This document shows, piece by piece, positions 1 through 64,000 of a DNA stretch of 64,000 nucleotides. The first letter of the stretch is position 1; each line of letters begins with the position of its first letter. Origin of the DNA: Capnocytophaga stomatis (GTDB lineage: Bacteria; Bacteroidota; Bacteroidia; Flavobacteriales; Flavobacteriaceae). Both the position numbers and the translations under genes were made by a program. The notes under the pieces were generated by a model. It was not told the DNA's origin. It made no database searches and saw only the letters and a list, made by a program, of their open reading frames with translations. The stretch spans positions 1,860,001 through 1,924,000 of the forward strand of contig NZ_CP022387.1 in assembly GCF_002302635.1 (NCBI RefSeq), written 5' to 3'.

Positions 1-113
1 AGATAATCCTCCTTGGGTATTTGAAAATTTTCCCATTCAAAAGCGTCTTCGTATGCCCAAAGCAGCCCCTTAAACTCTGCTGTATTTTTTGCGATTTTGA
101 TGGTTAGTTTCAT
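1..113 (-). CDS. Hypothetical protein, N-terminal fragment (runs off window)
   Basis: An open frame starts with ATG at 113 and leaves the window at base 1, giving 37 codons beginning MKLTIKIAKNTAEFKGLLWA. The ATG follows, by 3 nt, the stop codon of the DUF4260 remnant at 117-119. The same stop/ATG spacing is seen at the second copy of that remnant near 2990, where the next gene is a DUF1697 head, so this slot has received a different downstream gene. I do not recognise the family. The start is supported only by position and open frame. Confidence 0.5.
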   Translation of the reverse strand, partial: MKLTIKIAKNTAEFKGLLWAYEDAFEWENFQIPKEDY

Positions 114-114
114 A

Positions 115-179
115 GTTTATTTTTTGCCAATTTTTCCCAAATGGGTGTTTTTAAAATCATCGCTGTATTTTAAGCCAAA
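115..179. repeat. 65-bp direct repeat, copy 1 (mate at 2991-3055)
   Basis: Bases 115-179 and 2991-3055 are identical except for one T/C difference (tttttccc versus ttttcccc). Both lie in the same orientation and encode the tail of a DUF4260 gene. They bracket the MarR/EVE/SRPBCC/RibD-like/nitroreductase genes, so recombination between them would delete, or could have delivered, that cassette. Confidence 0.85.
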
Positions 180-200
180 CAGGGCGACATTTCTAAAAAT
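117..200 (-). pseudogene. DUF4260 C-terminal remnant
   Basis: The frame reads LFGLKYSDDFKNTHLGKIGKK followed by TAA at 119-117, matching the last residues of the intact DUF4260 protein at 2993-3346. Upstream the similarity is lost and the frame closes with a stop at 203-201, so only about 20 codons of the original gene remain. The nucleotide match to 2991-3055 is 64 of 65 by hand count, so the duplication or recombination is recent compared with the divergence seen elsewhere in the island. Confidence 0.8.
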
Positions 201-249
201 TTACGATTTTGTTTTCATATCGTTGTTTTTCAATTATATATATTCAATT

Positions 250-687
250 CTAAATCAGTAACTGTTGTAAAATTTGATTAAAATCCGATTGCTTTCCATT
301 GAGTTTCGCAAAAAAACGCTTGTCAAATTCCTCCACTTCAAAAATTGCTTTTTTGATACAGTCTTCGCCTTTGTCTGTCATTTTCACGATTTTAGCTCGT
401 GTGTCGGTTTGGTGTTCCTTCCGTATTATGAAAGTTTTCTTTTCTAAATTTCTGACGATTTGCGAAGTGGTCATCGGGTCAATTTGTGTGAAATTTGACA
501 ATAAAACCTGCGTAATTTCTTCTTTTTTTAAAGAAAACCAGTAAATACTTGCCAAAATCATAAATTGCGGATGCGTTAAATCGAAAGGTTGCAATATTTT
601 TTTGATTTCGCGTTGCCACAAATTCGTTACCTGCAAAAGTAAAAGTCCGGAACTGTTTTCGGTTGTTAATTGGAATATATTATTCAT
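250..687 (-). CDS. MarR-family transcriptional regulator
   Basis: A 145-residue winged-helix repressor. The central part LTHPQFMILASIYW followed by an ITQVLL helix and DPMTTSQIVRNLEKK matches the MarR helix-turn-helix, and the basic wing turn DTRAK lies near residue 97. MarR proteins bind palindromic operators as dimers and usually release DNA on binding small phenolic or oxidising ligands. I chose ATG at 687 over the in-frame TTG at 693. The gene overlaps the end of the EVE gene by 8 nt, so it is the last gene of an SRPBCC-EVE-MarR operon and probably autoregulates it. The ligand is unknown. Confidence 0.85.
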   Translation of the reverse strand: MNNIFQLTTENSSGLLLLQVTNLWQREIKKILQPFDLTHPQFMILASIYWFSLKKEEITQVLLSNFTQIDPMTTSQIVRNLEKKTFIIRKEHQTDTRAKIVKMTDKGEDCIKKAIFEVEEFDKRFFAKLNGKQSDFNQILQQLLI

Positions 688-1102
688 TTTCAAGCATTTT
701 TGAAGCGATTAAATTAAAATCATTTTCGTTAATTTCCAAAAATCCGTATCGAAAAGGATAACCCCAGCTCTTTTTATTGGATATAAAATCCAATAAATCA
801 ATAAGTTGCAAAATAGAAACCTCTTTGCTTTTAAAAAACTCGATATTTCTCCGATACGGACAAAAAGTTTCCGTCATTTGAAACGGATACACCTCATTAT
901 CAGCAACTTTCCCGATAGCGGTGAATTTCTGACAAGGCTCGGATTTGCCAAAGATTAATTTTGGCGAATAATAAATCACAAAATCGCCCTTTTTCATTAG
1001 CTTTAAGGGAGTTGCCTTTCCGTGACAGGCTTGGGCAAAACCTTCCGCTACGCCTTTTTGCGTGTGGTCTTTACTGGCAACAATAATCCAATATCGCGTC
1101 AT
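680..1102 (-). CDS. EVE (PUA-like) domain protein
   Basis: A 140-residue single EVE domain. It starts MTRYWIIVASKDHTQKGVA and has the usual KKGDFVIYYSP and FTAIGKV strands and a closing WGYPFRYGFLEI segment. EVE domains are PUA-like folds that bind modified bases in DNA or RNA, and stand-alone versions are widespread with no settled cellular role. ATG at 1102 shares its A with the upstream TGA stop (TGATG), so translation is probably coupled to the SRPBCC gene; a TTG one codon earlier is less likely. Confidence 0.8.
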   Translation of the reverse strand: MTRYWIIVASKDHTQKGVAEGFAQACHGKATPLKLMKKGDFVIYYSPKLIFGKSEPCQKFTAIGKVADNEVYPFQMTETFCPYRRNIEFFKSKEVSILQLIDLLDFISNKKSWGYPFRYGFLEINENDFNLIASKMLENE

Positions 1103-1518
1103 CAATTTTTAGCGTGTTTGATTTGATTTTCAATATCTTTCGGAAGATTTTCTACGATATCTTTGGCAACTAACTTTATCCAAAGTTTTGATAATAAACC
1201 TTTTACACTCATCGTTACGGTGATTTTCAGTCCGTTAGGCGTTTCTTCGTACAAATGTTCGCCGTACATTTTTGCCAACGGAAATCGCGTTAAATCCGTG
1301 AATTTTCTAAAAGGCTCTAATTCAACGATTTCCATTTTCACTTTGGGAGCTTTTTTAGGTTTTAAGATGAAGAAACTTCCCTCTTTCAGTTCGCCCAATA
1401 ATTTTGCATATTCTATGGTAGTTTTCCAGCGATTCCAATTGTCAATATCTGTGAAAAGTTTCCAAATTTGCTCTTTTGTAATTTCTTGGGTAACAACCGA
1501 ATACGATTTTGTCCACAT
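1102..1518 (-). CDS. SRPBCC (START-like) family protein
   Basis: A 138-residue protein with the SRPBCC pattern: an N-terminal strand (MWTKSYSVVTQEITKEQIWKLF), the DNWNRWKTTIEYAKLLGELKEGS segment (read in two parts, DNWNRWKTTIEYAKLLG and ELKEGS), a series of strands and a long C-terminal helix. Members bind hydrophobic ligands in a deep cavity, and the substrate here cannot be read from sequence. It is the first gene of the SRPBCC-EVE-MarR operon. A TATCTTTG -7 box lies about 27 nt upstream at 1545-1552 (minus strand). Confidence 0.75.
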   Translation of the reverse strand: MWTKSYSVVTQEITKEQIWKLFTDIDNWNRWKTTIEYAKLLGELKEGSFFILKPKKAPKVKMEIVELEPFRKFTDLTRFPLAKMYGEHLYEETPNGLKITVTMSVKGLLSKLWIKLVAKDIVENLPKDIENQIKHAKN

Positions 1519-1544
1519 ATTTTATCTATTTAAAAATTTGGGGA

Positions 1545-1552
1545 CAAAGATA
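1545..1552 (-). promoter_or_regulatory. Promoter -7 box for the SRPBCC-EVE-MarR operon
   Basis: Minus-strand TATCTTTG fits the Bacteroidota TAnnTTTG -7 element. I do not see a clean TTTG -33 element; the region at that distance reads CTTA. Confidence rests on the -7 match and its distance from the start codon. Confidence 0.5.
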
Positions 1553-1609
1553 ATAATAAGTTTTTATATAATAAGTATGATTACTAAATAGAATTCGTTA
1601 TAATAAAAT

Positions 1610-2137
1610 TTAGAATGCTCTTTTGTAATGCAATTGCACAAGTCCTGTGTCGTAAGGGGTTACGCTGATGAGTTTTAGTGGCTGTTCGGGTCTGTTGTCG
1701 TTAAACAATTTTGTGCCGTTGCCCACCAATATCGGAATGACGGAAATGATGAGTTCGTCCAATAAATCGCCCTTCAAAAGTTCATTCACGATTTGAGCCC
1801 CGCCGTCGCAATAGATGTTTTTGCGACTTTCTTTTTTCAATTTTCCGATGAGCAGTGATATATCTCCCGTATAAAAATGAATGTTCCCTGCGGAAGGTCT
1901 TTCGGTTTTCGTCAGTACATAAACCGTTTTTTCCTTATGCGGAAATTCCCCTACCGCATTCACTACCCAATCGTATGTTTTTCGTCCGATAATCAGCGTA
2001 TCCACCGTTGATATAAAACGCTCAAAACCATAATCTTCTCCTTCTTTTTCCACGATGGATAAGAAACTTAAATCGTCATTGGGCTTGGCGATATACCCGT
2101 CCAAACTCATTGAGATGTATAGAATTACTTTACTCAT
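1610..2137 (-). CDS. RibD-C / dihydrofolate-reductase-like family protein
   Basis: A 175-residue protein with the COG0262/RibD C-terminal fold. Visible are the N-terminal MSKVILYISMSLDGYIA, the IIGRKTYDWV segment, and a late IYCDGGAQIVNELL (glycine-rich NADPH loop) followed by LDELIISVIPILVGNGTKLF. These features are typical of the YwjB/YyaP group rather than of FolA. It probably reduces a pterin or flavin-like substrate with NAD(P)H. It is transcribed with the upstream nitroreductase, 17 nt apart. Confidence 0.85.
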   Translation of the reverse strand: MSKVILYISMSLDGYIAKPNDDLSFLSIVEKEGEDYGFERFISTVDTLIIGRKTYDWVVNAVGEFPHKEKTVYVLTKTERPSAGNIHFYTGDISLLIGKLKKESRKNIYCDGGAQIVNELLKGDLLDELIISVIPILVGNGTKLFNDNRPEQPLKLISVTPYDTGLVQLHYKRAF

Positions 2138-2154
2138 TATTATAACTTTACATT

Positions 2155-2880
2155 TTAGATGCGATGATATTGCTCCTCAAAAGGCACACGGAATCGATTG
2201 CCCCAAACGCCTTTTTCCGAACGAATACCACAAGCAACCACCATATTTATATCGCTACCTGATGGCAGATTTAGTATTTTTTTAATTTGACCACCATCAA
2301 AGCCTTCCATTGGGCAGGTATCATATTGTTTTTCAGCCATTGCTATCATAAAAGTTTGTGCCACAAGTCCGCAACTTTTATGGACAACCACTCGCATATC
2401 AGATTCTGAAACTTGTTTTGCCATTGGACGAAAGAAACCGACAACAAAAGACATTATTTTACGAAATAATCCAAATAAACCAAAAAATCTACGATAGACA
2501 AATGGCATATATTGCCCATAATACCACTGATTTATTTTCAGAATTTGTTCTCGTTGCTGGGCATCAGGAATATATTGTATTCCTTGTTTTGCAACCTCCA
2601 AAACAGTTTTCGCTCTTTTTTGGTGTAAATCTTGCCGTGTAACAAATATTACCATTTGTCCTGCGGTGGTTGCAGCACTTTGCGAAAGACAGGCTTTGGC
2701 TAATTTCTCTAAAACCGCTTTGTCGGTGATGTGATAGGCTTCCCAAAGTTGCATATTGGAACTGGTTGGGGCAAGTTGAGCCTCTTTTAAGCATTCTTTA
2801 ACCATTTCTGGGTCAATCGATTTGGCAGAATCAAAATCACGAACGGCTCTTCTAAATTCTAATACTTCTCTTAATTTCAT
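2155..2880 (-). CDS. Nitroreductase-family FMN oxidoreductase
   Basis: A 241-residue protein with the nitroreductase start MKLREVLEFRRAVRDFDSAK and the FMN-binding APTSSNMQLWE loop near residue 40. The middle contains an insertion rich in Tyr and Phe (residues about 110-150), and the C-terminal part has CPMEGFDGGQIKKILNLP. Family members are FMN-dependent NAD(P)H enzymes reducing nitro compounds, quinones or flavins. It leads the two-gene unit with the RibD-like reductase. The insertion is longer than in NfsB-type enzymes, so the substrate may differ. Confidence 0.85.
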   Translation of the reverse strand: MKLREVLEFRRAVRDFDSAKSIDPEMVKECLKEAQLAPTSSNMQLWEAYHITDKAVLEKLAKACLSQSAATTAGQMVIFVTRQDLHQKRAKTVLEVAKQGIQYIPDAQQREQILKINQWYYGQYMPFVYRRFFGLFGLFRKIMSFVVGFFRPMAKQVSESDMRVVVHKSCGLVAQTFMIAMAEKQYDTCPMEGFDGGQIKKILNLPSGSDINMVVACGIRSEKGVWGNRFRVPFEEQYHRI

Positions 2881-2902
2881 AAATGTTCCTTTTTAAATTA
2901 TT

Positions 2903-2989
2903 TCAATTTTTTTCAAATACATCATCTTCGGAAATACGATTTTTTCCGCTGGTCATTACGCCACGCAAAAGTATGATGTAGGTGTTCAT
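2903..2989 (-). pseudogene. DUF1697 N-terminal remnant
   Basis: From ATG at 2989 the frame reads MNTYIILLRGVMTSGKNRI and stops at TGA 2905-2903 after 28 codons. The MxTYIxLLRG(V/I)xxxGKNxI pattern is the conserved start of DUF1697 proteins, which are normally about 175-180 residues. The rest of the gene is absent and the nitroreductase follows at once, so this is a truncated head. It was too short to be listed by a length-based gene caller. Confidence 0.75.
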
Positions 2990-2990
2990 T

Positions 2991-3055
2991 GTTTATTTTT
3001 TGCCAATTTTCCCCAAATGGGTGTTTTTAAAATCATCGCTGTATTTTAAGCCAAA
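2991..3055. repeat. 65-bp direct repeat, copy 2 (mate at 115-179)
   Basis: This copy sits at the 3' end of the intact DUF4260 gene, so it is the native location. The mate at 115-179 is detached from the rest of the gene. See the entry at 115-179 for the comparison. Confidence 0.85.
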
Positions 3056-3346
3056 ACCTAACATTCTGTCAAAAGCCGAATGGGCAAATAAAACACTTCC
3101 TACCAATGTCAATTCATTTATAGATAGATATCTACCTAACACAAAAGCAATAACAGCCGTCCCGAAGTGATGAGCAAAATTATAAAACATTGCCCCAATT
3201 TTAGGATTTAGCAAATAGCCCACCATAGACAAATCAGGCACGAAGAATAGCACTAAAAACCACCACCATTCGTATTCTGATTGCCCAAACATCACAACGC
3301 CCAACACAAAAAGAGCAATGTATTCTAATTTTAAAAGTGTTTTCAT
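2993..3346 (-). CDS. DUF4260 family membrane protein
   Basis: A 117-residue integral membrane protein with about four hydrophobic segments (residues 6-20, 27-45, 58-75, 78-92) and the conserved tail DRMLGFGLKYSDDFKNTHLG typical of DUF4260. The function of the family is not known. Its ATG overlaps the stop of the YdeI-like remnant (ATGA), so it was the second gene of an operon whose first gene has decayed. Confidence 0.85.
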   Translation of the reverse strand: MKTLLKLEYIALFVLGVVMFGQSEYEWWWFLVLFFVPDLSMVGYLLNPKIGAMFYNFAHHFGTAVIAFVLGRYLSINELTLVGSVLFAHSAFDRMLGFGLKYSDDFKNTHLGKIGKK

Positions 3347-3519
3347 TGTTTTTCCTTGTTTATTTTTTCAAGTAACATACTTATCATTTTCTCCAAACGC
3401 CTTTCTTTGGTTTCCTGCTTTTTGGCTTCGTTTATTCATTGGATATACTCGTTTTTGTGAGAAAGTGGCATCTTTTGAAACACATTGTACGCCTCAGGGG
3501 TTTCTTTTAAGATATTTTC
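3343..3519 (-). pseudogene. YdeI/OmpD-associated family C-terminal remnant with an internal stop
   Basis: Fifty-eight codons read PEAYNVFQKMPLSHKNEYIQ, then a stop, then INEAKKQETKERRLEKMISM and a short tail. This is the C-terminal signature of YdeI/OmpD-associated (bacteriocin-protection) proteins, where the position of the stop is a conserved Trp. TGA at 3438-3436 is therefore a TGG to TGA change. Upstream of 3519 the frame closes and the rest of the gene is missing. The final stop overlaps the DUF4260 start. Confidence 0.75.
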
Positions 3520-3530
3520 TTAAGATTTAC

Positions 3531-3560
3531 CCCCCCCCTATCCCCCTTAAAAAAAGGGGA
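3531..3560. repeat. C-tract plus CCCCTT/AAGGGG hairpin
   Basis: Nine consecutive Cs (3530-3538) precede TCCCCCTT and, after a short A-run, AAAGGGGA, which can fold as a hairpin at 3541-3560. Homopolymer runs like this are rare in such an AT-rich genome. It sits at the breakpoint of the YdeI-like remnant, in otherwise gene-free sequence. Confidence 0.5.
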
Positions 3561-3638
3561 TTAGTACGATAAACTACCTTGAGGCAGCCATACTTTTCTA
3601 TATTTGAAACTTATTTTTTTGTCTTCTCTTAAAATCAT

Positions 3639-4559
3639 TCAGCAATTATAATAAAACCCTGTAATTTCGATGGTCACACCGAATATTTTTTCCAATGTAA
3701 CAATATGATTATCAAAAAGATTGTTCTTGCCTTCAAGGATTTTGGTGGGATATTTTTCGTTTTTATATTGTACGAAAATATAATCCGCACCGCCACCTTT
3801 AGCAGGAAGCATACGCTCGATGTACACTTTTTCGATGCCTGAAAGCGGAAAAATCCGAACGAATTTATCCACACTCACACCGATTTGCCCATTGACCTCA
3901 TCTCGCCACAAAACAGTCTGATTACCAAACTTTTCGGTCAGCAGAGACGGACGGCGTTTCACGGAAATATCCTCTCGATAATTGTCATCTATCTGAATGG
4001 TTTTCGGCGGAAAAACCAAATATTCGGCAAGTTGTATGTCGTTTTCCATAGGCTTGATAATTTCTTCATAATCCCTTGTATTATAAATAGATAAAAAGAA
4101 ATCTCGATGCCGTACCTCGCCGTTATATTGCATACGAAAACAGATGTCGCTCGTATGGTTATTGTAATATAAATTTTCTAAATATTCATCTACTTGCTCG
4201 TGCGACAAGTCTTTATTAAGTTGTTCACAAATCCGTAAAAAATCGTGTTTAGAAGAAGTCCCTTTTTTGCTCGTAAATCGGTATTCTCTCACGGCAATAT
4301 CGGTGCGTTGCCTACTGATAAAACCAAATTCAAGGTTGTAAAACAGCAAATTGCCCACCCGCACAGGATAGCGAAACACATATATACAACCAAACGCCCC
4401 TTCGCCATAATCCTTATAGTCTGTTTGTTTCACCCAAGGCGAAGCCATAAGGGTTTGATAAGTCGTATCCCACGGAATAAATTGTTTTTCAAGTGATTGC
4501 ACCTCAAATCCCAAATGATAATCCGTGTGGTTTTCTGATAGTAAGGTGATTTGTTTCAT
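3639..4559 (-). CDS. Hypothetical protein, paralogue of 4998-5918
   Basis: A 306-residue soluble-looking protein that I cannot assign. It shares start, length and long stretches with its neighbour: the head DYHLGFEVQS, RYPVRVGNLLF, LLTEKFGNQTVLWRDEVN, RMLPAKGGGAD and the closing ITGFYYNC are nearly the same in both. No signal peptide, membrane segment or recognised catalytic motif is visible. The conserved MLPAKGGGAD loop and the invariant C-terminal Cys are the most marked features. The two copies flank a VOC protein, which suggests duplication within the island. Confidence 0.8.
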   Translation of the reverse strand: MKQITLLSENHTDYHLGFEVQSLEKQFIPWDTTYQTLMASPWVKQTDYKDYGEGAFGCIYVFRYPVRVGNLLFYNLEFGFISRQRTDIAVREYRFTSKKGTSSKHDFLRICEQLNKDLSHEQVDEYLENLYYNNHTSDICFRMQYNGEVRHRDFFLSIYNTRDYEEIIKPMENDIQLAEYLVFPPKTIQIDDNYREDISVKRRPSLLTEKFGNQTVLWRDEVNGQIGVSVDKFVRIFPLSGIEKVYIERMLPAKGGGADYIFVQYKNEKYPTKILEGKNNLFDNHIVTLEKIFGVTIEITGFYYNC

Positions 4560-4609
4560 AGTTTCATTTGTTTTTTAGTGAGGGGGCTTGTTTCGTGGAT
4601 TTATAGTTT

Positions 4610-4963
4610 TTAAGCATTAGCACGATAATCCGTAAAACCCATTACATTGCCAGAAGGGTCTAAAAACTCCACCGCCCAACCTGTTTTTATGGGAAAAGGT
4701 GGTGTTAAAAATTCCACGCCTTTTGTCCTTAAATTCTCATAAACTTCCACTACATCATCTACTTCAAGCCAAATAGTGGGTTTTACATTCGGAAATTTTT
4801 TCTTATCCTTTAAGATAATAGCAGCCTCTTCATTACCCACTTTAAAGGCAATCATTCCCATTGGTGAAAAATCAAATTTGATTTCCAAGCCCAAAATCTC
4901 AGCAAAAAAATGTTTGCTTTTCTCGAAATCTTCCGCAGGAAGAAAAAAGTTATCGTAATTCAT
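4610..4963 (-). CDS. VOC (glyoxalase/bleomycin-resistance fold) protein
   Basis: A 117-residue single VOC module pair. It has FFLPAEDFEKSKHFFAEILG at the start, FKVGNEEAAIIL in the middle, and WAVEFLDPSGNVMGF at the end, where the Glu in the VEFLDP strand is a usual metal-ligand position. VOC proteins range from metalloenzymes to antibiotic-binding resistance proteins, and no substrate is implied here. It lies between the two paralogous unknowns on the same strand. Confidence 0.85.
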   Translation of the reverse strand: MNYDNFFLPAEDFEKSKHFFAEILGLEIKFDFSPMGMIAFKVGNEEAAIILKDKKKFPNVKPTIWLEVDDVVEVYENLRTKGVEFLTPPFPIKTGWAVEFLDPSGNVMGFTDYRANA

Positions 4964-4997
4964 AATTTAATTTTTTAAATGTCATAAAATCTGTTCA

Positions 4998-5918
4998 TTA
5001 ACAATTATAATAAAACCCTGTTACTTCAATAGACCTACCGAAAAATTTTTCCAATTGAGGCAAATAATTGTTCAAATCATATTCTTTGGTACTGAAAATT
5101 GGCGTTGGGTATTTTTGTTTTTTGTAATACACTCGCAGAGTATCGGCACCACCGCCTTTGGCAGGAAGCATTCGGTCAATGTCCACTTTTTTAATATTCG
5201 ATAGCGGAAAAATATTGCAAAATTCACCCTTACTTACCCCGAGTTGTTTATTTACTTCATCTCGCCACAATACGGCTTGGTCGCCAAACCTTTCCGTCAG
5301 TAAAGGTGGACGGCGTTTTACGATTTCGTTTTCTTGATAGTCGGTCTCTATTCCGATATATTCTTTCGGAAATAACACCCAATCGGTAAGTTGTATATTC
5401 TCCTCATTTTCAATTGGAGTGATTAATTCGGAATATTTACGGGCATTGATAATATTAAAAAACACATATTGATGCTGAGGTTCTCCGTAATAAACGCTAA
5501 GAAATGTCATTTCGTCTTTCTGAAAAAATGAATAGAGGTCTTCACGAGTTTTATAGTGTTTATCAAGGGGTAAATGTTTTTCTAATTGCTGATGCACTTG
5601 CCAAAAATCAAATTCCTCTACCTGTGTGTCTCCATTGGCATAGTATTCTCGTACGGCTATATCCCTACGCTGGGTGTTGTGTATGCGAAATTCAAATTTG
5701 GAAAATAGCAAATTGCCCACCCGCACCGGATATTTAAAATAGTAATATTCATACACCTCATAATCCAAATCAAAAGGGCTGTCCCACTCCACCAAAGGCG
5801 ATGCGATAACTTCCTCGTAGGTAGCGTTCCACGAAAAGAACTTCGGTTCGGGCGATTGCACCTCAAATCCGAGATGATAATCGTTGTGACTTGCCGAAAG
5901 TAAGGTGATTCGTTTCAT
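4998..5918 (-). CDS. Hypothetical protein, paralogue of 3639-4559
   Basis: A 306-residue protein of exactly the same length as its neighbour and alike along its whole length, clearly a tandem paralogue. The C-terminal third is the most conserved (RRPPLLTERFGDQAVLWRDE, RMLPAKGGGAD, TGFYYNC); the middle third (residues 90-180) has diverged. It starts 3 nt after the DUF4298 stop, so the two are likely co-transcribed. Function unknown. Confidence 0.8.
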   Translation of the reverse strand: MKRITLLSASHNDYHLGFEVQSPEPKFFSWNATYEEVIASPLVEWDSPFDLDYEVYEYYYFKYPVRVGNLLFSKFEFRIHNTQRRDIAVREYYANGDTQVEEFDFWQVHQQLEKHLPLDKHYKTREDLYSFFQKDEMTFLSVYYGEPQHQYVFFNIINARKYSELITPIENEENIQLTDWVLFPKEYIGIETDYQENEIVKRRPPLLTERFGDQAVLWRDEVNKQLGVSKGEFCNIFPLSNIKKVDIDRMLPAKGGGADTLRVYYKKQKYPTPIFSTKEYDLNNYLPQLEKFFGRSIEVTGFYYNC

Positions 5919-5921
5919 TGT

Positions 5922-6233
5922 TTACTCATTTGCAATGACTTTTGTAACTGTTTTTAGAAACTCAACTGCAATAAGGTAGTGTTCTCCTGTAGCGTTGTAA
6001 ATGGCATCTTCAGAAAGTACCCCGTGCGGGATTCCTTCGGGGATTTCTCCTCGGTTGGAAGCATCATAATCGTCTTTCCATCCGCCTTCGTAGTAATAAT
6101 CGGATAATTTTTTGATTTCAGGTAGCAAATTTTCCCATTTTTCTAAAAATTGCTTGGCTTCGGAGGTAAAAACTTCTGTTTTATTTAGAATTTCCTCCAT
6201 TTCTTGGATATTTTTTAATCTTTCTTCAGTCAT
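5922..6233 (-). CDS. DUF4298 domain protein
   Basis: A 103-residue protein with the DUF4298 pattern: an N-terminal coiled helix (MTEERLKNIQEMEEILNKTE), LPEIKKLSDYYYEGGWKDDY, and IPHGVLSEDAIYNATGEHY before a final helix. The function of the family is unknown. It is the first gene of the minus-strand group DUF4298, 306-aa protein, VOC, 306-aa protein. Confidence 0.8.
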   Translation of the reverse strand: MTEERLKNIQEMEEILNKTEVFTSEAKQFLEKWENLLPEIKKLSDYYYEGGWKDDYDASNRGEIPEGIPHGVLSEDAIYNATGEHYLIAVEFLKTVTKVIANE

Positions 6234-6315
6234 AATATTTTGAAATTTTGATATTTGTAAAAAATGTTTTTAGGAATTATATTTTTGATTATAAATCTGT
6301 TTTTTTATGTTTTGT

Positions 6316-6374
6316 AAATTATCACAAAACAGCGTAAAAAGCTATTTTTTAGTTTCTTACGCTGATTTGTGATT
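6316..6374. repeat. Imperfect inverted repeat between the island and ftsI
   Basis: Left arm ATCACAAAACAGCGTAA and right arm TTACGCTGATTTGTGAT pair with few mismatches around a loop of roughly 18-20 nt (about 6338-6355). It has no T-tract directly after either arm, so it looks more like a small palindromic repeat than an intrinsic terminator. The remaining 6234-6524 sequence is AT-rich with no gene; a weaker TCCC/GGGA hairpin near 6483-6508 could terminate ftsI transcription. Confidence 0.5.
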
Positions 6375-6524
6375 TATATATTAAGTCTGCACCGATATTT
6401 TCCCAATATGTCAATGAACTTTGTTTTTATTTTCAAATCAGAAATCACTTCGAATGATGAAATTTCTGTTTTTGAGAATATTCCCTGAGTTTTTAAAACT
6501 TTCGGGATTTATATTTTATTGATT

Positions 6525-8537
6525 TTAACCTCCTAAAGAGAGTAAAATTTGTCTGTTATCATTTATTTTTTGACCACTTGGGATTGACTGATGAATCACT
6601 TTTCCTTCACCGACTAATTTCACTTTCAGCCCGATGTTTTCCAATAGAGCCACGGCGTCCATTGCTGCCATTCCTACAACATTGGGAATGATAGTTTTAT
6701 ATTTTTGGGCTTTTGTGTAATATTGGTCATAATCGATATTGGTTTTATCCGAAGCATTGTCCACATCTTCAATTGTATCAATAAGAAGAGAATTTGTATA
6801 AATCTTCTGAGCAATGCTTTTGAACACAGGACCGGAAACATCGGCTCCGTAATAACCTACGTTTCTGTCAGGTTCGTGAATTACCACGATACACGAATAT
6901 TTCGGACTTTCAACAGGGAAAAAACCTGCAAATGAGGAAATATAGCTCCATTTTGATTTATCGTTACTGCCGTAATTCTTCCGAGCTGTTCCTGTTTTTC
7001 CTGCCATTGAAAAATCGGATGAGTATAGCTTATGTGCAGTTCCGTATGGTTTTTCCACTACGCTTGCCAGCAATCCCTTTGCTTTTTGAGCTGTTTCTTT
7101 TGAACAAATCTTTCCGTTGATAATTTCCACATTGAATTTCTCGATGGTTTTATTCCATTCACGGACTTCCTTTATAAGTCGCGGTTTTACCATTACGCCA
7201 TCGTTAGCAATTGCATTATAGAACGTTAGCGTTTGTAAAGGAGTCAAGTGCAAGCCGTATCCGAAAGCCATCCATTCGAGAGAAATACCACTCCAGTTTT
7301 TATCCTTCGGTTTTGGTATGTACGGAGCTCTTTCTCCCATTATGGGCAACCCTAAAGGCTGATCTAATCCCATTTGCGAGAGTTTGTCAGTGAAATCTTT
7401 CGGATTTTTGGAAAACAAATGATGAACCATTTCTGTCATCCCAACGTTTGACGAAACAGCGAAAGCCTTAGCTATATTTATTTTTCCTGTGAATCTTTTT
7501 TGAGAATCATCAACTGTTTCTTTGTAATAATTGGCTCTACCATTCTTAATATCAACCACATATGTAGTGTCAATGCCACGTTCTTCAATGGCAGCAACCA
7601 CTGACATTAGCTTGAAAATAGAACCAGGCTCGTGAACTTCTCCGATGGCGTAATTAAATCGTTCGGAATATGTGTTGGTTTTGGAATTCAATTCCAAATT
7701 TGAAATAGCTTTTATTTCTCCCGAATTGACTTCCATTACTATCACACAACCATGTTTAGCTTTGAACTTTTCCAACTGGGCAAGTAAAGCGTGGTGTGCA
7801 ATATCTTGAATATTAATATTTATGGTAGAAACCACATCATATCCGTCTTTCGGTTCAATGATGTTGAAACCATTGGCAAGTTTCCATTGTCCTTTAGCGA
7901 TTTTTTGCTCCAAACGACGTCCTTTTGTCCCCATAATATAATCAGAATAGGCACCTTCCAAACCAACACGGATGGTGTATCCGTTTTCGTCAGTTCGTTC
8001 GTATCCGATACTCCGATGAGCAATTCCTCCTAAAGGATATTCACGTTTTACTTTTTTATCAATAATAAGCCCCCCTTTGTACGGACCTTTTTCAAAAAGC
8101 GGAAATTTTTTAATACGCAGATAATCACTGTATCCCAATTGAGGAGCGATTAACAAATAGCGATTTTTTAACTTGCGTTCTTTTTTTAGCAAATTTTGGT
8201 AGTACGAACTTGGCTTCCCGAACATTTTTGAAAGCGAATCGCTCAATGGCTTTACGTACGTGTTGAAGTTTTTTTCCGATGGAGCAATTCCGTCCCATCG
8301 TACATCGTAACGCACTACCGATGTGGCAAGTAAGCTACCGTCATCGGAATATAAATTTCCTTGGTTGGGAATAATTTCAGCTTCTCGTAATGTGGTTTCG
8401 TCCGCTTTTGCCCGATATTCATCGCCTTCAATCTGAATTTTTACAAGTTTCACAGAAATGACAATTGCCAACAAAAGCATAGCAGTCGCAACAATGTATG
8501 TGCGAGCCAATATTCTTTTGTCATTTTTTGTTGCCAT
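6525..8537 (-). CDS. ftsI: Division-specific penicillin-binding protein (FtsI/PBP3) with PASTA domain
   Basis: A 670-residue class B transpeptidase that cross-links septal peptidoglycan. A single N-terminal membrane helix (about residues 14-32) is followed by the PBP dimerisation domain. The transpeptidase domain has the SxxK serine in PGSIFKLMS, SSN in AVSSNVGM and KTG in AGKTGTARKN, so all three active-site motifs are intact. The last 60 residues (IIPNVVGMAAMDAVALLENI) form one PASTA domain. It is the fourth gene of mraZ-rsmH-ftsL-ftsI, 35 nt after the ftsL-like gene. No murE or mraY follows. Confidence 0.95.
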   Translation of the reverse strand: MATKNDKRILARTYIVATAMLLLAIVISVKLVKIQIEGDEYRAKADETTLREAEIIPNQGNLYSDDGSLLATSVVRYDVRWDGIAPSEKNFNTYVKPLSDSLSKMFGKPSSYYQNLLKKERKLKNRYLLIAPQLGYSDYLRIKKFPLFEKGPYKGGLIIDKKVKREYPLGGIAHRSIGYERTDENGYTIRVGLEGAYSDYIMGTKGRRLEQKIAKGQWKLANGFNIIEPKDGYDVVSTININIQDIAHHALLAQLEKFKAKHGCVIVMEVNSGEIKAISNLELNSKTNTYSERFNYAIGEVHEPGSIFKLMSVVAAIEERGIDTTYVVDIKNGRANYYKETVDDSQKRFTGKINIAKAFAVSSNVGMTEMVHHLFSKNPKDFTDKLSQMGLDQPLGLPIMGERAPYIPKPKDKNWSGISLEWMAFGYGLHLTPLQTLTFYNAIANDGVMVKPRLIKEVREWNKTIEKFNVEIINGKICSKETAQKAKGLLASVVEKPYGTAHKLYSSDFSMAGKTGTARKNYGSNDKSKWSYISSFAGFFPVESPKYSCIVVIHEPDRNVGYYGADVSGPVFKSIAQKIYTNSLLIDTIEDVDNASDKTNIDYDQYYTKAQKYKTIIPNVVGMAAMDAVALLENIGLKVKLVGEGKVIHQSIPSGQKINDNRQILLSLGG

Positions 8538-8572
8538 TTTTTACAATTTAGGTTTACTATGAAATTTTAATT

Positions 8573-8902
8573 TTATTCTTTAATGATTACTTTTATCTTT
8601 TGAGGAGGTTTTTCAGGTTGTTTTAAACCTTTGCTTTTGAGCTTATTAAGTAAAGAAGATTCCAGCTTTACTTTTTGCAATTGCGAACGAACGTCCACAA
8701 ATTGGCTCTTTAGTTCATTTACTTCCTCATTGAGTTTTGCAATTTGGTGTACCTTATTATCTACATTGTGAGAACTGGTAATCATAATCACTGCCAAAAC
8801 AAACAGAAAAGCAATAAATGTCCAATTTTTGGTAGCTTCTTTGCCTTCTACCAAAAACTTTCCTCGGAGGATATTTTTTATTTCATTTGTTGCTTTACCC
8901 AT
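8573..8902 (-). CDS. ftsL: FtsL-like cell division protein
   Basis: A 109-residue bitopic membrane protein with one helix at about residues 27-43 (WTFIAFLFVLAVIMITS) followed by a coiled coil with heptad-spaced hydrophobics (LNEEVNELKSQFVDVRSQLQ). FtsL sequences are poorly conserved, so the name rests on this topology and its place between rsmH and ftsI, the standard position. In the divisome FtsL pairs with FtsB and activates FtsWI. Confidence 0.75.
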   Translation of the reverse strand: MGKATNEIKNILRGKFLVEGKEATKNWTFIAFLFVLAVIMITSSHNVDNKVHQIAKLNEEVNELKSQFVDVRSQLQKVKLESSLLNKLKSKGLKQPEKPPQKIKVIIKE

Positions 8903-8923
8903 TTTTCTGGTAGAATGTTTTGT

Positions 8924-9832
8924 TTATTGTCTTTCTGCGATTCGAAGTTTGGCACTTCTGGCACGGCTATTTTCTGCGATTTCTGCTTCTGTCGGAACGA
9001 TTAATCCGCCTACTTTTTTAAAAGGAACGGAAACATTTCCGTAAAAATCTTTCTCGGGAGCTCCTTCAAACTGTCCGTCACGAATGAAACGCTTTACTAA
9101 TCGGTCTTCTAACGAATGATAACTAATTAAACTAATTCGCCCGCCTGTTTCCACAATATCAGGAAGTTGCGTTAAGAATTCTTCCAAAACTTGCATTTCC
9201 TCATTCACCTCAATACGAATGGCTTGATAAATTTGAGCCAGCGTTTTATTTTCTTTGAATTTCTGTAAAAAAGGCTTCAGAATTTGCTGTAACTGATTGC
9301 CTGTTACTATTTTTTGTTCCGCACGAGCAGAAACAATGGCTTTTGCGATGGCTCTGGAATTTTTCAGTTCTCCGTATTTGAAAAGAATGTTAACTAATTC
9401 ATCTTCAGAACATTCGTTTAGTATGTTTTGGGCTGAAATGGCTGCATTTTGGTTCATTCGCATATCCAAAACACCATCAAAACGAGTTGAAAATCCGCGT
9501 TGAGGAACATCAAACTGGTGCGATGAAACCCCAAAATCTCCTAAAACGCCATCTACTTTTTTAACTCCGTAGAATTTCAAAAATCGTTTTATATATCTGA
9601 AATTCTGATTGATAAGTGTAAACCGCTCATCATCAATAGCATTGTTGGCAGCATCGGCATCTTGGTCAAAGGCATACAACCTTCCGTTTTTGCCCAATCG
9701 GTTTAGAATTTCACGCGAATGACCTCCACCGCCAAAAGTTACATCTACATAGATTCCATCTTCCTTAATTGCCAGCCCGTCAACACTTTCGTGTAACAAA
9801 ACAGGCTTGTGATATCCTTCCGTATTAGTCAT
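8924..9832 (-). CDS. rsmH: 16S rRNA m4C1402 methyltransferase
   Basis: A 302-residue SAM-dependent methyltransferase (MraW) that N4-methylates C1402 of 16S rRNA. The HKPVLLHESVDGL start, the SAM-binding YVDVTFGGGGHSREIL motif (residues about 28-43), GVLGDFGVSSHQFD and the C-terminal LISYHSLEDRLVKRFI are all diagnostic. The ATG overlaps the mraZ stop region by 8 nt. Confidence 0.97.
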   Translation of the reverse strand: MTNTEGYHKPVLLHESVDGLAIKEDGIYVDVTFGGGGHSREILNRLGKNGRLYAFDQDADAANNAIDDERFTLINQNFRYIKRFLKFYGVKKVDGVLGDFGVSSHQFDVPQRGFSTRFDGVLDMRMNQNAAISAQNILNECSEDELVNILFKYGELKNSRAIAKAIVSARAEQKIVTGNQLQQILKPFLQKFKENKTLAQIYQAIRIEVNEEMQVLEEFLTQLPDIVETGGRISLISYHSLEDRLVKRFIRDGQFEGAPEKDFYGNVSVPFKKVGGLIVPTEAEIAENSRARSAKLRIAERQ

Positions 9833-10280
9833 TTCCTAAGCCTCCCATAACTTTTTCAGCCAACGCCGAGAAATCCTCCGGACTTGTGTAAATAGCTGTT
9901 TCATAAGCTGTTTTGTCCCAAATCTCAACCCGATTTCCTAATGCCGACATCACGATTTCTTTATCAATTTGTGCGTACTCCAACAAATCTTTCGGTACTA
10001 ACATTCTCCCAACTGAGTCAATTTCAATGAGTTTCACGCCAGACATAAATTTTCGGATGAAATCATTATTTTCTTTCACGTACCGATTTAAGCTGTTTAC
10101 CTTTTGCATTTCCAAATTCCATTCGTCCATTGTATAGAAGTCTATACATCTTTGAAAATCAGAACGCTTAAGCACGAATCCGGCTTCCAAATCCCCCAAT
10201 TGTTTTTTGAGAGGAGCCGGAAGTGTTATCCGTCCTTTGGCGTCGATTTTACATTCATATGTACCTATAAGAATTCCCAC
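9825..10280 (-). CDS. mraZ: Transcriptional regulator MraZ
   Basis: A 151-residue protein with two SpoVT/AbrB-like (MraZ) repeats: IGTYECKIDAKGRITLPAPL at the start and LIEIDSVGRMLVPKDLLEYA in the second half. MraZ binds direct repeats upstream of its own operon and represses the division cluster. The start codon is GTG at 10280; this gives the standard MraZ N-terminus and there is no nearer ATG. It is the first gene of the operon, with its promoter and binding boxes directly upstream. Confidence 0.97.
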   Translation of the reverse strand: MGILIGTYECKIDAKGRITLPAPLKKQLGDLEAGFVLKRSDFQRCIDFYTMDEWNLEMQKVNSLNRYVKENNDFIRKFMSGVKLIEIDSVGRMLVPKDLLEYAQIDKEIVMSALGNRVEIWDKTAYETAIYTSPEDFSALAEKVMGGLGND

Positions 10281-10308
10281 TGAAATACGTTTCTAAATAA
10301 TTACAGGA

Positions 10309-10316
10309 CAAAAGTA
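10309..10316 (-). promoter_or_regulatory. mraZ promoter -7 box
   Basis: Minus-strand TACTTTTG matches TAnnTTTG and lies 29 nt before the GTG start. The MraZ boxes at 10326-10350 cover the spacer and -33 region, consistent with repression by promoter occlusion. Confidence 0.6.
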
Positions 10317-10325
10317 GAAAAAAAA

Positions 10326-10350
10326 TCCCACATTCTACCACTTTTTCCCA
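10326..10350 (-). promoter_or_regulatory. Three MraZ-binding boxes
   Basis: On the minus strand TGGGA (10350-10346), TGGTA (10340-10336) and TGGGA (10330-10326) occur with exact 10-nt periodicity, each separated by 5 nt. MraZ of other bacteria recognises TGGGN repeats with 5-nt spacers, one per helical turn. The middle box has one substitution. The position just upstream of the -7 box of mraZ supports the assignment. Confidence 0.75.
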
Positions 10351-10640
10351 CATTGTTGATAAGTTTTTTGTTCCGGCAAGGAATAATCAAAATGTTCATA
10401 ATTAAGTATTTAGTTAAATATTTTATAAAATTAACGTTAAGTGGATGAAGTTGATTTTTTTAACTATTTAATTTTCAATTTTTTGAAGTTTTGAACTGAT
10501 GTGAAATAAACGTTAAACGAGTTAAAGTTTAAAATTGAGTTTTTTATATCATTTTTTTAGCCCAAATGAAAATTAATCTGCTGAAAATCTGTTTATTTGA
10601 TGAGAAAAAGAATTTTAACCGTATTATTTTCGTTCAAAAA
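10351..10640. other. Gene-free spacer between two divergent operons
   Basis: This stretch is about 80% A/T and contains no open frame or RNA I can support. The palindromic octamer AACGTTAA-like motif occurs twice (near 10431 and 10511), but I see no further symmetry. It separates the minus-strand mraZ promoter from the plus-strand ABC/GntR promoter. Confidence 0.5.
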
Positions 10641-10671
10641 TTTGCACAAATAGTTTTTTGTATTACTTTTG
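10641..10671 (+). promoter_or_regulatory. Promoter of the ABC/GntR operon
   Basis: TTTG at 10641-10644, 19 nt, then TACTTTTG at 10664-10671 is a full match to the Bacteroidota sigma-ABfr type consensus. The start codon follows about 38 nt downstream, across a palindrome at 10673-10696. Confidence 0.75.
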
Positions 10672-10672
10672 C

Positions 10673-10696
10673 AGTGTAATAGTTAAGTAATACACT
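10673..10696 (+). promoter_or_regulatory. Palindromic operator, probable GntR/YtrA site
   Basis: A 24-nt dyad whose left half AGTGTAATAGTT matches the reverse complement of the right half AAGTAATACACT at 10 of 12 positions. It begins 2 nt after the -7 box, so a bound dimer would cover the transcription start. A further inverted pair, GTATTAC at 10660 and GTAATAC at 10687, overlaps the -7 box. The operon encodes a YtrA-type GntR repressor, the natural candidate to bind here. Confidence 0.6.
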
Positions 10697-10709
10697 AAAA
10701 CACTTTTTT

Positions 10710-11552
10710 ATGATAACTGTTAAAAATTTAGATTTTTCTTTCCGTAAGAAAAACATTTTCAAGGATTTGAATTTGCATATTGAGCAAGGGCAAATCTGTG
10801 GTTTGTTTGGGAAGAATGGAGTAGGGAAGACCACGTTTTTGTATAATCTTGCGGGTTTGCTTTTCCCAAATCAAGGGACGATTCAGGTTTTAGGATTCAC
10901 CCCGAAAGACCGAAAAACGGACTTTTTACAGGAAATTTTTGTAATTCCCGATGAGGTGTATTTGCCCGATACTTCGGTGGAAAAATACCAACAAAGGCTA
11001 TCGTGTTTTTATCCGAAATTCAGTTTGGAGCAATTCAACAGATTTCTAGAAGGATTTGAAATTCCCAAAGACGGAAAACTCAATCAATTGAGTTATGGTC
11101 AAAGAAAAAAAGTTTTTGTTGCATTCGCTTTGGCAGCAAATACCTCGCTGGTACTGATGGATGAGCCTACCAACGGACTTGATATTATGGGGAAAAGTCA
11201 ATTCAGAAAGATTATGGCAGAAATAATGGGCGATGAGCGTTGTTTTATCATCAGTACACATCAGGCAAAAGATTTGGAAAACCTTATTGATCGAGTGATT
11301 GTTTTAGATGAGAAAAATATACTTTTCAACGAATCTATAGAGCAAATTTCGAGGCGATTATCATTTAAAATAACTTCTGATAAATCAGAAAAAGCTTTCT
11401 ATGCTGAGGAAAATTTCTTTGGAAATATCTTGGTATTGCCTAATGAGGGTGATGCTGAAAATAAGGTAGATTTGGAATTGCTTTACAAAGCCGTGATTTC
11501 AAATTCTAAAAAGGTAAACGATTGGTTTAACGCTAATACTACGAAAATATGA
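10710..11552 (+). CDS. ABC transporter ATP-binding protein
   Basis: A 280-residue ABC ATPase. Walker A is GLFGKNGVGKTT (residues about 34-45), the signature is LSYGQRKK (about 126-133), Walker B with catalytic Glu is LVLMDEPTNGLD (about 148-159), and the switch His is in ISTHQ. The Q-loop region is intact. The C-terminal 60 residues are divergent, as in YtrB/EcsA-like exporters. Its stop overlaps the permease start (ATGA). Together with the permease and GntR gene it resembles the antibiotic-responsive ytr operons of Firmicutes; the substrate is unknown. Confidence 0.92.
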   Translation: MITVKNLDFSFRKKNIFKDLNLHIEQGQICGLFGKNGVGKTTFLYNLAGLLFPNQGTIQVLGFTPKDRKTDFLQEIFVIPDEVYLPDTSVEKYQQRLSCFYPKFSLEQFNRFLEGFEIPKDGKLNQLSYGQRKKVFVAFALAANTSLVLMDEPTNGLDIMGKSQFRKIMAEIMGDERCFIISTHQAKDLENLIDRVIVLDEKNILFNESIEQISRRLSFKITSDKSEKAFYAEENFFGNILVLPNEGDAENKVDLELLYKAVISNSKKVNDWFNANTTKI

Positions 11553-12328
11553 AACAATTTTGTAACTTATTTAGGAGAGAATTGAATGAAAATGCAAAAA
11601 ATTTAATTTATATTTTCATTGCTACAACCTTAATAGTGCCTGCTATTATGGCATATTCTTATTTTATAAGAGTAAGAGAAGAGATTTTTTACGAAATGGA
11701 CTTTTTATCAATTTATCCATTTATGATTTTGATCATTGGAATTCTATCTTCTTATTTGGCATTTCGTTTTGTAGAAAAAAGAAATAAAATTATTGCAGAA
11801 GTAAATCTCCCAGCAAATGTTTTTCAAAAATGGTTAGTAAAATTTATCGTATACACCATTCTTCATCTGATATTATATTCGTTATTATTCCTTTTAATGT
11901 ATAAAATAGGTATTTTTATAGTAGAAAAAGGTAATGATGTTAAACTAGAAGCGTCTAATATTTGGAGAGAGGATAACTTAGAAAATTTTATTGTCATATT
12001 CATTATTTTCTACTTTATGATACAATCTTTTTTCTATACAGCAATACTAACATTTAAGCGTTTTACCTTCCTAAAATCACTTGTAGTAATTTCATTAAGT
12101 ATATTTTTATTTGTAATGTATAACATTCAACTTGCGAATATTTTAGGAGGGAAAGATCCTTTCTTTCTTGCAAATGAATTAATAATAGATTCATATGGTT
12201 CTTGCCATATTTATTACAAAACACCTGATGCTTTTCAATATTTGAAAGGAAATTTATTTTTAATAGGGCTTCCCTTATTATTTTATACGATTTCCTATTT
12301 TAAATTTAAAGAAAAAGAAGTACGATAA
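11549..12328 (+). CDS. ABC transporter permease
   Basis: A 259-residue polytopic membrane protein with about six hydrophobic segments (near residues 20-38, 50-68, 103-125, 143-165, 172-190, 235-252). It is encoded between the ATPase and GntR genes with overlapping start and a 2-nt gap, as expected for the membrane subunit of the same exporter. Sequence beyond topology is not diagnostic. Confidence 0.8.
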   Translation: MKQFCNLFRRELNENAKNLIYIFIATTLIVPAIMAYSYFIRVREEIFYEMDFLSIYPFMILIIGILSSYLAFRFVEKRNKIIAEVNLPANVFQKWLVKFIVYTILHLILYSLLFLLMYKIGIFIVEKGNDVKLEASNIWREDNLENFIVIFIIFYFMIQSFFYTAILTFKRFTFLKSLVVISLSIFLFVMYNIQLANILGGKDPFFLANELIIDSYGSCHIYYKTPDAFQYLKGNLFLIGLPLLFYTISYFKFKEKEVR

Positions 12329-12330
12329 CT

Positions 12331-12723
12331 ATGGAAATTAAAAATAATGGGCAAGCTATTTATCTTCAAATCGTTGACTATGTCTGTCAGAAGATATTGT
12401 TAGGTGAATGGCAGCCCGAAACTAAAATACCAAGCGTTCGTGAATTGGCAATACAGGTTAGTGTCAATCCAAATACGATAGCCCGAAGCTATGAGTTCCT
12501 AAAAAATAGTGGAATTATCATTGACAAACGTGGTATTGGGTATTTTGTGGAAAAAAACGGTGTGGAACAATCGCGGAAATATCGTCAGCAAGAATTTTTG
12601 CAAAACGAACTTCCCGTATTTTTCAATACCCTTTACACATTGGGGATTGAACTTAATGAATTACAACAACATTACGAAAATTTTAAAAATACTCTAAATC
12701 AAAAACAGAATGAAAACAAGTAA
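12331..12723 (+). CDS. GntR-family regulator, YtrA type
   Basis: A 130-residue regulator made of the GntR winged helix (AIYLQIVDYVCQKILLGEWQ, TKIPSVRELAIQVSVNPNTI, GIIIDKRGIGYFV) and only a short helical tail, the YtrA architecture. Such proteins repress their own ABC operon. The palindrome at 10673-10696 is the likely target. The gene overlaps the next one by 14 nt. Confidence 0.9.
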   Translation: MEIKNNGQAIYLQIVDYVCQKILLGEWQPETKIPSVRELAIQVSVNPNTIARSYEFLKNSGIIIDKRGIGYFVEKNGVEQSRKYRQQEFLQNELPVFFNTLYTLGIELNELQQHYENFKNTLNQKQNENK

Positions 12724-13453
12724 TAAATTATTATTATTGGCTTTTTCGATAATTGTTATATTTCCAATAATAGAATTTTTCATTATAAAATCAATGAAAG
12801 AAACAAAAATACCTTCTGTAAAGTACAGATGGGAATATGTAAAAGATTCATTAGAGATAAAAAAGCTTCCTGACTTCAAACATTTAAAAATAATAGGAGA
12901 AGAAGAAATGTTAGATGCCATTGGTGAAATTTTGTTTGTTTATAAAGATTCTTCATATGCATTTGTTGATTATAGTTTAAATAGAGAAAGTATGTTATTT
13001 ACCTCAAATAATGATACATTAACACTTAAACTTGATAAAAATATAGGAGGTAATTGTAATTATTTACATTTCATTTGTATTCACTCTCCTATTTTAGAGT
13101 CAGTATCTCTTCAGAATGTAAAATTTAGAGTTAATACACTTTCTAAGCATAGAAATAAAACAATTGCAACATTTAATTTAAATAAGAGTAGAATTTATTT
13201 TGATGATGATGATTACAAAGATGATTATTATAAATATTTCCAATTAAAAAACGAGATGTCGTATCAAAAAATAATCTTAAAAGGGATAGATAGTGAATTT
13301 ATATTAAACGAAATGAGAAGTGATACCATTAAAGTGGATATTAAAGGAAATTCGTCGTTTTCCTCAAGAGCTATTTACAATGATATTTCAGGAAATGTAA
13401 GCAGAGAAACTAAAATTTATTATAATAATGACAATAATATAAACATTGAATAA
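12710..13453 (+). CDS. Hypothetical membrane-anchored protein of the ABC/GntR operon
   Basis: A 247-residue protein with one N-terminal hydrophobic segment (residues 6-23, LLLLAFSIIVIFPIIEF) and a long polar, beta-rich exterior with an Asp cluster (DDDDYKDDYYKYF, about residues 165-177). The C-terminal half, with regularly spaced Ser/Asn strands, vaguely resembles DUF2807-type beta-helix proteins, but I cannot confirm it. The overlap with the GntR gene argues that it belongs to the exporter operon, perhaps as an extracytoplasmic accessory part. Confidence 0.7.
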   Translation: MKTSNKLLLLAFSIIVIFPIIEFFIIKSMKETKIPSVKYRWEYVKDSLEIKKLPDFKHLKIIGEEEMLDAIGEILFVYKDSSYAFVDYSLNRESMLFTSNNDTLTLKLDKNIGGNCNYLHFICIHSPILESVSLQNVKFRVNTLSKHRNKTIATFNLNKSRIYFDDDDYKDDYYKYFQLKNEMSYQKIILKGIDSEFILNEMRSDTIKVDIKGNSSFSSRAIYNDISGNVSRETKIYYNNDNNINIE

Positions 13454-13496
13454 AAAAATTGTTTGCCAAATCAATTAGTCAAATATAAAATTAAAT

Positions 13497-16094
13497 ATGA
13501 AACAATTATTTTTAGTAAAAACGATGCTTTTATTTTTTATTTTTCAATGGAATATAAAAGCACAATCGCTGAATGAAGTTCCTGAAAATCTTCACGGATT
13601 TTGGCAATTTCAAGTGGAAAAGAAAGGAGAATGGAACGGAATCCATATCGGGAAAAATTATGTTGAAGTTACTTATAGGCTTGTTCCGGTAGAAAGTATC
13701 AATCGGAAAGATAATGAATATCAGTTGGTTTTAAATGCTGATGGCAGGTTTTTAAATGCAAAAATCACTTTGTTATCAGATAAAAAAGCCAAAATTCTGT
13801 TTGGTAAAAAAGAATTCGAATGCACTAAGTACGATGCCGACCCTGATATCGTACTGCTAAAACCTTCAAAGTACAAAAAAGTAATTAAAGGAGTTTGGGA
13901 ACAAGGAAATAATCCTCGAAAACAGCTTTTTATCAACAAAAATACACTTAATTGGGATAATCAAACTTGGAAAATCCATTGGCTGGGAGAATATTTAGGC
14001 AAAGAATATCGCGGTCTGATTGAAAAAGATAATACATTCAAAATGATGTATATCACACATTCTGATGATAGTATAAAATTTGTTGTCGAGGACAGCCACG
14101 AATTTTATAAGCCAACAAACAAAATCCAATCAAACTATCTGTACGGTACGTGGTGCTACGCCAACACTAATGAATGGGTTATCGGATTTTTTGATAAGAT
14201 AGCTGTGTATAAAAACGAATCTTGGACGTATGAGTATAGCAAGAAAAACCAAGATACATATCAGGTTGTTTTATCAAGAGGAGATAAAAAACAAACGATA
14301 GAATGTTCTGTTGTAGGGAAGGATAAAAATGAACTTATTCTTCTTGACGGAAATGAAAAAACAAGCCTCAGATATGAATATCGTCCTAAACCCTACACAA
14401 CAGAAGATAATCGTCCGTTTTTGGATAATAATTACAAAAAAGGAAAAGTAACGATTAAAGGTTTTTTACAAAATATGCCTAATAATAAGCCTTTTAAAGT
14501 AACCGTTCCTAATTTTATTACTGATGAAGAGGATGATTTTTTTGCCGATATTGATAAAAATGGCTGTTTTTCAATCACTTTTGAGGTATTGAACACTTCA
14601 TTAATTTTAATGGATTGGGGAAGAACCCATTTGCTTGATGTAGTTGAACCTGGAGAAGAGTATTTTTTATACATCGATTATAAAAATAAACCTTTTAGAG
14701 GCAATAAAGAAGCTAATATTTGGCAAATGGGAAAAAATGCACGTTTTCACAGGGAATTGACAAGCTATTTTTCTTTTACAAAATCAGATTTCTTCCCTCA
14801 TATTGATAAAAATCTTCCTTCCGATGTGTTTCTAAGCAAAAGTAGAGAAACATTGAAAAATGTACTAAGTCAGATGAAAAAATTTTCAGAGCTAAATAAA
14901 GTAGTTTCCAAACGAACTTTATATTTCATTGAAAAATTCAATCTTACAGGGATGGGAAGAGATATGATGCAGCGAAGATTTGAAATACAACGAAAAAGAA
15001 GCAGTTTTACAGCTGATTATATGGCAGTTGCCGATTCTGTATTTCAAAATTTGCCAAAACCATTAACATTAATGCGAGCAAATACATTTTTGAATGATTA
15101 TATAAATTATTACAATGAAAATGTTATCCTAAAACCTGATTTTATAGCCGGATTAGAGATAATGAAGTATCTTGATAAGCATAAAATGGTTGATTTATCC
15201 GAAAAAGAGTACACAGCAATACGCAAATTAGAAGAAATGACTCAGAAAACATTTGAACTTCGCAAGCAAAAAGCAGATTCAACAACACTTGCGAATCATT
15301 TTACCTTATTTAAACCTTATATTGATGATTTTAATGCTTTTGCTTTTACAAAATCATATGAAAAACTGGTTGATGAACAACTTCCTAAAATAAAAGATGA
15401 AGTTATATCTATCCCAATGCTAAAAAGAAGACTTTCAACTTTGGATTCATTGAAAGTTTCGCCAACAATTAGGGAAATAATGTATGTAGGAATGGCTTAC
15501 AATATTTATGAAAACGAAAGTCGTCCGTTAACACAAAAAGAATGGGATTTTTTTGCTTCGAATGTAAAAAATAGCGAAATGTTAGACGTTTTAAGAGGAG
15601 AACAAAATAAATTTAACACACTTAATAATCAAGATGTTAAATACGCTGAATCATTAAAACGTACCGAGCATTTAAAAGATGCCAAAGATGCTGATGAGCT
15701 TTTCAAAAAACTAACAGAACCTTATTTAGGAAAAGTAATTTATGTGGATTTTTGGGGTACTTGGTGTGCTCCTTGTCGTGGGCAAATGAAGTATGTAAGC
15801 AAGATAAAAGAGGAATTAAAGGGGAAAGATGTTGTATTTATGTATTTTGCAAATCGTTCCCCCGAAGATTCGTGGAAAAATATTATAAAAGAACACAATA
15901 TTACGGGCGAAAATGTGGTGCATTACAATCTTCCTGAACAGCAACAAAGTATGTTGGAACGCCGTTTGGGAGTCAATAGTTTCCCAACCTATATGATTAT
16001 TGACAAAAAAGGAAATGTAGTATCGGCAGATGCACCTTCTCCGAGCAGTAAAGGAGTGTTAGTCAAAGAACTCCTTAAATGGATTGAGAAATAG
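13497..16094 (+). CDS. Large exported protein with C-terminal thioredoxin (TlpA/AhpC-TSA) domain
   Basis: An 865-residue protein. A signal peptide (about residues 1-23, cut after IKAQ) leads to three lipocalin-like units starting at HGFWQF, KGVWEQG and YGTWCYA (residues about 32-300), each with the opening Gly-x-Trp. A short DUF4369-like strand region (KVTIKGFLQNMP, about 320-370) and a long helical region (about 400-720) follow. The C-terminal thioredoxin fold has WGTWCAPCRGQM near residue 757 with an intact CxxC and the cis-Pro in NSFPTYM. It is probably a periplasmic disulfide oxidoreductase; the client is unknown. Confidence 0.85.
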   Translation: MKQLFLVKTMLLFFIFQWNIKAQSLNEVPENLHGFWQFQVEKKGEWNGIHIGKNYVEVTYRLVPVESINRKDNEYQLVLNADGRFLNAKITLLSDKKAKILFGKKEFECTKYDADPDIVLLKPSKYKKVIKGVWEQGNNPRKQLFINKNTLNWDNQTWKIHWLGEYLGKEYRGLIEKDNTFKMMYITHSDDSIKFVVEDSHEFYKPTNKIQSNYLYGTWCYANTNEWVIGFFDKIAVYKNESWTYEYSKKNQDTYQVVLSRGDKKQTIECSVVGKDKNELILLDGNEKTSLRYEYRPKPYTTEDNRPFLDNNYKKGKVTIKGFLQNMPNNKPFKVTVPNFITDEEDDFFADIDKNGCFSITFEVLNTSLILMDWGRTHLLDVVEPGEEYFLYIDYKNKPFRGNKEANIWQMGKNARFHRELTSYFSFTKSDFFPHIDKNLPSDVFLSKSRETLKNVLSQMKKFSELNKVVSKRTLYFIEKFNLTGMGRDMMQRRFEIQRKRSSFTADYMAVADSVFQNLPKPLTLMRANTFLNDYINYYNENVILKPDFIAGLEIMKYLDKHKMVDLSEKEYTAIRKLEEMTQKTFELRKQKADSTTLANHFTLFKPYIDDFNAFAFTKSYEKLVDEQLPKIKDEVISIPMLKRRLSTLDSLKVSPTIREIMYVGMAYNIYENESRPLTQKEWDFFASNVKNSEMLDVLRGEQNKFNTLNNQDVKYAESLKRTEHLKDAKDADELFKKLTEPYLGKVIYVDFWGTWCAPCRGQMKYVSKIKEELKGKDVVFMYFANRSPEDSWKNIIKEHNITGENVVHYNLPEQQQSMLERRLGVNSFPTYMIIDKKGNVVSADAPSPSSKGVLVKELLKWIEK

Positions 16095-16143
16095 TTGCTA
16101 AATATGCCAAATCTAAAAAATAATAATTTTTTTAGTAAAAATA

Positions 16144-16173
16144 TTTGATATTCAGAATAAAGTAGTATATTTG
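16144..16173 (+). promoter_or_regulatory. Promoter of yceD-rpmF
   Basis: TTTG at 16144-16147, 18 nt, then TATATTTG at 16166-16173, matching the Bacteroidota consensus. The yceD start codon is 41 nt downstream. Confidence 0.7.
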
Positions 16174-16214
16174 CACTCGCTAAAAAACGATTTGGTTTTA
16201 TAAACTTGTAGAAA

Positions 16215-16757
16215 ATGAGGAAGTTAAAAGAATACGATATCTCTTTTGCAGGGCTGAAACAAGGAAAACATCAATTCGTTTATGAGGTTGATAAAAAGTT
16301 CTTGGATTCATTCGGGTATGATGATGTGAATGACATCCGTCAGGTTGTAACTGTTGAGTTAGATAAAAAAAGTACCTTACTTGAGCTACATTTTAAAAAT
16401 GAGGGAGTTGTAAACGTTAATTGTGACTTATCCAACGAGCCTTTTGATATGGAAGTTGAAGGAGAGCTTTTTTTGGTGGTGAAGTTCGGAGAGGAATACA
16501 ATGATGAAGATGATGAATTACTCATTTTGCCTCACGGAGAGCATCTACTAAATGTAGCACAGTACATTTACGAGCTTATTGTGCTTTCAATACCAGCGAA
16601 ACGTGTTCATCCTGAAGTTGAAAAAGGCACATTACATTCCGACGTTTTGGATAAATTGGAAGAATTAAGCCCAAGAGAAGAACTTGAAGAAAGTGAATAT
16701 ATAGACCCGCGATGGGAAAATCTAAAGAAAATAATAATAACTGATAAAGAAAAATAA
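16215..16757 (+). CDS. yceD: DUF177 (YceD) family protein
   Basis: A 180-residue acidic protein of the DUF177/YceD family, known for being encoded directly before rpmF in most bacteria and implicated in 23S rRNA accumulation. Here it ends 3 nt before rpmF. The conserved core (VNVNCDLSNEPFDMEVEGEL and DDELLILPHGEHLLNVAQYI) is present. The paired cysteines seen in some homologues are reduced to one Cys. Flavobacterial members are often annotated only as DUF177. Confidence 0.85.
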   Translation: MRKLKEYDISFAGLKQGKHQFVYEVDKKFLDSFGYDDVNDIRQVVTVELDKKSTLLELHFKNEGVVNVNCDLSNEPFDMEVEGELFLVVKFGEEYNDEDDELLILPHGEHLLNVAQYIYELIVLSIPAKRVHPEVEKGTLHSDVLDKLEELSPREELEESEYIDPRWENLKKIIITDKEK

Positions 16758-16760
16758 GAA

Positions 16761-16955
16761 ATGGCACATCCTAAGAGAAGACAGTCAAGAACAAGAAGAG
16801 ATAAGAGAAGAACACACGATAAAGCAGTTGTTCCTCAAATTGCAAAAGACCCAACAACGGGTGAAAATCACTTGTACCACAGAGCTCATTGGCACGAAGG
16901 AAAATTGTACTATCGTGGTCAAGTTTTAGTGGATAACACTGAAAAAAGCGAATAA
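16761..16955 (+). CDS. rpmF: 50S ribosomal protein L32
   Basis: A 64-residue protein beginning [20 protein letters not shown], the standard L32 start with its basic N-terminus. The Cys pair of zinc-binding L32 variants is absent, so this is the zinc-independent form. A strong terminator lies 42 nt after the stop. Confidence 0.97.
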
Positions 16956-16997
16956 AGATTTTGATTTCATAATAAACATTTTTAAAATTAAACTGGA

Positions 16998-17029
16998 GAA
17001 ATCACCCGCAAGGGTGATTTCTTTTTTTA
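16998..17029 (+). terminator. Intrinsic terminator after rpmF
   Basis: AAATCACCC, a GCAA tetraloop, then GGGTGATTT followed by CTTTTTTT. A perfect 9-bp stem with a T-tract. Confidence 0.92.
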
Positions 17030-17192
17030 TTTGATTTATAGCTTATTATGAAAATAGCGTGAAAATAATTTTGAAAATATGTAAGTAATACTGAAAAAAA
17101 TTAATATCTTGGCAGACAAATTTCAATTTAGCTTACTAAAAAAGCCTTAATTGTTGAATTTCTTTTGTTGTTTCTCTTGTAATCCATTAAAA

Positions 17193-18506
17193 ATGAAAAA
17201 GTTATTACACGTCGTTTTACTAATATCCTCTTTTTCAGCATATTCACAAAAGCTTTGGACTTTAGAGGATTGTATTGAATATGCTTTGCAAAATAACATT
17301 TCTATTAAGCAGTCAGAAATTGATTTGAAGGCAACGGACATTGATAAGTTGCAGGCAAGAGGAGTTTTTTTTCCTTCATTGAACGGAAATGTTACGTACA
17401 ACCTTAACGAAGGAAAAAATATCAATCCTGTGACCAATCAATATGAAAATGCTTTTTTTCAATCGGCTTCAGGTGGGGTAAATATGGATGTAACAGTTTT
17501 TGCCGGTTTGCAGAATTGGCGAAGATTAAAGCTTGCCGAACTTAACAAAATCGCCTCTCAATACAAGCTCGATAAGATGAAAGATGATATTATCTTGATG
17601 GTAATCAATGCTTATCTTGAAATTTTATCAAACAAAGAGCAAATTAAAAAATTGAAAACTCAGCTTGAGGTTTCCAAAGAAAATTTGAAACGTACTCAGG
17701 ATTTAATTGAAGCAGGCTCACTTCCCAAAGGAGATTATTACGAGGCTGAATCACAGTTTTTCTCTCAGGAACAGCAAATTATCGCCACTGAAAATGCTCT
17801 TTTTATTTCAAAAATGGGATTGGCACAGTTGTTATTGCTGAAAAATTATCAGGATTTTGAAATTGCAGATACTTCTCTTGAAATTCCCCTAACTGATATT
17901 CTTTCAAAAACGCCTGCCGAAATTTTCGAAAAAGCAAAAGAAGTTACTCAAGATGTGAAAATTGCTCAGGCAAATGTAGATTTGGCAGAAAAAAGTCTGC
18001 AATTAGCCCGTTCCTCTTATTCTCCAAGGCTTTCGGCTCAGTGGGGATATAATTCACGTTGGTCGAAGAATTATCCTGAAAATTTTTGGAAACAGATTGA
18101 CCAAAATAAAGGAATGTACGCGGGATTATCGCTAACCATTCCGGTATTCAATGGTTTTTCAACTGTGGGAAATGTTAAACGTCAGGAAATCAATTTGTTG
18201 AGAAGCCAATGGAATAAGCAACAAACAGAACTTACTATGGAAAAGAATGTTTATCAGGCTTATACAGATGCATCGAATGCTAAAAAACTTTTTGAGGCTA
18301 CCGAAAAAACGTTGCAGGCAAAAAAGCAATCGTACGCTTATGCTAAAGAGCGTTATGATGTAGGTTTGATGAATACTTTTGATTTTAATCAAGCAAAATA
18401 TCAATATGAAAATGCTGAAAACGAAAGTATTAAGGCGAAATATCAATATATTTTTAAAATAAAAGTATTACAATATTATTTCAATGGGTTGAATATCAAT
18501 AAATAA
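17193..18506 (+). CDS. TolC-family outer membrane efflux protein
   Basis: A 437-residue TolC-like channel. ATG at 17193 is preferred over the in-frame TTG at 17151 because it gives a clean signal peptide (KKLLHVVLLISSFSAYSQ). Two OEP repeats are visible: LEDCIEYALQNNISIKQSE with long helices to about residue 200, and KEVTQDVKIAQANVDLAEKS to GLMNTFDFNQAKYQYE near the end. It probably forms the outer membrane duct for the HlyD-like adaptor encoded 64 nt downstream. Confidence 0.9.
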   Translation: MKKLLHVVLLISSFSAYSQKLWTLEDCIEYALQNNISIKQSEIDLKATDIDKLQARGVFFPSLNGNVTYNLNEGKNINPVTNQYENAFFQSASGGVNMDVTVFAGLQNWRRLKLAELNKIASQYKLDKMKDDIILMVINAYLEILSNKEQIKKLKTQLEVSKENLKRTQDLIEAGSLPKGDYYEAESQFFSQEQQIIATENALFISKMGLAQLLLLKNYQDFEIADTSLEIPLTDILSKTPAEIFEKAKEVTQDVKIAQANVDLAEKSLQLARSSYSPRLSAQWGYNSRWSKNYPENFWKQIDQNKGMYAGLSLTIPVFNGFSTVGNVKRQEINLLRSQWNKQQTELTMEKNVYQAYTDASNAKKLFEATEKTLQAKKQSYAYAKERYDVGLMNTFDFNQAKYQYENAENESIKAKYQYIFKIKVLQYYFNGLNINK

Positions 18507-18570
18507 AAAATTATTTTTTATTATTTCGAGATTTTCATATAAATAGTTGTTTTTAAATTTGTGAAATACT

Positions 18571-19848
18571 ATGAAAAAAAAGACTTTATTCATAATTATA
18601 GCGGTTGTTCTGGGTTTAATATTGCTGATTGTAGGCAAAAAAGCCGGGTGGTTTGGAGGAGAACCTGAGGGTAAAGAAGTGGAAACTCAAGAAGTTGTTT
18701 TAGAAACACTAACGCAAAAAGTTTCGGCTACGGGTAAAATTCAACCTGAATTGGAAATCAAATTATCTTCCGAAGTATCAGGTGAAATTATTGAACTTCC
18801 TGTGGTTGAGGGACAAATGGTAAAGAAAGGCGATTTGCTGGTACGTGTTAATCCCAATGTTTACGAATCTGTTGTAAATAGAAGTGTAGCAGGACTTGAA
18901 ACAGTGAAAGCTTCATTACAGCAAGCCGAAGCAAGCCTGAAAGAAAGTGAAGAGAGTTACAAACGCAGCAAGATTTTGTATGAAAAAGGCGTAATTTCAA
19001 AATCGGATTGGGAGAAAGCTACATCTGCCTATGATATTGCTAAAGCAAACAGAGAATCAGCTCGTTATAATGTTCAGAGTGCAATGGCAAGTGTAACGGA
19101 ATCTCGAGATAATTTAAGAAAGACAACCATTTTTTCGCCAACTAACGGAACTATTTCCAAACTTAGCGTAGAATTGGGTGAGAGGGTTGTAGGTACGGTT
19201 CAGATGACGGGGACGGAAATTATGCGTGTTGCAGATTTAAGCCGAATGGAAGTGGAAGTTGATGTAAATGAGAATGATATAGTAAAAGTAAGTGTAGGTG
19301 ATAGCGTTAATGTTGAGGTTGATGCATATTTGAAAAAAGTATTTAAAGGAACTGTAACCAATATCGCAAATACGGCAAATGCAACAACGAGTGTTGATCA
19401 GGTTACAAACTTTAAAGTAAAAATTCGTATAGAGGAGAGTTCTTATCAGGATTTATTGAAAGACAAGAAAGCAGGTTATTCGCCTTTCCGACCAGGAATG
19501 ACAGCAACGGTGGATATACTTACTGAAAGTAAAAAAGATGTGCTTGCAGTGCCAATAAGTGCTATTGTGGTTAAAAAAATGTCAGAAATTAATCCTGAAG
19601 TATCCAAAGAGGAAGCCGAAAAACGACAAGAAGCTGTTTTCGTTCTGAAAGATGGAAAAGCAGAACTCAAAGCTGTTACTACTGGAATTCAGGATAATAC
19701 GAACATTGAAGTTTTGTCAGGAATTGAAAAAGGAGAACAAATCATAATAGGTCCTTACAATCTGGTAGGCAAAACTTTGAAAAAAGGAGACAAAGTCATC
19801 AAGAAAGCTAAAGACAAAAAAGACGAGGAAAAGAAAAATTCAAATTAA
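18571..19848 (+). CDS. HlyD/MacA-like periplasmic adaptor
   Basis: A 425-residue membrane fusion protein. It has an N-terminal anchor helix (residues 4-20), a lipoyl half (LSSEVSGEIIELPVVEGQ, about 63-80), a coiled-coil hairpin (about 105-190), the second lipoyl half (TIFSPTNGTISKLSVELG) and beta-barrel and membrane-proximal domains. The C-terminus is a Lys-rich tail. MacA-type adaptors pair with a MacB-type ABC permease, but the next gene is def, so the inner-membrane partner must be elsewhere. Confidence 0.9.
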   Translation: MKKKTLFIIIAVVLGLILLIVGKKAGWFGGEPEGKEVETQEVVLETLTQKVSATGKIQPELEIKLSSEVSGEIIELPVVEGQMVKKGDLLVRVNPNVYESVVNRSVAGLETVKASLQQAEASLKESEESYKRSKILYEKGVISKSDWEKATSAYDIAKANRESARYNVQSAMASVTESRDNLRKTTIFSPTNGTISKLSVELGERVVGTVQMTGTEIMRVADLSRMEVEVDVNENDIVKVSVGDSVNVEVDAYLKKVFKGTVTNIANTANATTSVDQVTNFKVKIRIEESSYQDLLKDKKAGYSPFRPGMTATVDILTESKKDVLAVPISAIVVKKMSEINPEVSKEEAEKRQEAVFVLKDGKAELKAVTTGIQDNTNIEVLSGIEKGEQIIIGPYNLVGKTLKKGDKVIKKAKDKKDEEKKNSN

Positions 19849-19930
19849 TCTAAAATAAAAGTTAAACTCGTCTGATTTCACAAATATCAACTTTATTTAT
19901 TATTTTTGCAGGCTTTAATACTAAAAAACT

Positions 19931-20518
19931 ATGGTTTTACCTATTGTTGCTTATGGAGACCCTGTACTTAGAAAAGTAGGGACAGACATCACAGCGGATT
20001 ATCCAAACTTGAAAGAATTGATAGCCAATATGTTTGAAACGATGGAAGCAAGTCACGGTGTTGGGCTGGCTGCTCCCCAAATTGGTTTGCCAATTCGTTT
20101 GTTTGTCATTGATGCATCGCCATTTGGTGAGGACGAGGATTTAACTGCGGAAGAACAAGAATTTTTGAAGAATTTCAGAAAAACATTTATCAACGCAAAA
20201 ATTCTTGAAGAAACGGGAGATAAATGGAATTTCAATGAAGGCTGTTTGAGTATTCCCGGAGTGAGAGAAGATGTGCTTCGTCACAAAAAACTTACAATCA
20301 GTTATTTGGATGAGAATTTTACTCCTCAAGAATTGACAGTTGATGGGCTTGCTGCACGAATTATTCAGCACGAATATGACCATATTGAAGGGATTTTGTT
20401 CACAGACAAACTTTCGGCTTTCAAAAAACGATTGTTAAAAGGAAAACTTACGGACATTAGCAAAGGAAAAGTAAATGTGGATTACAGAATGCGTTTCCCA
20501 GGTGCAAAGAAAAGATAG
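19931..20518 (+). CDS. def: Peptide deformylase
   Basis: A 195-residue Fe/Zn deformylase that removes the formyl group from nascent proteins. All three family motifs are present: GVGLAAPQIG (residues about 42-51), EGCLSIPG with the metal Cys, and IIQHEYDHIEG with both metal His and the catalytic Glu. A TATTTTTG -7 box lies at about 19901-19908. Confidence 0.97.
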   Translation: MVLPIVAYGDPVLRKVGTDITADYPNLKELIANMFETMEASHGVGLAAPQIGLPIRLFVIDASPFGEDEDLTAEEQEFLKNFRKTFINAKILEETGDKWNFNEGCLSIPGVREDVLRHKKLTISYLDENFTPQELTVDGLAARIIQHEYDHIEGILFTDKLSAFKKRLLKGKLTDISKGKVNVDYRMRFPGAKKR

Positions 20519-20589
20519 AAAAATAGAATTTATAAATATAAAAGTTTAATAGATAGAGAATTAGAGATTAATTTTTATAATACAGAAAG

Positions 20590-21027
20590 ATGAATTTAAA
20601 CAAGATTTTAGCCATTTCGGGCAAACCAGGATTATATCATTTAGAGTCGCAAACACGTACAGGATTTTTGGCAACATCATTGTTGGACGGAAAACGAGTT
20701 TCGGTGGGAATCAGAAATAACGTGAGCTTACTTTCAGAAATCGCTATATATACATTGGAAACAGAAGTTCCTTTAGCTGAGGTATTTAAAAATATTAAAC
20801 AAAAAGAAAATAACGGAAAAACGAGCATTTCTCACAAATCTGATGATGCAACATTGGAGGAATATTTCTTCAGTGTTCTGCCTAATTACGATGAAGACCG
20901 TGTGTACGCAAGTGACATTAAAAAAGTAATACAATGGTACAATTTGCTTCTTGAAAAAGGATTTTTAGAAGAAACTCCAGAGAATAAAGAGGAAGTTTCT
21001 GAAAAAGAAGAAGTTGTTAAAGGATAA
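20590..21027 (+). CDS. DUF5606 family protein
   Basis: A 145-residue protein starting MNLNKILAISGKPGLYHLES, the DUF5606 signature found in Bacteroidota next to def. The structured part ends near residue 125 and the tail is Glu/Lys-rich. Function unknown. It sits 71 nt after def on the same strand and is closed by a terminator. Confidence 0.88.
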   Translation: MNLNKILAISGKPGLYHLESQTRTGFLATSLLDGKRVSVGIRNNVSLLSEIAIYTLETEVPLAEVFKNIKQKENNGKTSISHKSDDATLEEYFFSVLPNYDEDRVYASDIKKVIQWYNLLLEKGFLEETPENKEEVSEKEEVVKG

Positions 21028-21038
21028 TTTATTTTGAA

Positions 21039-21066
21039 GGCGATGCATTGGCATCGTCTTTTTTAT
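21039..21066 (+). terminator. Intrinsic terminator after the DUF5606 gene
   Basis: GGCGATGC, loop ATTG, GCATCGTC (one G-T pair) followed by TTTTTTAT. It lies only 20 nt before the aminopeptidase start codon, so that gene's promoter must overlap or be upstream. Confidence 0.85.
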
Positions 21067-21085
21067 AACTTTAAAAGAGAAAAAG

Positions 21086-22510
21086 ATGAAAATTCAGTTG
21101 TTTAAAAACATTGAGGAAGAGCAGTTAATAGATGTAACTATTTATATTACAGAAAGCTTAAATAGCTTGCCGGCCACGCTTTATCCCTATCTTGAAAAGT
21201 ATTTTGAAAAAAAGAAAAATGTTGTTATTTCAATTCCTACACTTGAAGAGCCTTTGGTAATAGCATTAATTTTAGAAAAATCCGAAAAGGAATCTGTTAA
21301 TAATGAAAAGGCAAGATTGATTGGAAATGAAATACTTACACTGTTGAAAAAAGAAGAGTATCTCACAGCTCGTATCATTTCAGCAGTGGAAGATGAAATG
21401 GCTTTGATGGTTCTTGAAGGTATGCTTTTGAGTGATTATCATTTCACAAAATACAAAACTAAGGAAGAAGAAAAGAAAGAAAAAGATATTCAAGTATATA
21501 CGGAAATTGCTGAGGATAAAATAATTGAGCTTGTAGGTTTATTGGAAACGGTATCCATTGCTCGCAATTTAGTGAATGAGCCTCCTTCCGTTTTGACAAC
21601 AACACGATTTTCGGAGGAGATTACAAATTTGGGCAATCGTTACGGGTTTGATGTAAATGTACTTAGTAAATCGCAAATCAAAAAGCTAAGAATGGGAGGA
21701 TTGCTTGGCGTTAATGCAGGAAGTGATGTGCCTCCAACATTCAATATTCTTACTTGGCGTCCTCAAGATGCTAAAAATCAGCAACCTTATATCTTTGTAG
21801 GGAAGGGAGTTGTCTATGATACAGGAGGTTACAATGTGAAGCCGGGTAGTTATATGGATACAATGAAATCGGATATGGCGGGAGCAGCGGCGGTAGTTGG
21901 TTTGCTTTGTGCTGTGGCTCAAAATAAACTGCCAATACACGTAATAGGGCTAATTCCTGCTACGGATAATCGCATTAACAGCAATGCTTTTGTTTCTGAT
22001 GATGTATTGACAATGATGAACGGAACAACTGTTGAGGTAAAAAATACAGATGCTGAAGGGCGTCTTATTTTGGCTGATGCTTTGGTTTATGCCCAAAATT
22101 TGAATCCTAAAATAGTGATTGATTTGGCTACGCTTACCGGAGCGGCTGCTCGGGTTACAGGTCACTACGGAAGTGCTTTTATGGGGAATGCTTCTGCGGA
22201 AATTAAGCAAAGTTTGCAACAATCAGGGGAAATGGTTTTTGAGAGGTTGGTAGAACTTCCTTTTTGGGAAGAGTTTGCTGAAGACTTGGAATCGCCCATT
22301 GCCGATATCAAAAATTTAGGAAAACCCGAAGGCGGAGCTTCCTCAGCAGGAAAATTCTTGGAGCATTTCACGAATTACCCTTGGCTACATATTGATATTG
22401 CAGGAACTGCCTTTCTAACAGCACCTTATCGGTATTTCAAACCTGGTGCAACGGGTGTAGGTATCCGATTGTTATATCATTTTCTGAAAAAAGAAGAAAA
22501 TATTTTATAA
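21086..22510 (+). CDS. Leucyl aminopeptidase family (M17) metallopeptidase
   Basis: A 474-residue M17 peptidase. The C-terminal catalytic domain has VGKGVVYDTGGYNVKPG (metal Lys/Asp region) and the hallmark NTDAEGRLILADAL near residue 320, plus the downstream GAAARVTGHYGSAFMGN. The N-terminal 150 residues are the less conserved regulatory domain. It cleaves N-terminal residues from peptides in the cytoplasm using two metal ions. Confidence 0.93.
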   Translation: MKIQLFKNIEEEQLIDVTIYITESLNSLPATLYPYLEKYFEKKKNVVISIPTLEEPLVIALILEKSEKESVNNEKARLIGNEILTLLKKEEYLTARIISAVEDEMALMVLEGMLLSDYHFTKYKTKEEEKKEKDIQVYTEIAEDKIIELVGLLETVSIARNLVNEPPSVLTTTRFSEEITNLGNRYGFDVNVLSKSQIKKLRMGGLLGVNAGSDVPPTFNILTWRPQDAKNQQPYIFVGKGVVYDTGGYNVKPGSYMDTMKSDMAGAAAVVGLLCAVAQNKLPIHVIGLIPATDNRINSNAFVSDDVLTMMNGTTVEVKNTDAEGRLILADALVYAQNLNPKIVIDLATLTGAAARVTGHYGSAFMGNASAEIKQSLQQSGEMVFERLVELPFWEEFAEDLESPIADIKNLGKPEGGASSAGKFLEHFTNYPWLHIDIAGTAFLTAPYRYFKPGATGVGIRLLYHFLKKEENIL

Positions 22511-22525
22511 GCATTTCAAGAAAAG

Positions 22526-22571
22526 AAAAATTCCAAGTGTTAGAGAAGTTCCTCATACTTGGAATTTTTTT
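22526..22571 (+). terminator. Intrinsic terminator after the M17 peptidase gene
   Basis: AAAAATTCCAAGT and ACTTGGAATTTTTTTC form a 13-bp stem around an 18-nt loop, ending in a T-tract. Confidence 0.88.
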
Positions 22572-22644
22572 CTGTAAACAAAAACTATTTGTATTTTCCG
22601 CAGAAAGTTGTATATTAGCCAAATAAATTTTAAAATTCAAAACT

Positions 22645-23568
22645 ATGCAAGATTTATTCACATCCGTTCCTTTTATTCTTATAGTTGTATTTATTATTTT
22701 CGGAACATTTTTTACGGTTAAGCAACAAACTGCGGTTTCTGTTGAGCGTTTCGGTAAATTTCAAAGTATTCGGCATTCGGGATTACAAATGAAAATTCCG
22801 ATTATTGATAAAGTTGCTGCTCGTATTAGCTTGAAAATTCAACAGTTAGATGTTATTGTTGAAACAAAAACTCTTGATGATGTATTTGTAAAAATCAAAG
22901 TATCAGTACAATATGTGGTAATTAAGGACAAAGTGTACGATGCTATTTATCGTCTTGAATATCCTCACGACCAAATTACAAGCTATGTGTTTGATGTGGT
23001 ACGTGCTGAGGTTCCGAAAATGCGTTTGGATGATGTTTTTGTTAAAAAAGATGACATTGCAATCGCTGTAAAACGTGAGGTGCAAGAAGCGATGGAAACT
23101 TACGGGTATGACATTATTAAGACCCTTGTGACAGATATTGACCCTGATGCACAAGTAAAAGCAGCGATGAACCGAATTAATGCAGCTGAACGTGAGAAAG
23201 TTGCAGCTCAATATGAAGGAGATGCTCAACGTATTTTAATTGTGGAAAAGGCAAAAGCGGAAGCGGAAAGCAAACGTTTGCAAGGACAAGGTATTGCCGA
23301 CCAACGTCGTGAAATTGCACGCGGATTGGTAGAAAGCGTTGATGTGCTTAATAAGGTTGGAATTAGTTCGCAAGAGGCTTCGGCTTTGATTGTTGTAACA
23401 CAGCATTACGACACCTTACAGGCTGTAGGTCAGGAAACTAACAGTAATTTGATTTTGTTGCCAAATTCTCCGCAAGCGGGAAGTGATATGCTTAATAATA
23501 TGATAACTTCATTTACCGCATCTAATCAAATTGCAGAAAAAATGAAAAACAAGGACAAAAATTTATAA
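22645..23568 (+). CDS. SPFH/Band 7 (stomatin-like) protein
   Basis: A 307-residue membrane-anchored SPFH protein. A short N-terminal helix (residues 6-22) precedes the Band 7 core (FTVKQQTAVSVERFGKFQSI onwards, to about residue 190). A long helix with Ala/Glu/Lys repeats follows (INAAEREKVAAQYEGDAQRI, about 175-235). Such proteins oligomerise into membrane scaffolds linked with proteases or lipid microdomains. No NfeD partner is adjacent. Confidence 0.88.
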   Translation: MQDLFTSVPFILIVVFIIFGTFFTVKQQTAVSVERFGKFQSIRHSGLQMKIPIIDKVAARISLKIQQLDVIVETKTLDDVFVKIKVSVQYVVIKDKVYDAIYRLEYPHDQITSYVFDVVRAEVPKMRLDDVFVKKDDIAIAVKREVQEAMETYGYDIIKTLVTDIDPDAQVKAAMNRINAAEREKVAAQYEGDAQRILIVEKAKAEAESKRLQGQGIADQRREIARGLVESVDVLNKVGISSQEASALIVVTQHYDTLQAVGQETNSNLILLPNSPQAGSDMLNNMITSFTASNQIAEKMKNKDKNL

Positions 23569-23637
23569 TAGCAAATTTAATAATGGTATAATTCCAAGAA
23601 AAACGTTTTTTCCTGCTGAATTATTTTTTTTCATACG

Positions 23638-23669
23638 TTTGTGAAATAAATATTTATTAAGTATCTTTG
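23638..23669 (+). promoter_or_regulatory. Promoter of the small membrane protein gene
   Basis: TTTG at 23638-23641, 20 nt, then TATCTTTG at 23662-23669. The ATG at 23696 follows 26 nt later. Confidence 0.7.
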
Positions 23670-23695
23670 TTTGCTTCAAGTAAATAAAAAAAGCT

Positions 23696-23914
23696 ATGGA
23701 AAAGATGTTGAATTATTTTTACCTCTTTGTTTTGTGCTTCGCCTTTTTAGGATTTTTTAATGTGCCTTATCACAGTACTTTACTTTCATTATTTGGAGTT
23801 TTAGTTTTTATATCAGTGTTTTACGCTCATTTTAAAGATTACCGAAAGCAAGTGCGTTGGGGCTTAATATTGATGTTTATAATTCCGTTTTTTCTAATCT
23901 TTTTGGGAAAATAG
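23696..23914 (+). CDS. Small membrane protein
   Basis: A 72-residue, very hydrophobic protein with about three membrane segments (residues 5-22, 27-43, 54-70) and a basic loop (HFKDYRKQVRW). I do not recognise the family. It has its own good promoter and lies 61 nt before mscS, so the two may be co-transcribed. Confidence 0.7.
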   Translation: MEKMLNYFYLFVLCFAFLGFFNVPYHSTLLSLFGVLVFISVFYAHFKDYRKQVRWGLILMFIIPFFLIFLGK

Positions 23915-23975
23915 ACGTAACTTTTTAAATTCAAAATAACTAAAAAAATTAATTATAAAATAAAAATAAGAATAG

Positions 23976-24818
23976 ATGAATCATTTTACAGCAGAAGATT
24001 TTGAAAAATTGCTAAAAGGTTGGATTACCGAATTGGTTAACTTTGTTCCGACATTGGTCGGAGCCTTATTAATTTTCATCGGAGGACGTTATGTAATTCG
24101 TTTTTTGGTGAATTTAATACAGAGAATAATGTTGCGAAGAGAGGTAGAGATAACCCTTCAAACTTTTGTCTTACAATTAGTTAAATGGATTCTTCACATT
24201 GCATTATTTTTGATAATCGTACAAATTATTGGAATTCCGACAACGCAGTTTTTTGCCATTTTAGCCAGTGCTGGTATTGCCGTAGGGCTGGCTTTGCAGG
24301 GTTCGTTATCAAATTTTGCGGGCGGAATTATGATATTGATTTTCAAGCCTTTTAAAGTAGGAGATAATATCGAAGCAAAAGGAGAACGAGGTACTGTAAA
24401 ACGCATTGGGCTGGTTTCCACTACGCTAAATAAATTTAACAATGAGGAAGTTATCATCCCAAATGGTCCTCTTTTCGGAGATAGTATTATCAATTACACT
24501 CGGGAGGATAAAAGACGAGTAAAAGTTTTAGTAGGAATTGGGTATAGTTCTGATCTTCAGAAAGCTAAGGAAATTTTGTTGGATATAGCCAAGAGCGATA
24601 AACGAGCCTTTGAAGAGCCTGCTCCGTCCGTATTTGTGGAAGAATTAGCGGATAGTTCTGTGAATATTTCAGTACGTTTTTGGTGTAATAACGATGATTA
24701 TTGGGATTGTTATTTTGCTGCTATTGAAGCAGTTAAATTGCGATTTGATGCTGAAGGAATCGAAATTCCTTTCCCACAGAGGGTGCTCAATATTGTGAGC
24801 GATACCAGCAAATCTTAA
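23976..24818 (+). CDS. mscS: Small-conductance mechanosensitive channel
   Basis: A 280-residue MscS-type channel releasing solutes under hypo-osmotic shock. Three membrane segments are visible, and the pore helix TM3 is the Gly/Ala-patterned LASAGIAVGLALQGSLSNFA (about residues 90-110), followed by the beta domain start FKPFKVGDNIE. The length is near E. coli MscS (286). Confidence 0.93.
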   Translation: MNHFTAEDFEKLLKGWITELVNFVPTLVGALLIFIGGRYVIRFLVNLIQRIMLRREVEITLQTFVLQLVKWILHIALFLIIVQIIGIPTTQFFAILASAGIAVGLALQGSLSNFAGGIMILIFKPFKVGDNIEAKGERGTVKRIGLVSTTLNKFNNEEVIIPNGPLFGDSIINYTREDKRRVKVLVGIGYSSDLQKAKEILLDIAKSDKRAFEEPAPSVFVEELADSSVNISVRFWCNNDDYWDCYFAAIEAVKLRFDAEGIEIPFPQRVLNIVSDTSKS

Positions 24819-24845
24819 AAAAGAATAAAATATATTTTGACAGAT

Positions 24846-25868
24846 ATGAAAAAGATAGTTGTAACCGGCGGATTGGGTTTTATCGGTTCGCATACGGTGG
24901 TTGAGTTGCAAAACTCAGGTTTTGAAGTGGTTATCATCGATAATTTGTCCAATTCATCGGAGGATGTATTGCCACGTATTGTGAATATTACGGGTAAAAA
25001 ACCAATTTTTGAAAAATTCGATTTGCGTGACAAACAAGCGGTTATTGATTTTTTCCAAAGACATCACGACATTGCCGGAATGATTCACTTTGCGGCTTCA
25101 AAAGCTGTTGGGGAAAGCGTGGAAAAACCGTTGTTGTACTATGAAAACAACCTAACTACATTGGTTTATCTGCTGCAAGAGTTGAGCAAAAAAGATAAAG
25201 CTCATTTCATATTTAGCTCATCTTGTACGGTTTATGGGCAAGCCGATGAGCTTCCAATTACAGAGAACGCTCCTGTGAAAAAGGCGGAATCTCCTTACGG
25301 AAATACCAAACAAATCGGAGAGGAAATCATTGTAGATACGTGTAAGGTAACTCCGCATTTGCAAGCAATTTCACTGCGTTACTTCAACCCGATTGGTGCA
25401 CATCCTTCCGCAGAAATTGGGGAATTGCCTATCGGAGTGCCTCAAAATTTGGTGCCGTTCATCACACAAACGGGCATCGGGCTGCGTGAAAAATTATCCG
25501 TTTTTGGAGATGATTACCCAACACCCGACGGAACTTGTATCCGCGATTACATTCACGTGGTGGATTTGGCAAAGGCTCACGTGGTGGCGTTGCAACGTCT
25601 GTTAGAAGGCAAAAATGCTGAAAATTATGAAGTTTTCAATGTGGGAACGGGAACAGGAAGTAGCGTTCTGGAAGTGATTAACAGCTTTGAGCGAGTTTCA
25701 TGCGAAAAATTAAATTATCAAATTGTGGGCAGGCGTGCCGGTGATATTACTGCGGCTTACGCCAATACTGACAAGGCCAATAACGTACTTGGCTGGAAAT
25801 CAAAATCTACCTTAGATGAGGCAATGGCTTCGGCTTGGAAATGGGAAAAGAAAGTTAGAGGAAAATAA
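24846..25868 (+). CDS. galE: UDP-glucose 4-epimerase
   Basis: A 340-residue short-chain dehydrogenase of the extended type. The NAD-binding GxxGxxG is VTGGLGFIGSHT (residues 6-17), and the catalytic YxxxK is in SPYGNTKQIGEE (Tyr about 149) with Ser/Thr in FSSSCTVYG. It interconverts UDP-glucose and UDP-galactose for surface polysaccharide synthesis. ATG at 24846 is chosen over the in-frame TTG at 24837. Confidence 0.95.
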   Translation: MKKIVVTGGLGFIGSHTVVELQNSGFEVVIIDNLSNSSEDVLPRIVNITGKKPIFEKFDLRDKQAVIDFFQRHHDIAGMIHFAASKAVGESVEKPLLYYENNLTTLVYLLQELSKKDKAHFIFSSSCTVYGQADELPITENAPVKKAESPYGNTKQIGEEIIVDTCKVTPHLQAISLRYFNPIGAHPSAEIGELPIGVPQNLVPFITQTGIGLREKLSVFGDDYPTPDGTCIRDYIHVVDLAKAHVVALQRLLEGKNAENYEVFNVGTGTGSSVLEVINSFERVSCEKLNYQIVGRRAGDITAAYANTDKANNVLGWKSKSTLDEAMASAWKWEKKVRGK

Positions 25869-25887
25869 ATTGTAACAGAAGAAGGTA

Positions 25888-25928
25888 AATCCCAAAATCA
25901 AAAGAAAATATTTCTTGATTTTGGGATT
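25888..25928. terminator. Bidirectional terminator between galE and dprA
   Basis: AATCCCAAAATCAA and TTGATTTTGGGATT form a 14-bp perfect stem; a T-rich run follows on the plus strand. It serves the two convergent genes. Confidence 0.85.
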
Positions 25929-25940
25929 CGTTTTTTGTAT

Positions 25941-27038
25941 TTAAATAACTTCAAACATTTTACCGGGCAACGGACGAATTACATTCTTCATTTCAAGTTG
26001 AAACAGCAAATTAGAAACTTGATAAACAGGTATTTGACATTCAAGAGCAATTGTGTCAAGTAGTTGCTTTCCGTTGTTTTTCAGGTAATTGTGAATTTTT
26101 TCTTCTTCTGCTGAAAGTTCTATAAAAAGTTGTTGTTGTATGGGCTTCGATGCAGGTTTATCCCAATTCAAATGATATAATAAATCTTTGGCGGAGGTTA
26201 AAATCCGAGCCTTTTCCACACGGATTAAATCATTACATCCTACGCTGTAAGTGTCTGTCGCTCTTCCCGGAACAGCAAAAACATCACGGTTGTAGGAGAA
26301 GGCAATGTCTGCGGTAACCAAACTTCCTCCTTTGGAACCCGATTCAATAACCACAGTGGCTTCTGATAGTCCTGCGATAATACGATTTCGGCTGAGAAAA
26401 TTCTTTCTGTCAAATTTACATTGAAACCCGAAATCGGTTATAAATCCGCCATATTCTTCCATTGTTTCGCAATATTTGCTGTGGGCTTGCGGATAAATCA
26501 TATTGAGTCCGTGGGCTAAACAAGCAATAGTTTGTAAGTTGTGATTGATGGCAGTTTTATGAGCGGTGATATCTACCCCGTAGGCAAATCCGCTTACAAT
26601 TACAACATCCAAAGATGCTAAGTCTTCGATTAGTTTTTCGCAAAAAGCTTTACCATAAGGAGTTATGTTGCGAGTCCCGACAATACTCAAAATACGCTTG
26701 TTTTTCAGATGAATATTACCACGTTGATAGAAAAAAATCGGGCCATCAACACATTGTTTCAGTAAATCAGGATAGTCGTCATCTGTAAAACAACAAATTT
26801 TAATATTGTTTTTTTGAGCGAAATTTAACTCGGCTTCCGCTTCGTGTAAGTATTCTGACTTTAATAAATTTTGAGAAATTCTTTCTCCTATACCATCAAT
26901 ATTTTCAATTTTGTTTTTTTTCTGAGAAAAAATGTCCTTTGCACTCCCAAAGTGGGCAATGAGTTTTTTGGCTGTGATGTCACCTATCAGAGGCGTTTTT
27001 TTTAGAGCAATTAAGTAGAGAAGTTCCTCGTCTTTCAT
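25941..27038 (-). CDS. dprA: DNA-processing protein DprA
   Basis: A 365-residue protein that loads RecA onto incoming single-stranded DNA during natural transformation. An N-terminal SAM/HhH-like region (residues 1-65) is followed by the DprA Rossmann core (SIVGTRNITPYGKAFCEKLI, VIVSGFAYGVDITAHKTAI, GSKGGSLVTADIAFSYNRDV, FAVPG) and a C-terminal winged helix. All core motifs are intact. Other competence genes are not in the window. Confidence 0.95.
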   Translation of the reverse strand: MKDEELLYLIALKKTPLIGDITAKKLIAHFGSAKDIFSQKKNKIENIDGIGERISQNLLKSEYLHEAEAELNFAQKNNIKICCFTDDDYPDLLKQCVDGPIFFYQRGNIHLKNKRILSIVGTRNITPYGKAFCEKLIEDLASLDVVIVSGFAYGVDITAHKTAINHNLQTIACLAHGLNMIYPQAHSKYCETMEEYGGFITDFGFQCKFDRKNFLSRNRIIAGLSEATVVIESGSKGGSLVTADIAFSYNRDVFAVPGRATDTYSVGCNDLIRVEKARILTSAKDLLYHLNWDKPASKPIQQQLFIELSAEEEKIHNYLKNNGKQLLDTIALECQIPVYQVSNLLFQLEMKNVIRPLPGKMFEVI

Positions 27039-27151
27039 TATTTACGATAAATGTTGGGTTATAAAACTAACAAATCAGACATCCTTTCCAAAAAAGAAAA
27101 GATGCCCGAGTTGATATTAATTGAAAAATTATTTTGTTGATTTATAGCTAA

Positions 27152-28534
27152 TTATTTATTTGCAAAATAATGGAAAAACCACGGAATAGTTTCGATTCCT
27201 TTTAAAAAGTTGAAAATTCCGAAGTGTTCATTTGGAGAGTGAATCGCATCACTGTCCAAACCAAAGCCCATCAAAATGGATTTACTTCCTAATTCTTTCT
27301 CGAAAAGAGCCACAATCGGGATACTTCCACCGGAACGAACAGGGATTGGTTCTTTCCCAAAAGTTTGAGCGTAAGCCTTAGCCGCAGCCTTGTAACCTGC
27401 TGTATCAATAGGAGTTACGTAACCCTGACCGCCGTGATGAGGTTTTACTTTCACGGTCACGCCCGCTGGTGCAATACTTTCAAAATGTTTTTGGAAGAGT
27501 TCTGTAATTTCTTTCCAATCCTGATTTGGAACTAATCGCATTGATATTTTTGCAAAAGCCTTACTTGGGATAACTGTTTTTGCACCTTCTCCTATGTATC
27601 CTCCCCAAATTCCATTCACATCAAGAGTAGGGCGGATGGAATTGCGTTCATTGGTTGTGTAGCCTGCTTCTCCGTATATATCATTGATATCCAGAGCTTT
27701 TTTGTAGTTTTCCAACGAAAAAGGAGCTTTAGCCATTTCATTGCGTTCTTCTTGTGAAAGTTCTTCAACTTTATCATAGAATCCCGGAATAGTTATTCGT
27801 TTATTTTCGTCGTGTAAAGAAGCAATCATTTTGGTAAGCACATTGATAGGATTTGCTACTGCACCTCCGTAAAGTCCTGAGTGTAAGTCACGATTAGGAC
27901 CTGTTACTTCCACTTCCACATAACTTAATCCACGAAGTCCCGTAGTGATAGAAGGCGTGTCGTTGGCAATCATTCCTGTATCAGAAATCAAAATGATGTC
28001 ATTTTTTAATTTTTCGTGGTTTCGCTCAACGAACCAACCCAAACTCTCTGAACCGACTTCCTCTTCTCCTTCAATCATAAATTTCACATTACAAGGCAAA
28101 TTATTGGTTTTCACCATATATTCCAAAGCCTTTACGTGCATATACATTTGCCCTTTGTCATCACACGCACCACGAGCAAAAATAGCTCCTTGCGGATGTT
28201 TTTCTGTGGTTTTAATAACAGGCTCGAAAGGGTCAGAAAGCCACAAGTCGAGAGGGTCGGCGGGCTGAACGTCGTAGTGACCGTAAACCAAAACTGTAGG
28301 TAGCTTCGGGTCGATGATTTTTTCCCCGTAAACAATTGGGTAGCCTGGAGTTTCGCAAATTTCAGTCATATCACAACCAGCCTCGTCCAATGCTTTTTTT
28401 ACGGCCTGAGCGGTGTTAATAACGTCTTGGGAATAAGCTGAATCGGCACTTATTGACGGAATTTTAAGAAGTTCCACTAATTCCGAAATAAATCGTTCCT
28501 TATTCTCTTCAATATAATTTTTTACTGAGTCCAT
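27152..28534 (-). CDS. M20 family dipeptidase
   Basis: A 460-residue zinc peptidase of the ArgE/DapE/CNDP group. Metal ligands are visible in VYGHYDVQPADP (His, Asp), ARGACDDKGQ (Asp), EGEEEVGS (catalytic and metal Glu), ISDTGM and the late DAIHSPNEHF (His). The dimerisation insert spans about residues 200-350. I start at ATG 28534; an in-frame extension to 28588 adds a hydrophobic stretch that is probably untranslated. Confidence 0.93.
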   Translation of the reverse strand: MDSVKNYIEENKERFISELVELLKIPSISADSAYSQDVINTAQAVKKALDEAGCDMTEICETPGYPIVYGEKIIDPKLPTVLVYGHYDVQPADPLDLWLSDPFEPVIKTTEKHPQGAIFARGACDDKGQMYMHVKALEYMVKTNNLPCNVKFMIEGEEEVGSESLGWFVERNHEKLKNDIILISDTGMIANDTPSITTGLRGLSYVEVEVTGPNRDLHSGLYGGAVANPINVLTKMIASLHDENKRITIPGFYDKVEELSQEERNEMAKAPFSLENYKKALDINDIYGEAGYTTNERNSIRPTLDVNGIWGGYIGEGAKTVIPSKAFAKISMRLVPNQDWKEITELFQKHFESIAPAGVTVKVKPHHGGQGYVTPIDTAGYKAAAKAYAQTFGKEPIPVRSGGSIPIVALFEKELGSKSILMGFGLDSDAIHSPNEHFGIFNFLKGIETIPWFFHYFANK

Positions 28535-28628
28535 AGATTTGAAATAAAAATAATTCCCCAAAGGTAGAAATAAAATCAGATTAATCAAAGTTTTTAAGGA
28601 AAACTCACAGAATGAAAGTTACCAATAA

Positions 28629-28668
28629 AAAAATGCTCAAAACTTTCAATAAAGCTTTGAGCATTTTT
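28629..28668 (-). terminator. Intrinsic terminator after the DUF3078 gene
   Basis: AAAAATGCTCAAA and TTTGAGCATTTTT form a 13-bp stem with a 14-nt loop. On the minus strand it follows the DUF3078 stop by about 20 nt and ends in a U-tract. Confidence 0.88.
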
Positions 28669-28686
28669 ACGATTGATAAATTTTTA

Positions 28687-29556
28687 TTACAACTTATAGT
28701 TTAATCCTAAACCTAATACTTCACGGATTTGGAATCCTTTAGCAGCGTTGTCATCATAAATAGCTTGGAATGTGAAGTTTGCAGACAAATATTTGTTGAT
28801 TGCCATAGCCACATTTGCAGTGTAATCAATGTCAATATTTTGTGGTTTATCCAAATAGTTGCTGTACAAAGTCAAAATATTTTCCATTGAAACATTTTCC
28901 ATCAAATTGAATTTCGCATATCCAGCCAACGAAAGACCCATTTCATAACGGAAAGTTTTGTTATCTTCAACTCCGTAATAATCTTTTTTATAAACTGCAT
29001 TTCCCGGAGTAGTGAAATCTTTATTAACAAAAACGAATTTTGATGTTAAAGGAGCGATGTTTACTTTTAGGTTATCGCTTTTTTTCCACAACATACCCGG
29101 ACCTACTTGAATAAATGCAGGAGAGAAGAATTTGCTGATAAGGGTTCTGTCTGTTTTTCCGTAGTTGTATCCTTTGTCAAACTGTGTTTTGAAGTTAAAC
29201 AAAAGTGAGTAGAACCAAGTTTCAGAAGCTTGCTTTCCTAAAACTGAATTGAATTCCAAACGGTCTGTAGTTTTTCTTGTGTACTCATCACCTTTTAGTT
29301 TTGTGATTCCATAATCAACAAAAAGGTTGTTGTCCCAAGTCCAGCTGTCTTTTTTGTAGTTAAAAGCGTAACTAACAGCCAAGTTCACTGCAACGTTGTT
29401 AGTTCCTCCTCCTTGCCACTCATTGTTGAAGGCAGCTTGGCTGAACATTAAAGAAGCATTTCCGCCACGTGTCCAGTTTGACGTAGGCTCTGTCGTTTCT
29501 TGAGCGAAACCACTCAATGAAGATAAAAATAATACTGATAATAAAATTTTTTTCAT
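28687..29556 (-). CDS. DUF3078 domain outer-membrane protein
   Basis: A 289-residue exported protein with a signal peptide (MKKILLSVLFLSSLSGFAQE) and alternating beta strands rich in Asn, Tyr and Trp, ending in the aromatic-type terminus LGLGLNYKL of an outer-membrane barrel. DUF3078 proteins are widespread in Bacteroidota and uncharacterised. It follows DUF2480, the usual flavobacterial order after sufE. Confidence 0.88.
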   Translation of the reverse strand: MKKILLSVLFLSSLSGFAQETTEPTSNWTRGGNASLMFSQAAFNNEWQGGGTNNVAVNLAVSYAFNYKKDSWTWDNNLFVDYGITKLKGDEYTRKTTDRLEFNSVLGKQASETWFYSLLFNFKTQFDKGYNYGKTDRTLISKFFSPAFIQVGPGMLWKKSDNLKVNIAPLTSKFVFVNKDFTTPGNAVYKKDYYGVEDNKTFRYEMGLSLAGYAKFNLMENVSMENILTLYSNYLDKPQNIDIDYTANVAMAINKYLSANFTFQAIYDDNAAKGFQIREVLGLGLNYKL

Positions 29557-29587
29557 CTGTTAAAATATTTAAGTTAATTTGGTTTAT

Positions 29588-30094
29588 TTACTTTCTTTTA
29601 AAAATGGGCACTGTTGAACAAGCTTCCCCATACATTATGCTTTTGGCAATGGGCTGAATTTTCTGCAAAGCCAAAACATAGGCACTTTCAGGAATTGGTT
29701 TTTTGGAACATCCTTTGATTATGACAGGTTTTCCTTCGAGATAAGAAAAATCTATTTTAGAGATAATTTCCTGAAAAACAGAATTTTCCAAGTCGGTTAA
29801 ATTCCCTTGTACGATTTTTTTTGCGTGAGGTTGCAACTTTGAAGCTATAAGCATAAAAGCCCACGCTGGAACAATTGCATCAGCCGAGTTATCAATTGCA
29901 ACAAAGCAATTATCGTAATCAGTCCAAGGATGTTTTTCTAATTGCTCTCTGAAGTCTTTTTCCTTCAAAATGAGTCCTTCAAAAAGAAAATCTTTCAAAT
30001 CGAATAAAACTCGCTTTTCTGTCGGATAAAAGTCTTCTAAATCAAAAACTTCCAACGGACTTTTGGTTACTCTATTTATAATTTCGTCAGCCAA
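29588..30094 (-). CDS. DUF2480 family protein
   Basis: A 168-residue protein with the DUF2480 opening EIINRVTKSPLEVFDLEDFY and the closing KGCSKKPIPESAYVLALQKI, including one conserved Cys in the KGCS motif. Its constant place with sufE and DUF59 suggests a part in Fe-S cluster biogenesis, but the role is not shown. It starts 11 nt after the DUF59 gene. Confidence 0.85.
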   Translation of the reverse strand: MADEIINRVTKSPLEVFDLEDFYPTEKRVLFDLKDFLFEGLILKEKDFREQLEKHPWTDYDNCFVAIDNSADAIVPAWAFMLIASKLQPHAKKIVQGNLTDLENSVFQEIISKIDFSYLEGKPVIIKGCSKKPIPESAYVLALQKIQPIAKSIMYGEACSTVPIFKRK

Positions 30095-30105
30095 AGGAAA
30101 CGGTT

Positions 30106-30429
30106 TTATAAAAATCCTAATTCTAATTTAGCCACCTCACTCATCATATCCTGATGCCAAGGCGGGTCGAAAGTGATTTCAACTTCTACATCATTGATTT
30201 CATCAATGCTTTTCACTTTTTCCTGAACTTCCACAGGCAGAATTTCGGCTACCGGGCAATTAGGTGTAGTGAGTGTCATCAGAATCTTTACATCAAAATT
30301 TTCATTTACGAACACATCGTAAATTAGCCCCAATTCATAGATATCAACAGGAATTTCCGGGTCGTAAATCGTTTTTAGTGTTTCAACAATTTTTTCGCCT
30401 AAGGCTTCTGTATCAATTGTATTTGACAT
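30106..30429 (-). CDS. DUF59 / MIP18-family Fe-S assembly protein (SufT-like)
   Basis: A 107-residue protein of the MIP18/DUF59 family with KTIYDPEIPVDIYELGLIYD near the start, a conserved LTTPNCPVAEILP with the reactive Cys, and TFDPPWHQDMMSE at the end. Members act in Fe-S cluster maturation or delivery. It is 4 nt downstream of sufE in the same operon. Confidence 0.92.
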   Translation of the reverse strand: MSNTIDTEALGEKIVETLKTIYDPEIPVDIYELGLIYDVFVNENFDVKILMTLTTPNCPVAEILPVEVQEKVKSIDEINDVEVEITFDPPWHQDMMSEVAKLELGFL

Positions 30430-30433
30430 ATTT

Positions 30434-30856
30434 TTAAGATTCTTTTAGTTGATAAACAAGTGCATAGCGTTTCATTTGCTCAATCATACTCACTAAGCCA
30501 TTGGCACGTGTGGGTGAGAGATGCTCCTTCAGCCCTATTTGGTCAATGAAAGCAGTATCTGCCTTTACAATCTCTTCCGGTGTTTGATTTGAAAAAACAC
30601 GTACGAGCAAAGCAACGATTCCTTTTGTTATAATAGCATCACTATCAGCGGTGTACACTACTTTTCCTTCTTGAAGGTCGGCAAATAACCAAACCTTGCT
30701 TTGGCAACCTTTGATTGTGTAATCGTCTGTTTTGTATTTGTCATCAATCAATGGTAAAGACTTTCCAAGTTCAATCAAATACTCATATCGTTGCATCCAA
30801 TCATCAAAGAAAGAAAATTCTTCTACAATCTCATTTTGAATTTGCTGAATTGACAT
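30434..30856 (-). CDS. sufE: Cysteine desulfuration protein SufE
   Basis: A 140-residue SufE that accepts sulfur from SufS for Fe-S cluster assembly. The active Cys is in TIKGCQSKVW, and RYEYLIELGKSLP and LSPTRANGL are also conserved. I use ATG at 30856; an upstream extension to 30913 would run through the promoter. SufB, C, D and S are not in the window. Confidence 0.95.
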   Translation of the reverse strand: MSIQQIQNEIVEEFSFFDDWMQRYEYLIELGKSLPLIDDKYKTDDYTIKGCQSKVWLFADLQEGKVVYTADSDAIITKGIVALLVRVFSNQTPEEIVKADTAFIDQIGLKEHLSPTRANGLVSMIEQMKRYALVYQLKES

Positions 30857-30872
30857 ATTGAAAATTTGTGGG

Positions 30873-30903
30873 CAAATGTAATCAATTTTTTTAAGTATGC
30901 AAA
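30873..30903 (-). promoter_or_regulatory. Promoter of sufE-DUF59-DUF2480
   Basis: On the minus strand TTTG (30903-30900), 19 nt, then TACATTTG (30880-30873), a full consensus match. It lies 17 nt before the sufE ATG, which also fixes that start. Confidence 0.75.
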
Positions 30904-30940
30904 AAATTAACAAAAAAGTTGAAGTTCAAAAAGATAAAAA

Positions 30941-30982
30941 CCTAACCTCATTGTTTTTTTGGTTGTTTACAACAAGGTTAGG
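30941..30982. terminator. Hairpin terminator after the DUF4476 gene
   Basis: CCTAACCTcaTTG and CAAcaAGGTTAGG pair with a small internal mismatch; A-rich sequence on the left and T-rich sequence on the right allow function in both directions. It lies about 30 nt past the DUF4476 stop. Confidence 0.75.
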
Positions 30983-31012
30983 AAGTTTATTTTTTTTCGA
31001 AAGTTTTCGCTT

Positions 31013-31795
31013 TTAATCGTCATCATTGGCGTCTTCCAGAAAATCAGCGAACTCATTGGCTGTACTTCTGAAAGAGAAACTCTCGTGTAATTTGTAGTAA
31101 TTTTGAGGGTCAACTACATTATAGAAAGCTTCTTTTGCTAATATCAAACGATTGCTGTCAAAGCTCAAACACTTCATCATATCAGCGATTTGCTTTGTAG
31201 TAAAAGATGTTGTGTTTTTTTGCATTCTGAAGAACTTAAGTTTGTCATCGTCAAATGTTTGATTTTTAAACATTCTGAAGAAAGAACTGAAATTGTTGTA
31301 ATTCATTGTTCCTCTTCCGTATGCGTTATTCCAAACGTCATTCCATCTTCTGCCGTAATACACTTCTCGGGCATTATTAAGGTCTATTTCCTCTAAAAGG
31401 AATAATCCTCTTTGTGAGAAAAAGTCCAAGACCAAACGTGTGTTGTCACGCGGAGTTATTGTAACACAATATATTAGACTTCGTCCATACCAAATGTTAA
31501 GTTGCTGAGTTTTGGCGTACACATCAAAAAAGCGAAACATTCCCGTGCTGCTTGAAATTTCTTGGTCTCCCAAGCTAATGGTAAAACGCCCCATTTCAGG
31601 AATACGAATAAATACTTCGGCATAACCCGCATCGTAAGTCATTTCCCAACGATAGTTGTAACTTGTGTTCATTCCGCGGTCAATGGCAACATCTCTTCGG
31701 TTTTCGTTTTTTAGCCAACGTCCTGCACTCCCAATTTCTTGAGCATTTCCTGCAACGGTGGCAAACAATAGTAGAAGTAAACTTATCTTTTGCAT
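31013..31795 (-). CDS. DUF4476 domain exported protein
   Basis: A 260-residue protein with a signal peptide (MQKISLLLLLFATVAGNAQE), a beta-rich N-terminal half, and a helical DUF4476 domain at about residues 165-250 (SSFFRMFKNQTFDDDKLKFF, IADMMKCLSFDSNRLILAKE, DPQNYYKL). Function unknown. The C-terminus is acidic (LEDANDDD). Confidence 0.85.
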   Translation of the reverse strand: MQKISLLLLLFATVAGNAQEIGSAGRWLKNENRRDVAIDRGMNTSYNYRWEMTYDAGYAEVFIRIPEMGRFTISLGDQEISSSTGMFRFFDVYAKTQQLNIWYGRSLIYCVTITPRDNTRLVLDFFSQRGLFLLEEIDLNNAREVYYGRRWNDVWNNAYGRGTMNYNNFSSFFRMFKNQTFDDDKLKFFRMQKNTTSFTTKQIADMMKCLSFDSNRLILAKEAFYNVVDPQNYYKLHESFSFRSTANEFADFLEDANDDD

Positions 31796-32026
31796 AAAAA
31801 ATGTTTTTTTGGTTTGTTTACGGAATATCTAAATCTGTGCCAAATCGCATAATTTTGCTGATTTTTCTTTCAAAATTGATAAAAAAATGATTTTTGGAAG
31901 AATGTTTTTTCTGTATTTTTCATAGAAACTTAGTGAGCTTATGTGCTTGAAAATGAATTAAAAAATAAAAAATACAATGATATTTCAAAAATATTTTTAT
32001 CTTTGTGATGTTTTAAAGAAAGGATT

Positions 32027-32866
32027 ATGGATAATTACACTACAATGTGGAGCTCGGCCACGCCGGGTTTTATTATTTTTTTGATAGACCAATCTGCTTC
32101 AATGCAGGAGGAATTTACTGCGGATAAAAACAAAGCTGAGTTCACGGCTTCTGTTATTAATGAAACAATTAATGATTTGATTTTGCAATGCAGTAGCGGA
32201 AATATGGTGAAAGACCGTTTGTTTATTTCTCTCATAGGTTACGGAGGAAAGGGAGGCACTTCGGTAGATGATATTCGTTCCGGATACATAGGTTCTTTTG
32301 CCGAAAGCCCGTTGCGTTTTGAGGCTGTCAAAAAAAATATTCCTGATGGCGACGGCGGATTCATAGAAATAGAAGAGGAAGTTCCGATTTTTATTGAGCC
32401 TACGTGCCCTGAAAACGGTCTTACTCCTATGGCAGAGGCATTTGAGTTTGCAAAACAACTTGTTGCCGCTTGGATAGAAAAGAAACCAAAAAATCCTGCA
32501 CCTGTGATTATTAACATTTCAGATGGGTTTCCTTTTACAGGGAAAGACGATGACGATGAGGATATCCGCAATACAACCAATAAAGCTTATGAAATAATGA
32601 GTATGCATATGGAAGACGGTAATCCTTTGGTTTTCAATATTCATTTGGGAATAGGAAGGGAATGTCGTTTTGAGGAAAGTTCATTGGAATTGCCTGACGA
32701 AAATGCAAAATTCTTGTTTAGCATTTCAAGCAAAGTGCCAAGAGCTTATAAAGAAGTAGGAAGAAGATATGATTTTGACATACGTCCTAATTCTCGAGGC
32801 TTCATTTCCAATGCAAGTGCGGATAGTTTCATCAAATTCATCAGCTTCGGTTCAAGTTCTAAATAA
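32027..32866 (+). CDS. vWA domain protein (TerY-like), first gene of a vWA/PP2C/kinase triad
   Basis: A 279-residue cytoplasmic vWA protein. The metal-ion-dependent adhesion site is complete: FLIDQSASM (DxSxS, residues about 18-26), a Thr in GLTPMAEAF (about 132) and Asp in INISDGFPF (about 164). TerY-like proteins are encoded with a PP2C phosphatase and a protein kinase in the TerY-P triads associated with tellurite/stress and phage-related islands. Here the phosphatase starts 15 nt after this stop. A TATCTTTG box sits at about 31999-32006. Confidence 0.88.
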   Translation: MDNYTTMWSSATPGFIIFLIDQSASMQEEFTADKNKAEFTASVINETINDLILQCSSGNMVKDRLFISLIGYGGKGGTSVDDIRSGYIGSFAESPLRFEAVKKNIPDGDGGFIEIEEEVPIFIEPTCPENGLTPMAEAFEFAKQLVAAWIEKKPKNPAPVIINISDGFPFTGKDDDDEDIRNTTNKAYEIMSMHMEDGNPLVFNIHLGIGRECRFEESSLELPDENAKFLFSISSKVPRAYKEVGRRYDFDIRPNSRGFISNASADSFIKFISFGSSSK

Positions 32867-32881
32867 CAGATACGTTTTATA

Positions 32882-33757
32882 ATGAGATTTACCATAAAAG
32901 GATTTGTAACTAACAAGAAATCAGAATTGTACTCCGATTGTGCAGACAGTTATGCTTTCGATACGGAAAGGCATCGTTTTGCGGTTTCTGACGGGGTATC
33001 AATTTCTTTTTTTTCAGAAATATGGTCGCAAATTTTGGTGGATAATTACGTGAAAGGCACGGGTTGGGTAGATTCGGAATTTATAAATAAATGTCAGAAG
33101 GAATGGCAACAAAACATTGATGAAATTGTTCAGTTGCCAAATGTAAAGTGGTTTGTAAAAACAAAGTACAGCAAAAAGGAATTTGCAGCAGCAACGTTTA
33201 TCGGTTTGGAGTTTTTACAAGATGAAAATAAGTGGATTGCACAATTTATCGGGGATAGTTTTTTATTCTTTGTGCCAAAGCACTGTTCTGATTTTCAGCG
33301 TGTACTGAAATATCCTAACAAAAGAGATTTTATTTTTGATAATTACCCTGATTATCTGGCGAGTATCGAGAATAATCAGCGGGGAGAGTTGTGTATGTCG
33401 GTTGAGGAAAAAATCAAGGAAGGAACTTTTTTCCTTATGACAGACGCTGTTTCGGAATGGTTCATTTCGGAACTTAAAAAAGATGTCAGAAAAGCAGTAG
33501 ATTCATTGTTAGGGATTGAAAATCAGGAAGATTTTTTGAAAATTATTCAAGAACGAAGAGATGAAAACCTGTTAAAAAATGATGATTCCACCGTTTTGAT
33601 AATTGAAGCTATAGATGATGAACAGAAAGAATTCAGTTATTCTGTAACCCATTTTACCGATTTGGAAAGTAAAGATTTCAGAGAGCAAAAAATTGATGGA
33701 GAAATGGTGGACAAAAAAGAGGAAAATCAAACATTAAGTGTATTTGATAAGTTTTAG
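32882..33757 (+). CDS. PP2C-family protein phosphatase of the triad
   Basis: A 291-residue PPM phosphatase. Metal-binding Asp residues appear in FAVSDGVS (about 35-42), FIGDSF, LMTDAVSEW and NDDSTVLI near the end; the last is DD rather than the common DN. The C-terminal 40 residues are acidic and probably disordered. Its natural counterpart is the kinase encoded 3 nt downstream. Confidence 0.85.
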   Translation: MRFTIKGFVTNKKSELYSDCADSYAFDTERHRFAVSDGVSISFFSEIWSQILVDNYVKGTGWVDSEFINKCQKEWQQNIDEIVQLPNVKWFVKTKYSKKEFAAATFIGLEFLQDENKWIAQFIGDSFLFFVPKHCSDFQRVLKYPNKRDFIFDNYPDYLASIENNQRGELCMSVEEKIKEGTFFLMTDAVSEWFISELKKDVRKAVDSLLGIENQEDFLKIIQERRDENLLKNDDSTVLIIEAIDDEQKEFSYSVTHFTDLESKDFREQKIDGEMVDKKEENQTLSVFDKF

Positions 33758-33760
33758 ACG

Positions 33761-35533
33761 ATGGCTATCAATATGCAAAATATAATTACTTCAATTAAAA
33801 ATTTGGAGAAATTTCTTAAAGTTCCTGATTTACAGGGGGCTGTTGCCGTTAAAAAAGAAAACGGACAACCCTTCTGTTACACGGGAGGCTTTAATATGGT
33901 TTTTAAGTTGGAGCATCAAGGAAAGAAATGGGCTTTTCGGGTGTGGCATACTCCTTATGGAGAAAAAGAACGCTTTCAAGCTATTTCTAACTATTTGAAT
34001 AGTAGAAAATTACCTTATTTTGGGGAGTTTTTCTACGATTCTAGAGGATTGTTGGTGAATGGTGTCCTGCACGATACTATTCGGATGGAGTGGGTTGATG
34101 GTCAATTACTTAAGGACTATCTGAAGGAAAATCTTTATGATAAAGAGAAATTGCTGGATTTTGCCGGAAAATTTATGCAAATGGTAAAAACTCTTCACGA
34201 AAATAAGATTTCCCACGGTGATTTGCAACACGGTAATATATTGATAGACAGTAATAATAACATTAGTCTGATTGATTACGACTCCATTTGCATACCGGAA
34301 ACTGAAGGGCAGGAAGAGGTTGTTTCGGGGCTAAAAGGCTATCAGCATCCGTCGCGTTTTGATGCCAAAAAATCTTCTTTAACAACAGATTATTTTTCTG
34401 AATTGATTGTGTATTTGTCTGTTTTGGCAATCATTGAGAATCCTGATTTGTGGGAAAAGTACCGATTGGAAGAGAGTGAATATTTACTTTTTTCGGAAAA
34501 TGACTTTTTTAATCTGAAATCTTCTGAAATTTATAAAGATTTACAGAATTTGTCGCCAATAATTAAAGATTTGTTGTTTGTTCTTGATGTTTATGTAAGA
34601 AATACAAATTATTTAACTATCCGACCTATTGATGAATATTCCTTTTTGGAATTAAATCAGAGAGCTAAGAACGAAATTCTTTCTTTTGAGTTGAATATTC
34701 CTCGTCCGCTTATGATTAGATTTTCAGCATCTAAAATCGTTGTGCTTGAAGGAGATGAAATTGAACTGAGCTGGAAGGTAAAAAATGCTTCTAAAGTTTA
34801 TCTTTTGGAAAATGAACAGGAAGTTAATTCGTTCAAAAACAATGACTTTGAAAGTATTTCAGAAAAATTGGTTCCTTTAAGAGGAAAAGTTCGTAAAAAA
34901 ATGACTAAAAGCACGTTGTTTACCCTTTTGCCTGTTCCGATTCAAAATTCTGAAAATCAAACAGAAAATTTAAAAACAATTGAAATAGAAGTTTATCCAA
35001 GACCTGAAATCATTAATTTTAAGCCAAATAAATGTCACGTAACTTGCGGAGAAATAATTACTTTGGCTTGGAACATCAAAAATGGAATGAAAGCCTACAT
35101 TTGGTCTGGCGGGATTTGTAACACGGTTAAAAATAAAGCTGAAATCACAATCAATTTAACGAAAACTACCAAATATAAACTTGAAGTAATTGCTCTTGAT
35201 AACGAAACAAAATTTGAAAAGGAGATTGAAATAGCAGTACATCATAAAGTCCAAATAATTAATTTTGAGCTGATTTTAGGAGACGCATCAAAAAAAGAAG
35301 CTCCCACAAAACTTCGTTGGAATGTGATGAATGCTTCTGAAATTATTTTGAAATCTGACAAGGAGCCTGACCAAGATGTATCAAACCTTAAAGAAATAAT
35401 CATAAATCCAACTAAGAAAACAAAATATTGGATTGAAGCCAAAAATAAATGTTTCAGTGCGGAAAGCCAAAAAATAAGTGTTGATGTTCAGACTTCTATT
35501 GTGAAAAAAATGACAAATTTTTTCAGTAAATAA
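33761..35533 (+). CDS. Protein kinase with three C-terminal Ig-like repeats
   Basis: A 590-residue protein. Kinase domain, residues about 25-250: the catalytic loop is SHGDLQHGNILI (HGD instead of HRD) and the metal loop is IDYDSI (DYD in place of DFG). The usual ATP-binding Lys position reads WAFRVW, so Arg appears where Lys is expected. Residues about 311-590 hold three similar beta-sandwich units, each with Leu/Glu-x-Trp-x-Val/Ile-x-Asn (LSWKVKNAS, LAWNIKNGM, LRWNVMNAS). No membrane segment is visible. The kinase type matches those of vWA/PP2C triads; the repeats are probably the sensing or docking part. Confidence 0.85.
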   Translation: MAINMQNIITSIKNLEKFLKVPDLQGAVAVKKENGQPFCYTGGFNMVFKLEHQGKKWAFRVWHTPYGEKERFQAISNYLNSRKLPYFGEFFYDSRGLLVNGVLHDTIRMEWVDGQLLKDYLKENLYDKEKLLDFAGKFMQMVKTLHENKISHGDLQHGNILIDSNNNISLIDYDSICIPETEGQEEVVSGLKGYQHPSRFDAKKSSLTTDYFSELIVYLSVLAIIENPDLWEKYRLEESEYLLFSENDFFNLKSSEIYKDLQNLSPIIKDLLFVLDVYVRNTNYLTIRPIDEYSFLELNQRAKNEILSFELNIPRPLMIRFSASKIVVLEGDEIELSWKVKNASKVYLLENEQEVNSFKNNDFESISEKLVPLRGKVRKKMTKSTLFTLLPVPIQNSENQTENLKTIEIEVYPRPEIINFKPNKCHVTCGEIITLAWNIKNGMKAYIWSGGICNTVKNKAEITINLTKTTKYKLEVIALDNETKFEKEIEIAVHHKVQIINFELILGDASKKEAPTKLRWNVMNASEIILKSDKEPDQDVSNLKEIIINPTKKTKYWIEAKNKCFSAESQKISVDVQTSIVKKMTNFFSK

Positions 35534-35615
35534 AGTTTGTAGAATCCATCGTTTCAATTCCTATTTCATTCTATTTCAAAAAAATGCCTATTTTTGTGGC
35601 GAAAATTAAATTAAA

Positions 35616-38357
35616 ATGACAGAAAAAAATCATTACAAAGGTCTTTCAGATGCACAAGTGCTTGAAAACCGTCAAAAATTTGGAAATAACTCACTTACCT
35701 CAGTTCAGGGCGAGCCTCTTTGGAAGCAGTTTTTGGAAAAACTCTCCGATCCTATCATAATTATTTTACTTGTGGCTTTGGTGGCTTCTTTCGGAGTTTC
35801 GTGCTATGAATTTTTTGCAGGAGGAGAAGGCTTTCACGTATTTTTGGAACCTATAGGCATTTTGTTTGCTATTTTTTTGGCAACAGGTGTAGCTTTTTAT
35901 TTTGAGCTAAAAGCCAACAAACAATTTGAAATTCTTAATAAAGTAAATGACGATATTCTCTACAAAGTTATTCGTAACGACAATATTACGCAAGTGCTTA
36001 AAAATGATATAGTTGTAGGAGATATCATTGTTTTGGAAACCGGTGAAGAAGTTCCTGCTGATGGCGAACTTTTAGAAGCTATTTCATTGCAAATCAATGA
36101 ATCAACTCTTACGGGAGAACCTGTGATACATAAAACTACAAATCCTGAAGAATTTGAGGCAGAGGCTACGTATCCTTCTAATTACATTTGCCGAGGTACT
36201 TCGGTTGTAGATGGGCATTGTATTTTTGAGGTAAAACAAGTAGGTGATAATACAGAATATGGAAAAGTTTTTGAGGGAGTTCAAATAGATAATTCAGTAA
36301 AAACGCCTTTAAATGAGCAACTTAACAAGCTTGCAGGTATCATTACCAAATTGAGTTACGGTATAGCTCTTATGGTAATTATTGGTCGATTGTTAGTTTA
36401 TTTCTCAAATTCGGCAAATTTACCAATTGATTGGATTAGCTTCGGGGGATATTTCCTTAATACTGTGATGATTGCGATTACTATCATTGTGGTCGCTGTT
36501 CCCGAAGGTTTGCCTATGAGTGTTACCTTGAGCTTAGCGTATAGTATGCGTAGTATGATGGCTACCAACAACTTAGTTCGTAAGATGCACGCTTGCGAAA
36601 CAATGGGAGCTACTACCGTGATTTGTACCGATAAAACGGGAACGCTTACTCAAAATCAGATGAAAATTTATGAAGTTTTCTTTCCTAATTTTAAAGAAAT
36701 GGGAGATGATAAACTATCGCAAATTATAGCCGAGTCGATGGCAATAAATTCCACAGCTTATATTGATTTTTCCGAAAAAGAAAAACCGCAAGTTTTGGGA
36801 AATCCTACCGAAGGAGCGTTGCTGTTATGGTTAAATAAACAAGGAAAAAATTATCTTCCTATTCGAGAAAAAGCAGACATAATCAATCAGTTAACGTTTT
36901 CTACGGAACGCAAGTATATGGCAACTTTCGTGAAGTCGCCCGAGGCTGGAAAAGGTATTTTGTACGTGAAAGGAGCTCCTGAGATTGTGATGAGTTTTTG
37001 CCACTCAGCCAACGGATTGAATTCCCCAGTTTCGCAAAAAGATTTTGAAGAACGATTGCTGCAATATCAATCGCAAGCAATGCGTACAATTGGCTTTGCC
37101 TACAAGGTTTTTGATGAAAAAACGACCGTTTTTGAAAATGGAAAATTAGCCGTAAATGATTTGCAATTTGTTGGTATTTGTGCCATCAGCGACCCTGTAA
37201 GAGAGGACGTTCCGCAAGCAATAAAAGAATGTTTAAATGCTGGAATTCAGGTTAAAATAGTAACGGGAGATACTTCAGGAACTGCCAAAGAAATTGCCCG
37301 ACAAATAGGACTTTGGGATGAAACTTGTTCCGATAGAAATATGCTTACAGGAACTGAGTTTGCTGAGATGAATGATGAGGAATTAACACAGCGATTGGGT
37401 GATTTGCGTGTACTTTCAAGAGCTCGCCCGTTAGATAAAGCCCGATTAGTCAATTTGTTACAACAGAAAAATGAAGTGGTAGCGGTAACGGGTGACGGAA
37501 CCAATGACGCTCCTGCACTCAAGGCGGCTCAAGTAGGGCTTTCAATGGGCGATGGAACTTCGGTTGCTAAAGAAGCCAGTGATATTACCATTTTGGATAA
37601 CTCGTTTACCAGTATCGGGAAAGCAGTTATGTGGGGACGTTCGCTATATTTGAATATTCAACGTTTCATATTGTTTCAGTTGACAATCAATGTTGTAGCT
37701 TGTATTATCGTACTTCTTGGGGCATTTTTAGGAACAGAATCACCTCTTACGGTTACACAAATGCTTTGGGTAAATTTGATTATGGACACCTTTGCAGCTT
37801 TGGCATTGGCGTCACTTCCGCCAAGTAAAGAGGTAATGAATGACCTTCCAAGAAAAAGAAATACAAATATTGTAACTCCCGTGATGTCTCGAATTATTTT
37901 TGGAGTGGGAGGATTTTTTGTAGTTCTGCTTTTCGGATTCGTACAATACTTTAAGCATACGGATATTCAGTCGCTTACGCAATTTTCTATTTCTGATTAT
38001 TTCAGATACTTTTTTGATTTTTCAAAAGTGCCGAACGGACTTAGTGCATATGAATTATCGCTGTTTTTCTCTATTTTCGTGATGCTTCAATTCTGGAATA
38101 TGTTCAATGCGAAAGCCTATCGGACAGGAAAGAGCACTTTGCACCAAATGTCAAAAAGTCAAGGTTTTATGTTGATTGCCTTTATAATAATTTTAGGACA
38201 AATTTTTATCACGACCTTTGGAGGAGAAATGTTCAACGTTACACCTTTAAAAACAGTTGATTGGCTAATAATCATAGGAGGAACAAGTTTCGTTCTTTGG
38301 TTGGGAGAAATTGGTCGTTTTCTTAACAAGGGAAAAACATCACAAAAAAGTAATTAG
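35616..38357 (+). CDS. P-type calcium-transporting ATPase (PMCA-like)
   Basis: A 913-residue P2-type ATPase. It has the N-terminal cation ATPase domain, INESTLTGEPV (TGE loop), VVAVPEGLPMSVTLSLAYSM (the M4 ion-binding PEGL motif), the phosphorylation site CDKTGTLTQ read here as TDKTGTLT near residue 339, the KGAPE nucleotide loop, and VTGDGTNDAPALKAAQVG. About ten membrane helices are expected. It is 82 nt downstream of the kinase, with a TATTTTTG box between them at about 35593-35600, so it may be a separate unit. Substrate Ca2+ is inferred from family. Confidence 0.93.
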   Translation: MTEKNHYKGLSDAQVLENRQKFGNNSLTSVQGEPLWKQFLEKLSDPIIIILLVALVASFGVSCYEFFAGGEGFHVFLEPIGILFAIFLATGVAFYFELKANKQFEILNKVNDDILYKVIRNDNITQVLKNDIVVGDIIVLETGEEVPADGELLEAISLQINESTLTGEPVIHKTTNPEEFEAEATYPSNYICRGTSVVDGHCIFEVKQVGDNTEYGKVFEGVQIDNSVKTPLNEQLNKLAGIITKLSYGIALMVIIGRLLVYFSNSANLPIDWISFGGYFLNTVMIAITIIVVAVPEGLPMSVTLSLAYSMRSMMATNNLVRKMHACETMGATTVICTDKTGTLTQNQMKIYEVFFPNFKEMGDDKLSQIIAESMAINSTAYIDFSEKEKPQVLGNPTEGALLLWLNKQGKNYLPIREKADIINQLTFSTERKYMATFVKSPEAGKGILYVKGAPEIVMSFCHSANGLNSPVSQKDFEERLLQYQSQAMRTIGFAYKVFDEKTTVFENGKLAVNDLQFVGICAISDPVREDVPQAIKECLNAGIQVKIVTGDTSGTAKEIARQIGLWDETCSDRNMLTGTEFAEMNDEELTQRLGDLRVLSRARPLDKARLVNLLQQKNEVVAVTGDGTNDAPALKAAQVGLSMGDGTSVAKEASDITILDNSFTSIGKAVMWGRSLYLNIQRFILFQLTINVVACIIVLLGAFLGTESPLTVTQMLWVNLIMDTFAALALASLPPSKEVMNDLPRKRNTNIVTPVMSRIIFGVGGFFVVLLFGFVQYFKHTDIQSLTQFSISDYFRYFFDFSKVPNGLSAYELSLFFSIFVMLQFWNMFNAKAYRTGKSTLHQMSKSQGFMLIAFIIILGQIFITTFGGEMFNVTPLKTVDWLIIIGGTSFVLWLGEIGRFLNKGKTSQKSN

Positions 38358-38384
38358 TTTTGGTTAAAAACAATGTAATACAAT

Positions 38385-38418
38385 GAAAGTCTTGAGTTTT
38401 TCAAGGCTTTCTTTTTTT
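38385..38418 (+). terminator. Intrinsic terminator after the calcium ATPase gene
   Basis: GAAAGTCTTGA, loop GTTTT, TCAAGGCTTTC followed by a T7 tract; one mismatch within the 11-bp stem. Confidence 0.88.
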
Positions 38419-38622
38419 GTTTTTTCCTCATAATGAGATGGCTATCTATATTCTGAAAATTGATATTTATGGCTGAAAAAACGCAATATCTAAATCTTGG
38501 TTTTAATATTAGAAAAAAATCAGATTGCTAAAACCTTGTTTTTTTTGATAAAGAGTAATTATTTATTGTTTTTCAATAAATAATTATTATATTTGCAGTG
38601 ATGAATTTTAATATTTTAAGTT

Positions 38623-39102
38623 ATGCGAAAAGTATTTATTTTAAAAACTATTCTTGATTTATTATTTATTTTGTCTCTTTTCGGAGTTTTGAGTTTTATT
38701 TCATTCTTTATGGAAGACACTATTAAAGTAAACGGCTATAATGTTACTGCTGGCACATTGTCTGCCAAAATTGTACTGTGTTTTTGGTATATTGGATATC
38801 TTTTGTTTGTCTATGGAATCTATCTTTTCAGAAAAACTGCATATTTATTCCTCCGAGTACGAATTTTTAATGAAAAGGTAATCAAGAACTTGAATAAAAT
38901 AGGAATTCTACTGATAATCATAACTATATGTACAGACGTTTCTTTAATGATTTATAGTGCCATAGAACATAAAAATATAGGATTCCGATTAGATACAAAC
39001 CCTGTGTTGTTTAAAATAGCTGTAGGCTTGTTATTTATGACTTTGAGTGAAGTGCTTAAAATAAGCACACGAATGAAGGAAGAAAACGAATTAACGATTT
39101 GA
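38623..39102 (+). CDS. DUF2975 membrane protein
   Basis: A 159-residue protein with four membrane helices (about residues 10-28, 50-70, 90-110, 130-148), the DUF2975 layout. These proteins are almost always paired with a YozG-like XRE regulator, as here with a 4-nt gap. They are uncharacterised. A TATATTTG -7 box lies near 38589-38596. Confidence 0.88.
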   Translation: MRKVFILKTILDLLFILSLFGVLSFISFFMEDTIKVNGYNVTAGTLSAKIVLCFWYIGYLLFVYGIYLFRKTAYLFLRVRIFNEKVIKNLNKIGILLIIITICTDVSLMIYSAIEHKNIGFRLDTNPVLFKIAVGLLFMTLSEVLKISTRMKEENELTI

Positions 39103-39106
39103 TACT

Positions 39107-39316
39107 ATGCCGATTATTGTAAATTTAGATGTGATGATGGCAAGGCGAAAAATATCGTTAAACGAGCTTTCGGAAAAAGTAGGCTTAACGCTTTCCAATC
39201 TTTCTATTTTGAAAACAGGAAAAGCCAAAGCCATCCGATTCAGCACACTCGAAGCCATCTGTAAAGCCCTTGATTGTCAGCCTGCCGATATTTTGGAATA
39301 CAAGGAAGAAGAGTAA
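39107..39316 (+). CDS. YozG-like XRE/Cro helix-turn-helix regulator
   Basis: A 69-residue regulator consisting only of the Cro/CI helix-turn-helix (MMARRKISLNELSEKVGLTL, SNLSILKTGKAKAIRFSTLE, AICKALDCQPADILEY). It belongs to the YozG type paired with DUF2975 membrane proteins and probably regulates that pair. Confidence 0.9.
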   Translation: MPIIVNLDVMMARRKISLNELSEKVGLTLSNLSILKTGKAKAIRFSTLEAICKALDCQPADILEYKEEE

Positions 39317-39325
39317 TAAAATAAA

Positions 39326-39361
39326 AAAGGGAACGCGATTAACTCCGTTCCCTTTATTGTT
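39326..39361. terminator. Bidirectional terminator between the XRE and hexosaminidase genes
   Basis: AAAGGGAACG and CGTTCCCTTT form a 10-bp stem with a 10-nt loop, flanked by A- and T-rich runs, and serve the two convergent genes. Confidence 0.85.
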
Positions 39362-39362
39362 T

Positions 39363-41303
39363 TTATTTCAAATATTCCACTTTCAAATCGGTGATTTTTC
39401 CGTTGAAATGTTCCAGTTTTTTAAGCGGAAAAACCAAAGTTTGTACCCATTTTCGAGGTTTATCCAAATGAGCATCGTCTTTGTGAGGAACGATTTCCAA
39501 AGTTTCGATAAGTTCATCATTTATGTACAATGAAGTCGATTTGTTGGTTCCTTTAACAATGATTTTCAGCTTTTTATTTGTTGGAAGAAAATAATTAAAT
39601 TGATAGTTATATCCGTCACGACTAAAACCTACTTTTCCACTTTTAGGGTCTGACAAATAGAATGTTGCATAATCGGAAGTGAACAAAGCTGTTCCTTTTG
39701 GGTTGCTTTTCGCATTGATATAGAAAGTTACGCGATAATCATATCCGATATCGGTTAGTGCTTGCCCCAATTCCTTGCCTTTTTCGGGATTTTTAAGTTC
39801 AAAAACCACTCCTTTTTCGCTTTTTGCAGGACGACCGAGCACATTTACCATAGGAGCTTCGCTAAGCAAATGACGTTTTTTGTCGAAATCAGCAAAAGGA
39901 ACTGTAGTGTTTTTTCCGTTCCACATCTTTACGGAAAGTGTTTGCATTGCCGGAAATAAGCGATGATAAACGTCCTGCTGGCTGATTCCGTTCCCTACGT
40001 GGTCATTCCAAACGGCAAACATTCCGCCTTTAATTTGAGGATGGTTCTCTTCGAAAACTTCATTGCCGATGGTGGCAGGCGTCCAACTTTCGTATAATTT
40101 TTTGATATTCAAGTAATCATAATAATATCCCGCTTGCGGAACGATGTATATCCATCCGTCCGGAACACTAACCACATCGTATCCCAAGGAAATCATATCG
40201 CGAGGTTGCGCAAATCCGTTGTACCAGCAAAACATCAGCACGTCTTTCACTTTTACGGGAGTTTCACCTTTGGCGTGGGTCAAAGCTCCCCAAAGAGCTG
40301 CTTTCTTGCCGAAACTTTCAATGTATTTGATGTAATAATCCGTAAAATAGCGGAATTTTTCCACGACTTCGGGGTCTTTGTTGCTGTATTCGTCCGTACC
40401 GATATGCACCAACGGATTTACGAAAACGGGATTTTCGCCTTCCAGATATTCTTTGAACAATTTATCGAAAAACTCGTATGTTTTTGGGTTGAACAAATCC
40501 ACGTGGTCTTTGCCATATTTGTCGCTACCAATTTCGGGCAGATAGTGTGCAAAAGCCAAAGTGTGTGCCGGAGCGTCGATTTCAGGAATGATGGTAACTC
40601 CTTGTTTTAGAGCATCAATTTGAAGCTGGCGAAATTCTTCTTTGGTGTAATGCCCGTCTTTTGCCGCAAGTCCGGGGAAAGTGGTGCTTTCCAAACGAAA
40701 TGCAGAATAGGTTTTGTCCCAATCTTCATTGAAGAATTTCTTGAAACCATTGTCGTTCAGGTGAATTTGGAAAGTATTCATCTTGTAGTAAGCCATCAGT
40801 TTTACCACCGATTTGAGATAATCCAATGTGAAGAATTTTCTGCCCACATCAAGCATAAAACCACGGAACGGATACTGCGGATAATCCACAATAGTTCCGC
40901 AAGGCAGGTCAAAAGACTGTTCCGAAAGTTGCAATAAGGTGCGTGTTGCCCAATATAGTCCTTTGGAAGAATTTGCACTGACTTTTACCTGTTTCCCGAT
41001 TTCGATTTGATAAGCTTCCTCGCCTTTGTCTTTCAAAATATCGGGATGGATTTCAAAATGAATGTCTGATTTTGAATTATTTACTTTTAATATTTTCCCG
41101 AACATTGCCTTGAAATCGTCAGCGAAGGCTTGCATAACTTCTGCCGACTTTGCATCTGCCGAAAGCGATGTTTTTTCGGAAATCGTGAAATTGCCTTTTG
41201 CTTCTTGCCATTGGCTAAGCTCAGGAATTACAAAAGGTTTGGCGTTTTGTGCCGTCCCCATCCAAGAGAACACACACAGTGCGATAATCATAAAATGTTT
41301 CAT
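39363..41303 (-). CDS. Exported beta-N-acetylhexosaminidase (GH20)
   Basis: A 646-residue glycoside hydrolase. Signal peptide residues 1-18 (KHFMIIALCVFSWMGTAQ). A GH20b domain precedes the catalytic barrel, which has YPFRGFMLDVGRKFF, HLNDNGFK and the catalytic Asp-Glu pair in HIGTDEYSNKDP. The C-terminal about 150 residues look like a beta-sandwich module. It removes terminal GlcNAc/GalNAc from glycans, a typical activity of host-glycan-feeding flavobacteria. I start at ATG 41303. A TAACTTTG box lies at 41340-41333. Confidence 0.92.
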   Translation of the reverse strand: MKHFMIIALCVFSWMGTAQNAKPFVIPELSQWQEAKGNFTISEKTSLSADAKSAEVMQAFADDFKAMFGKILKVNNSKSDIHFEIHPDILKDKGEEAYQIEIGKQVKVSANSSKGLYWATRTLLQLSEQSFDLPCGTIVDYPQYPFRGFMLDVGRKFFTLDYLKSVVKLMAYYKMNTFQIHLNDNGFKKFFNEDWDKTYSAFRLESTTFPGLAAKDGHYTKEEFRQLQIDALKQGVTIIPEIDAPAHTLAFAHYLPEIGSDKYGKDHVDLFNPKTYEFFDKLFKEYLEGENPVFVNPLVHIGTDEYSNKDPEVVEKFRYFTDYYIKYIESFGKKAALWGALTHAKGETPVKVKDVLMFCWYNGFAQPRDMISLGYDVVSVPDGWIYIVPQAGYYYDYLNIKKLYESWTPATIGNEVFEENHPQIKGGMFAVWNDHVGNGISQQDVYHRLFPAMQTLSVKMWNGKNTTVPFADFDKKRHLLSEAPMVNVLGRPAKSEKGVVFELKNPEKGKELGQALTDIGYDYRVTFYINAKSNPKGTALFTSDYATFYLSDPKSGKVGFSRDGYNYQFNYFLPTNKKLKIIVKGTNKSTSLYINDELIETLEIVPHKDDAHLDKPRKWVQTLVFPLKKLEHFNGKITDLKVEYLK

Positions 41304-41572
41304 AGTAAACTGAAAAAATTCTGGTTTCTTGGCAAAGTTAGTAGAAAATTCAGAAAGTAACAAGTTTAAAGCTTTGAAAGTTAAAGCCTAAATAGCAGTT
41401 TTGAATTTTAAAATGGAATACTTATTGACAAAATTTAATTTTAAATACTCATTCGCTAAGTATTGTTTATCTTTTTAAGGAGGTAAAAACAACCTGTTAA
41501 ACTAATTTTTACAGCCCCAAAAAAGCAAAAAAAATAGATATTCGGTTTTTGGTTGTACAAATTAACAAAACA

Positions 41573-41612
41573 AAAAGGATAATTATTTTTTAGTCAAATA
41601 ATTATCCTTTTC
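41573..41612 (-). terminator. Intrinsic terminator of the tmRNA gene
   Basis: AAGGATAATTATTT and AAATAATTATCCTT form a 14-bp perfect stem immediately 3' of the tmRNA on the minus strand, with a U-rich tail. Confidence 0.88.
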
Positions 41613-41615
41613 TTG

Positions 41616-42015
41616 TGGAGTCGGAGAGAATCGAACTCTCGTCCAAATAAGCAATTCAAAGGCTTTCTACATACTTAGTTTTTGTTTGATTTTCGTCGGG
41701 TTGCTGACCAAAAACCGCCCACAACACGCTTAGTTTCCTAAAATCCGAATCTTCAGCGGAAACCATCATCCGATTCAATGTTGACTTTTATGGTGCCTCT
41801 GTATGAACCGCCGTCAACAAGGGCTTTTCAGAGACATCTCGCCTCCCTACCTTGTAGAGACTTAGCCAGAAATCCTACTAAACTTCAGATTAGGCAGCAA
41901 GAGCGTAGTTATTCTCGCCATTTAAAAAGTTTGAAATAGAGATTAACGAGCATTAATTTCATAGCTCGGTATGCTTACATTTCAATTCGACTTACTGTCA
42001 AAACCGATCGACCCC
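41616..42015 (-). ncRNA. ssrA: tmRNA (ssrA), tag GENNYALAA
   Basis: About 400 nt. The 5' end GGGGTCG pairs with the 3' CGACTCC to form the acceptor stem (one G-U), and the 3' part contains the T-arm GAGAGTTCGATTCTCTC. The reading frame at 41919-41890 encodes GENNYALAA and a TAA stop, the tag type of Bacteroidota. The 3' CCA is not encoded: the sequence after the discriminator A reads CAA, so nucleotidyl transferase must add CCA. Together with SmpB it rescues stalled ribosomes and tags peptides for proteolysis. Confidence 0.96.
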
Positions 42016-42043
42016 ATTCAAGGTTCTTTCTATGAACTTGGGG

Positions 42044-42074
42044 CAAAGATAATTACTTTTTTGATTATTTCAAA
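42044..42074 (-). promoter_or_regulatory. ssrA promoter
   Basis: On the minus strand TTTG (42074-42071), 19 nt, then TATCTTTG (42051-42044): a perfect consensus. Transcription would start about 20 nt before the mature 5' end, leaving a short leader for RNase P to remove. Confidence 0.8.
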
Positions 42075-42115
42075 AAAATAAATCTCTCAGAATCAAATCA
42101 AACGATTAATAACTT

Positions 42116-43150
42116 TTAAATCAGAGGGATATTCCATTCTTTGCATTCGTTACGCATTTCGTCAGACCATATACTTGCTTGAATTTCACCAATATGTGCC
42201 TTGTGAAGCAAAAACATACACAATCTGGATTGACCAATACCTCCTCCTATAGAAAGCGGAAGCGTTCCGTTTATTAATCGCTGGTGAAAATATAATCCCA
42301 ATCGGTCTTCTTTTTGTTCAATTTTCAATTGCCGAAGCAATGCTTCCTTATCAACTCGTATTCCCATTGAAGAAATTTCAAAAGGAAGTTCTAAAATAGG
42401 ATTCCAAAGGATAATGTCGCCATTTATTCCTGCAAAATCACCGGAAAAACTGCTCCAATCATCGTAATCGGGTGCACGTCCGTCGTGTTTTTCTCCATTG
42501 GAAAGTTTTCCGCCAATGCCTATGATAAAAACTGCTTTTAGTTCTTTGGCGATAGCAGCTTCTCGTTGTTTGGGAGTGAGGTTCGGGAATCTTTGCAAAA
42601 GTTCTTCCGAATGAATAAAATGGATTTCGGGAGGTAATATGGGTTTTATTTTTGAGAAACTTTCGCAAACCAAATATTCTGTACGTAATAACGTGGCATA
42701 GATACGACGTACGATGTCTTTCAGAAAGGTAATATTGCGTTGTTGTTCTGAAATTACCATTTCCCAATCCCATTGGTCAACATAAAGCGAATGCAAGTTT
42801 CCGAGTTCTTCATCGGCACGGATAGCATTCATATCGGTATAAATTCCGTAACCTTTTTCGATGTTATAATCGGCAAGCATTACGCGTTTCCACTTAGCCA
42901 GCGAGTGTACTACTTCGGCACGTTTGTCATCCATATCTTTAATTGGGAAATTGACAGCACGTTCCACGCCACTCAAATCGTCATTAAGTCCTGTTCCTTG
43001 CAAAACGAACAAAGGAGCGGTAACTCTGCGTAATCGAAGTTCGGCGGATAAGTTAGCTTGAAAAAAATCCTTTATTTTCTGAATTCCCAATTCGGTTTGT
43101 TGTAAATCTAAAAGGGGAGTATAGTCTTTAGGTTTTATTAAATAACTCAT
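42116..43150 (-). CDS. asnA: Aspartate--ammonia ligase
   Basis: A 344-residue class II synthetase-like enzyme making asparagine from aspartate, ammonia and ATP. Family motifs include VERAVNFPIKDM, HSLAKWKRVMLADY, HSLYVDQWDWEMVI and GGGIGQSRLCMFLL near the end. The E. coli enzyme has 330 residues. A TACTTTTG -7 box lies at 43200-43193. Confidence 0.95.
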   Translation of the reverse strand: MSYLIKPKDYTPLLDLQQTELGIQKIKDFFQANLSAELRLRRVTAPLFVLQGTGLNDDLSGVERAVNFPIKDMDDKRAEVVHSLAKWKRVMLADYNIEKGYGIYTDMNAIRADEELGNLHSLYVDQWDWEMVISEQQRNITFLKDIVRRIYATLLRTEYLVCESFSKIKPILPPEIHFIHSEELLQRFPNLTPKQREAAIAKELKAVFIIGIGGKLSNGEKHDGRAPDYDDWSSFSGDFAGINGDIILWNPILELPFEISSMGIRVDKEALLRQLKIEQKEDRLGLYFHQRLINGTLPLSIGGGIGQSRLCMFLLHKAHIGEIQASIWSDEMRNECKEWNIPLI

Positions 43151-43367
43151 ACAAATTTAATGATTGGTGAGCCAAAAAGTTTTAAAATCGGACAAAAGTA
43201 TGAAAAAAATTAATTCGTCTTAAAAATAATTTCTATGCAATAGTAGAAAATACATATGCACAAGCTTGTTTGTTGTGTGAAAGGTAAATTTTGATATACT
43301 TTGATTTTGTTATTTTGTAGTTTTTTTTTCTGAATTTTATTTTTATGTAGTTTTTTTTTATAATTAT

Positions 43368-43397
43368 TTTGTTTTTTAAAAAATATTTTTAATTTTG
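43368..43397 (+). promoter_or_regulatory. metF-metE promoter
   Basis: TTTG at 43368-43371, 18 nt, then TAATTTTG at 43390-43397, 33 nt before the metF ATG. I see no SAM- or cobalamin-riboswitch-like structure in the short leader, so control by methionine, if any, must be by a protein. Confidence 0.65.
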
Positions 43398-43430
43398 CCT
43401 CTGTAATTTATTTGTAAAATCACGTACACT

Positions 43431-44387
43431 ATGAAGGTAACAGAGCATATTGCCAAAGCCAAAGGGAAGACGCTTTTTTCTTTTGAGATTGTTCCGCCCA
43501 AAAAAGGAAATAATATTGAGGAACTTTATAGGAATATCGAGCCACTTATTGAGTTCAAACCTCCTTTCATTGATGTTACTACATCGCGTGAGGAGTATTT
43601 TTATAAGGAACATCCTAACGGGTTGTTAGAAAAGAAAATCACTCGTATGCGTCCCGGAACGGTGGGAATATGCTCTGCCATAAAATACAAATACGGAATC
43701 GATACGGTGCCACACGTGCTTTGCGGAGGTTTTACAAAAGAAGAGACTGAATATCTGTTGGTTGATTGTTTTTATCTGGGTATCAATAATGTAATGGCAC
43801 TGCGAGGCGACGCAATGAAGGAAGAACGTTACTTTCAGCCTACTAAAAACGGACATACCTACGCTATGGAACTGGTAAAGCAAATCAAGGATTTAAGCAA
43901 AGGAAAATATCTGCACGACGTAATTGAAACCGACTACGGAGCCGATTTCTGCATCGGGGTGGCAGGATATCCTGAAAAGCACATAGAGGCTCCTTCGATG
44001 TCTTTTGATTTGGCTCGGCTCAAAGAAAAGGTAAATGCAGGTGCGGATTATATTGTAACTCAAATGTTTTTTGACAATCAAAAATATTTTGATTTCGTGG
44101 AAAAGGTGCGTTTGGCTGGCATTGACGTTCCTATCATTCCTGGTATCAAGCCCATTACCACTAAAAGGCATATCAGTTTGCTTCCACAGGTTTTCAAACT
44201 TGATTTGCCCGAAGAATTGGTAAGCGAACTCGAAAAATGCAAAACCAATAGCGAAGTGAAACAGGTGGGCATTGAGTGGGCAATTCACCAAAGCAAAGAA
44301 CTTAAAAACTATGGCGTACCCACGCTTCACTATTATTCTATGGGAAAATCGGACGGAATCGTGGATATTGTTTCCAAAGTTTTTTAA
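43431..44387 (+). CDS. metF: 5,10-methylenetetrahydrofolate reductase
   Basis: A 318-residue FAD enzyme reducing methylene-THF to methyl-THF for methionine synthesis. FSFEIVPPKKGNNIEELY at the start, DVTTSREE, LRGD in VMALRGDAMK, and DYIVTQMFFDN are diagnostic. It is followed by metE after 57 nt, the enzyme that uses its product. Confidence 0.96.
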   Translation: MKVTEHIAKAKGKTLFSFEIVPPKKGNNIEELYRNIEPLIEFKPPFIDVTTSREEYFYKEHPNGLLEKKITRMRPGTVGICSAIKYKYGIDTVPHVLCGGFTKEETEYLLVDCFYLGINNVMALRGDAMKEERYFQPTKNGHTYAMELVKQIKDLSKGKYLHDVIETDYGADFCIGVAGYPEKHIEAPSMSFDLARLKEKVNAGADYIVTQMFFDNQKYFDFVEKVRLAGIDVPIIPGIKPITTKRHISLLPQVFKLDLPEELVSELEKCKTNSEVKQVGIEWAIHQSKELKNYGVPTLHYYSMGKSDGIVDIVSKVF

Positions 44388-44444
44388 TCGTAAGTCGTAT
44401 AAAAAGAAAAAGAGTAAAAATACATAAAAAAATAGAATTAAAAT

Positions 44445-46745
44445 ATGAAAACCAATCTATTAGGGTATCCCCGCATAGGGGAAAAACGCGAGTTGAAAAA
44501 AGCCAATGAGGCTTTTTGGGCAGGAAAAATTTCCGAAAAAGAACTTTTTGAAGTTGCTGATACTATCCGAGTTCATAACTGGAACATTCAGAGAGAGGCA
44601 GGCATTGACTTGATTCCTTCCAATGACTTTTCATTTTATGACCAAGTGCTTGATTTTTCATTCTCTGTAAATGCTATTCCCAATCGTTTTGCTCCGATAA
44701 ACCATTTGTCGGATATGGAACTCTATTTTGCGTTGGCAAGAGGATATCAAAAAGATGGAATTGATATTACGGCTATGGAAATGACGAAGTGGTTCGATAC
44801 TAATTATCATTACATCGTTCCGGAATTCTATAAGAATCAATCGTTTAAAGTGAGATACAACAAAGCCCTTGCCGAGTATCAATTTGCCAAAGAGAAAGGA
44901 TTTGAAACCAAACCCGTGTTGCTGGGCATCGTTACTTATTTGTTGCTGGGGAAAGAGAAAGAAAATGATTTTGACCGTTTGGATTTGGCTTCTTCGTTGC
45001 TTGTTGCTTACAAACAAATCGTGAAGGAATTGGTAGCCGCCGGGGCGAAAACCATTCAGATTGACGAACCTTGTTTGGCACTTGACCTCTGCCCAAAAGC
45101 AAAACAAACGTACTTATCAGTTTATGAAGACCTTAGAGCATCGTTCCCAAATACGGAATTTATCCTGACCACTTATTTTGGTGCATTGGCAGATAATTTG
45201 TCTTTGGCATTGAGCCTTCCGTTTGACGTGCTTCACATTGATTTGGTACGTGCTTATGAGCAATTAGATGATGTTCTTAATCAAATAGATAGTAAAAAGA
45301 AACTTTCACTCGGAGTTGTTGACGGAAGAAACATCTGGATTAACGATTTTGAAAAATCTTCGGCTTTGATTCAGAAAGCACAGCAAAAGATTGGCAATGA
45401 GCGTGTTTTGGTATCTTCCTCTTGTTCTTTGCTTCATTCGCCTTGTAATTTGGAGTTGGAAAACAATGAAAAAGTGCTTACTCCCGAAATCAAACAATGG
45501 TTGGCTTTTGCCAAACAAAAACTTGCGGAAATCAGCACTATCAAGGCAATAGCAGAGAATTCTTTAACTGAAAGTCAAAAATCTGCTGTGGCTCAAAACA
45601 AAACTTCTAACGACAATCGGAAAACTTCCAAACTCATCCACGATACCGAAGTGAAGGCTCGGGTAGCTTCCATCACTGAAAAAGATGCTCACCGCAAAGG
45701 AGCGTTTGCTGAGCGTCAAGCCATTCAACAAAAGGCGTTGAACCTGCCACTTTTCCCTACAACTACCATCGGTTCGTTTCCTCAAACACAAGAGGTTAGG
45801 AGTTGGCGGGCGAATTTCAAAAAAGGCGTTCTTCCGCTGTCAGAATACGAAACATTATTGAAAGAAGAAATTGAAGCCTCCATTCGTTTTCAGGAAGAAG
45901 CGGGAATTGATGTATTGGTTCACGGGGAGTTTGAACGTAACGATATGGTGGAATATTTTGGCGAACAATTAAAGGGATATACTTTTACCAAATTCGGTTG
46001 GGTGCAAAGTTATGGGTCGCGTTGTGTAAAACCTCCGATTATTTACGGAGACGTATCGCGTCCTGAGCCGATGACGGTACGCTGGTCGCAGTACGCACAG
46101 TCTTTAACGTCGTTTCCTGTTAAGGGAATGCTTACGGGACCAGTAACGATTCTGCAATGGTCGTTTGTACGTGATGACCAGCCTCGTTCCACAACTTGTA
46201 CGCAAATTGCTTTGGCGATTCGCGATGAAGTGGTTGATTTGGAAAAAGCAGGTATCAAGGTTATTCAAATTGATGAACCTGCCATTCGCGAAGGGTTGCC
46301 ATTGCGTAAAAAAGATTGGGAAGCCTACTACGATTGGGCGATACGTGCGTTTAGAATTTCGGCTTCGGGAGTGGAAGACAGCACTCAAATCCACACACAT
46401 ATGTGCTATTCCGAGTTTAATGATATGATTCAGGCTATTGCCGATATGGACGCCGATGTCATTACCATTGAGTGTTCGCGTTCACAAATGGAACTGCTTG
46501 ATGTCTTTGCCGATTTTAAATATCCGAACGAAATTGGTCCGGGAGTGTACGATATTCACTCGCCCCGTGTGCCATCGGTTGAGGAAATGAGCTTCCTGAT
46601 GGAAAAAGCCATTAAAGTGATTCCGCAACGAAATCTGTGGATAAATCCCGACTGCGGACTCAAAACACGCCACTGGGAAGAGACCAAAAAAGCACTCATT
46701 GCAATGGTGGAAACTGCCAAACAATTGCGAAACAAATACGCATAA
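44445..46745 (+). CDS. metE: Cobalamin-independent methionine synthase
   Basis: A 766-residue MetE transferring a methyl group from methyl-THF-polyglutamate to homocysteine. The N-terminal barrel starts LGYPRIGEKRELKKANEAFW. The C-terminal barrel holds the zinc site: HTHMCYSEF (His and Cys), a Glu in ITIECSRS and Cys in NPDCGLKTR, all present. TTTIGSFPQT marks the C-terminal domain start near residue 443. It forms an operon with metF and is closed by a strong terminator. Confidence 0.97.
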   Translation: MKTNLLGYPRIGEKRELKKANEAFWAGKISEKELFEVADTIRVHNWNIQREAGIDLIPSNDFSFYDQVLDFSFSVNAIPNRFAPINHLSDMELYFALARGYQKDGIDITAMEMTKWFDTNYHYIVPEFYKNQSFKVRYNKALAEYQFAKEKGFETKPVLLGIVTYLLLGKEKENDFDRLDLASSLLVAYKQIVKELVAAGAKTIQIDEPCLALDLCPKAKQTYLSVYEDLRASFPNTEFILTTYFGALADNLSLALSLPFDVLHIDLVRAYEQLDDVLNQIDSKKKLSLGVVDGRNIWINDFEKSSALIQKAQQKIGNERVLVSSSCSLLHSPCNLELENNEKVLTPEIKQWLAFAKQKLAEISTIKAIAENSLTESQKSAVAQNKTSNDNRKTSKLIHDTEVKARVASITEKDAHRKGAFAERQAIQQKALNLPLFPTTTIGSFPQTQEVRSWRANFKKGVLPLSEYETLLKEEIEASIRFQEEAGIDVLVHGEFERNDMVEYFGEQLKGYTFTKFGWVQSYGSRCVKPPIIYGDVSRPEPMTVRWSQYAQSLTSFPVKGMLTGPVTILQWSFVRDDQPRSTTCTQIALAIRDEVVDLEKAGIKVIQIDEPAIREGLPLRKKDWEAYYDWAIRAFRISASGVEDSTQIHTHMCYSEFNDMIQAIADMDADVITIECSRSQMELLDVFADFKYPNEIGPGVYDIHSPRVPSVEEMSFLMEKAIKVIPQRNLWINPDCGLKTRHWEETKKALIAMVETAKQLRNKYA

Positions 46746-46768
46746 TAAATGCTTTTTGTCAAATAAAG

Positions 46769-46808
46769 AAAAAGGTTGCCAAAAGAAAAGGCAACCTTTT
46801 TTGTTTTT
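46769..46808 (+). terminator. Intrinsic terminator after metE
   Basis: AAAAAGGTTGCC and GGCAACCTTTTTT form a 12-bp stem around a 9-nt A-rich loop with a T-tract. Confidence 0.92.
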
Positions 46809-46960
46809 TTAATTCAGAAGAAATGCTAACGACAACCACAAAAACTGACAAATTGACATTTTTAAAACATTGGTATTTTTTTTGAGAAAGCATTTCCCGT
46901 AATAATTTTTAAATCGTTTAATCTTTGAATTTTTCAAACTTTAAATCATTGGAGGTGATG

Positions 46961-47080
46961 TAAAAAGTATGATACCTAAAAAAGAGAGATTTCTGTCGGG
47001 CTGAGCGAAGTCGAAGCCTTATAATTACAAGGCTTCGACTTCGCTCAGCCCGACAATCAGAACCATCATCATACTTTTTA
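46961..47080. repeat. 120-bp nested palindromic element
   Basis: The outer inverted repeat is TAAAAAGTATGAT (46961-46973) and ATCATACTTTTTA (47068-47080), 13 bp, perfect. The inner pair is 27 bp, perfect (46994-47020 and 47029-47055), with an 8-nt loop; its core reads GGGCTGAGCGAAGTCGAAG and is GC-rich against the AT-rich surroundings. No T-tract follows the inner stem. It looks like a dispersed palindromic (REP/MITE-like) unit between metE and htpG. Confidence 0.85.
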
Positions 47081-47139
47081 TAACACAACCAAATCATTTA
47101 ATTTTTTAATCGTTTAATCATTTAATAAACAATAATTTA

Positions 47140-49023
47140 ATGAAAGGAAATATCAATGTTTCGGTGGAAAATATTTTTCCGCTTATCAAGAAGTTCTTAT
47201 ACAGTGACCACGAAATTTTCCTGCGGGAACTCATCTCCAATGCTACCGATGCTACACTAAAGCTCAAACACTTAACCCAAATTGGGGAAGCGAAGGTGGA
47301 ATACGGCAATCCTATCATCGAAGTAAAAATCGATAAGGAAAATAAAACCTTACACATCATCGACCAAGGAATCGGGATGTCGGGCGAAGAAGTGGAAAAG
47401 TACATCAATCAAATCGCATTCTCGGGAGCAGAAGAATTTTTGGAAAAATATAAAGACACTGCCAAAGATGCAGGCGTGATTGGGCATTTCGGACTTGGTT
47501 TTTACTCCGCTTTTATGGTGGCAAACCAAGTGGAAATCATCACCAAATCGTACACCGACGCTCCTGCCGTAAAATGGACGTGCGACGGCTCGCCTCAGTA
47601 CACGCTTGAACCTGCCGAAAAGTCAGAAAGAGGTACGGAAATCATCTTACACATTGCCGAGGATTCCACCGAGTTTTTGGAAGAACATCGCATCGAGGAA
47701 TTGTTGCGTAAGTACAACAAATTTATGCCTATTCCTATTAAATTCGGAACCAAACAAGAGCCGCTTCCTCGTCCTGAAAATGCCGACGAAAATTACAAAA
47801 CCGAATATCAAACCGTTGACAATATTGTAAATAACCCAAATCCGGCGTGGACAAAACAACCTGCCGATTTGCAAGACGAGGACTATAAAAACTTCTATCG
47901 TGAACTTTATCCGATGCAGTTTGACGACCCTTTGTTTCACATTCACCTCAATGTGGATTATCCGTTTAATTTAACGGGAATTTTGTATTTTCCAAAGCTC
48001 TCGATGGATATGCAAATTCAAAAAGACCGCATTCAGTTGTATCAAAATCAGGTTTTTGTAACGGACAATGTGGAAGGAATCGTTCCGGAATTTTTGACAA
48101 TGCTTAAAGGAGTTATCGATTCGCCAGATATTCCGCTGAACGTGTCGCGTTCGTACTTACAAGCCGATGGCAACGTTAAAAAAATCGCAAATTATATTAC
48201 CCGAAAGGTTTCGGACAAATTAAAATCGCTTTTCAATAACAATCGAGAAGATTTTCAATCGAAATGGAACGATATTAAGATAGTTTTGGAATACGGGATG
48301 CTTTCCGAGCCGAAATTCTACGAAAAAGCGGGCGATTTTATGCTTTATCCAACGGTAGATGACCAGTATTATACGCTTTCGGAGCTTAAAGAAGCTTTAA
48401 AAGACCAACAAACCGATAAAGATGGTAAATTAGTGGTGCTTTACGCTCAAAATAAAGAAGTACAACACGCTGCCATTGAGGAAGCGAAGGAAAAAGGATA
48501 TCAAGTGTTGCTTTTGGATTCGCCCATCGTGTCGCATTTGATTCAGAAATTGGAACACGACAACGAAAAGCTGACTTTTGCACGTGTGGATTCGGCTCCG
48601 ATTGCCAAACTGATTCAAAAAGAAGACACTGCGATTTCCAAATTTTCGGAAGAGGAAAAAACATCGCTTAAAGAAAGCATCGAAAAAAGCATTCCGAGTG
48701 AAGGTTTTGTGGTGCAATTGGAAGATTTGGATAGCGACAGCACGCCTTTTAGCATCAATCAGCCCGAATTTATGCGTCGGATGAAAGAAATGAGTGCTAC
48801 CGGCGGTGGCGGAATGTTCGGAATGGGTAATTTCCCCGAAATGTATCATTTGGTGGTCAATACCAATTCACCTTTGGCAACTTCCATACTTAATGCAAAA
48901 AACGAAAACGAAAAACAAAGCCTCATCAAGCAAGCCTTCGATTTGGCACGACTTTCGCAAGGACTTCTGAAAGGGAAAGAACTCACCGATTTCATTAAAC
49001 GAAATTTTCAGGAATTGAAATAA
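47140..49023 (+). CDS. htpG: Molecular chaperone HtpG (Hsp90)
   Basis: A 627-residue Hsp90. The N-terminal GHKL ATPase has ISNATDATLK (Glu/Asn region), IDQGIGMS and GHFGLGFYSAFMV; the middle domain has VFVTDNVEGIVPEFL and PLNVSRSYLQ. The C-terminal dimerisation domain ends GLLKGKELTDFIKR. Length and domain order match the family. A Gly-rich stretch (TGGGGMFGMGNF) near residue 560 is an unusual feature. Confidence 0.97.
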   Translation: MKGNINVSVENIFPLIKKFLYSDHEIFLRELISNATDATLKLKHLTQIGEAKVEYGNPIIEVKIDKENKTLHIIDQGIGMSGEEVEKYINQIAFSGAEEFLEKYKDTAKDAGVIGHFGLGFYSAFMVANQVEIITKSYTDAPAVKWTCDGSPQYTLEPAEKSERGTEIILHIAEDSTEFLEEHRIEELLRKYNKFMPIPIKFGTKQEPLPRPENADENYKTEYQTVDNIVNNPNPAWTKQPADLQDEDYKNFYRELYPMQFDDPLFHIHLNVDYPFNLTGILYFPKLSMDMQIQKDRIQLYQNQVFVTDNVEGIVPEFLTMLKGVIDSPDIPLNVSRSYLQADGNVKKIANYITRKVSDKLKSLFNNNREDFQSKWNDIKIVLEYGMLSEPKFYEKAGDFMLYPTVDDQYYTLSELKEALKDQQTDKDGKLVVLYAQNKEVQHAAIEEAKEKGYQVLLLDSPIVSHLIQKLEHDNEKLTFARVDSAPIAKLIQKEDTAISKFSEEEKTSLKESIEKSIPSEGFVVQLEDLDSDSTPFSINQPEFMRRMKEMSATGGGGMFGMGNFPEMYHLVVNTNSPLATSILNAKNENEKQSLIKQAFDLARLSQGLLKGKELTDFIKRNFQELK

Positions 49024-49045
49024 TGATAACTTTTCCATAACTATT

Positions 49046-49086
49046 GAAAAGCGATGCACAGAAATAGTGTATCGCTTTTCTTTTTT
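49046..49086 (+). terminator. Intrinsic terminator after htpG
   Basis: GAAAAGCGATGCAC and GTGTATCGCTTTTC (one G-U) followed by TTTTTTTG. Confidence 0.9.
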
Positions 49087-49109
49087 TGATTAAAATCACG
49101 AACAATAGT

Positions 49110-49310
49110 TTCTTTTTTCTTCCATACTTTTGGCTTGAACCAAAAGTATCAAAAGTTCAAGGCTTTAGATACTTCACTAAAAATCAATTCATTTCACTGA
49201 AAATATCCAAACTCGCTTCGCTCAAACAGTGGATATTTTCTATGTTTCATTTATTGATTTTCTTAACGACACATACTCCGCAGTGCGGACTTTGTCTCTA
49301 ATGCCGAATA
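49110..49310. repeat. Gene-free region with several inverted repeats
   Basis: ACTTTTGGCTTGAACCAAAAGT folds on itself near 49127-49148 (arms ACTTTTGG and CCAAAAGT). GAAAATATCC (49199-49208) and GGATATTTTC (49231-49240) enclose the sequence CTCGCTTCGCTCAAAC, and ACTCCGCAGTGCGGACT-like symmetry lies near 49276-49292. Such GC-richer palindromic pieces resemble dispersed intergenic repeats of Bacteroidota. No credible gene is present. Confidence 0.6.
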
Positions 49311-49339
49311 GTAAAATTGCATTAATTATTTATCAAAAA

Positions 49340-49507
49340 ACTTTCGATGACAATATTTTAGGTTCAGGAAGCAATAATTTAGCTTCCGATGACAATATTT
49401 TAGCTTTCGATAACAATATTTTAAATTCGGGAAGCAATAATTTAGATTCGGGAAGCTAAAATTTAGTTTCCGATGACTATTTTTTAGATTCTTGAATCAT
49501 AAAAATA
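49340..49507 (+). repeat. 21-nt tandem repeat array A (8 units)
   Basis: Eight consecutive units of 21 nt (49340, 49361, 49382, 49403, 49424, 49445, 49466, 49487) share the pattern GCTTCCGATGA or ATTCGGGAAG followed by CAATAATTTA or CAATATTTTA. The same family occurs at 50410-50451 and 53684-53998. In one plus frame the units code heptads such as SDDNILA, but that frame lacks a convincing start and stops inside the array. Confidence 0.88.
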
Positions 49508-49584
49508 AAATAAATATACAATATGAATATAATTTTTATCAAATATAAAAAATGTATTAACTTTGTGGAAATTAATACAGTAAA

Positions 49585-50349
49585 ATGTTTCGATTAAAAA
49601 AACATTATTTTGATGGAATTGATGCTCAAGGAAATGCTATAATTTTGTATTATGCTGAATTAAAGCTTTTCGGGATTAAAATTCCATATACGTCTTATAT
49701 TTCTTCTATAGAAGGTATTATAAAAGAAAAAAGCATATTGCAAAAAGCCAAAATAAATGAAAAATGTACTTCTTTTGAAAATAAAAAAATCAACGTATCA
49801 GGAAGTTGGCAAACTTTAGAATCTTCCATTTCTGAAATATTACTTTCAAAAAACAATAAGAAACTTTTGTGGAATTGTATAATTCCCAAAGCAAGATTTT
49901 TGTTGAATTTCGGAGATAAAAAATTAACAGGATTTGGATATTGTGAAGTACTGGAAATGAATTTCGTTCCTTGGAAATTGCCTATTTCTGTATTAAAATG
50001 GGGTAGATTTCTGTCTGAAAATCATTGTATTGTTTGGATAGAATGGCAAGGAGAAAGTCCTTTACAAAAAGTTTTTTGGAATGGAAAATTAATTGAAAAG
50101 GCAATCATTTCTGATGCTGAAATTTATTTCCCTAAAACCAATGCAAAATTAAAATTTGAAAATCCTATCATCATAAAAAATGAAACACTAAGCAATATTG
50201 CTAATAAATATTTTTTTTTAAAACCGTTTTTCAATAAAAAATTCTTGCAATCGCGAGAAACAAAATATAAAAGTCCTGCATCACTTATTTTTAACAATCA
50301 GTCTGAAAAAGGTTTTTCTTTATATGAAACCGTACTTTGGAAAAAATAA
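49585..50349 (+). CDS. Hypothetical protein, partner of the triple-domain membrane protein
   Basis: A 254-residue protein with no signal peptide or membrane helix. The region GFGYCEVLEMNFVPWKLPIS followed by VLKWGRFLSENH and IVWIEWQGESPLQ looks like the strand-rich core of the AttH/lipocalin-like superfamily, but I cannot confirm this. The C-terminus ends in alternating strands. It lies 145 nt before the fusion gene on the same strand, with a TAACTTTG box at about 49558-49565, and the two genes appear to form an isolated module bounded by repeats. Confidence 0.75.
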   Translation: MFRLKKHYFDGIDAQGNAIILYYAELKLFGIKIPYTSYISSIEGIIKEKSILQKAKINEKCTSFENKKINVSGSWQTLESSISEILLSKNNKKLLWNCIIPKARFLLNFGDKKLTGFGYCEVLEMNFVPWKLPISVLKWGRFLSENHCIVWIEWQGESPLQKVFWNGKLIEKAIISDAEIYFPKTNAKLKFENPIIIKNETLSNIANKYFFLKPFFNKKFLQSRETKYKSPASLIFNNQSEKGFSLYETVLWKK

Positions 50350-50409
50350 TTAGAAAACAAGAAAATTGCTTATAAAATCAATATTAATAGATTATTAAAA
50401 GAAATAAAA

Positions 50410-50451
50410 GCCTCTTAAATCAATAATTTAGCTTTCCGAATCATTTTTTTG
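50410..50451 (+). repeat. 21-nt repeat family, two degenerate units
   Basis: Unit 50410-50430 ends ATCAATAATTTA and unit 50431-50451 starts GCTTTCCGAATCA, in register with each other and with the family consensus. They sit between the two genes of the module, about 44 nt before the start of the fusion protein. Confidence 0.65.
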
Positions 50452-50494
50452 TGATAAATTTGTAACAAAATTCAGCAAAAATCAAAAATTGTTT

Positions 50495-52426
50495 ATGAAA
50501 ACCACTTTGAAAATTCTTTTTCAAAAGATAATATATGCAAGTACATTTTGTATTTTTCTTCCTTTATTTTTAATATTTTGGGCAAAACAAACTGAAAATA
50601 TAATCAAACTACCTGTACCAAGTTTGCCAGTTATTGATTTGGTATTAGTATTTTTAGGATTGTTTTTGATAATCATTGCAATGTCAAATTTGTGGTTCAA
50701 AGGTAAGGGATTGCCAATGAATGCTTTTCCGCCTAAAAAATATGTCAGTTCAGGAGCTTATTACTTTTTTCATCATCCTATTTATGTAGGAGCGGTGCTA
50801 ATGTGCTTGGGAATTAGCTTATATTTTAAGTCTGCTTCAGGGCTCTGGCTGATTTCTCCTATATTTATTTTGCTTATCTGGGCTTACTTAAAGGGATTTG
50901 AAAATGAAATTATTTCTTCTAATTTTTCAAATCAATCACACAGAACATTTTTTGATTTTCCAGAAGAAAACTCTGATTCATTATCTTTAAAAAATAGATT
51001 GCTGATATACATTTGGATTTTTCTGATATGGTTTTTGTTGTATGAAGCATTCATTTTTTTGGGAACTCCTCCTGATGCAATTTCTACAAGAGTTTTTTTA
51101 GATGATTTGATTCCCTTTTTAGACTTCAGTGTAGTTTTTTATGTGCTTTCGTATCCATTGACTTTAGCTATTCCTCTGATTTTGAAAGATAATAAAACCA
51201 CAAGAATATTCATTTTTGATTCGATTTTAGGAATGGGAATCATTTTTTATTGCTATTTGGTTTTTCCTTTTATCGTTCCATATACTGATATTGAAAACAG
51301 AAGCTTTTTTACAAATTTGATTATTTTAGGGAGAGAAACTGATGGGCAAACGGCAGCTTTACCTTCTTTTCACGTGTTTTGGGCAATGATTTTTTATAAA
51401 TATTTTTCATTACGATTTCCTAAAATAAGCTTTTTATTTGCTTTCATATCTTTTTTAATTATCATCAGTTGCTTAACTACATACAGTCATACTATTTTAG
51501 ATGTTATTTTTGGTATAATTTCTTACTATATAGTTCATTATCGAACTTTTATTTATAAAAAAATGCTTTTCGTTTGTGAAAAAATATCTAATTCTTGGAA
51601 AGAATGGCATTTCGGAAATATACGAGTTATCAATCACGGATTTTATGCAGCTTTAGGAGGCATTTCAGGATTTTTAATTATCGGATATTTCTTTCCCGAA
51701 CAATTATTTATTGTGTATCTGATAGGTATTTCAGGTTTTGTAGGAGCAGGACTTTGGGCTCAATTTATAGAAAGTTCTTCCGGACTTTCGCGTCCTTTTG
51801 GTTATTACGGAAGTTTGATTGGAATAGGAATTACATTGGTTTTGATAAGTTTGTTTTCAGAAATTGACTTTTGGAAGTTGATGGGAGTAAGTGCTTTAGC
51901 GGCAAGTTCTATTCAGTTTTTTGGTCGTTTTAGGTGTTTGGTGCAAGGTTGTTGTCACGGAAAGCCTACGGAAACAACTTTAGGGATTTGTTTTCATCAT
52001 CCGAAATCACGCGTGCATAAAATGGCAAACTTGTCTGGAAAAAATTTGTATCCTACACAATTTTATTCGATAGTAACAAATTTTTTAACTTTCTTTTTTC
52101 TTTTCAGATTGGTAACACTACAAATGTCTGCTTCATTTATTATAGGAATGTATTTGATTTTAAACGGAAGTTTCCGATTTGTAGAAGAATCTTTGCGAGG
52201 AGAACCACAAACGCCTTATTTTATGGGAATGCGAGTATATCAATGGTTAGCAATGGCTTCTGTCATAATTGGAATTTTGTGTACTTGTGCACATAGTTTG
52301 CCTTTGGAATTAGGAGAATTGAATATGGAGATTATTCTACACTCTCTTTTATACGGATTTTTAGTTTTATTCGCTTACGGAATTGATTTTCCCAAAAGTA
52401 ATAAACGTTTTTCAAGATTAGAATAG
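50495..52426 (+). CDS. Triple-domain membrane protein: ICMT-like methyltransferase, PAP2 phosphatase, Lgt-like transferase
   Basis: A 643-residue polytopic protein. Residues about 15-150 have the isoprenylcysteine/phospholipid methyltransferase layout, with FFHHPIYVGAVLM near 92 and a Glu in KGFENEII. Residues about 165-355 form a PAP2-like domain with ALPSFHVFWA (about 289) and TYSHTILDVIFG (about 330) carrying the two His and the Asp of the family. Residues about 385-600 resemble prolipoprotein diacylglyceryl transferase: FFGRFRCLVQGCCHGKPT (about 475), YPTQFYS and FRFVEESLRGEP (about 560). I start at ATG 50495 rather than TTG 50489. All three activities act on membrane lipids or lipoproteins, so a lipid-modifying function is likely. 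Confidence 0.82.
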   Translation: MKTTLKILFQKIIYASTFCIFLPLFLIFWAKQTENIIKLPVPSLPVIDLVLVFLGLFLIIIAMSNLWFKGKGLPMNAFPPKKYVSSGAYYFFHHPIYVGAVLMCLGISLYFKSASGLWLISPIFILLIWAYLKGFENEIISSNFSNQSHRTFFDFPEENSDSLSLKNRLLIYIWIFLIWFLLYEAFIFLGTPPDAISTRVFLDDLIPFLDFSVVFYVLSYPLTLAIPLILKDNKTTRIFIFDSILGMGIIFYCYLVFPFIVPYTDIENRSFFTNLIILGRETDGQTAALPSFHVFWAMIFYKYFSLRFPKISFLFAFISFLIIISCLTTYSHTILDVIFGIISYYIVHYRTFIYKKMLFVCEKISNSWKEWHFGNIRVINHGFYAALGGISGFLIIGYFFPEQLFIVYLIGISGFVGAGLWAQFIESSSGLSRPFGYYGSLIGIGITLVLISLFSEIDFWKLMGVSALAASSIQFFGRFRCLVQGCCHGKPTETTLGICFHHPKSRVHKMANLSGKNLYPTQFYSIVTNFLTFFFLFRLVTLQMSASFIIGMYLILNGSFRFVEESLRGEPQTPYFMGMRVYQWLAMASVIIGILCTCAHSLPLELGELNMEIILHSLLYGFLVLFAYGIDFPKSNKRFSRLE

Positions 52427-52441
52427 AAAAAGGAGAAAGAA

Positions 52442-53018
52442 AAAATATTTACTCCCGCAGATTTCACAGATATTCACAGATTTGTAATGTTTCCTGATAT
52501 TCAAAATTTAAGGTTTAACGTTTATTTTTTCTGTTGATAGATAAAAAAATCTGCGTTAATCTGCAAAATCTGTGGGGTTTTTCTTTATAAAAGATTCCAA
52601 AAGCAAAAATATTGTTTTTGGAATCATTTTTCTTTTATGTGTATTATTAAAAAATATTTACTCCCAAAGATTTCATAGATATTCACAGATTTGTAATGTT
52701 TTCTACTATTCAAAATTTAAGGTTTGATGTTTATTGTTTTCTGTTGAAAGATTAAAAAATCTGCGTTAATCTGCTAAATCTGTGGGATTTTTGTTTATAA
52801 AAGATTCCAAAAGCAAAAATATTGTTTTTGGAATCATTTTTCTTTTATGTGTATTATTAAAAAATATTTACTCCCAAAGATTTCATAGATATTCACAGAT
52901 TTGTAATGTTTCCTGATATTCAAAATTTAAGGTTTGATGTTTATTGTTTTTTGTTGAAAGATTAAAAAATTTGCGTTAATCTGCAAAATCTGTGGGATTT
53001 TTCTTTATAAAAGATTCT
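52442..53018. repeat. Three direct copies of a 209-210-bp repeat
   Basis: Copies start at 52442, 52651 and 52861; the third is cut at about 53018. Each has GCAGATTTCACAGATATTC or a close variant on the left and ATCTGCGTTAATCTGC with AATCTGTGGG on the right, which are imperfect inverted repeats of each other, as in a palindromic element. In copies 1 and 2 a hairpin follows (GATTCCAAAA ... TTTTTGGAATC). Copies 2 and 3 differ at only a few positions by eye; copy 1 is more diverged. No coding frame. The first hairpin may terminate the fusion gene. Confidence 0.9.
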
Positions 53019-53136
53019 GAAAACATTTTTATATATTGCTGATAACGTATTAAAAGTTAAACATTTATTAAAAATAATTTTTGTATTAAAAAAATTACTA
53101 CCTTTCGGGCAAGATAACATTAAAAATAAGGAAATT

Positions 53137-53604
53137 ATGAGTAATTTAATAAGTGCAAAGCTATCGGATTCCGATAAAGAGCAAGTAAAAACAAAATTGC
53201 AAGAAATTCAGCAATTGTTACCTTTTTTGATTGCCCTTCCGGCGGGTCAGAAAAGAGGAGGAGCCTCGATGGGGCAAAAAAGTGTGGAATTTGTAAATCT
53301 TGCTTTGCGTGGAGCAACTAATTTTCCGCAATATTTGCTACAATCATTCAATAAGGAAGAGTTTGCCAATGATGTAAAACTAATCGACCAGCTTTGGGAC
53401 ATTCGTATTTTGGTGGCATCGCTTCTTGAAAATATTGATGATACTATTCACGCAGCATCTACCGATGCAATGTACACAGGTAATGAAGTGTATAGCTATC
53501 TGAAAACAGCTGCTAAGAAAGATGCATCAGTTAAAAACTTGGTAGATGAAATGGCGAAGCGGTATGAAAAAAAGAAAACAAAAACACCGCCTTCTGCTTT
53601 ATAA
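53137..53604 (+). CDS. Hypothetical helical protein
   Basis: A 155-residue protein predicted to be mostly helical, with KLQEIQQLLPFLIALPAGQK near the start, KLIDQLWDIRILVASLLENI in the middle and a Lys-rich tail (KRYEKKKTKTPP). No signal peptide. I do not recognise a family. Codon use and a plausible promoter (TTTG near 53082 and TACCTTTC near 53099) suggest a real gene, which stands alone between two repeat arrays. Confidence 0.75.
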   Translation: MSNLISAKLSDSDKEQVKTKLQEIQQLLPFLIALPAGQKRGGASMGQKSVEFVNLALRGATNFPQYLLQSFNKEEFANDVKLIDQLWDIRILVASLLENIDDTIHAASTDAMYTGNEVYSYLKTAAKKDASVKNLVDEMAKRYEKKKTKTPPSAL

Positions 53605-53683
53605 AGAAAACTTTAAAAATGAAAAGCTTCAAGAATTGTACTTTTCTTGAAGTTTTTTTATTTTTATCATATTTTGTTTTTTA

Positions 53684-53998
53684 GCTTCTGAAAGCAATAA
53701 ATTAAATTCCGGAATCAATATTTTAGCTTTTTTTGTTTGTTTTTTTGCTTCTGGAAACAATAAATTAAATTCCTGAATCAATATTTTAGCTTTTTTTGTT
53801 TGTTTTTTTGCTTCTGGAAACAATAAATTAAATTCCGGAATTAATATTTTAGCTTTTTTAGATTGTTTTTTATCTTCCGAAATCAATAAATTAAACTCGT
53901 GAATCAATTTTTTTGCTTTTTTAGATTATTTTTTTGCTTCCAGAAACAATAAATTAAACTTCAGAATCAATTTTTTTGATTTTTTAGATTATTTTTTA
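53684..53998 (+). repeat. Five exact 63-nt repeats built from three 21-nt units
   Basis: Starts at 53684, 53747, 53810, 53873 and 53936, exactly 63 nt apart with no indels. Each contains unit a (GCTTCTGGAAACAATAAATT), unit b (AATTCCGGAATCAATATTTT) and unit c (GCTTTTTTAGATTGTTTTTT), given here without the last base. Units a and b belong to the 21-nt family at 49340. A minus-strand frame of repeating 21 residues runs through the first four copies, but it begins with TTG and is probably a by-product of the 3n period. Confidence 0.92.
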
Positions 53999-54198
53999 GC
54001 TTCTATTTCCTTAAAAAGTTATAGAATTGTAAATTTTGTATGAAAATATGAAGTTGGAATTAATAACTGATGTATTGCATATTAATTTTCTGATATTTAT
54101 AAGTTCTTTTTCTGATTTTTTTTGACTACATTTGCCCAAAACCAAAAGAACAAAACCAATATTCTGTTTTTCACTTCACATTAAAACTGTTGATTATT

Positions 54199-56988
54199 TT
54201 GAAAAAAAAACTTTTCCTTTTAGATGCGTATGCTTTGATATTCAGAGGTTATTACGCTTTTATTAAAAATCCGAGAATTAACTCAAAAGGATTAAATACT
54301 TCGGCGATAATGGGCTTTATGAACTCACTTTTTGATGTGATTAAAAAAGAAAGACCCGATCATTTAGCAGTGGCTTTTGATAAAGGCGGAAGCGTTGCTC
54401 GCACTGAAATGTTCACGGATTACAAAGCCAATCGGGAAGAAACTCCTGAGGCTATTCGTATTGCGATACCTTATATTCACGAAATATTAAAAGCCTTACA
54501 TATTCCTATCATTGAAAAAGAAGGTTACGAAGCTGATGATATTATCGGTACGCTTGCCAAACAGGCTGAAAAACAAAACTATTTGGTGTATATGGTTACT
54601 CCGGATAAAGATTATGCACAATTGGTTTCTGATAATATTTTTGTGTATCGTCCTGCCCGAAACGGAAATGATGTTGAGGTTTGGGGAGTGGAGCAAGTAA
54701 GAGAAAAATTTGAAGTACAATCACCCGAACAAGTAATTGATTTTCTCGGAATGATGGGCGATGCGGTTGATAACATTCCCGGATTTCCCGGAGTGGGTGA
54801 AAAAACAGCCAAAAAGCTTCTTGCCGAGTTCGGAAGTTTGGAAAATCTGCTGGCAAATACGCATAAGCTGAAAGGAAAGATGAAAGAGAACATTGAAAAC
54901 AATGCCGAAAAAGGAATTTTATCCAAAAAATTGGCAACAATTATGTTAGATGTTCCCGTAGAATTTGATGAAACTGACTTTGAGCTTTCAAAACCCGATT
55001 TTGAGGCTGTCGCCAAACTTTTTGAGGAATTGGAATTTAGGCAATTGCTTCAGAACTTTATGCGTACGTATCAACCTCCTGAAATAGTGGCACAAAAATC
55101 AACCTCATCGGAAGGACAAATGGATTTATTTGCAGTACAAGAAAATTTGTTTGCAGAAAATCTATCTTCCGGCAAAAAAACAATTCAGGATACGCCTCAT
55201 CATTATCAATTGGTAGATACGCCAATGGCTCGTAAGATATTGTTAAGTAATTTATTGCAACAAAAAGCAATTTGTTTTGATACCGAAACAACAAATCTTG
55301 AAAGTTTAAATGCCGAATTGGTTGGGATTGCTTTTTCGTGGCATAAAGGCAAGGGATATTACGTTCCGTTTCCTGAAAATAGGTCGGAGGCTTCTGAATT
55401 ATTGGAAGAATTTCGGTCATTTTTTGAAAATGAACAAATTATAAAGGTTGGGCAAAACCTAAAATATGATATCAAAGTATTGCACACTTACGGAATAGAG
55501 GTAAAAGGTGAGTTATTTGACACAATGGTAGCACATTATCTCATTAATCCTGATATGCGTCACAATATGGATGTACTTTCGGAAACGTATTTGGATTATA
55601 CACCCATTTCCATTGAAAAATTAATAGGCAAAAAAGGAAAAAATCAGCTTTCGATGCGTTCAGTTCCCCTCGAACAACAAAAAGAATACGCTGTTGAAGA
55701 TGCTGATGTTACTTGGCAATTAAAAGAAATATTTGCAGAAGAACTCAAAAAGGTAAATGCCGATAAAATTTACCACAAATTAGAAGCTCCACTGGTGAAA
55801 GTACTCGCCAAAATGGAATTGGAAGGCATCAATTTGGATATTTCTTTCTTAAAAGAACTTTCCAAAAAATTAGATGAAGATATTATTGCCTATGAAAAAG
55901 AAATTCTAACAGCTGCGGGCGAGGATTTTAACTTGGCTTCTCCCAAACAGTTAGGCGAAATTTTGTTTGAAAAACTTAAAATTGATAAAAAACCTAAAAA
56001 AACCAAAACAGGACAATATGCCACATCGGAAGAAGTATTATCTTACTTTGCTGATAAACACAAAATTGTGGCTGATATCTTGGAATGGCGACAACTTCAA
56101 AAGCTAAAATCAACTTATATTGATGCACTTCCTAATGAAGTAAATCCAAAAACGGGAAGAGTACACACAACCTATATGCAAACAGTTGCAGCCACCGGGC
56201 GTTTGAGCAGTAACAACCCGAATTTGCAAAACATCCCAATTCGAACAGAAAGAGGGCAACAAATTCGTAAAGCTTTCATTCCCAGAGATGAAGAACACGT
56301 TTTGTTAGCTGCGGATTATTCACAAATTGAACTGCGAATCATTGCTTCATTAAGTGAAGAACAAAATATGATTCAAGCGTTTTTAAACAAAGAAGATATT
56401 CATCGCTCAACGGCTGCTAAAGTCTTTAATGTTCCTATTGAAGAAGTTACACGCGAACAACGAAGCCACGCCAAAACGGTGAATTTCGGAATTATTTACG
56501 GTGTGTCGGCTTTCGGGTTGAGTAACCAAACCGACCTTTCACGTACTGAAAGTAAGGAACTAATTGAAACCTACTACGCAACATATCCTAACTTACGCAA
56601 TTATATCAACAAACAAATATTTTTTGCTCAGCAACACGGATATGTGGAAACTGTTTTGGGAAGAAGGCGTTATCTCCCCGACATTAATTCACGAAATCAA
56701 GTAGTTAAGGGAGCTGCCGAACGAAACGCCATCAATGCTCCTATTCAGGGAAGTGCCGCCGATATTATAAAAATTGCGATGATTCGCATTCAAAACCGAT
56801 TGGAAAAAGAACACTTCAAAACGAGAATGTTACTACAAGTACACGATGAATTGGTATTTGATGTCCCGAAAACGGAATTGGAAGCAGTGAAAAATGCCAT
56901 CAAGCACGAAATGGAAAACGCCTTCAAACTTACCGTGCCTTTGGTTGTTGATTTGGGTGTAGGAACAAACTGGCTCGAAGCACATTAA
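54199..56988 (+). CDS. polA: DNA polymerase I
   Basis: A 929-residue family A polymerase. N-terminal 5' nuclease (KLFLLDAYALIFRGYYAF, EGYEADDIIGTLA, GMMGDAVDNIPGFPGVGEKT). Proofreading domain with FDTETTNL, VGQNLKYD and EYAVEDADVTWQ, so all exonuclease carboxylates are present. Polymerase motifs AADYSQIELRI, KTVNFGIIYG and LLQVHDELVFD. The start appears to be TTG: no ATG lies near the conserved beginning, and TTG 54199 gives MKKKLFLLDAYA. A TACATTTG box lies at about 54127-54134. A diverged second copy of its last 47 codons is at 58501-58641. Confidence 0.95.
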   Translation: MKKKLFLLDAYALIFRGYYAFIKNPRINSKGLNTSAIMGFMNSLFDVIKKERPDHLAVAFDKGGSVARTEMFTDYKANREETPEAIRIAIPYIHEILKALHIPIIEKEGYEADDIIGTLAKQAEKQNYLVYMVTPDKDYAQLVSDNIFVYRPARNGNDVEVWGVEQVREKFEVQSPEQVIDFLGMMGDAVDNIPGFPGVGEKTAKKLLAEFGSLENLLANTHKLKGKMKENIENNAEKGILSKKLATIMLDVPVEFDETDFELSKPDFEAVAKLFEELEFRQLLQNFMRTYQPPEIVAQKSTSSEGQMDLFAVQENLFAENLSSGKKTIQDTPHHYQLVDTPMARKILLSNLLQQKAICFDTETTNLESLNAELVGIAFSWHKGKGYYVPFPENRSEASELLEEFRSFFENEQIIKVGQNLKYDIKVLHTYGIEVKGELFDTMVAHYLINPDMRHNMDVLSETYLDYTPISIEKLIGKKGKNQLSMRSVPLEQQKEYAVEDADVTWQLKEIFAEELKKVNADKIYHKLEAPLVKVLAKMELEGINLDISFLKELSKKLDEDIIAYEKEILTAAGEDFNLASPKQLGEILFEKLKIDKKPKKTKTGQYATSEEVLSYFADKHKIVADILEWRQLQKLKSTYIDALPNEVNPKTGRVHTTYMQTVAATGRLSSNNPNLQNIPIRTERGQQIRKAFIPRDEEHVLLAADYSQIELRIIASLSEEQNMIQAFLNKEDIHRSTAAKVFNVPIEEVTREQRSHAKTVNFGIIYGVSAFGLSNQTDLSRTESKELIETYYATYPNLRNYINKQIFFAQQHGYVETVLGRRRYLPDINSRNQVVKGAAERNAINAPIQGSAADIIKIAMIRIQNRLEKEHFKTRMLLQVHDELVFDVPKTELEAVKNAIKHEMENAFKLTVPLVVDLGVGTNWLEAH

Positions 56989-57041
56989 CAACTTATAGGA
57001 GAAGAAACTATTTACTTTTTGCTTTTCTCTCCTAAGTTGTG
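56987..57041. terminator. Hairpin terminator after polA
   Basis: ACAACTTATAGGAGA and TCTCCTAAGTTGT pair with a small bulge, separated by about 24 nt. The minus-strand membrane protein gene ends inside it, so it may serve both directions. Confidence 0.65.
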
Positions 57042-57156
57042 TTTATAAGCCATATACCAAACAATTGTTATCAAAAAATGAACCCATATAATCCATTTTT
57101 TTCCAGTTGTATATAAGAATGTAACAGAAATGATTGTTATAAGGACTATTGTCATT

Positions 57157-58050
57157 AAACCTGTCTAAACTTTTTAAGAGGAAAATTAAAAGTTCCAAGA
57201 ATTTTTAGCATTTTTGTTTTGCATAACAAAATGAAAATCAAGGAACTTTGAGCAAAGATATAATAAAAAAATGGATTATTTCCCATTTGAGTATTGGAAA
57301 AAGAGGATTTAAAACAAAATTTGATTTATCATTAATTTTTCTTCTGATAGTCAAACGATTAAAAACAGGTTGCCAGTGGAGGGAACTTCCGGTAGAAGTG
57401 TATTTTAAAGACCAAAAAATAAGCTATCAAACAGTCTATTATTATTTCAATAAATGGAGTAAAGATGGTAGTTTTAAGCGAATTTGGCTTAATTTGTTGC
57501 TTGAGAATCGGAGAAAATTAGATTTATCAAGCGTCCAACTTGATGGTAGTCATACTCGATGTCGAATGGGAGGACAATCTGTTGGTTATCAGTTAAGAAA
57601 AAAGTCAAAGACCACGAATTCTATCTTTCTGTGTGATAATTTGGGGCAAATTTTAGCAATGGGTAGTCCAAAATCCGGTAATCATCACGATTTGAATAAT
57701 ATAGACTTTGTTTTAAAAGAGATTTTGAATCTTTTGGAGGAAGCGAAAATAGAGCATAAAGGCTTGTTTGTCAATGCAGATGCAGGTTTTGATAGCCGAG
57801 ACTTAAAAAGTTTTTTACAGGAAAAAGAAATAATACCTAATATCAAACAAAATCCCAGAAATGGACAAAATGAAAATATTTATTTTGACGAAGAATTATA
57901 TAAAAATCGGTTTAAAATAGAGAGAAGTTTTGCGTGGCTTGATGGTTTTAAAGGATTGATTATAAGATATGAAACCCTAAACACAACTTGGATGGCTATG
58001 TTGTATCTAGGGATTATACTAACATTTATTCGAAAAGTTTAAACAAGTTT
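57157..58050 (+). mobile_element. IS5-family insertion sequence (about 894 bp)
   Basis: Terminal inverted repeats AAACCTGTCTAAACTTTT (57157-57174) and the complement of AAAAGTTTAAACAAGTTT (58033-58050) match at 16 of 18 positions. The flanking ATT (57154-57156 and 58051-58053) is a 3-bp target duplication, which fits IS5-family subgroups with ANT or TNA targets. One transposase gene fills the element; its stop codon lies inside the right inverted repeat. Confidence 0.9.
57248..58042 (+). CDS. IS5-family transposase
   Basis: A 264-residue DDE transposase in one frame. A DUF4096-like N-terminal helix-turn-helix region (GKRGFKTKFDLSLIFLLIVK, GCQWRELPVE) precedes the catalytic core: first Asp in VQLDGSHTRC (about residue 99), second in VNADAGFDSR (about 177), and Glu in RFKIERSFAWLDGFK (about 224), with the R-x3-E-R-x-F-A-W signature of the family. 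All three residues are present, so it may be active. The start is TTG in this frame. Confidence 0.92.
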   Translation: MSKDIIKKWIISHLSIGKRGFKTKFDLSLIFLLIVKRLKTGCQWRELPVEVYFKDQKISYQTVYYYFNKWSKDGSFKRIWLNLLLENRRKLDLSSVQLDGSHTRCRMGGQSVGYQLRKKSKTTNSIFLCDNLGQILAMGSPKSGNHHDLNNIDFVLKEILNLLEEAKIEHKGLFVNADAGFDSRDLKSFLQEKEIIPNIKQNPRNGQNENIYFDEELYKNRFKIERSFAWLDGFKGLIIRYETLNTTWMAMLYLGIILTFIRKV

Positions 58051-58079
58051 ATTAAATAATATTTTTTCATAACTAAAAA

Positions 58080-58251
58080 AAGTTTAATATTTTGAGTATC
58101 TACAATAATTGCTGTGGCTCCTGCATCTTTATCTCCGCTATAATAAGCAAAAAGGCTAAATGCATTCTAGTTTCGTGTGGCAAAAGCTCCCAAAGCGGGC
58201 AGAACAACTGTTCCTAGAAAAAAAAATCCCTAATAAAAATTTGTTTTTCAT
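58080..58251 (-). pseudogene. Decayed small exported protein (DUF6520-like)
   Basis: From ATG at 58251 the frame starts MKNKFLLGIFF and shifts within a run of nine Ts. In the shifted frame it continues LGTVVLPALGAFATRN, a TAG, then NAFSLFAYYSGDKDAGATAI. A signal peptide, Phe-Ala-Thr cleavage region and AYY motif recall the small DUF6520-type exported proteins of flavobacteria. A frameshift and a nonsense codon make it a pseudogene. The family call is tentative. Confidence 0.55.
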
Positions 58252-58387
58252 AACCTTAACTTTTTGAAATTTACGCCCCAAACTTTTGCGGAAGGAGAGT
58301 TTGGTACTTGCAATATTACCTCATCTAAATGAACTCCTTTTACTTTATTTAGCAAATTTATATATAATAAAAACGAAAATAAAAAAA
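58248..58387 (-). pseudogene. C-terminal fragment of an unidentified protein
   Basis: The frame reads LLNKVKGVHLDEVILQVPNS then PSAKVWGVNFKKLRL and stops at TGA 58250-58248, overlapping the ATG of the next (decayed) gene. Only the last 40 or so codons are present. With the two downstream pieces it forms the remnant of a minus-strand operon. I do not recognise the family. Confidence 0.5.
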
Positions 58388-58500
58388 TTTTTTTTATTTT
58401 AACTTTTGTGTTTATCAGATTTTCATAAACAAATTTTTAAACTATAGAAAAGATAAATAGTTTAATATCAATTAGTTATGTTTTTTTTTAGTGTTATTCT

Positions 58501-58641
58501 AAATTAGTATTCGATGTATCAAAAACAGAATTGGAAGTAGTGAAGGAAGCCATCAAATATGAAATGGAAAATGCCTTCAAACTAACAGTTCCTTTGGTTG
58601 TTGATTTAGGAGTTGGAACTAATTGGTTGGAAGCTCATTAG
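58501..58641 (+). pseudogene. Second copy of the polA 3' end
   Basis: Forty-seven codons ending in TAG align without gaps to the last 47 codons of polA (56848-56988), 114 of 141 bases and 41 of 46 residues identical by hand count. Most differences are synonymous (for example LVVDLGVGTNWLEAH is unchanged), so both sequences evolved as functional genes in separate lineages. Nothing of the gene precedes 58501. It lies 77 nt before dusB, the likely ancestral neighbour of polA. Confidence 0.92.
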
Positions 58642-58718
58642 TTAAATTAATGTTTTGGATTTTCATTGAAATACCATAATTTTGCAACCTTTTTAAGTTT
58701 AAGATTAATAGCCAGAAG

Positions 58719-59693
58719 ATGGTTAAAATAGGAAACATAGATTTAGGAGAATTCCCACTACTACTCGCACCGATGGAAGATGTGAGCGACCCGCCTTTTC
58801 GCAGATTATGCAAAATTCACGGAGCGGATATGCTTTTTAGTGAATTTATTTCTTCAGAAGGATTGATTCGCGATGCCATAAAAAGCAAACAAAAGTTGGA
58901 TATATTTGATTATGAGCGTCCCGTGGGAATACAAATCTTCGGAGGCGATGAAGAAGCAATGGCACTTTCCGCCAGAATTGTGGAAACGGTAAACCCTGAT
59001 TTGCTCGATATTAATTTTGGTTGCCCTGTCAAAAAAGTAGTTTCAAAGGGAGCCGGAGCAGGCGTTTTGAAGGATATTGATTTGATGGTTAGGCTTACTA
59101 AAGCAGTGGTTAACAGCACAAAACTTCCTGTAACAGTAAAAACACGTTTGGGTTGGGACGAAAATTCCATAAATATTGATGAAGTAGCAGAAAGGTTGCA
59201 AGATGTTGGCATTCAAGCGTTGTCTATTCACGCTCGTACACGTTCGCAACTTTACAAAGGTCATTCCGATTGGTCACATATCGCTCGAATCAAAGAAAAT
59301 CCGCGAATTAAAATTCCGATTTTCGGAAATGGAGATATTGATTCTCCCGAAAAAGCATTGGAATACAGAAATAAATATGGCGTTGACGGAATTATGATTG
59401 GAAGGGCTGCAATCGGTTATCCTTGGATTTTTAATGAAATCAAACACTTTTTCAATACGGGAGAAAAATTACCTTCACCAACAATTGCAGATAGGGTGGA
59501 AGCCGTGAAAAATCACTTAACTTGGTCAGCCGAATGGAAAGGTGAGCGTCAGGGAGTTTTGGAAATGCGTCGGCATTATGCGAATTACTTTCGTGGAATT
59601 CCTAATTTTAAAGAATATCGTCAAAAGTTAGTTACATTGAACGAGTTACAACAAATTTTGGAAGTGCTTGAAGAAATAAAAAGTAAATTTTAG
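58719..59693 (+). CDS. dusB: tRNA-dihydrouridine synthase
   Basis: A 324-residue FMN enzyme reducing uridines in the tRNA D-loop. LLAPMEDVSDPPFRRLC at the start binds FMN. The catalytic Cys is in INFGCPVKKVVSKGAGAG (about residue 104), and GNGDIDSPEKAL and DGIMIGRAAIGYPWIF are conserved phosphate-binding parts. The DusB assignment is from overall similarity; other Dus types are less likely. Confidence 0.92.
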   Translation: MVKIGNIDLGEFPLLLAPMEDVSDPPFRRLCKIHGADMLFSEFISSEGLIRDAIKSKQKLDIFDYERPVGIQIFGGDEEAMALSARIVETVNPDLLDINFGCPVKKVVSKGAGAGVLKDIDLMVRLTKAVVNSTKLPVTVKTRLGWDENSINIDEVAERLQDVGIQALSIHARTRSQLYKGHSDWSHIARIKENPRIKIPIFGNGDIDSPEKALEYRNKYGVDGIMIGRAAIGYPWIFNEIKHFFNTGEKLPSPTIADRVEAVKNHLTWSAEWKGERQGVLEMRRHYANYFRGIPNFKEYRQKLVTLNELQQILEVLEEIKSKF

Positions 59694-59701
59694 ATATAAA
59701 A

Positions 59702-59748
59702 AACTTTGCCAAAATTAATCTTTTGTTGATTTTTTTGGCAAAGTTCAA
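59702..59748. terminator. Bidirectional terminator between dusB and the Usp gene
   Basis: AACTTTGCCAAAA and TTTTGGCAAAGTT form a 13-bp perfect stem with an 18-nt loop between convergent genes. Confidence 0.85.
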
Positions 59749-59773
59749 GATAACTAATTTTGTAAAAATATGA

Positions 59774-60598
59774 CTACATTCTGATTGTGAGCACAGGTTT
59801 TGTTGCGTGATTTACCAAATCGCTACTGATACTTCCGTTGAAGAAGTGAGCAATTCCTTTTCTTCCGCTCGGGAACATACAAATCAAGTCAATATTGTTT
59901 TCGCCCACATAATTTAAAATTCCTGTTTCAATACGGATATCATTGTAAACGTGCGTTTCAAATTCCTTGACATCTGAATTTTGGCTTTCCAAAAACTCAT
60001 TCATACGTTCTCTGATTTCGGAAGTTGTTAGGAATTGATAAGGTGTATTGACAAAAACCAAATCAATCTTCGCATCGAAAAGTTCCGCAAATTTCACAGC
60101 TTTCTCAAATGGCTTCAAGAATCGTTTTGTGAAATCGCAAGCGAACATAATGTGCTTAATATCAAGTTTTTCTTCAGGATTTTTAATTACAAGAACAGGA
60201 ACACTCGCTCTGCGGATTACTTTTTCAGCATTTGACCCTATGAAAAGTTCCTTAGTTCCTGAAGCTCCGTTTGAACCCATAAAAACAAGGTCAATTCCAT
60301 ACTTTTCAATAACGTCTTCCACTGCATCCGCTAAAGGAGCTGTTTCTATAAGGTCTTTAATTTCAATTTCATCCCCCATTTCCTTTTTGATGCTATCAAA
60401 ACGTTGCTTTGACAGATTCAAAAAATACATAGCCTCAGGTACAGAAGATTGGTCTTGTGTAGCTAAACGGAAAGGTAGCTCAAGGGCGTGTAATAGAAAT
60501 ACTTCAGCTTTTTGGCGTTTTGCCAACTCAATTGCAACTTTTAAAGAAGCGATTGATTTTTCTGAAAAATCGGTGGTAACGAGAATCTTTTTCATCAT
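59774..60598 (-). CDS. Tandem universal stress protein
   Basis: A 274-residue protein made of two Usp domains (residues 1-140 and 145-274). The first carries the ATP-binding pattern GSNGASGTKELFIGSNAEKV; in the second the equivalent is PSGRKGIAHFFNGSISSDL, still recognisable. Starts MMKKILVTTDFSEKSIASLK. Usp proteins support survival in stasis and stress; no specific partner is adjacent. Confidence 0.92.
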   Translation of the reverse strand: MMKKILVTTDFSEKSIASLKVAIELAKRQKAEVFLLHALELPFRLATQDQSSVPEAMYFLNLSKQRFDSIKKEMGDEIEIKDLIETAPLADAVEDVIEKYGIDLVFMGSNGASGTKELFIGSNAEKVIRRASVPVLVIKNPEEKLDIKHIMFACDFTKRFLKPFEKAVKFAELFDAKIDLVFVNTPYQFLTTSEIRERMNEFLESQNSDVKEFETHVYNDIRIETGILNYVGENNIDLICMFPSGRKGIAHFFNGSISSDLVNHATKPVLTIRM

Positions 60599-60811
60599 TA
60601 TTACTTTTAGAGTTAAATAATTAATTTAATTTTACAGCTTATTATTCCTTTTATTTGTGTTAAAATTACACCGGAATAATTAAAAAGCCACTAACTTTTA
60701 GTTGAGTTTTTGCATCAGTGATTAGGAGCGATTAACTTTCCGTAAAGGTACAAAATAAAAATCATATTGCAAAATAAATTTGATTTTTTTCTTGATTTAT
60801 TGAAAAAATTG

Positions 60812-60819
60812 TATCTTTG
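60812..60819 (+). promoter_or_regulatory. rimP-nusA-infB promoter -7 box
   Basis: TATCTTTG, a full TAnnTTTG match. The -33 element is weak (CTTG, 17 nt upstream). Transcription would start near 60826, about 13 nt before the leader hairpin. Confidence 0.65.
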
Positions 60820-60838
60820 CCCCGATAAATGAAGTATT

Positions 60839-60866
60839 GAGGGGACATAAAGTCCCCTCTTTTTAT
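60839..60866 (+). promoter_or_regulatory. Terminator-like leader hairpin before rimP
   Basis: GAGGGGAC, loop ATAAA, GTCCCCTC, then TTTTTAT: a perfect 8-bp GC-rich stem with a U-tract, lying between the promoter and the rimP ATG at 60873. It has the form of an intrinsic terminator, so it can act as an attenuator of the rimP-nusA-infB operon. Attenuators in front of rimP are known in other bacteria; NusA, encoded downstream, influences such hairpins. Confidence 0.8.
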
Positions 60867-60872
60867 AGAAAA

Positions 60873-61340
60873 ATGAATTTTAAAGATAAAGTTAAAGATT
60901 TGACAATCAGTGTTTTAGATGAAAATCCAACACTGTTTTTGATTGATTTATCTGTATCGAATGATAATGCGGTGCGTGTTGTTATTGATGGAGACCAAGG
61001 TGTAGGAATTGACGATTGTATTGCTGTTAGCCGTGCAATCGAACATAATTTGGACAGAGAAGAAGTTGATTTTTCCATTGAAGTAACCTCTTTTGGAGCC
61101 ACAGAACCTTTTCATTTGGAAAGACAATACCGAAAAAATGTAGGTAGAGACGTTGAGGTTAAAACTCTTGATGGAAAAAAACACGAAGGACTGCTGAAAA
61201 GTGTGGGAGAAGGAAATATAATTCTGGAAACAGAAACACGAGAGCCTAAACCTGTAGGAAAGGGCAAAGTAACCGTAAAAAAAGAGCATTCATTTGCTTT
61301 AAATGATATAAAAGAAACGAAAGTAATCATTAAATTTTAA
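60873..61340 (+). CDS. rimP: Ribosome maturation factor RimP
   Basis: A 155-residue RimP needed for 30S subunit maturation. VVIDGDQGVGIDDCIAVSRA (about residues 38-57) and FSIEVTSFGATEPF are the family hallmarks; the C-terminal SH3-like domain includes the KTLDGKKHEG turn. ATG 60873 is chosen: an in-frame extension to 60837 would translate the leader hairpin. Confidence 0.95.
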   Translation: MNFKDKVKDLTISVLDENPTLFLIDLSVSNDNAVRVVIDGDQGVGIDDCIAVSRAIEHNLDREEVDFSIEVTSFGATEPFHLERQYRKNVGRDVEVKTLDGKKHEGLLKSVGEGNIILETETREPKPVGKGKVTVKKEHSFALNDIKETKVIIKF

Positions 61341-61352
61341 TAAAAAATTATT

Positions 61353-62588
61353 ATGGATAATCTTGAATTAATAGAGTCTTTTTCAGAGTTTAAAGATGAC
61401 AAATTAATTAACCGTGAGACTTTAATGGCGATTCTGGAAGAAGTATTTCGTAATACTTTGAAAAAGAAATATGGTTCAGATGATAATTTCGACATAATTA
61501 TTAATCCTGATAAAGGAGATTTACAGATATTTAGGAACCGTGTGGTTGTTGAAGATGGTGCTGTTGTAAATGAAAATCAGGAAATAGCATTAGCAGAAGC
61601 TCGAAAAATTGAGCCTGATTTTGAGGTAGGTGAAGATGTTTCGGAAGAGATAAAAATCGCAAGTTTGGGGCGTAGAGCAATTTTGGCGTTGCGTCAGAAC
61701 TTGATTTCTAAAATACACGAATACGATAGTACAACTATCTATCGCAGATTCAAAGATTTAATAGGGCAAATATACACTGCTGAGGTTCATCACATTAGGC
61801 ATCGTGCAATAATATTGTTGGACGATGAGGGAAATGAAATCGTTTTACCGAAAGAAAAGCAAATTCCGTCTGACTTTTTCAAAAAAGGTGAACACGTTCG
61901 CGGAATTATTGAATCTGTGGAACTTAAGGGGAATAAACCTTCTATCATAATGTCAAGAACGTCACCGGTGTTTTTGGAGCGTTTGTTTGAGCAGGAAATT
62001 CCTGAAGTGATGGATGGGCTAATTACCATAAATAAAGTTGTTCGTATTCCGGGAGATAAAGCAAAGGTTGCCGTTGATTCTTTTGATGACCGCATAGATG
62101 CTGTGGGAGCTTGCGTGGGAGTACGTGGGTCACGTATTCACGGAATTGTTCGTGAATTAGGAAACGAAAATATTGACGTAATTAACTATACTTCAAATGC
62201 TTCACTATTAATTGCACGTGCGTTGGCTCCTGCCAAAGTAAGTTCGGTTACAATTAATGAAGAAGAAAAACGTGCAGAGGTTTTCCTTCAAACAGAAGAA
62301 GTTTCAAAAGCGATTGGAAAATCGGGATACAATATCCGTTTAGCAAGTCAATTAACTGGTTATGAGATAGATGTGTATCGTGAGGGAATCAATGATGAGG
62401 ATATCGAGCTTAGTGAGTTTGATGATGAAATTGAACCTTGGATTATCGAAGAATTCCAGAAAGCCGGTTTGGATACGGCAAAAAGTATTTTGGAATTAGA
62501 AGTTTCTGACTTGATGAAACGAACAGACCTTGAGGAAGAGACAATTCGTGAGGTTATCAAGATTTTAGAGGAAGAGTTTGAGGATTAA
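61353..62588 (+). CDS. nusA: Transcription termination/antitermination factor NusA
   Basis: A 411-residue NusA. N-terminal RNA-polymerase-binding domain (residues 1-125), S1 domain (about 130-200), KH1 (about 225-280, AVGACVGVRGSRIHGIVREL) and KH2 (about 295-350, VSKAIGKSGYNIRLASQLTG), then an acidic tail with a helix-hairpin-helix-like segment (LELEVSDLMKRTDLEEETIR). No tandem acidic repeats as in E. coli. 12 nt after rimP. Confidence 0.96.
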   Translation: MDNLELIESFSEFKDDKLINRETLMAILEEVFRNTLKKKYGSDDNFDIIINPDKGDLQIFRNRVVVEDGAVVNENQEIALAEARKIEPDFEVGEDVSEEIKIASLGRRAILALRQNLISKIHEYDSTTIYRRFKDLIGQIYTAEVHHIRHRAIILLDDEGNEIVLPKEKQIPSDFFKKGEHVRGIIESVELKGNKPSIIMSRTSPVFLERLFEQEIPEVMDGLITINKVVRIPGDKAKVAVDSFDDRIDAVGACVGVRGSRIHGIVRELGNENIDVINYTSNASLLIARALAPAKVSSVTINEEEKRAEVFLQTEEVSKAIGKSGYNIRLASQLTGYEIDVYREGINDEDIELSEFDDEIEPWIIEEFQKAGLDTAKSILELEVSDLMKRTDLEEETIREVIKILEEEFED

Positions 62589-62665
62589 TGATTATCTTTG
62601 CCGAGATTTTCGCTTTCGGTAAGGTTTTAAGCGTTTGTGAGAACAAAAAAATTGAGGTTTACAAG

Positions 62666-62688
62666 GCTATAAGTTATTTGCTTATAGC
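62666..62688 (+). promoter_or_regulatory. Hairpin in the nusA-infB spacer
   Basis: GCTATAAG, loop TTATTTG, CTTATAGC lies 14 nt before the infB ATG. There is no T-tract, so it is not an intrinsic terminator; it may shape translation initiation of infB. A TATCTTTG-like box at 62593-62600 lacks a -33 element at the right distance. Confidence 0.4.
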
Positions 62689-62702
62689 GAAATAAAAAAT
62701 AT

Positions 62703-64000
62703 ATGAGCGAGGGAACTACAAGATTAAGTAAGGTTTTAAAGGAGTTTAATATTTCTTTGGATACGGCTGTTGACTATCTTAAGAAAGATAAGGGGATTGA
62801 AATTGAATCCAATCCTAACGTAAAGATTTCGGGTGAAGTTGTGAAATTTCTTTCCGACAAGTTTAATGCGGATAAAAATAAACGTGAGGCTTCAAAGGAA
62901 ATTGTTGAAGATCAGCGTAAAGAGCGTGAAGCTATTCGTATTGAACAAGAAAAAGAAAATGAAAAGAAGCGTAAGCAACAACAAGAACAAGAAGTAATTA
63001 GAGCAAAAGGAACCGTTGCAGGAGTGAAAACCGTAGGCAAAATTGACCTTGAACCTAAAAAGGAAGAAAAGCCAATTGAAGCTCCGGTTAAAAAAGAAGA
63101 GCCTGTTCAACAACCTGAAAAAGAAGAGGTTGTAACTCCATCCAAAACTGAAATTTCTGAAGAAATTAAGGAAACTAAACCTGAGCCTGTTGAAGAAAAA
63201 GCTCCAATTGTGGAAAAAGCTAAAGAACAGCAGAAGAAAAAAGTAGAAATTCCTCAAAAAAATAAACCTCAAATTCAAAAACCTCAAAACCAACAAGATG
63301 TTCAGAAAAAGGTAAAAGAACTTCCAAAACAAAAAGTAGAAGAGAAAGAACCGGAAGAGCCTGAAGTTCTTGAAACTCAATATCAAAAACTTACCGGACC
63401 AAAATTAGTCGGAGAAAAAATCGACTTAAGTCAGTTTGAAAAGAAGAAAAAGAAAAAGAAAAAAGGAGGGAAGGAAAAGGAGAATAATAAACCTAATACC
63501 GAAGCTCCGAAAGAAGACGATAACGCTGAAAAACGTAAACGCAAACGCATCCGAAAAGATGAGCCAAACGTTTCATCAGCTAACAATAATAAAAAGGACG
63601 GAAAAAATAAAGACAAAAAAGCTAAAACGTTCACAAGAGTAGAACCTACCGAAGAAGAAGTACAAAAACAAGTTCGTGAAACGTTGGAGAAATTGCAAGG
63701 AAAAGCTACCAAATCAAAAGGAGCGAAGTACCGCAAAGAAAAACGTGATTTGCACCGTCAGAAAACAGAAAGTGAGTTAGCACAATTAGAACAAGAGGAA
63801 AAAATCCTCAAAGTAACCGAGTTTGTTACTGTAAATGAGCTGGCTACAATGATGGATGTACCAATTAACAGGGTAATTGGTGCGTGTATGTCGTTGGGAA
63901 TTATGGTTACGATGAACCAGCGTCTGGATGCCGAAACTTTAACAATCGTAGCGGATGAGTTCGGCTATGAAGTAGAATTCGCCACGGCAGATATTGAGGA
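62703..64000 (+). CDS. infB: Translation initiation factor IF-2, N-terminal part (runs off window)
   Basis: Open from ATG 62703 to the window edge, 432 codons. Residues about 1-60 form an IF2_N module (TTRLSKVLKEFNISLDTAVD). A long Lys/Glu/Pro-rich linker follows (about 65-330), then a basic segment KYRKEKRDLHRQKTES and a second IF2_N (VTEFVTVNELATMMDVPINR, about 375-430). The GTPase domain lies beyond 64000. Third gene of rimP-nusA-infB; the gap to nusA is 114 nt. Confidence 0.95.
   Translation, partial: MSEGTTRLSKVLKEFNISLDTAVDYLKKDKGIEIESNPNVKISGEVVKFLSDKFNADKNKREASKEIVEDQRKEREAIRIEQEKENEKKRKQQQEQEVIRAKGTVAGVKTVGKIDLEPKKEEKPIEAPVKKEEPVQQPEKEEVVTPSKTEISEEIKETKPEPVEEKAPIVEKAKEQQKKKVEIPQKNKPQIQKPQNQQDVQKKVKELPKQKVEEKEPEEPEVLETQYQKLTGPKLVGEKIDLSQFEKKKKKKKKGGKEKENNKPNTEAPKEDDNAEKRKRKRIRKDEPNVSSANNNKKDGKNKDKKAKTFTRVEPTEEEVQKQVRETLEKLQGKATKSKGAKYRKEKRDLHRQKTESELAQLEQEEKILKVTEFVTVNELATMMDVPINRVIGACMSLGIMVTMNQRLDAETLTIVADEFGYEVEFATADIE

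Follow-up and report, generated by a model that had tools for sequence, protein, structure and literature searches.

The window, i.e. the whole stretch of DNA analysed here (64 kb), spans positions 1860001-1924000 of a genome of 2.83 Mb that consists of one contig. Between htpG (47140-49023) and polA (54190-56988) it harbors three open reading frames (ORFs) and several repeats. The main features of this interval are as follows (+, forward strand; no sign, strand not applicable or not assigned; arrays were detected with TRF):

49341-49491: tandem array of 21-nt/63-nt units, upstream of the gene pair
49585-50349, +: first gene of the pair, encoding a 254-aa CrtC/AttH/Diels-Alderase-like protein (double lipocalin fold, moderate confidence)
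50421-50441: one degenerate copy of the 21-nt unit, located between the genes of the pair (5/21 mismatches, marginal)
50495-52426, +: gene encoding the 643-aa PEMT-PAP2-LGT fusion (from Pfam, hydropathy and homologue comparison)
50639-50932, +: PEMT/ICMT-like methyltransferase domain, aa 49-146 (PF04191), with the motifs GKGLPMNAFPP, HPIY and GFE (motif table)
51131-51541, +: PAP2_3 domain, aa 213-349 (PF14378), with R280-D283, PSFH293 and H332-D336; predicted on the periplasmic face, optional
51542-51610, +: K/R-rich linker (NSWKEWHFG) between PAP2 and LGT, predicted cytoplasmic
51611-52282, +: LGT domain, aa 373-596 (PF01790), with R478, GCCHG, R561, E565 and R568; predicted inverted as compared with E. 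coli Lgt
53137-53604: 155-aa ORF with a plausible ribosome site and no family assignment
53674-54004: 63-nt tandem array downstream of the pair, before polA, akin to the array at 49341-49491

A preliminary description of this locus holds in large part and can be regarded as partly confirmed. The 254-aa and 643-aa ORFs that it reported were both verified, and its view that they stand alone between htpG and polA is contradicted by the 155-aa ORF. It had also stated that the pair is flanked and separated by the same 21-nt repeats. The flanking part is correct, as the two arrays are related (71% identity over 114 nt, E 3e-10). The separating part is not confirmed, as it depends on the single unit at 50421, and a unit of this kind (5 mismatches in 21) is expected about once per 64 kb. 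A sample of 400 kb taken elsewhere in the genome contained no array of the 21/63-nt family, and the fusion gene is immediately followed by a different repeat, of 210 nt (2.8 copies, 52440-53017). The 21/63-nt repeats bracket the htpG-polA interval, not the cassette as such, and we dropped them as a mobility signal because the arrays enclose the whole interval, including an unrelated ORF.

The triple-domain fusion with its key residues was upheld, since the three Pfam matches exceed their curated cut-offs (PEMT, 35.6 bits for a cut-off of 25; PAP2_3, 39.4 bits for 27; LGT, 76.1 bits for 24.9) and the core motif residues are present. The three domains, found in that order, are followed by an extra C-terminal transmembrane (TM) segment (about aa 611-631). 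The AlphaFold model of the fusion (two rows, the window and Neisseria proteins) reached a pLDDT of 41.9, and the domain calls thus rest on the profiles. Sequence searches of the PDB with the fusion and both family profiles returned nothing useful, and nothing relevant to a PEMT-PAP2-LGT combination was found in the literature, mostly in openly accessible papers. The N-terminal domain shares with the PEMT/ICMT methyltransferases (PF04191/PF04140) a small four-helix architecture and the HPIY and terminal Glu motifs (HPIY and E136 in the window; the His is an Asn in two relatives), but unlike them it is fused and possesses a strongly conserved GKGLPMNAFPP element. Similarly, the central domain shares with the PAP2_3 phosphatases/phosphotransferases (PF14378) the catalytic His of PSFH and the His and Asp of the last motif (H293, H332 and D336), but it sits between PEMT and LGT, has PSFH in place of PSGH and is missing in some relatives.

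The three domains are not equally conserved. The 13 complete fusions, which are 33-68% identical, all possess R478, R561, E565 and GCCHG; both His and the Asp of PAP2 are kept in 12 of them, the PAP2 motif residues being lost in the copy from genome G100. Among nine homologues scanned by profile, LGT and PEMT were found in every one and PAP2_3 in eight, and the PEMT-LGT proteins of G1167, G428 and G1036 have no PAP2 domain at all. LGT is thus the best conserved part of the fusion and PAP2 the least. Because PAP2 is missing in three relatives and motif-less in G100, PEMT and LGT form the core, with PAP2 as an optional part that was either gained or lost. The preliminary description withstood the refuting checks that it had itself proposed, and the earlier idea of three activities in one enzyme is weakened by these same four relatives. 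Such a conservation pattern also bears on a simpler explanation, namely ordinary phospholipid remodelling, in which PEMT would methylate head groups, PAP2 would act as a phosphatidate phosphatase and LGT would merely bind lipid. PEMT and PAP2 enzymes are indeed common in phospholipid metabolism and both profiles match, but the best conserved part is LGT, and residues invariant in 13/13 fusions are unlike what a non-catalytic binding part would display. We consider this explanation to be very improbable.

The LGT domain shares with Lgt (PF01790; E. coli Lgt, PDB 5AZB/5AZC) the profile fold and the equivalents of R143, R239, E243 and R246, which are R478, R561, E565 and R568, kept in 13/13 complete fusions. 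Unlike Lgt, it is fused to other domains, has the extra C-terminal TM segment, is predicted to be inverted in the membrane and carries GCCHG in place of the NGELWG motif, and the alignment places Y, C, C and H at the positions of H103, N146, E151 and Y26, respectively. The motif numbering of the E. coli Lgt reference used in this alignment agrees with the published one. In E. coli Lgt, the E151A/Q and H103Y mutants are inactive (PMC4728403), but a Tyr at the H103 position also occurs in other LGT proteins studied here and is not disqualifying alone. The domain missed both NCBIfam lgt equivalog cut-offs (77.3 versus 334 bits and 41.6 versus 118.9 bits). A further LGT-family protein occurs in the window genome and in 13 of the 14 other genomes scanned. 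In G158 no LGT protein was seen besides the fusion; as G162, from the same genus, possesses an ordinary Lgt, this lack may reflect a gap or a gene loss.

Membrane topology was predicted from the positive-inside rule and from TM counting on the hydropathy averaged over the 13 fusions. The fusion has about 18 TM segments, and the K+R residues of alternate loops amount to 29-36 on one side and 0-8 on the other. Within LGT, whose active-site elements lie at the starts of TM1 and TM3 and at the ends of TM4 and TM6, the fusions count 12-16 K+R on the active side and 0-3 on the opposite side, versus 3-13 and 10-15 in canonical Lgts (mostly reversed, with one tie), keeping in mind that part of the active-side count is due to the active-site arginines and that the opposite-side loops are short. 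The SAM-binding end of PEMT-class enzymes is cytoplasmic. In the PAP2-less relatives, 58-64 residues, with 11-14 K/R and no TM segment, link the SAM-side end of PEMT to TM1 of LGT, and the six-TM PAP2 part preserves the parity between PEMT and LGT. E. coli Lgt, whose charges obey the positive-inside rule, has its head and its catalytic site in the periplasm (PMC4728403). From the charge distribution and the parity with PEMT, we infer that the LGT active site of the fusions is probably cytoplasmic, the inverse of E. coli Lgt.

These findings also bear on the lipoprotein-tailoring role previously suggested for the fusion. Under this view, LGT would lipidate exported proteins, and the remaining domains would recycle the leaving group or further modify these proteins. 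The LGT profile match, the retained equivalents of R143, R239, E243 and R246 and the G158 genome speak for it, but most hosts possess a separate LGT (and G158 may be a gap or loss), residues implicated in the acceptor and in selection are replaced (E151 by C, N146 by C, Y26 by H and the less telling H103 by Y), the equivalog cut-offs are far from reached and the prediction places the active site on the wrong membrane face. The lipoprotein role is consequently disfavored, and we regard it as improbable.

The 254-aa neighbor had been described as beta-rich and unassigned. The former is borne out by its structure model (AlphaFold, two-row alignment; pLDDT 62.5, pTM 0.62), and the latter no longer applies, as the model places the protein, with moderate confidence, in the CrtC/AttH/Diels-Alderase superfamily of double-lipocalin folds, of which it would be a compact member. 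The best matches of the model all belong to this single superfamily, with 223-240 residues aligned: fungal Diels-Alderases (Z 15.5-16.3), 25-phosphosteroid lyase (Z 14.4-14.7), NE1406/AttH (Z 14.6) and kievitone hydratase (Z 13.8-13.9); the next unrelated fold scored Z 7.4. NE1406 is a lipocalin-like protein for which a role in lipid metabolism was suggested (PMC2954199). No Pfam or NCBIfam family was matched significantly by the partner (weak Pfam hits, such as TNP-like_GBD with E 0.015, were discarded as chance), and neither it nor eight homologues matched the Pfam CrtC-type profile; no evident signal peptide was found in it. The profile of the partner family weakly matches CrtC-like proteins of 340-390 aa, two of which match the Pfam Diels-Alderase domain, one above and one below the cut-off, and in the alignment the partner motifs W96, Y119-x-E121 and W139-G-R superpose on these CrtC-like proteins.

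Knowing that CrtC requires H239, W241, Y266 and D268 (PMC4717167), it is worth noting that its Trp and Y-x-E/D are kept in 14/14 partners and that its His (H239) is replaced, with the reservation that the residue mapping passes through the CrtC-like intermediates and not directly to CrtC. By this residue test the partner would be a member of the CrtC superfamily with a possible acid, yet not a CrtC. In short, it resembles CrtC, AttH (NE1406), kievitone hydratase, 25-phosphosteroid lyase and the fungal Diels-Alderases in its full-length double-lipocalin fold, Trp, Y-x-acid and WGR, and differs from them in the short length of its family members (about 255-275 aa only), in the absence of the CrtC His and of a Pfam match, and in always adjoining a membrane fusion in the genomes where it was found.

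Full-length copies are absent from all 19 congeners, and the only match in our named genome collection is Neisseria wadsworthii, where the fusion, 51% identical over the full length, is preceded by a 39%-identical homologue of the 254-aa partner. A partner profile search retrieved full-length homologues from 7 of 394 further Bacteroidota and, in addition, from one genome of the N. wadsworthii class and four of one bacteroidotan order. The pair is thus present in 14 genomes (12 Bacteroidota, N. wadsworthii and one more of its class), and the linkage proposed earlier is confirmed by all 14 genomes with a full-length partner match, the partner gene lying directly upstream of the fusion gene on the same strand. 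In G901, a contig ends inside the fusion and the remainder is on another contig; 13 pairs are complete. Stop and start codons overlap by 4 nt in six of these and by 23 nt in one more, and the longest intergenic gap is that of the window (145 nt). The protein distances of partner and fusion correlate (Mantel r 0.84, p 1e-4). The genes flanking the pair are not shared between the genomes; in the window clade, the pair alone is conserved.

In the trees of both proteins, the window sequence groups with that of N. wadsworthii (support 99/100 and 98/96), and monophyly of the Bacteroidota was rejected (p-AU 1.5e-6). From this grouping, shared by the two gene trees, we conclude that the pair moves horizontally, between phyla. 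The GC content of the pair is 29% in the window (about 40% for htpG and 34-40% for polA) and 47.5% in Neisseria; any transfer was therefore old enough for the base composition to adjust, or occurred via intermediates. Searches of plasmids with both proteins gave zero matches.

We propose, with a probability of roughly 0.55, that the pair is a horizontally mobile, co-inherited lipid-tailoring module acting on a non-protein lipid or lipid-linked compound. This proposal that the target is not a protein stems from three lines of evidence. First, the LGT and SAM sites would both be cytoplasmic. Second, the fold of the partner is one that handles hydrophobic molecules. Third, a separate Lgt exists in nearly all hosts. 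Two genomes speak against the proposal, namely G158, in which no LGT protein was seen besides the fusion, and G1167, in which the PAP2-less PEMT-LGT gene has no CrtC-like neighbor within about 7 kb. We infer the following order of steps. The lipocalin-fold partner, a soluble protein, would process a hydrophobic substrate in the cytoplasm. The core of the fusion would combine the methyltransferase with an LGT-fold transferase, whose inverted site would face the cytoplasm beside the SAM site. A lipid group, diacylglyceryl-like or otherwise phospho-activated, would be passed by the LGT domain to an acceptor in the cytoplasm that is not a protein, and the resulting product would be capped by the methyltransferase. 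Where present, PAP2 would operate at the periplasmic face, where a lipid phosphate of the other leaflet would be its substrate for dephosphorylation or phospho-transfer.

The interpretation given in the preliminary description is thus partly supported. All components belong to known superfamilies; what is new is their arrangement. An inverted LGT-fold enzyme, fused to a methyltransferase and joined by a CrtC/Diels-Alderase-type partner, might even make an undescribed class of membrane lipid or lipidated small molecule and be carried between phyla as a mobile two-gene cassette, a reading to which we give slightly less than even odds. The domain combination, constant partner, apparent LGT inversion and inter-phylum transfer point to a lipid chemistry outside the textbook lipoprotein pathway. 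If this is true, the LGT fold serves purposes other than lipoprotein lipidation, and the annotation "prolipoprotein diacylglyceryl transferase" is misleading for such genes. The compact two-gene system is suited to expression and lipidomics.

A narrower form of the non-protein tailoring proposal, which we view as possible though rather tentative, is that the substrate is an isoprenoid (carotenoid, quinone or polyprenyl lipid). The CrtC-like partner would carry out a hydration, cyclisation or elimination at a terminal double bond; conjugation and methylation would be the task of the fusion. The characterised members of the partner fold (CrtC, kievitone hydratase, 25-phosphosteroid lyase and Diels-Alderases) have hydrophobic substrates, many of them prenylated, and the Trp and Y-x-D acid of CrtC persist as Trp and Y-x-E/D, but the essential H239 is replaced and the superfamily also comprises Diels-Alderases with non-isoprenoid substrates. 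Glycosyltransferase and acyltransferase genes adjoin distant relatives, as in carotenoid glycoside pathways, but carotenoid genes were not recognised beside 13 of the 14 pairs. In G100, the pair is preceded by a 304-aa gene with squalene-synthase-like aspartate motifs, which would fit an isoprenoid substrate; we rejected the assignment of this gene as a squalene synthase, as it has no significant profile or PDB support.

The other narrower form, which is somewhat more doubtful, is that the inverted LGT attaches a lipid to a cytoplasmic compound derived from an amino acid or a polyamine, which is also methylated and exported. It is suggested by the gene clusters of the PAP2-less sister clade in two genomes, with P450, ABC transporter, Orn/DAP/Arg-type decarboxylase, aldehyde dehydrogenase and aminoacyl-tRNA-synthetase-like genes, but none of these extra genes occurs in the window clade. 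The two clusters look like small-molecule pathways. That of G428 comprises genes for a CrtC-like protein, a P450, PEMT-LGT, an ABC ATPase, a permease and a PLP decarboxylase. That of G1036, which spans two contigs overlapping in the CrtC-like gene, comprises genes for an aminoacyl-tRNA-synthetase-like protein, a CrtC-like protein and PEMT-LGT, together with a PLP decarboxylase and an aldehyde dehydrogenase, both named by reading their sequences.

Relatives of the fusion that join the PEMT and LGT domains without PAP2 were found in three genomes (G428, G1036 and G1167), at the following loci, each numbered in its own coordinates:

L051 (G428), 8417-14860: gene cluster encoding a CrtC-like protein, a P450, a PEMT-LGT fusion, an ABC ATPase, a permease and a PLP decarboxylase
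L052, 10-2811, and L111, 854-5275 (both G1036): consecutive genes for aminoacyl-tRNA-synthetase-like, CrtC-like, PEMT-LGT, PLP decarboxylase and aldehyde dehydrogenase proteins
L113 (G1167), 6939-8270: PEMT-LGT fusion

The L051 cluster looks like a biosynthetic one, and the G1036 gene row spans two contigs that overlap. The L113 fusion lacks a CrtC-like neighbour, and the distance from it to a PAP2/haloperoxidase-like gene (3713-5011) is about 2 kb.

Regarding the LGT family, the fusion is the sole match in genome G158 (locus L022), which may reflect an assembly gap or a real loss; an ordinary Lgt is present in G162, of the same genus. Genome G618 encodes a second LGT-like protein, with a GCCWG motif (L071:481-2310), adjoining ABC transporter genes. 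In G915, one protein (567 aa; L112:2-1705, at the contig edge) combines a PEMT-like domain with an acyltransferase-like region.

Immediately upstream of the pair at locus L027 (G100) stands a 304-aa gene (8462-9376), the aspartate motifs of which recall squalene/phytoene synthases; profile support for this assignment was not significant.

Three further features follow the fusion in the window:

52440-53017: 210-nt repeat, 2.8 copies, 91-94% identical
53137-53604: 155-aa ORF that has a good ribosome-binding site, located after the fusion and before polA
57248-58042: transposase-like ORF (264 aa), immediately downstream of polA

The 155-aa ORF matched no family and is absent next to the pair at the other loci. 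In every repeat unit, T-rich DNA comes after a terminator-like hairpin, GATTCCAAAA...TTTTTGGAATC, and inverted AATCTGTG motifs are also present.
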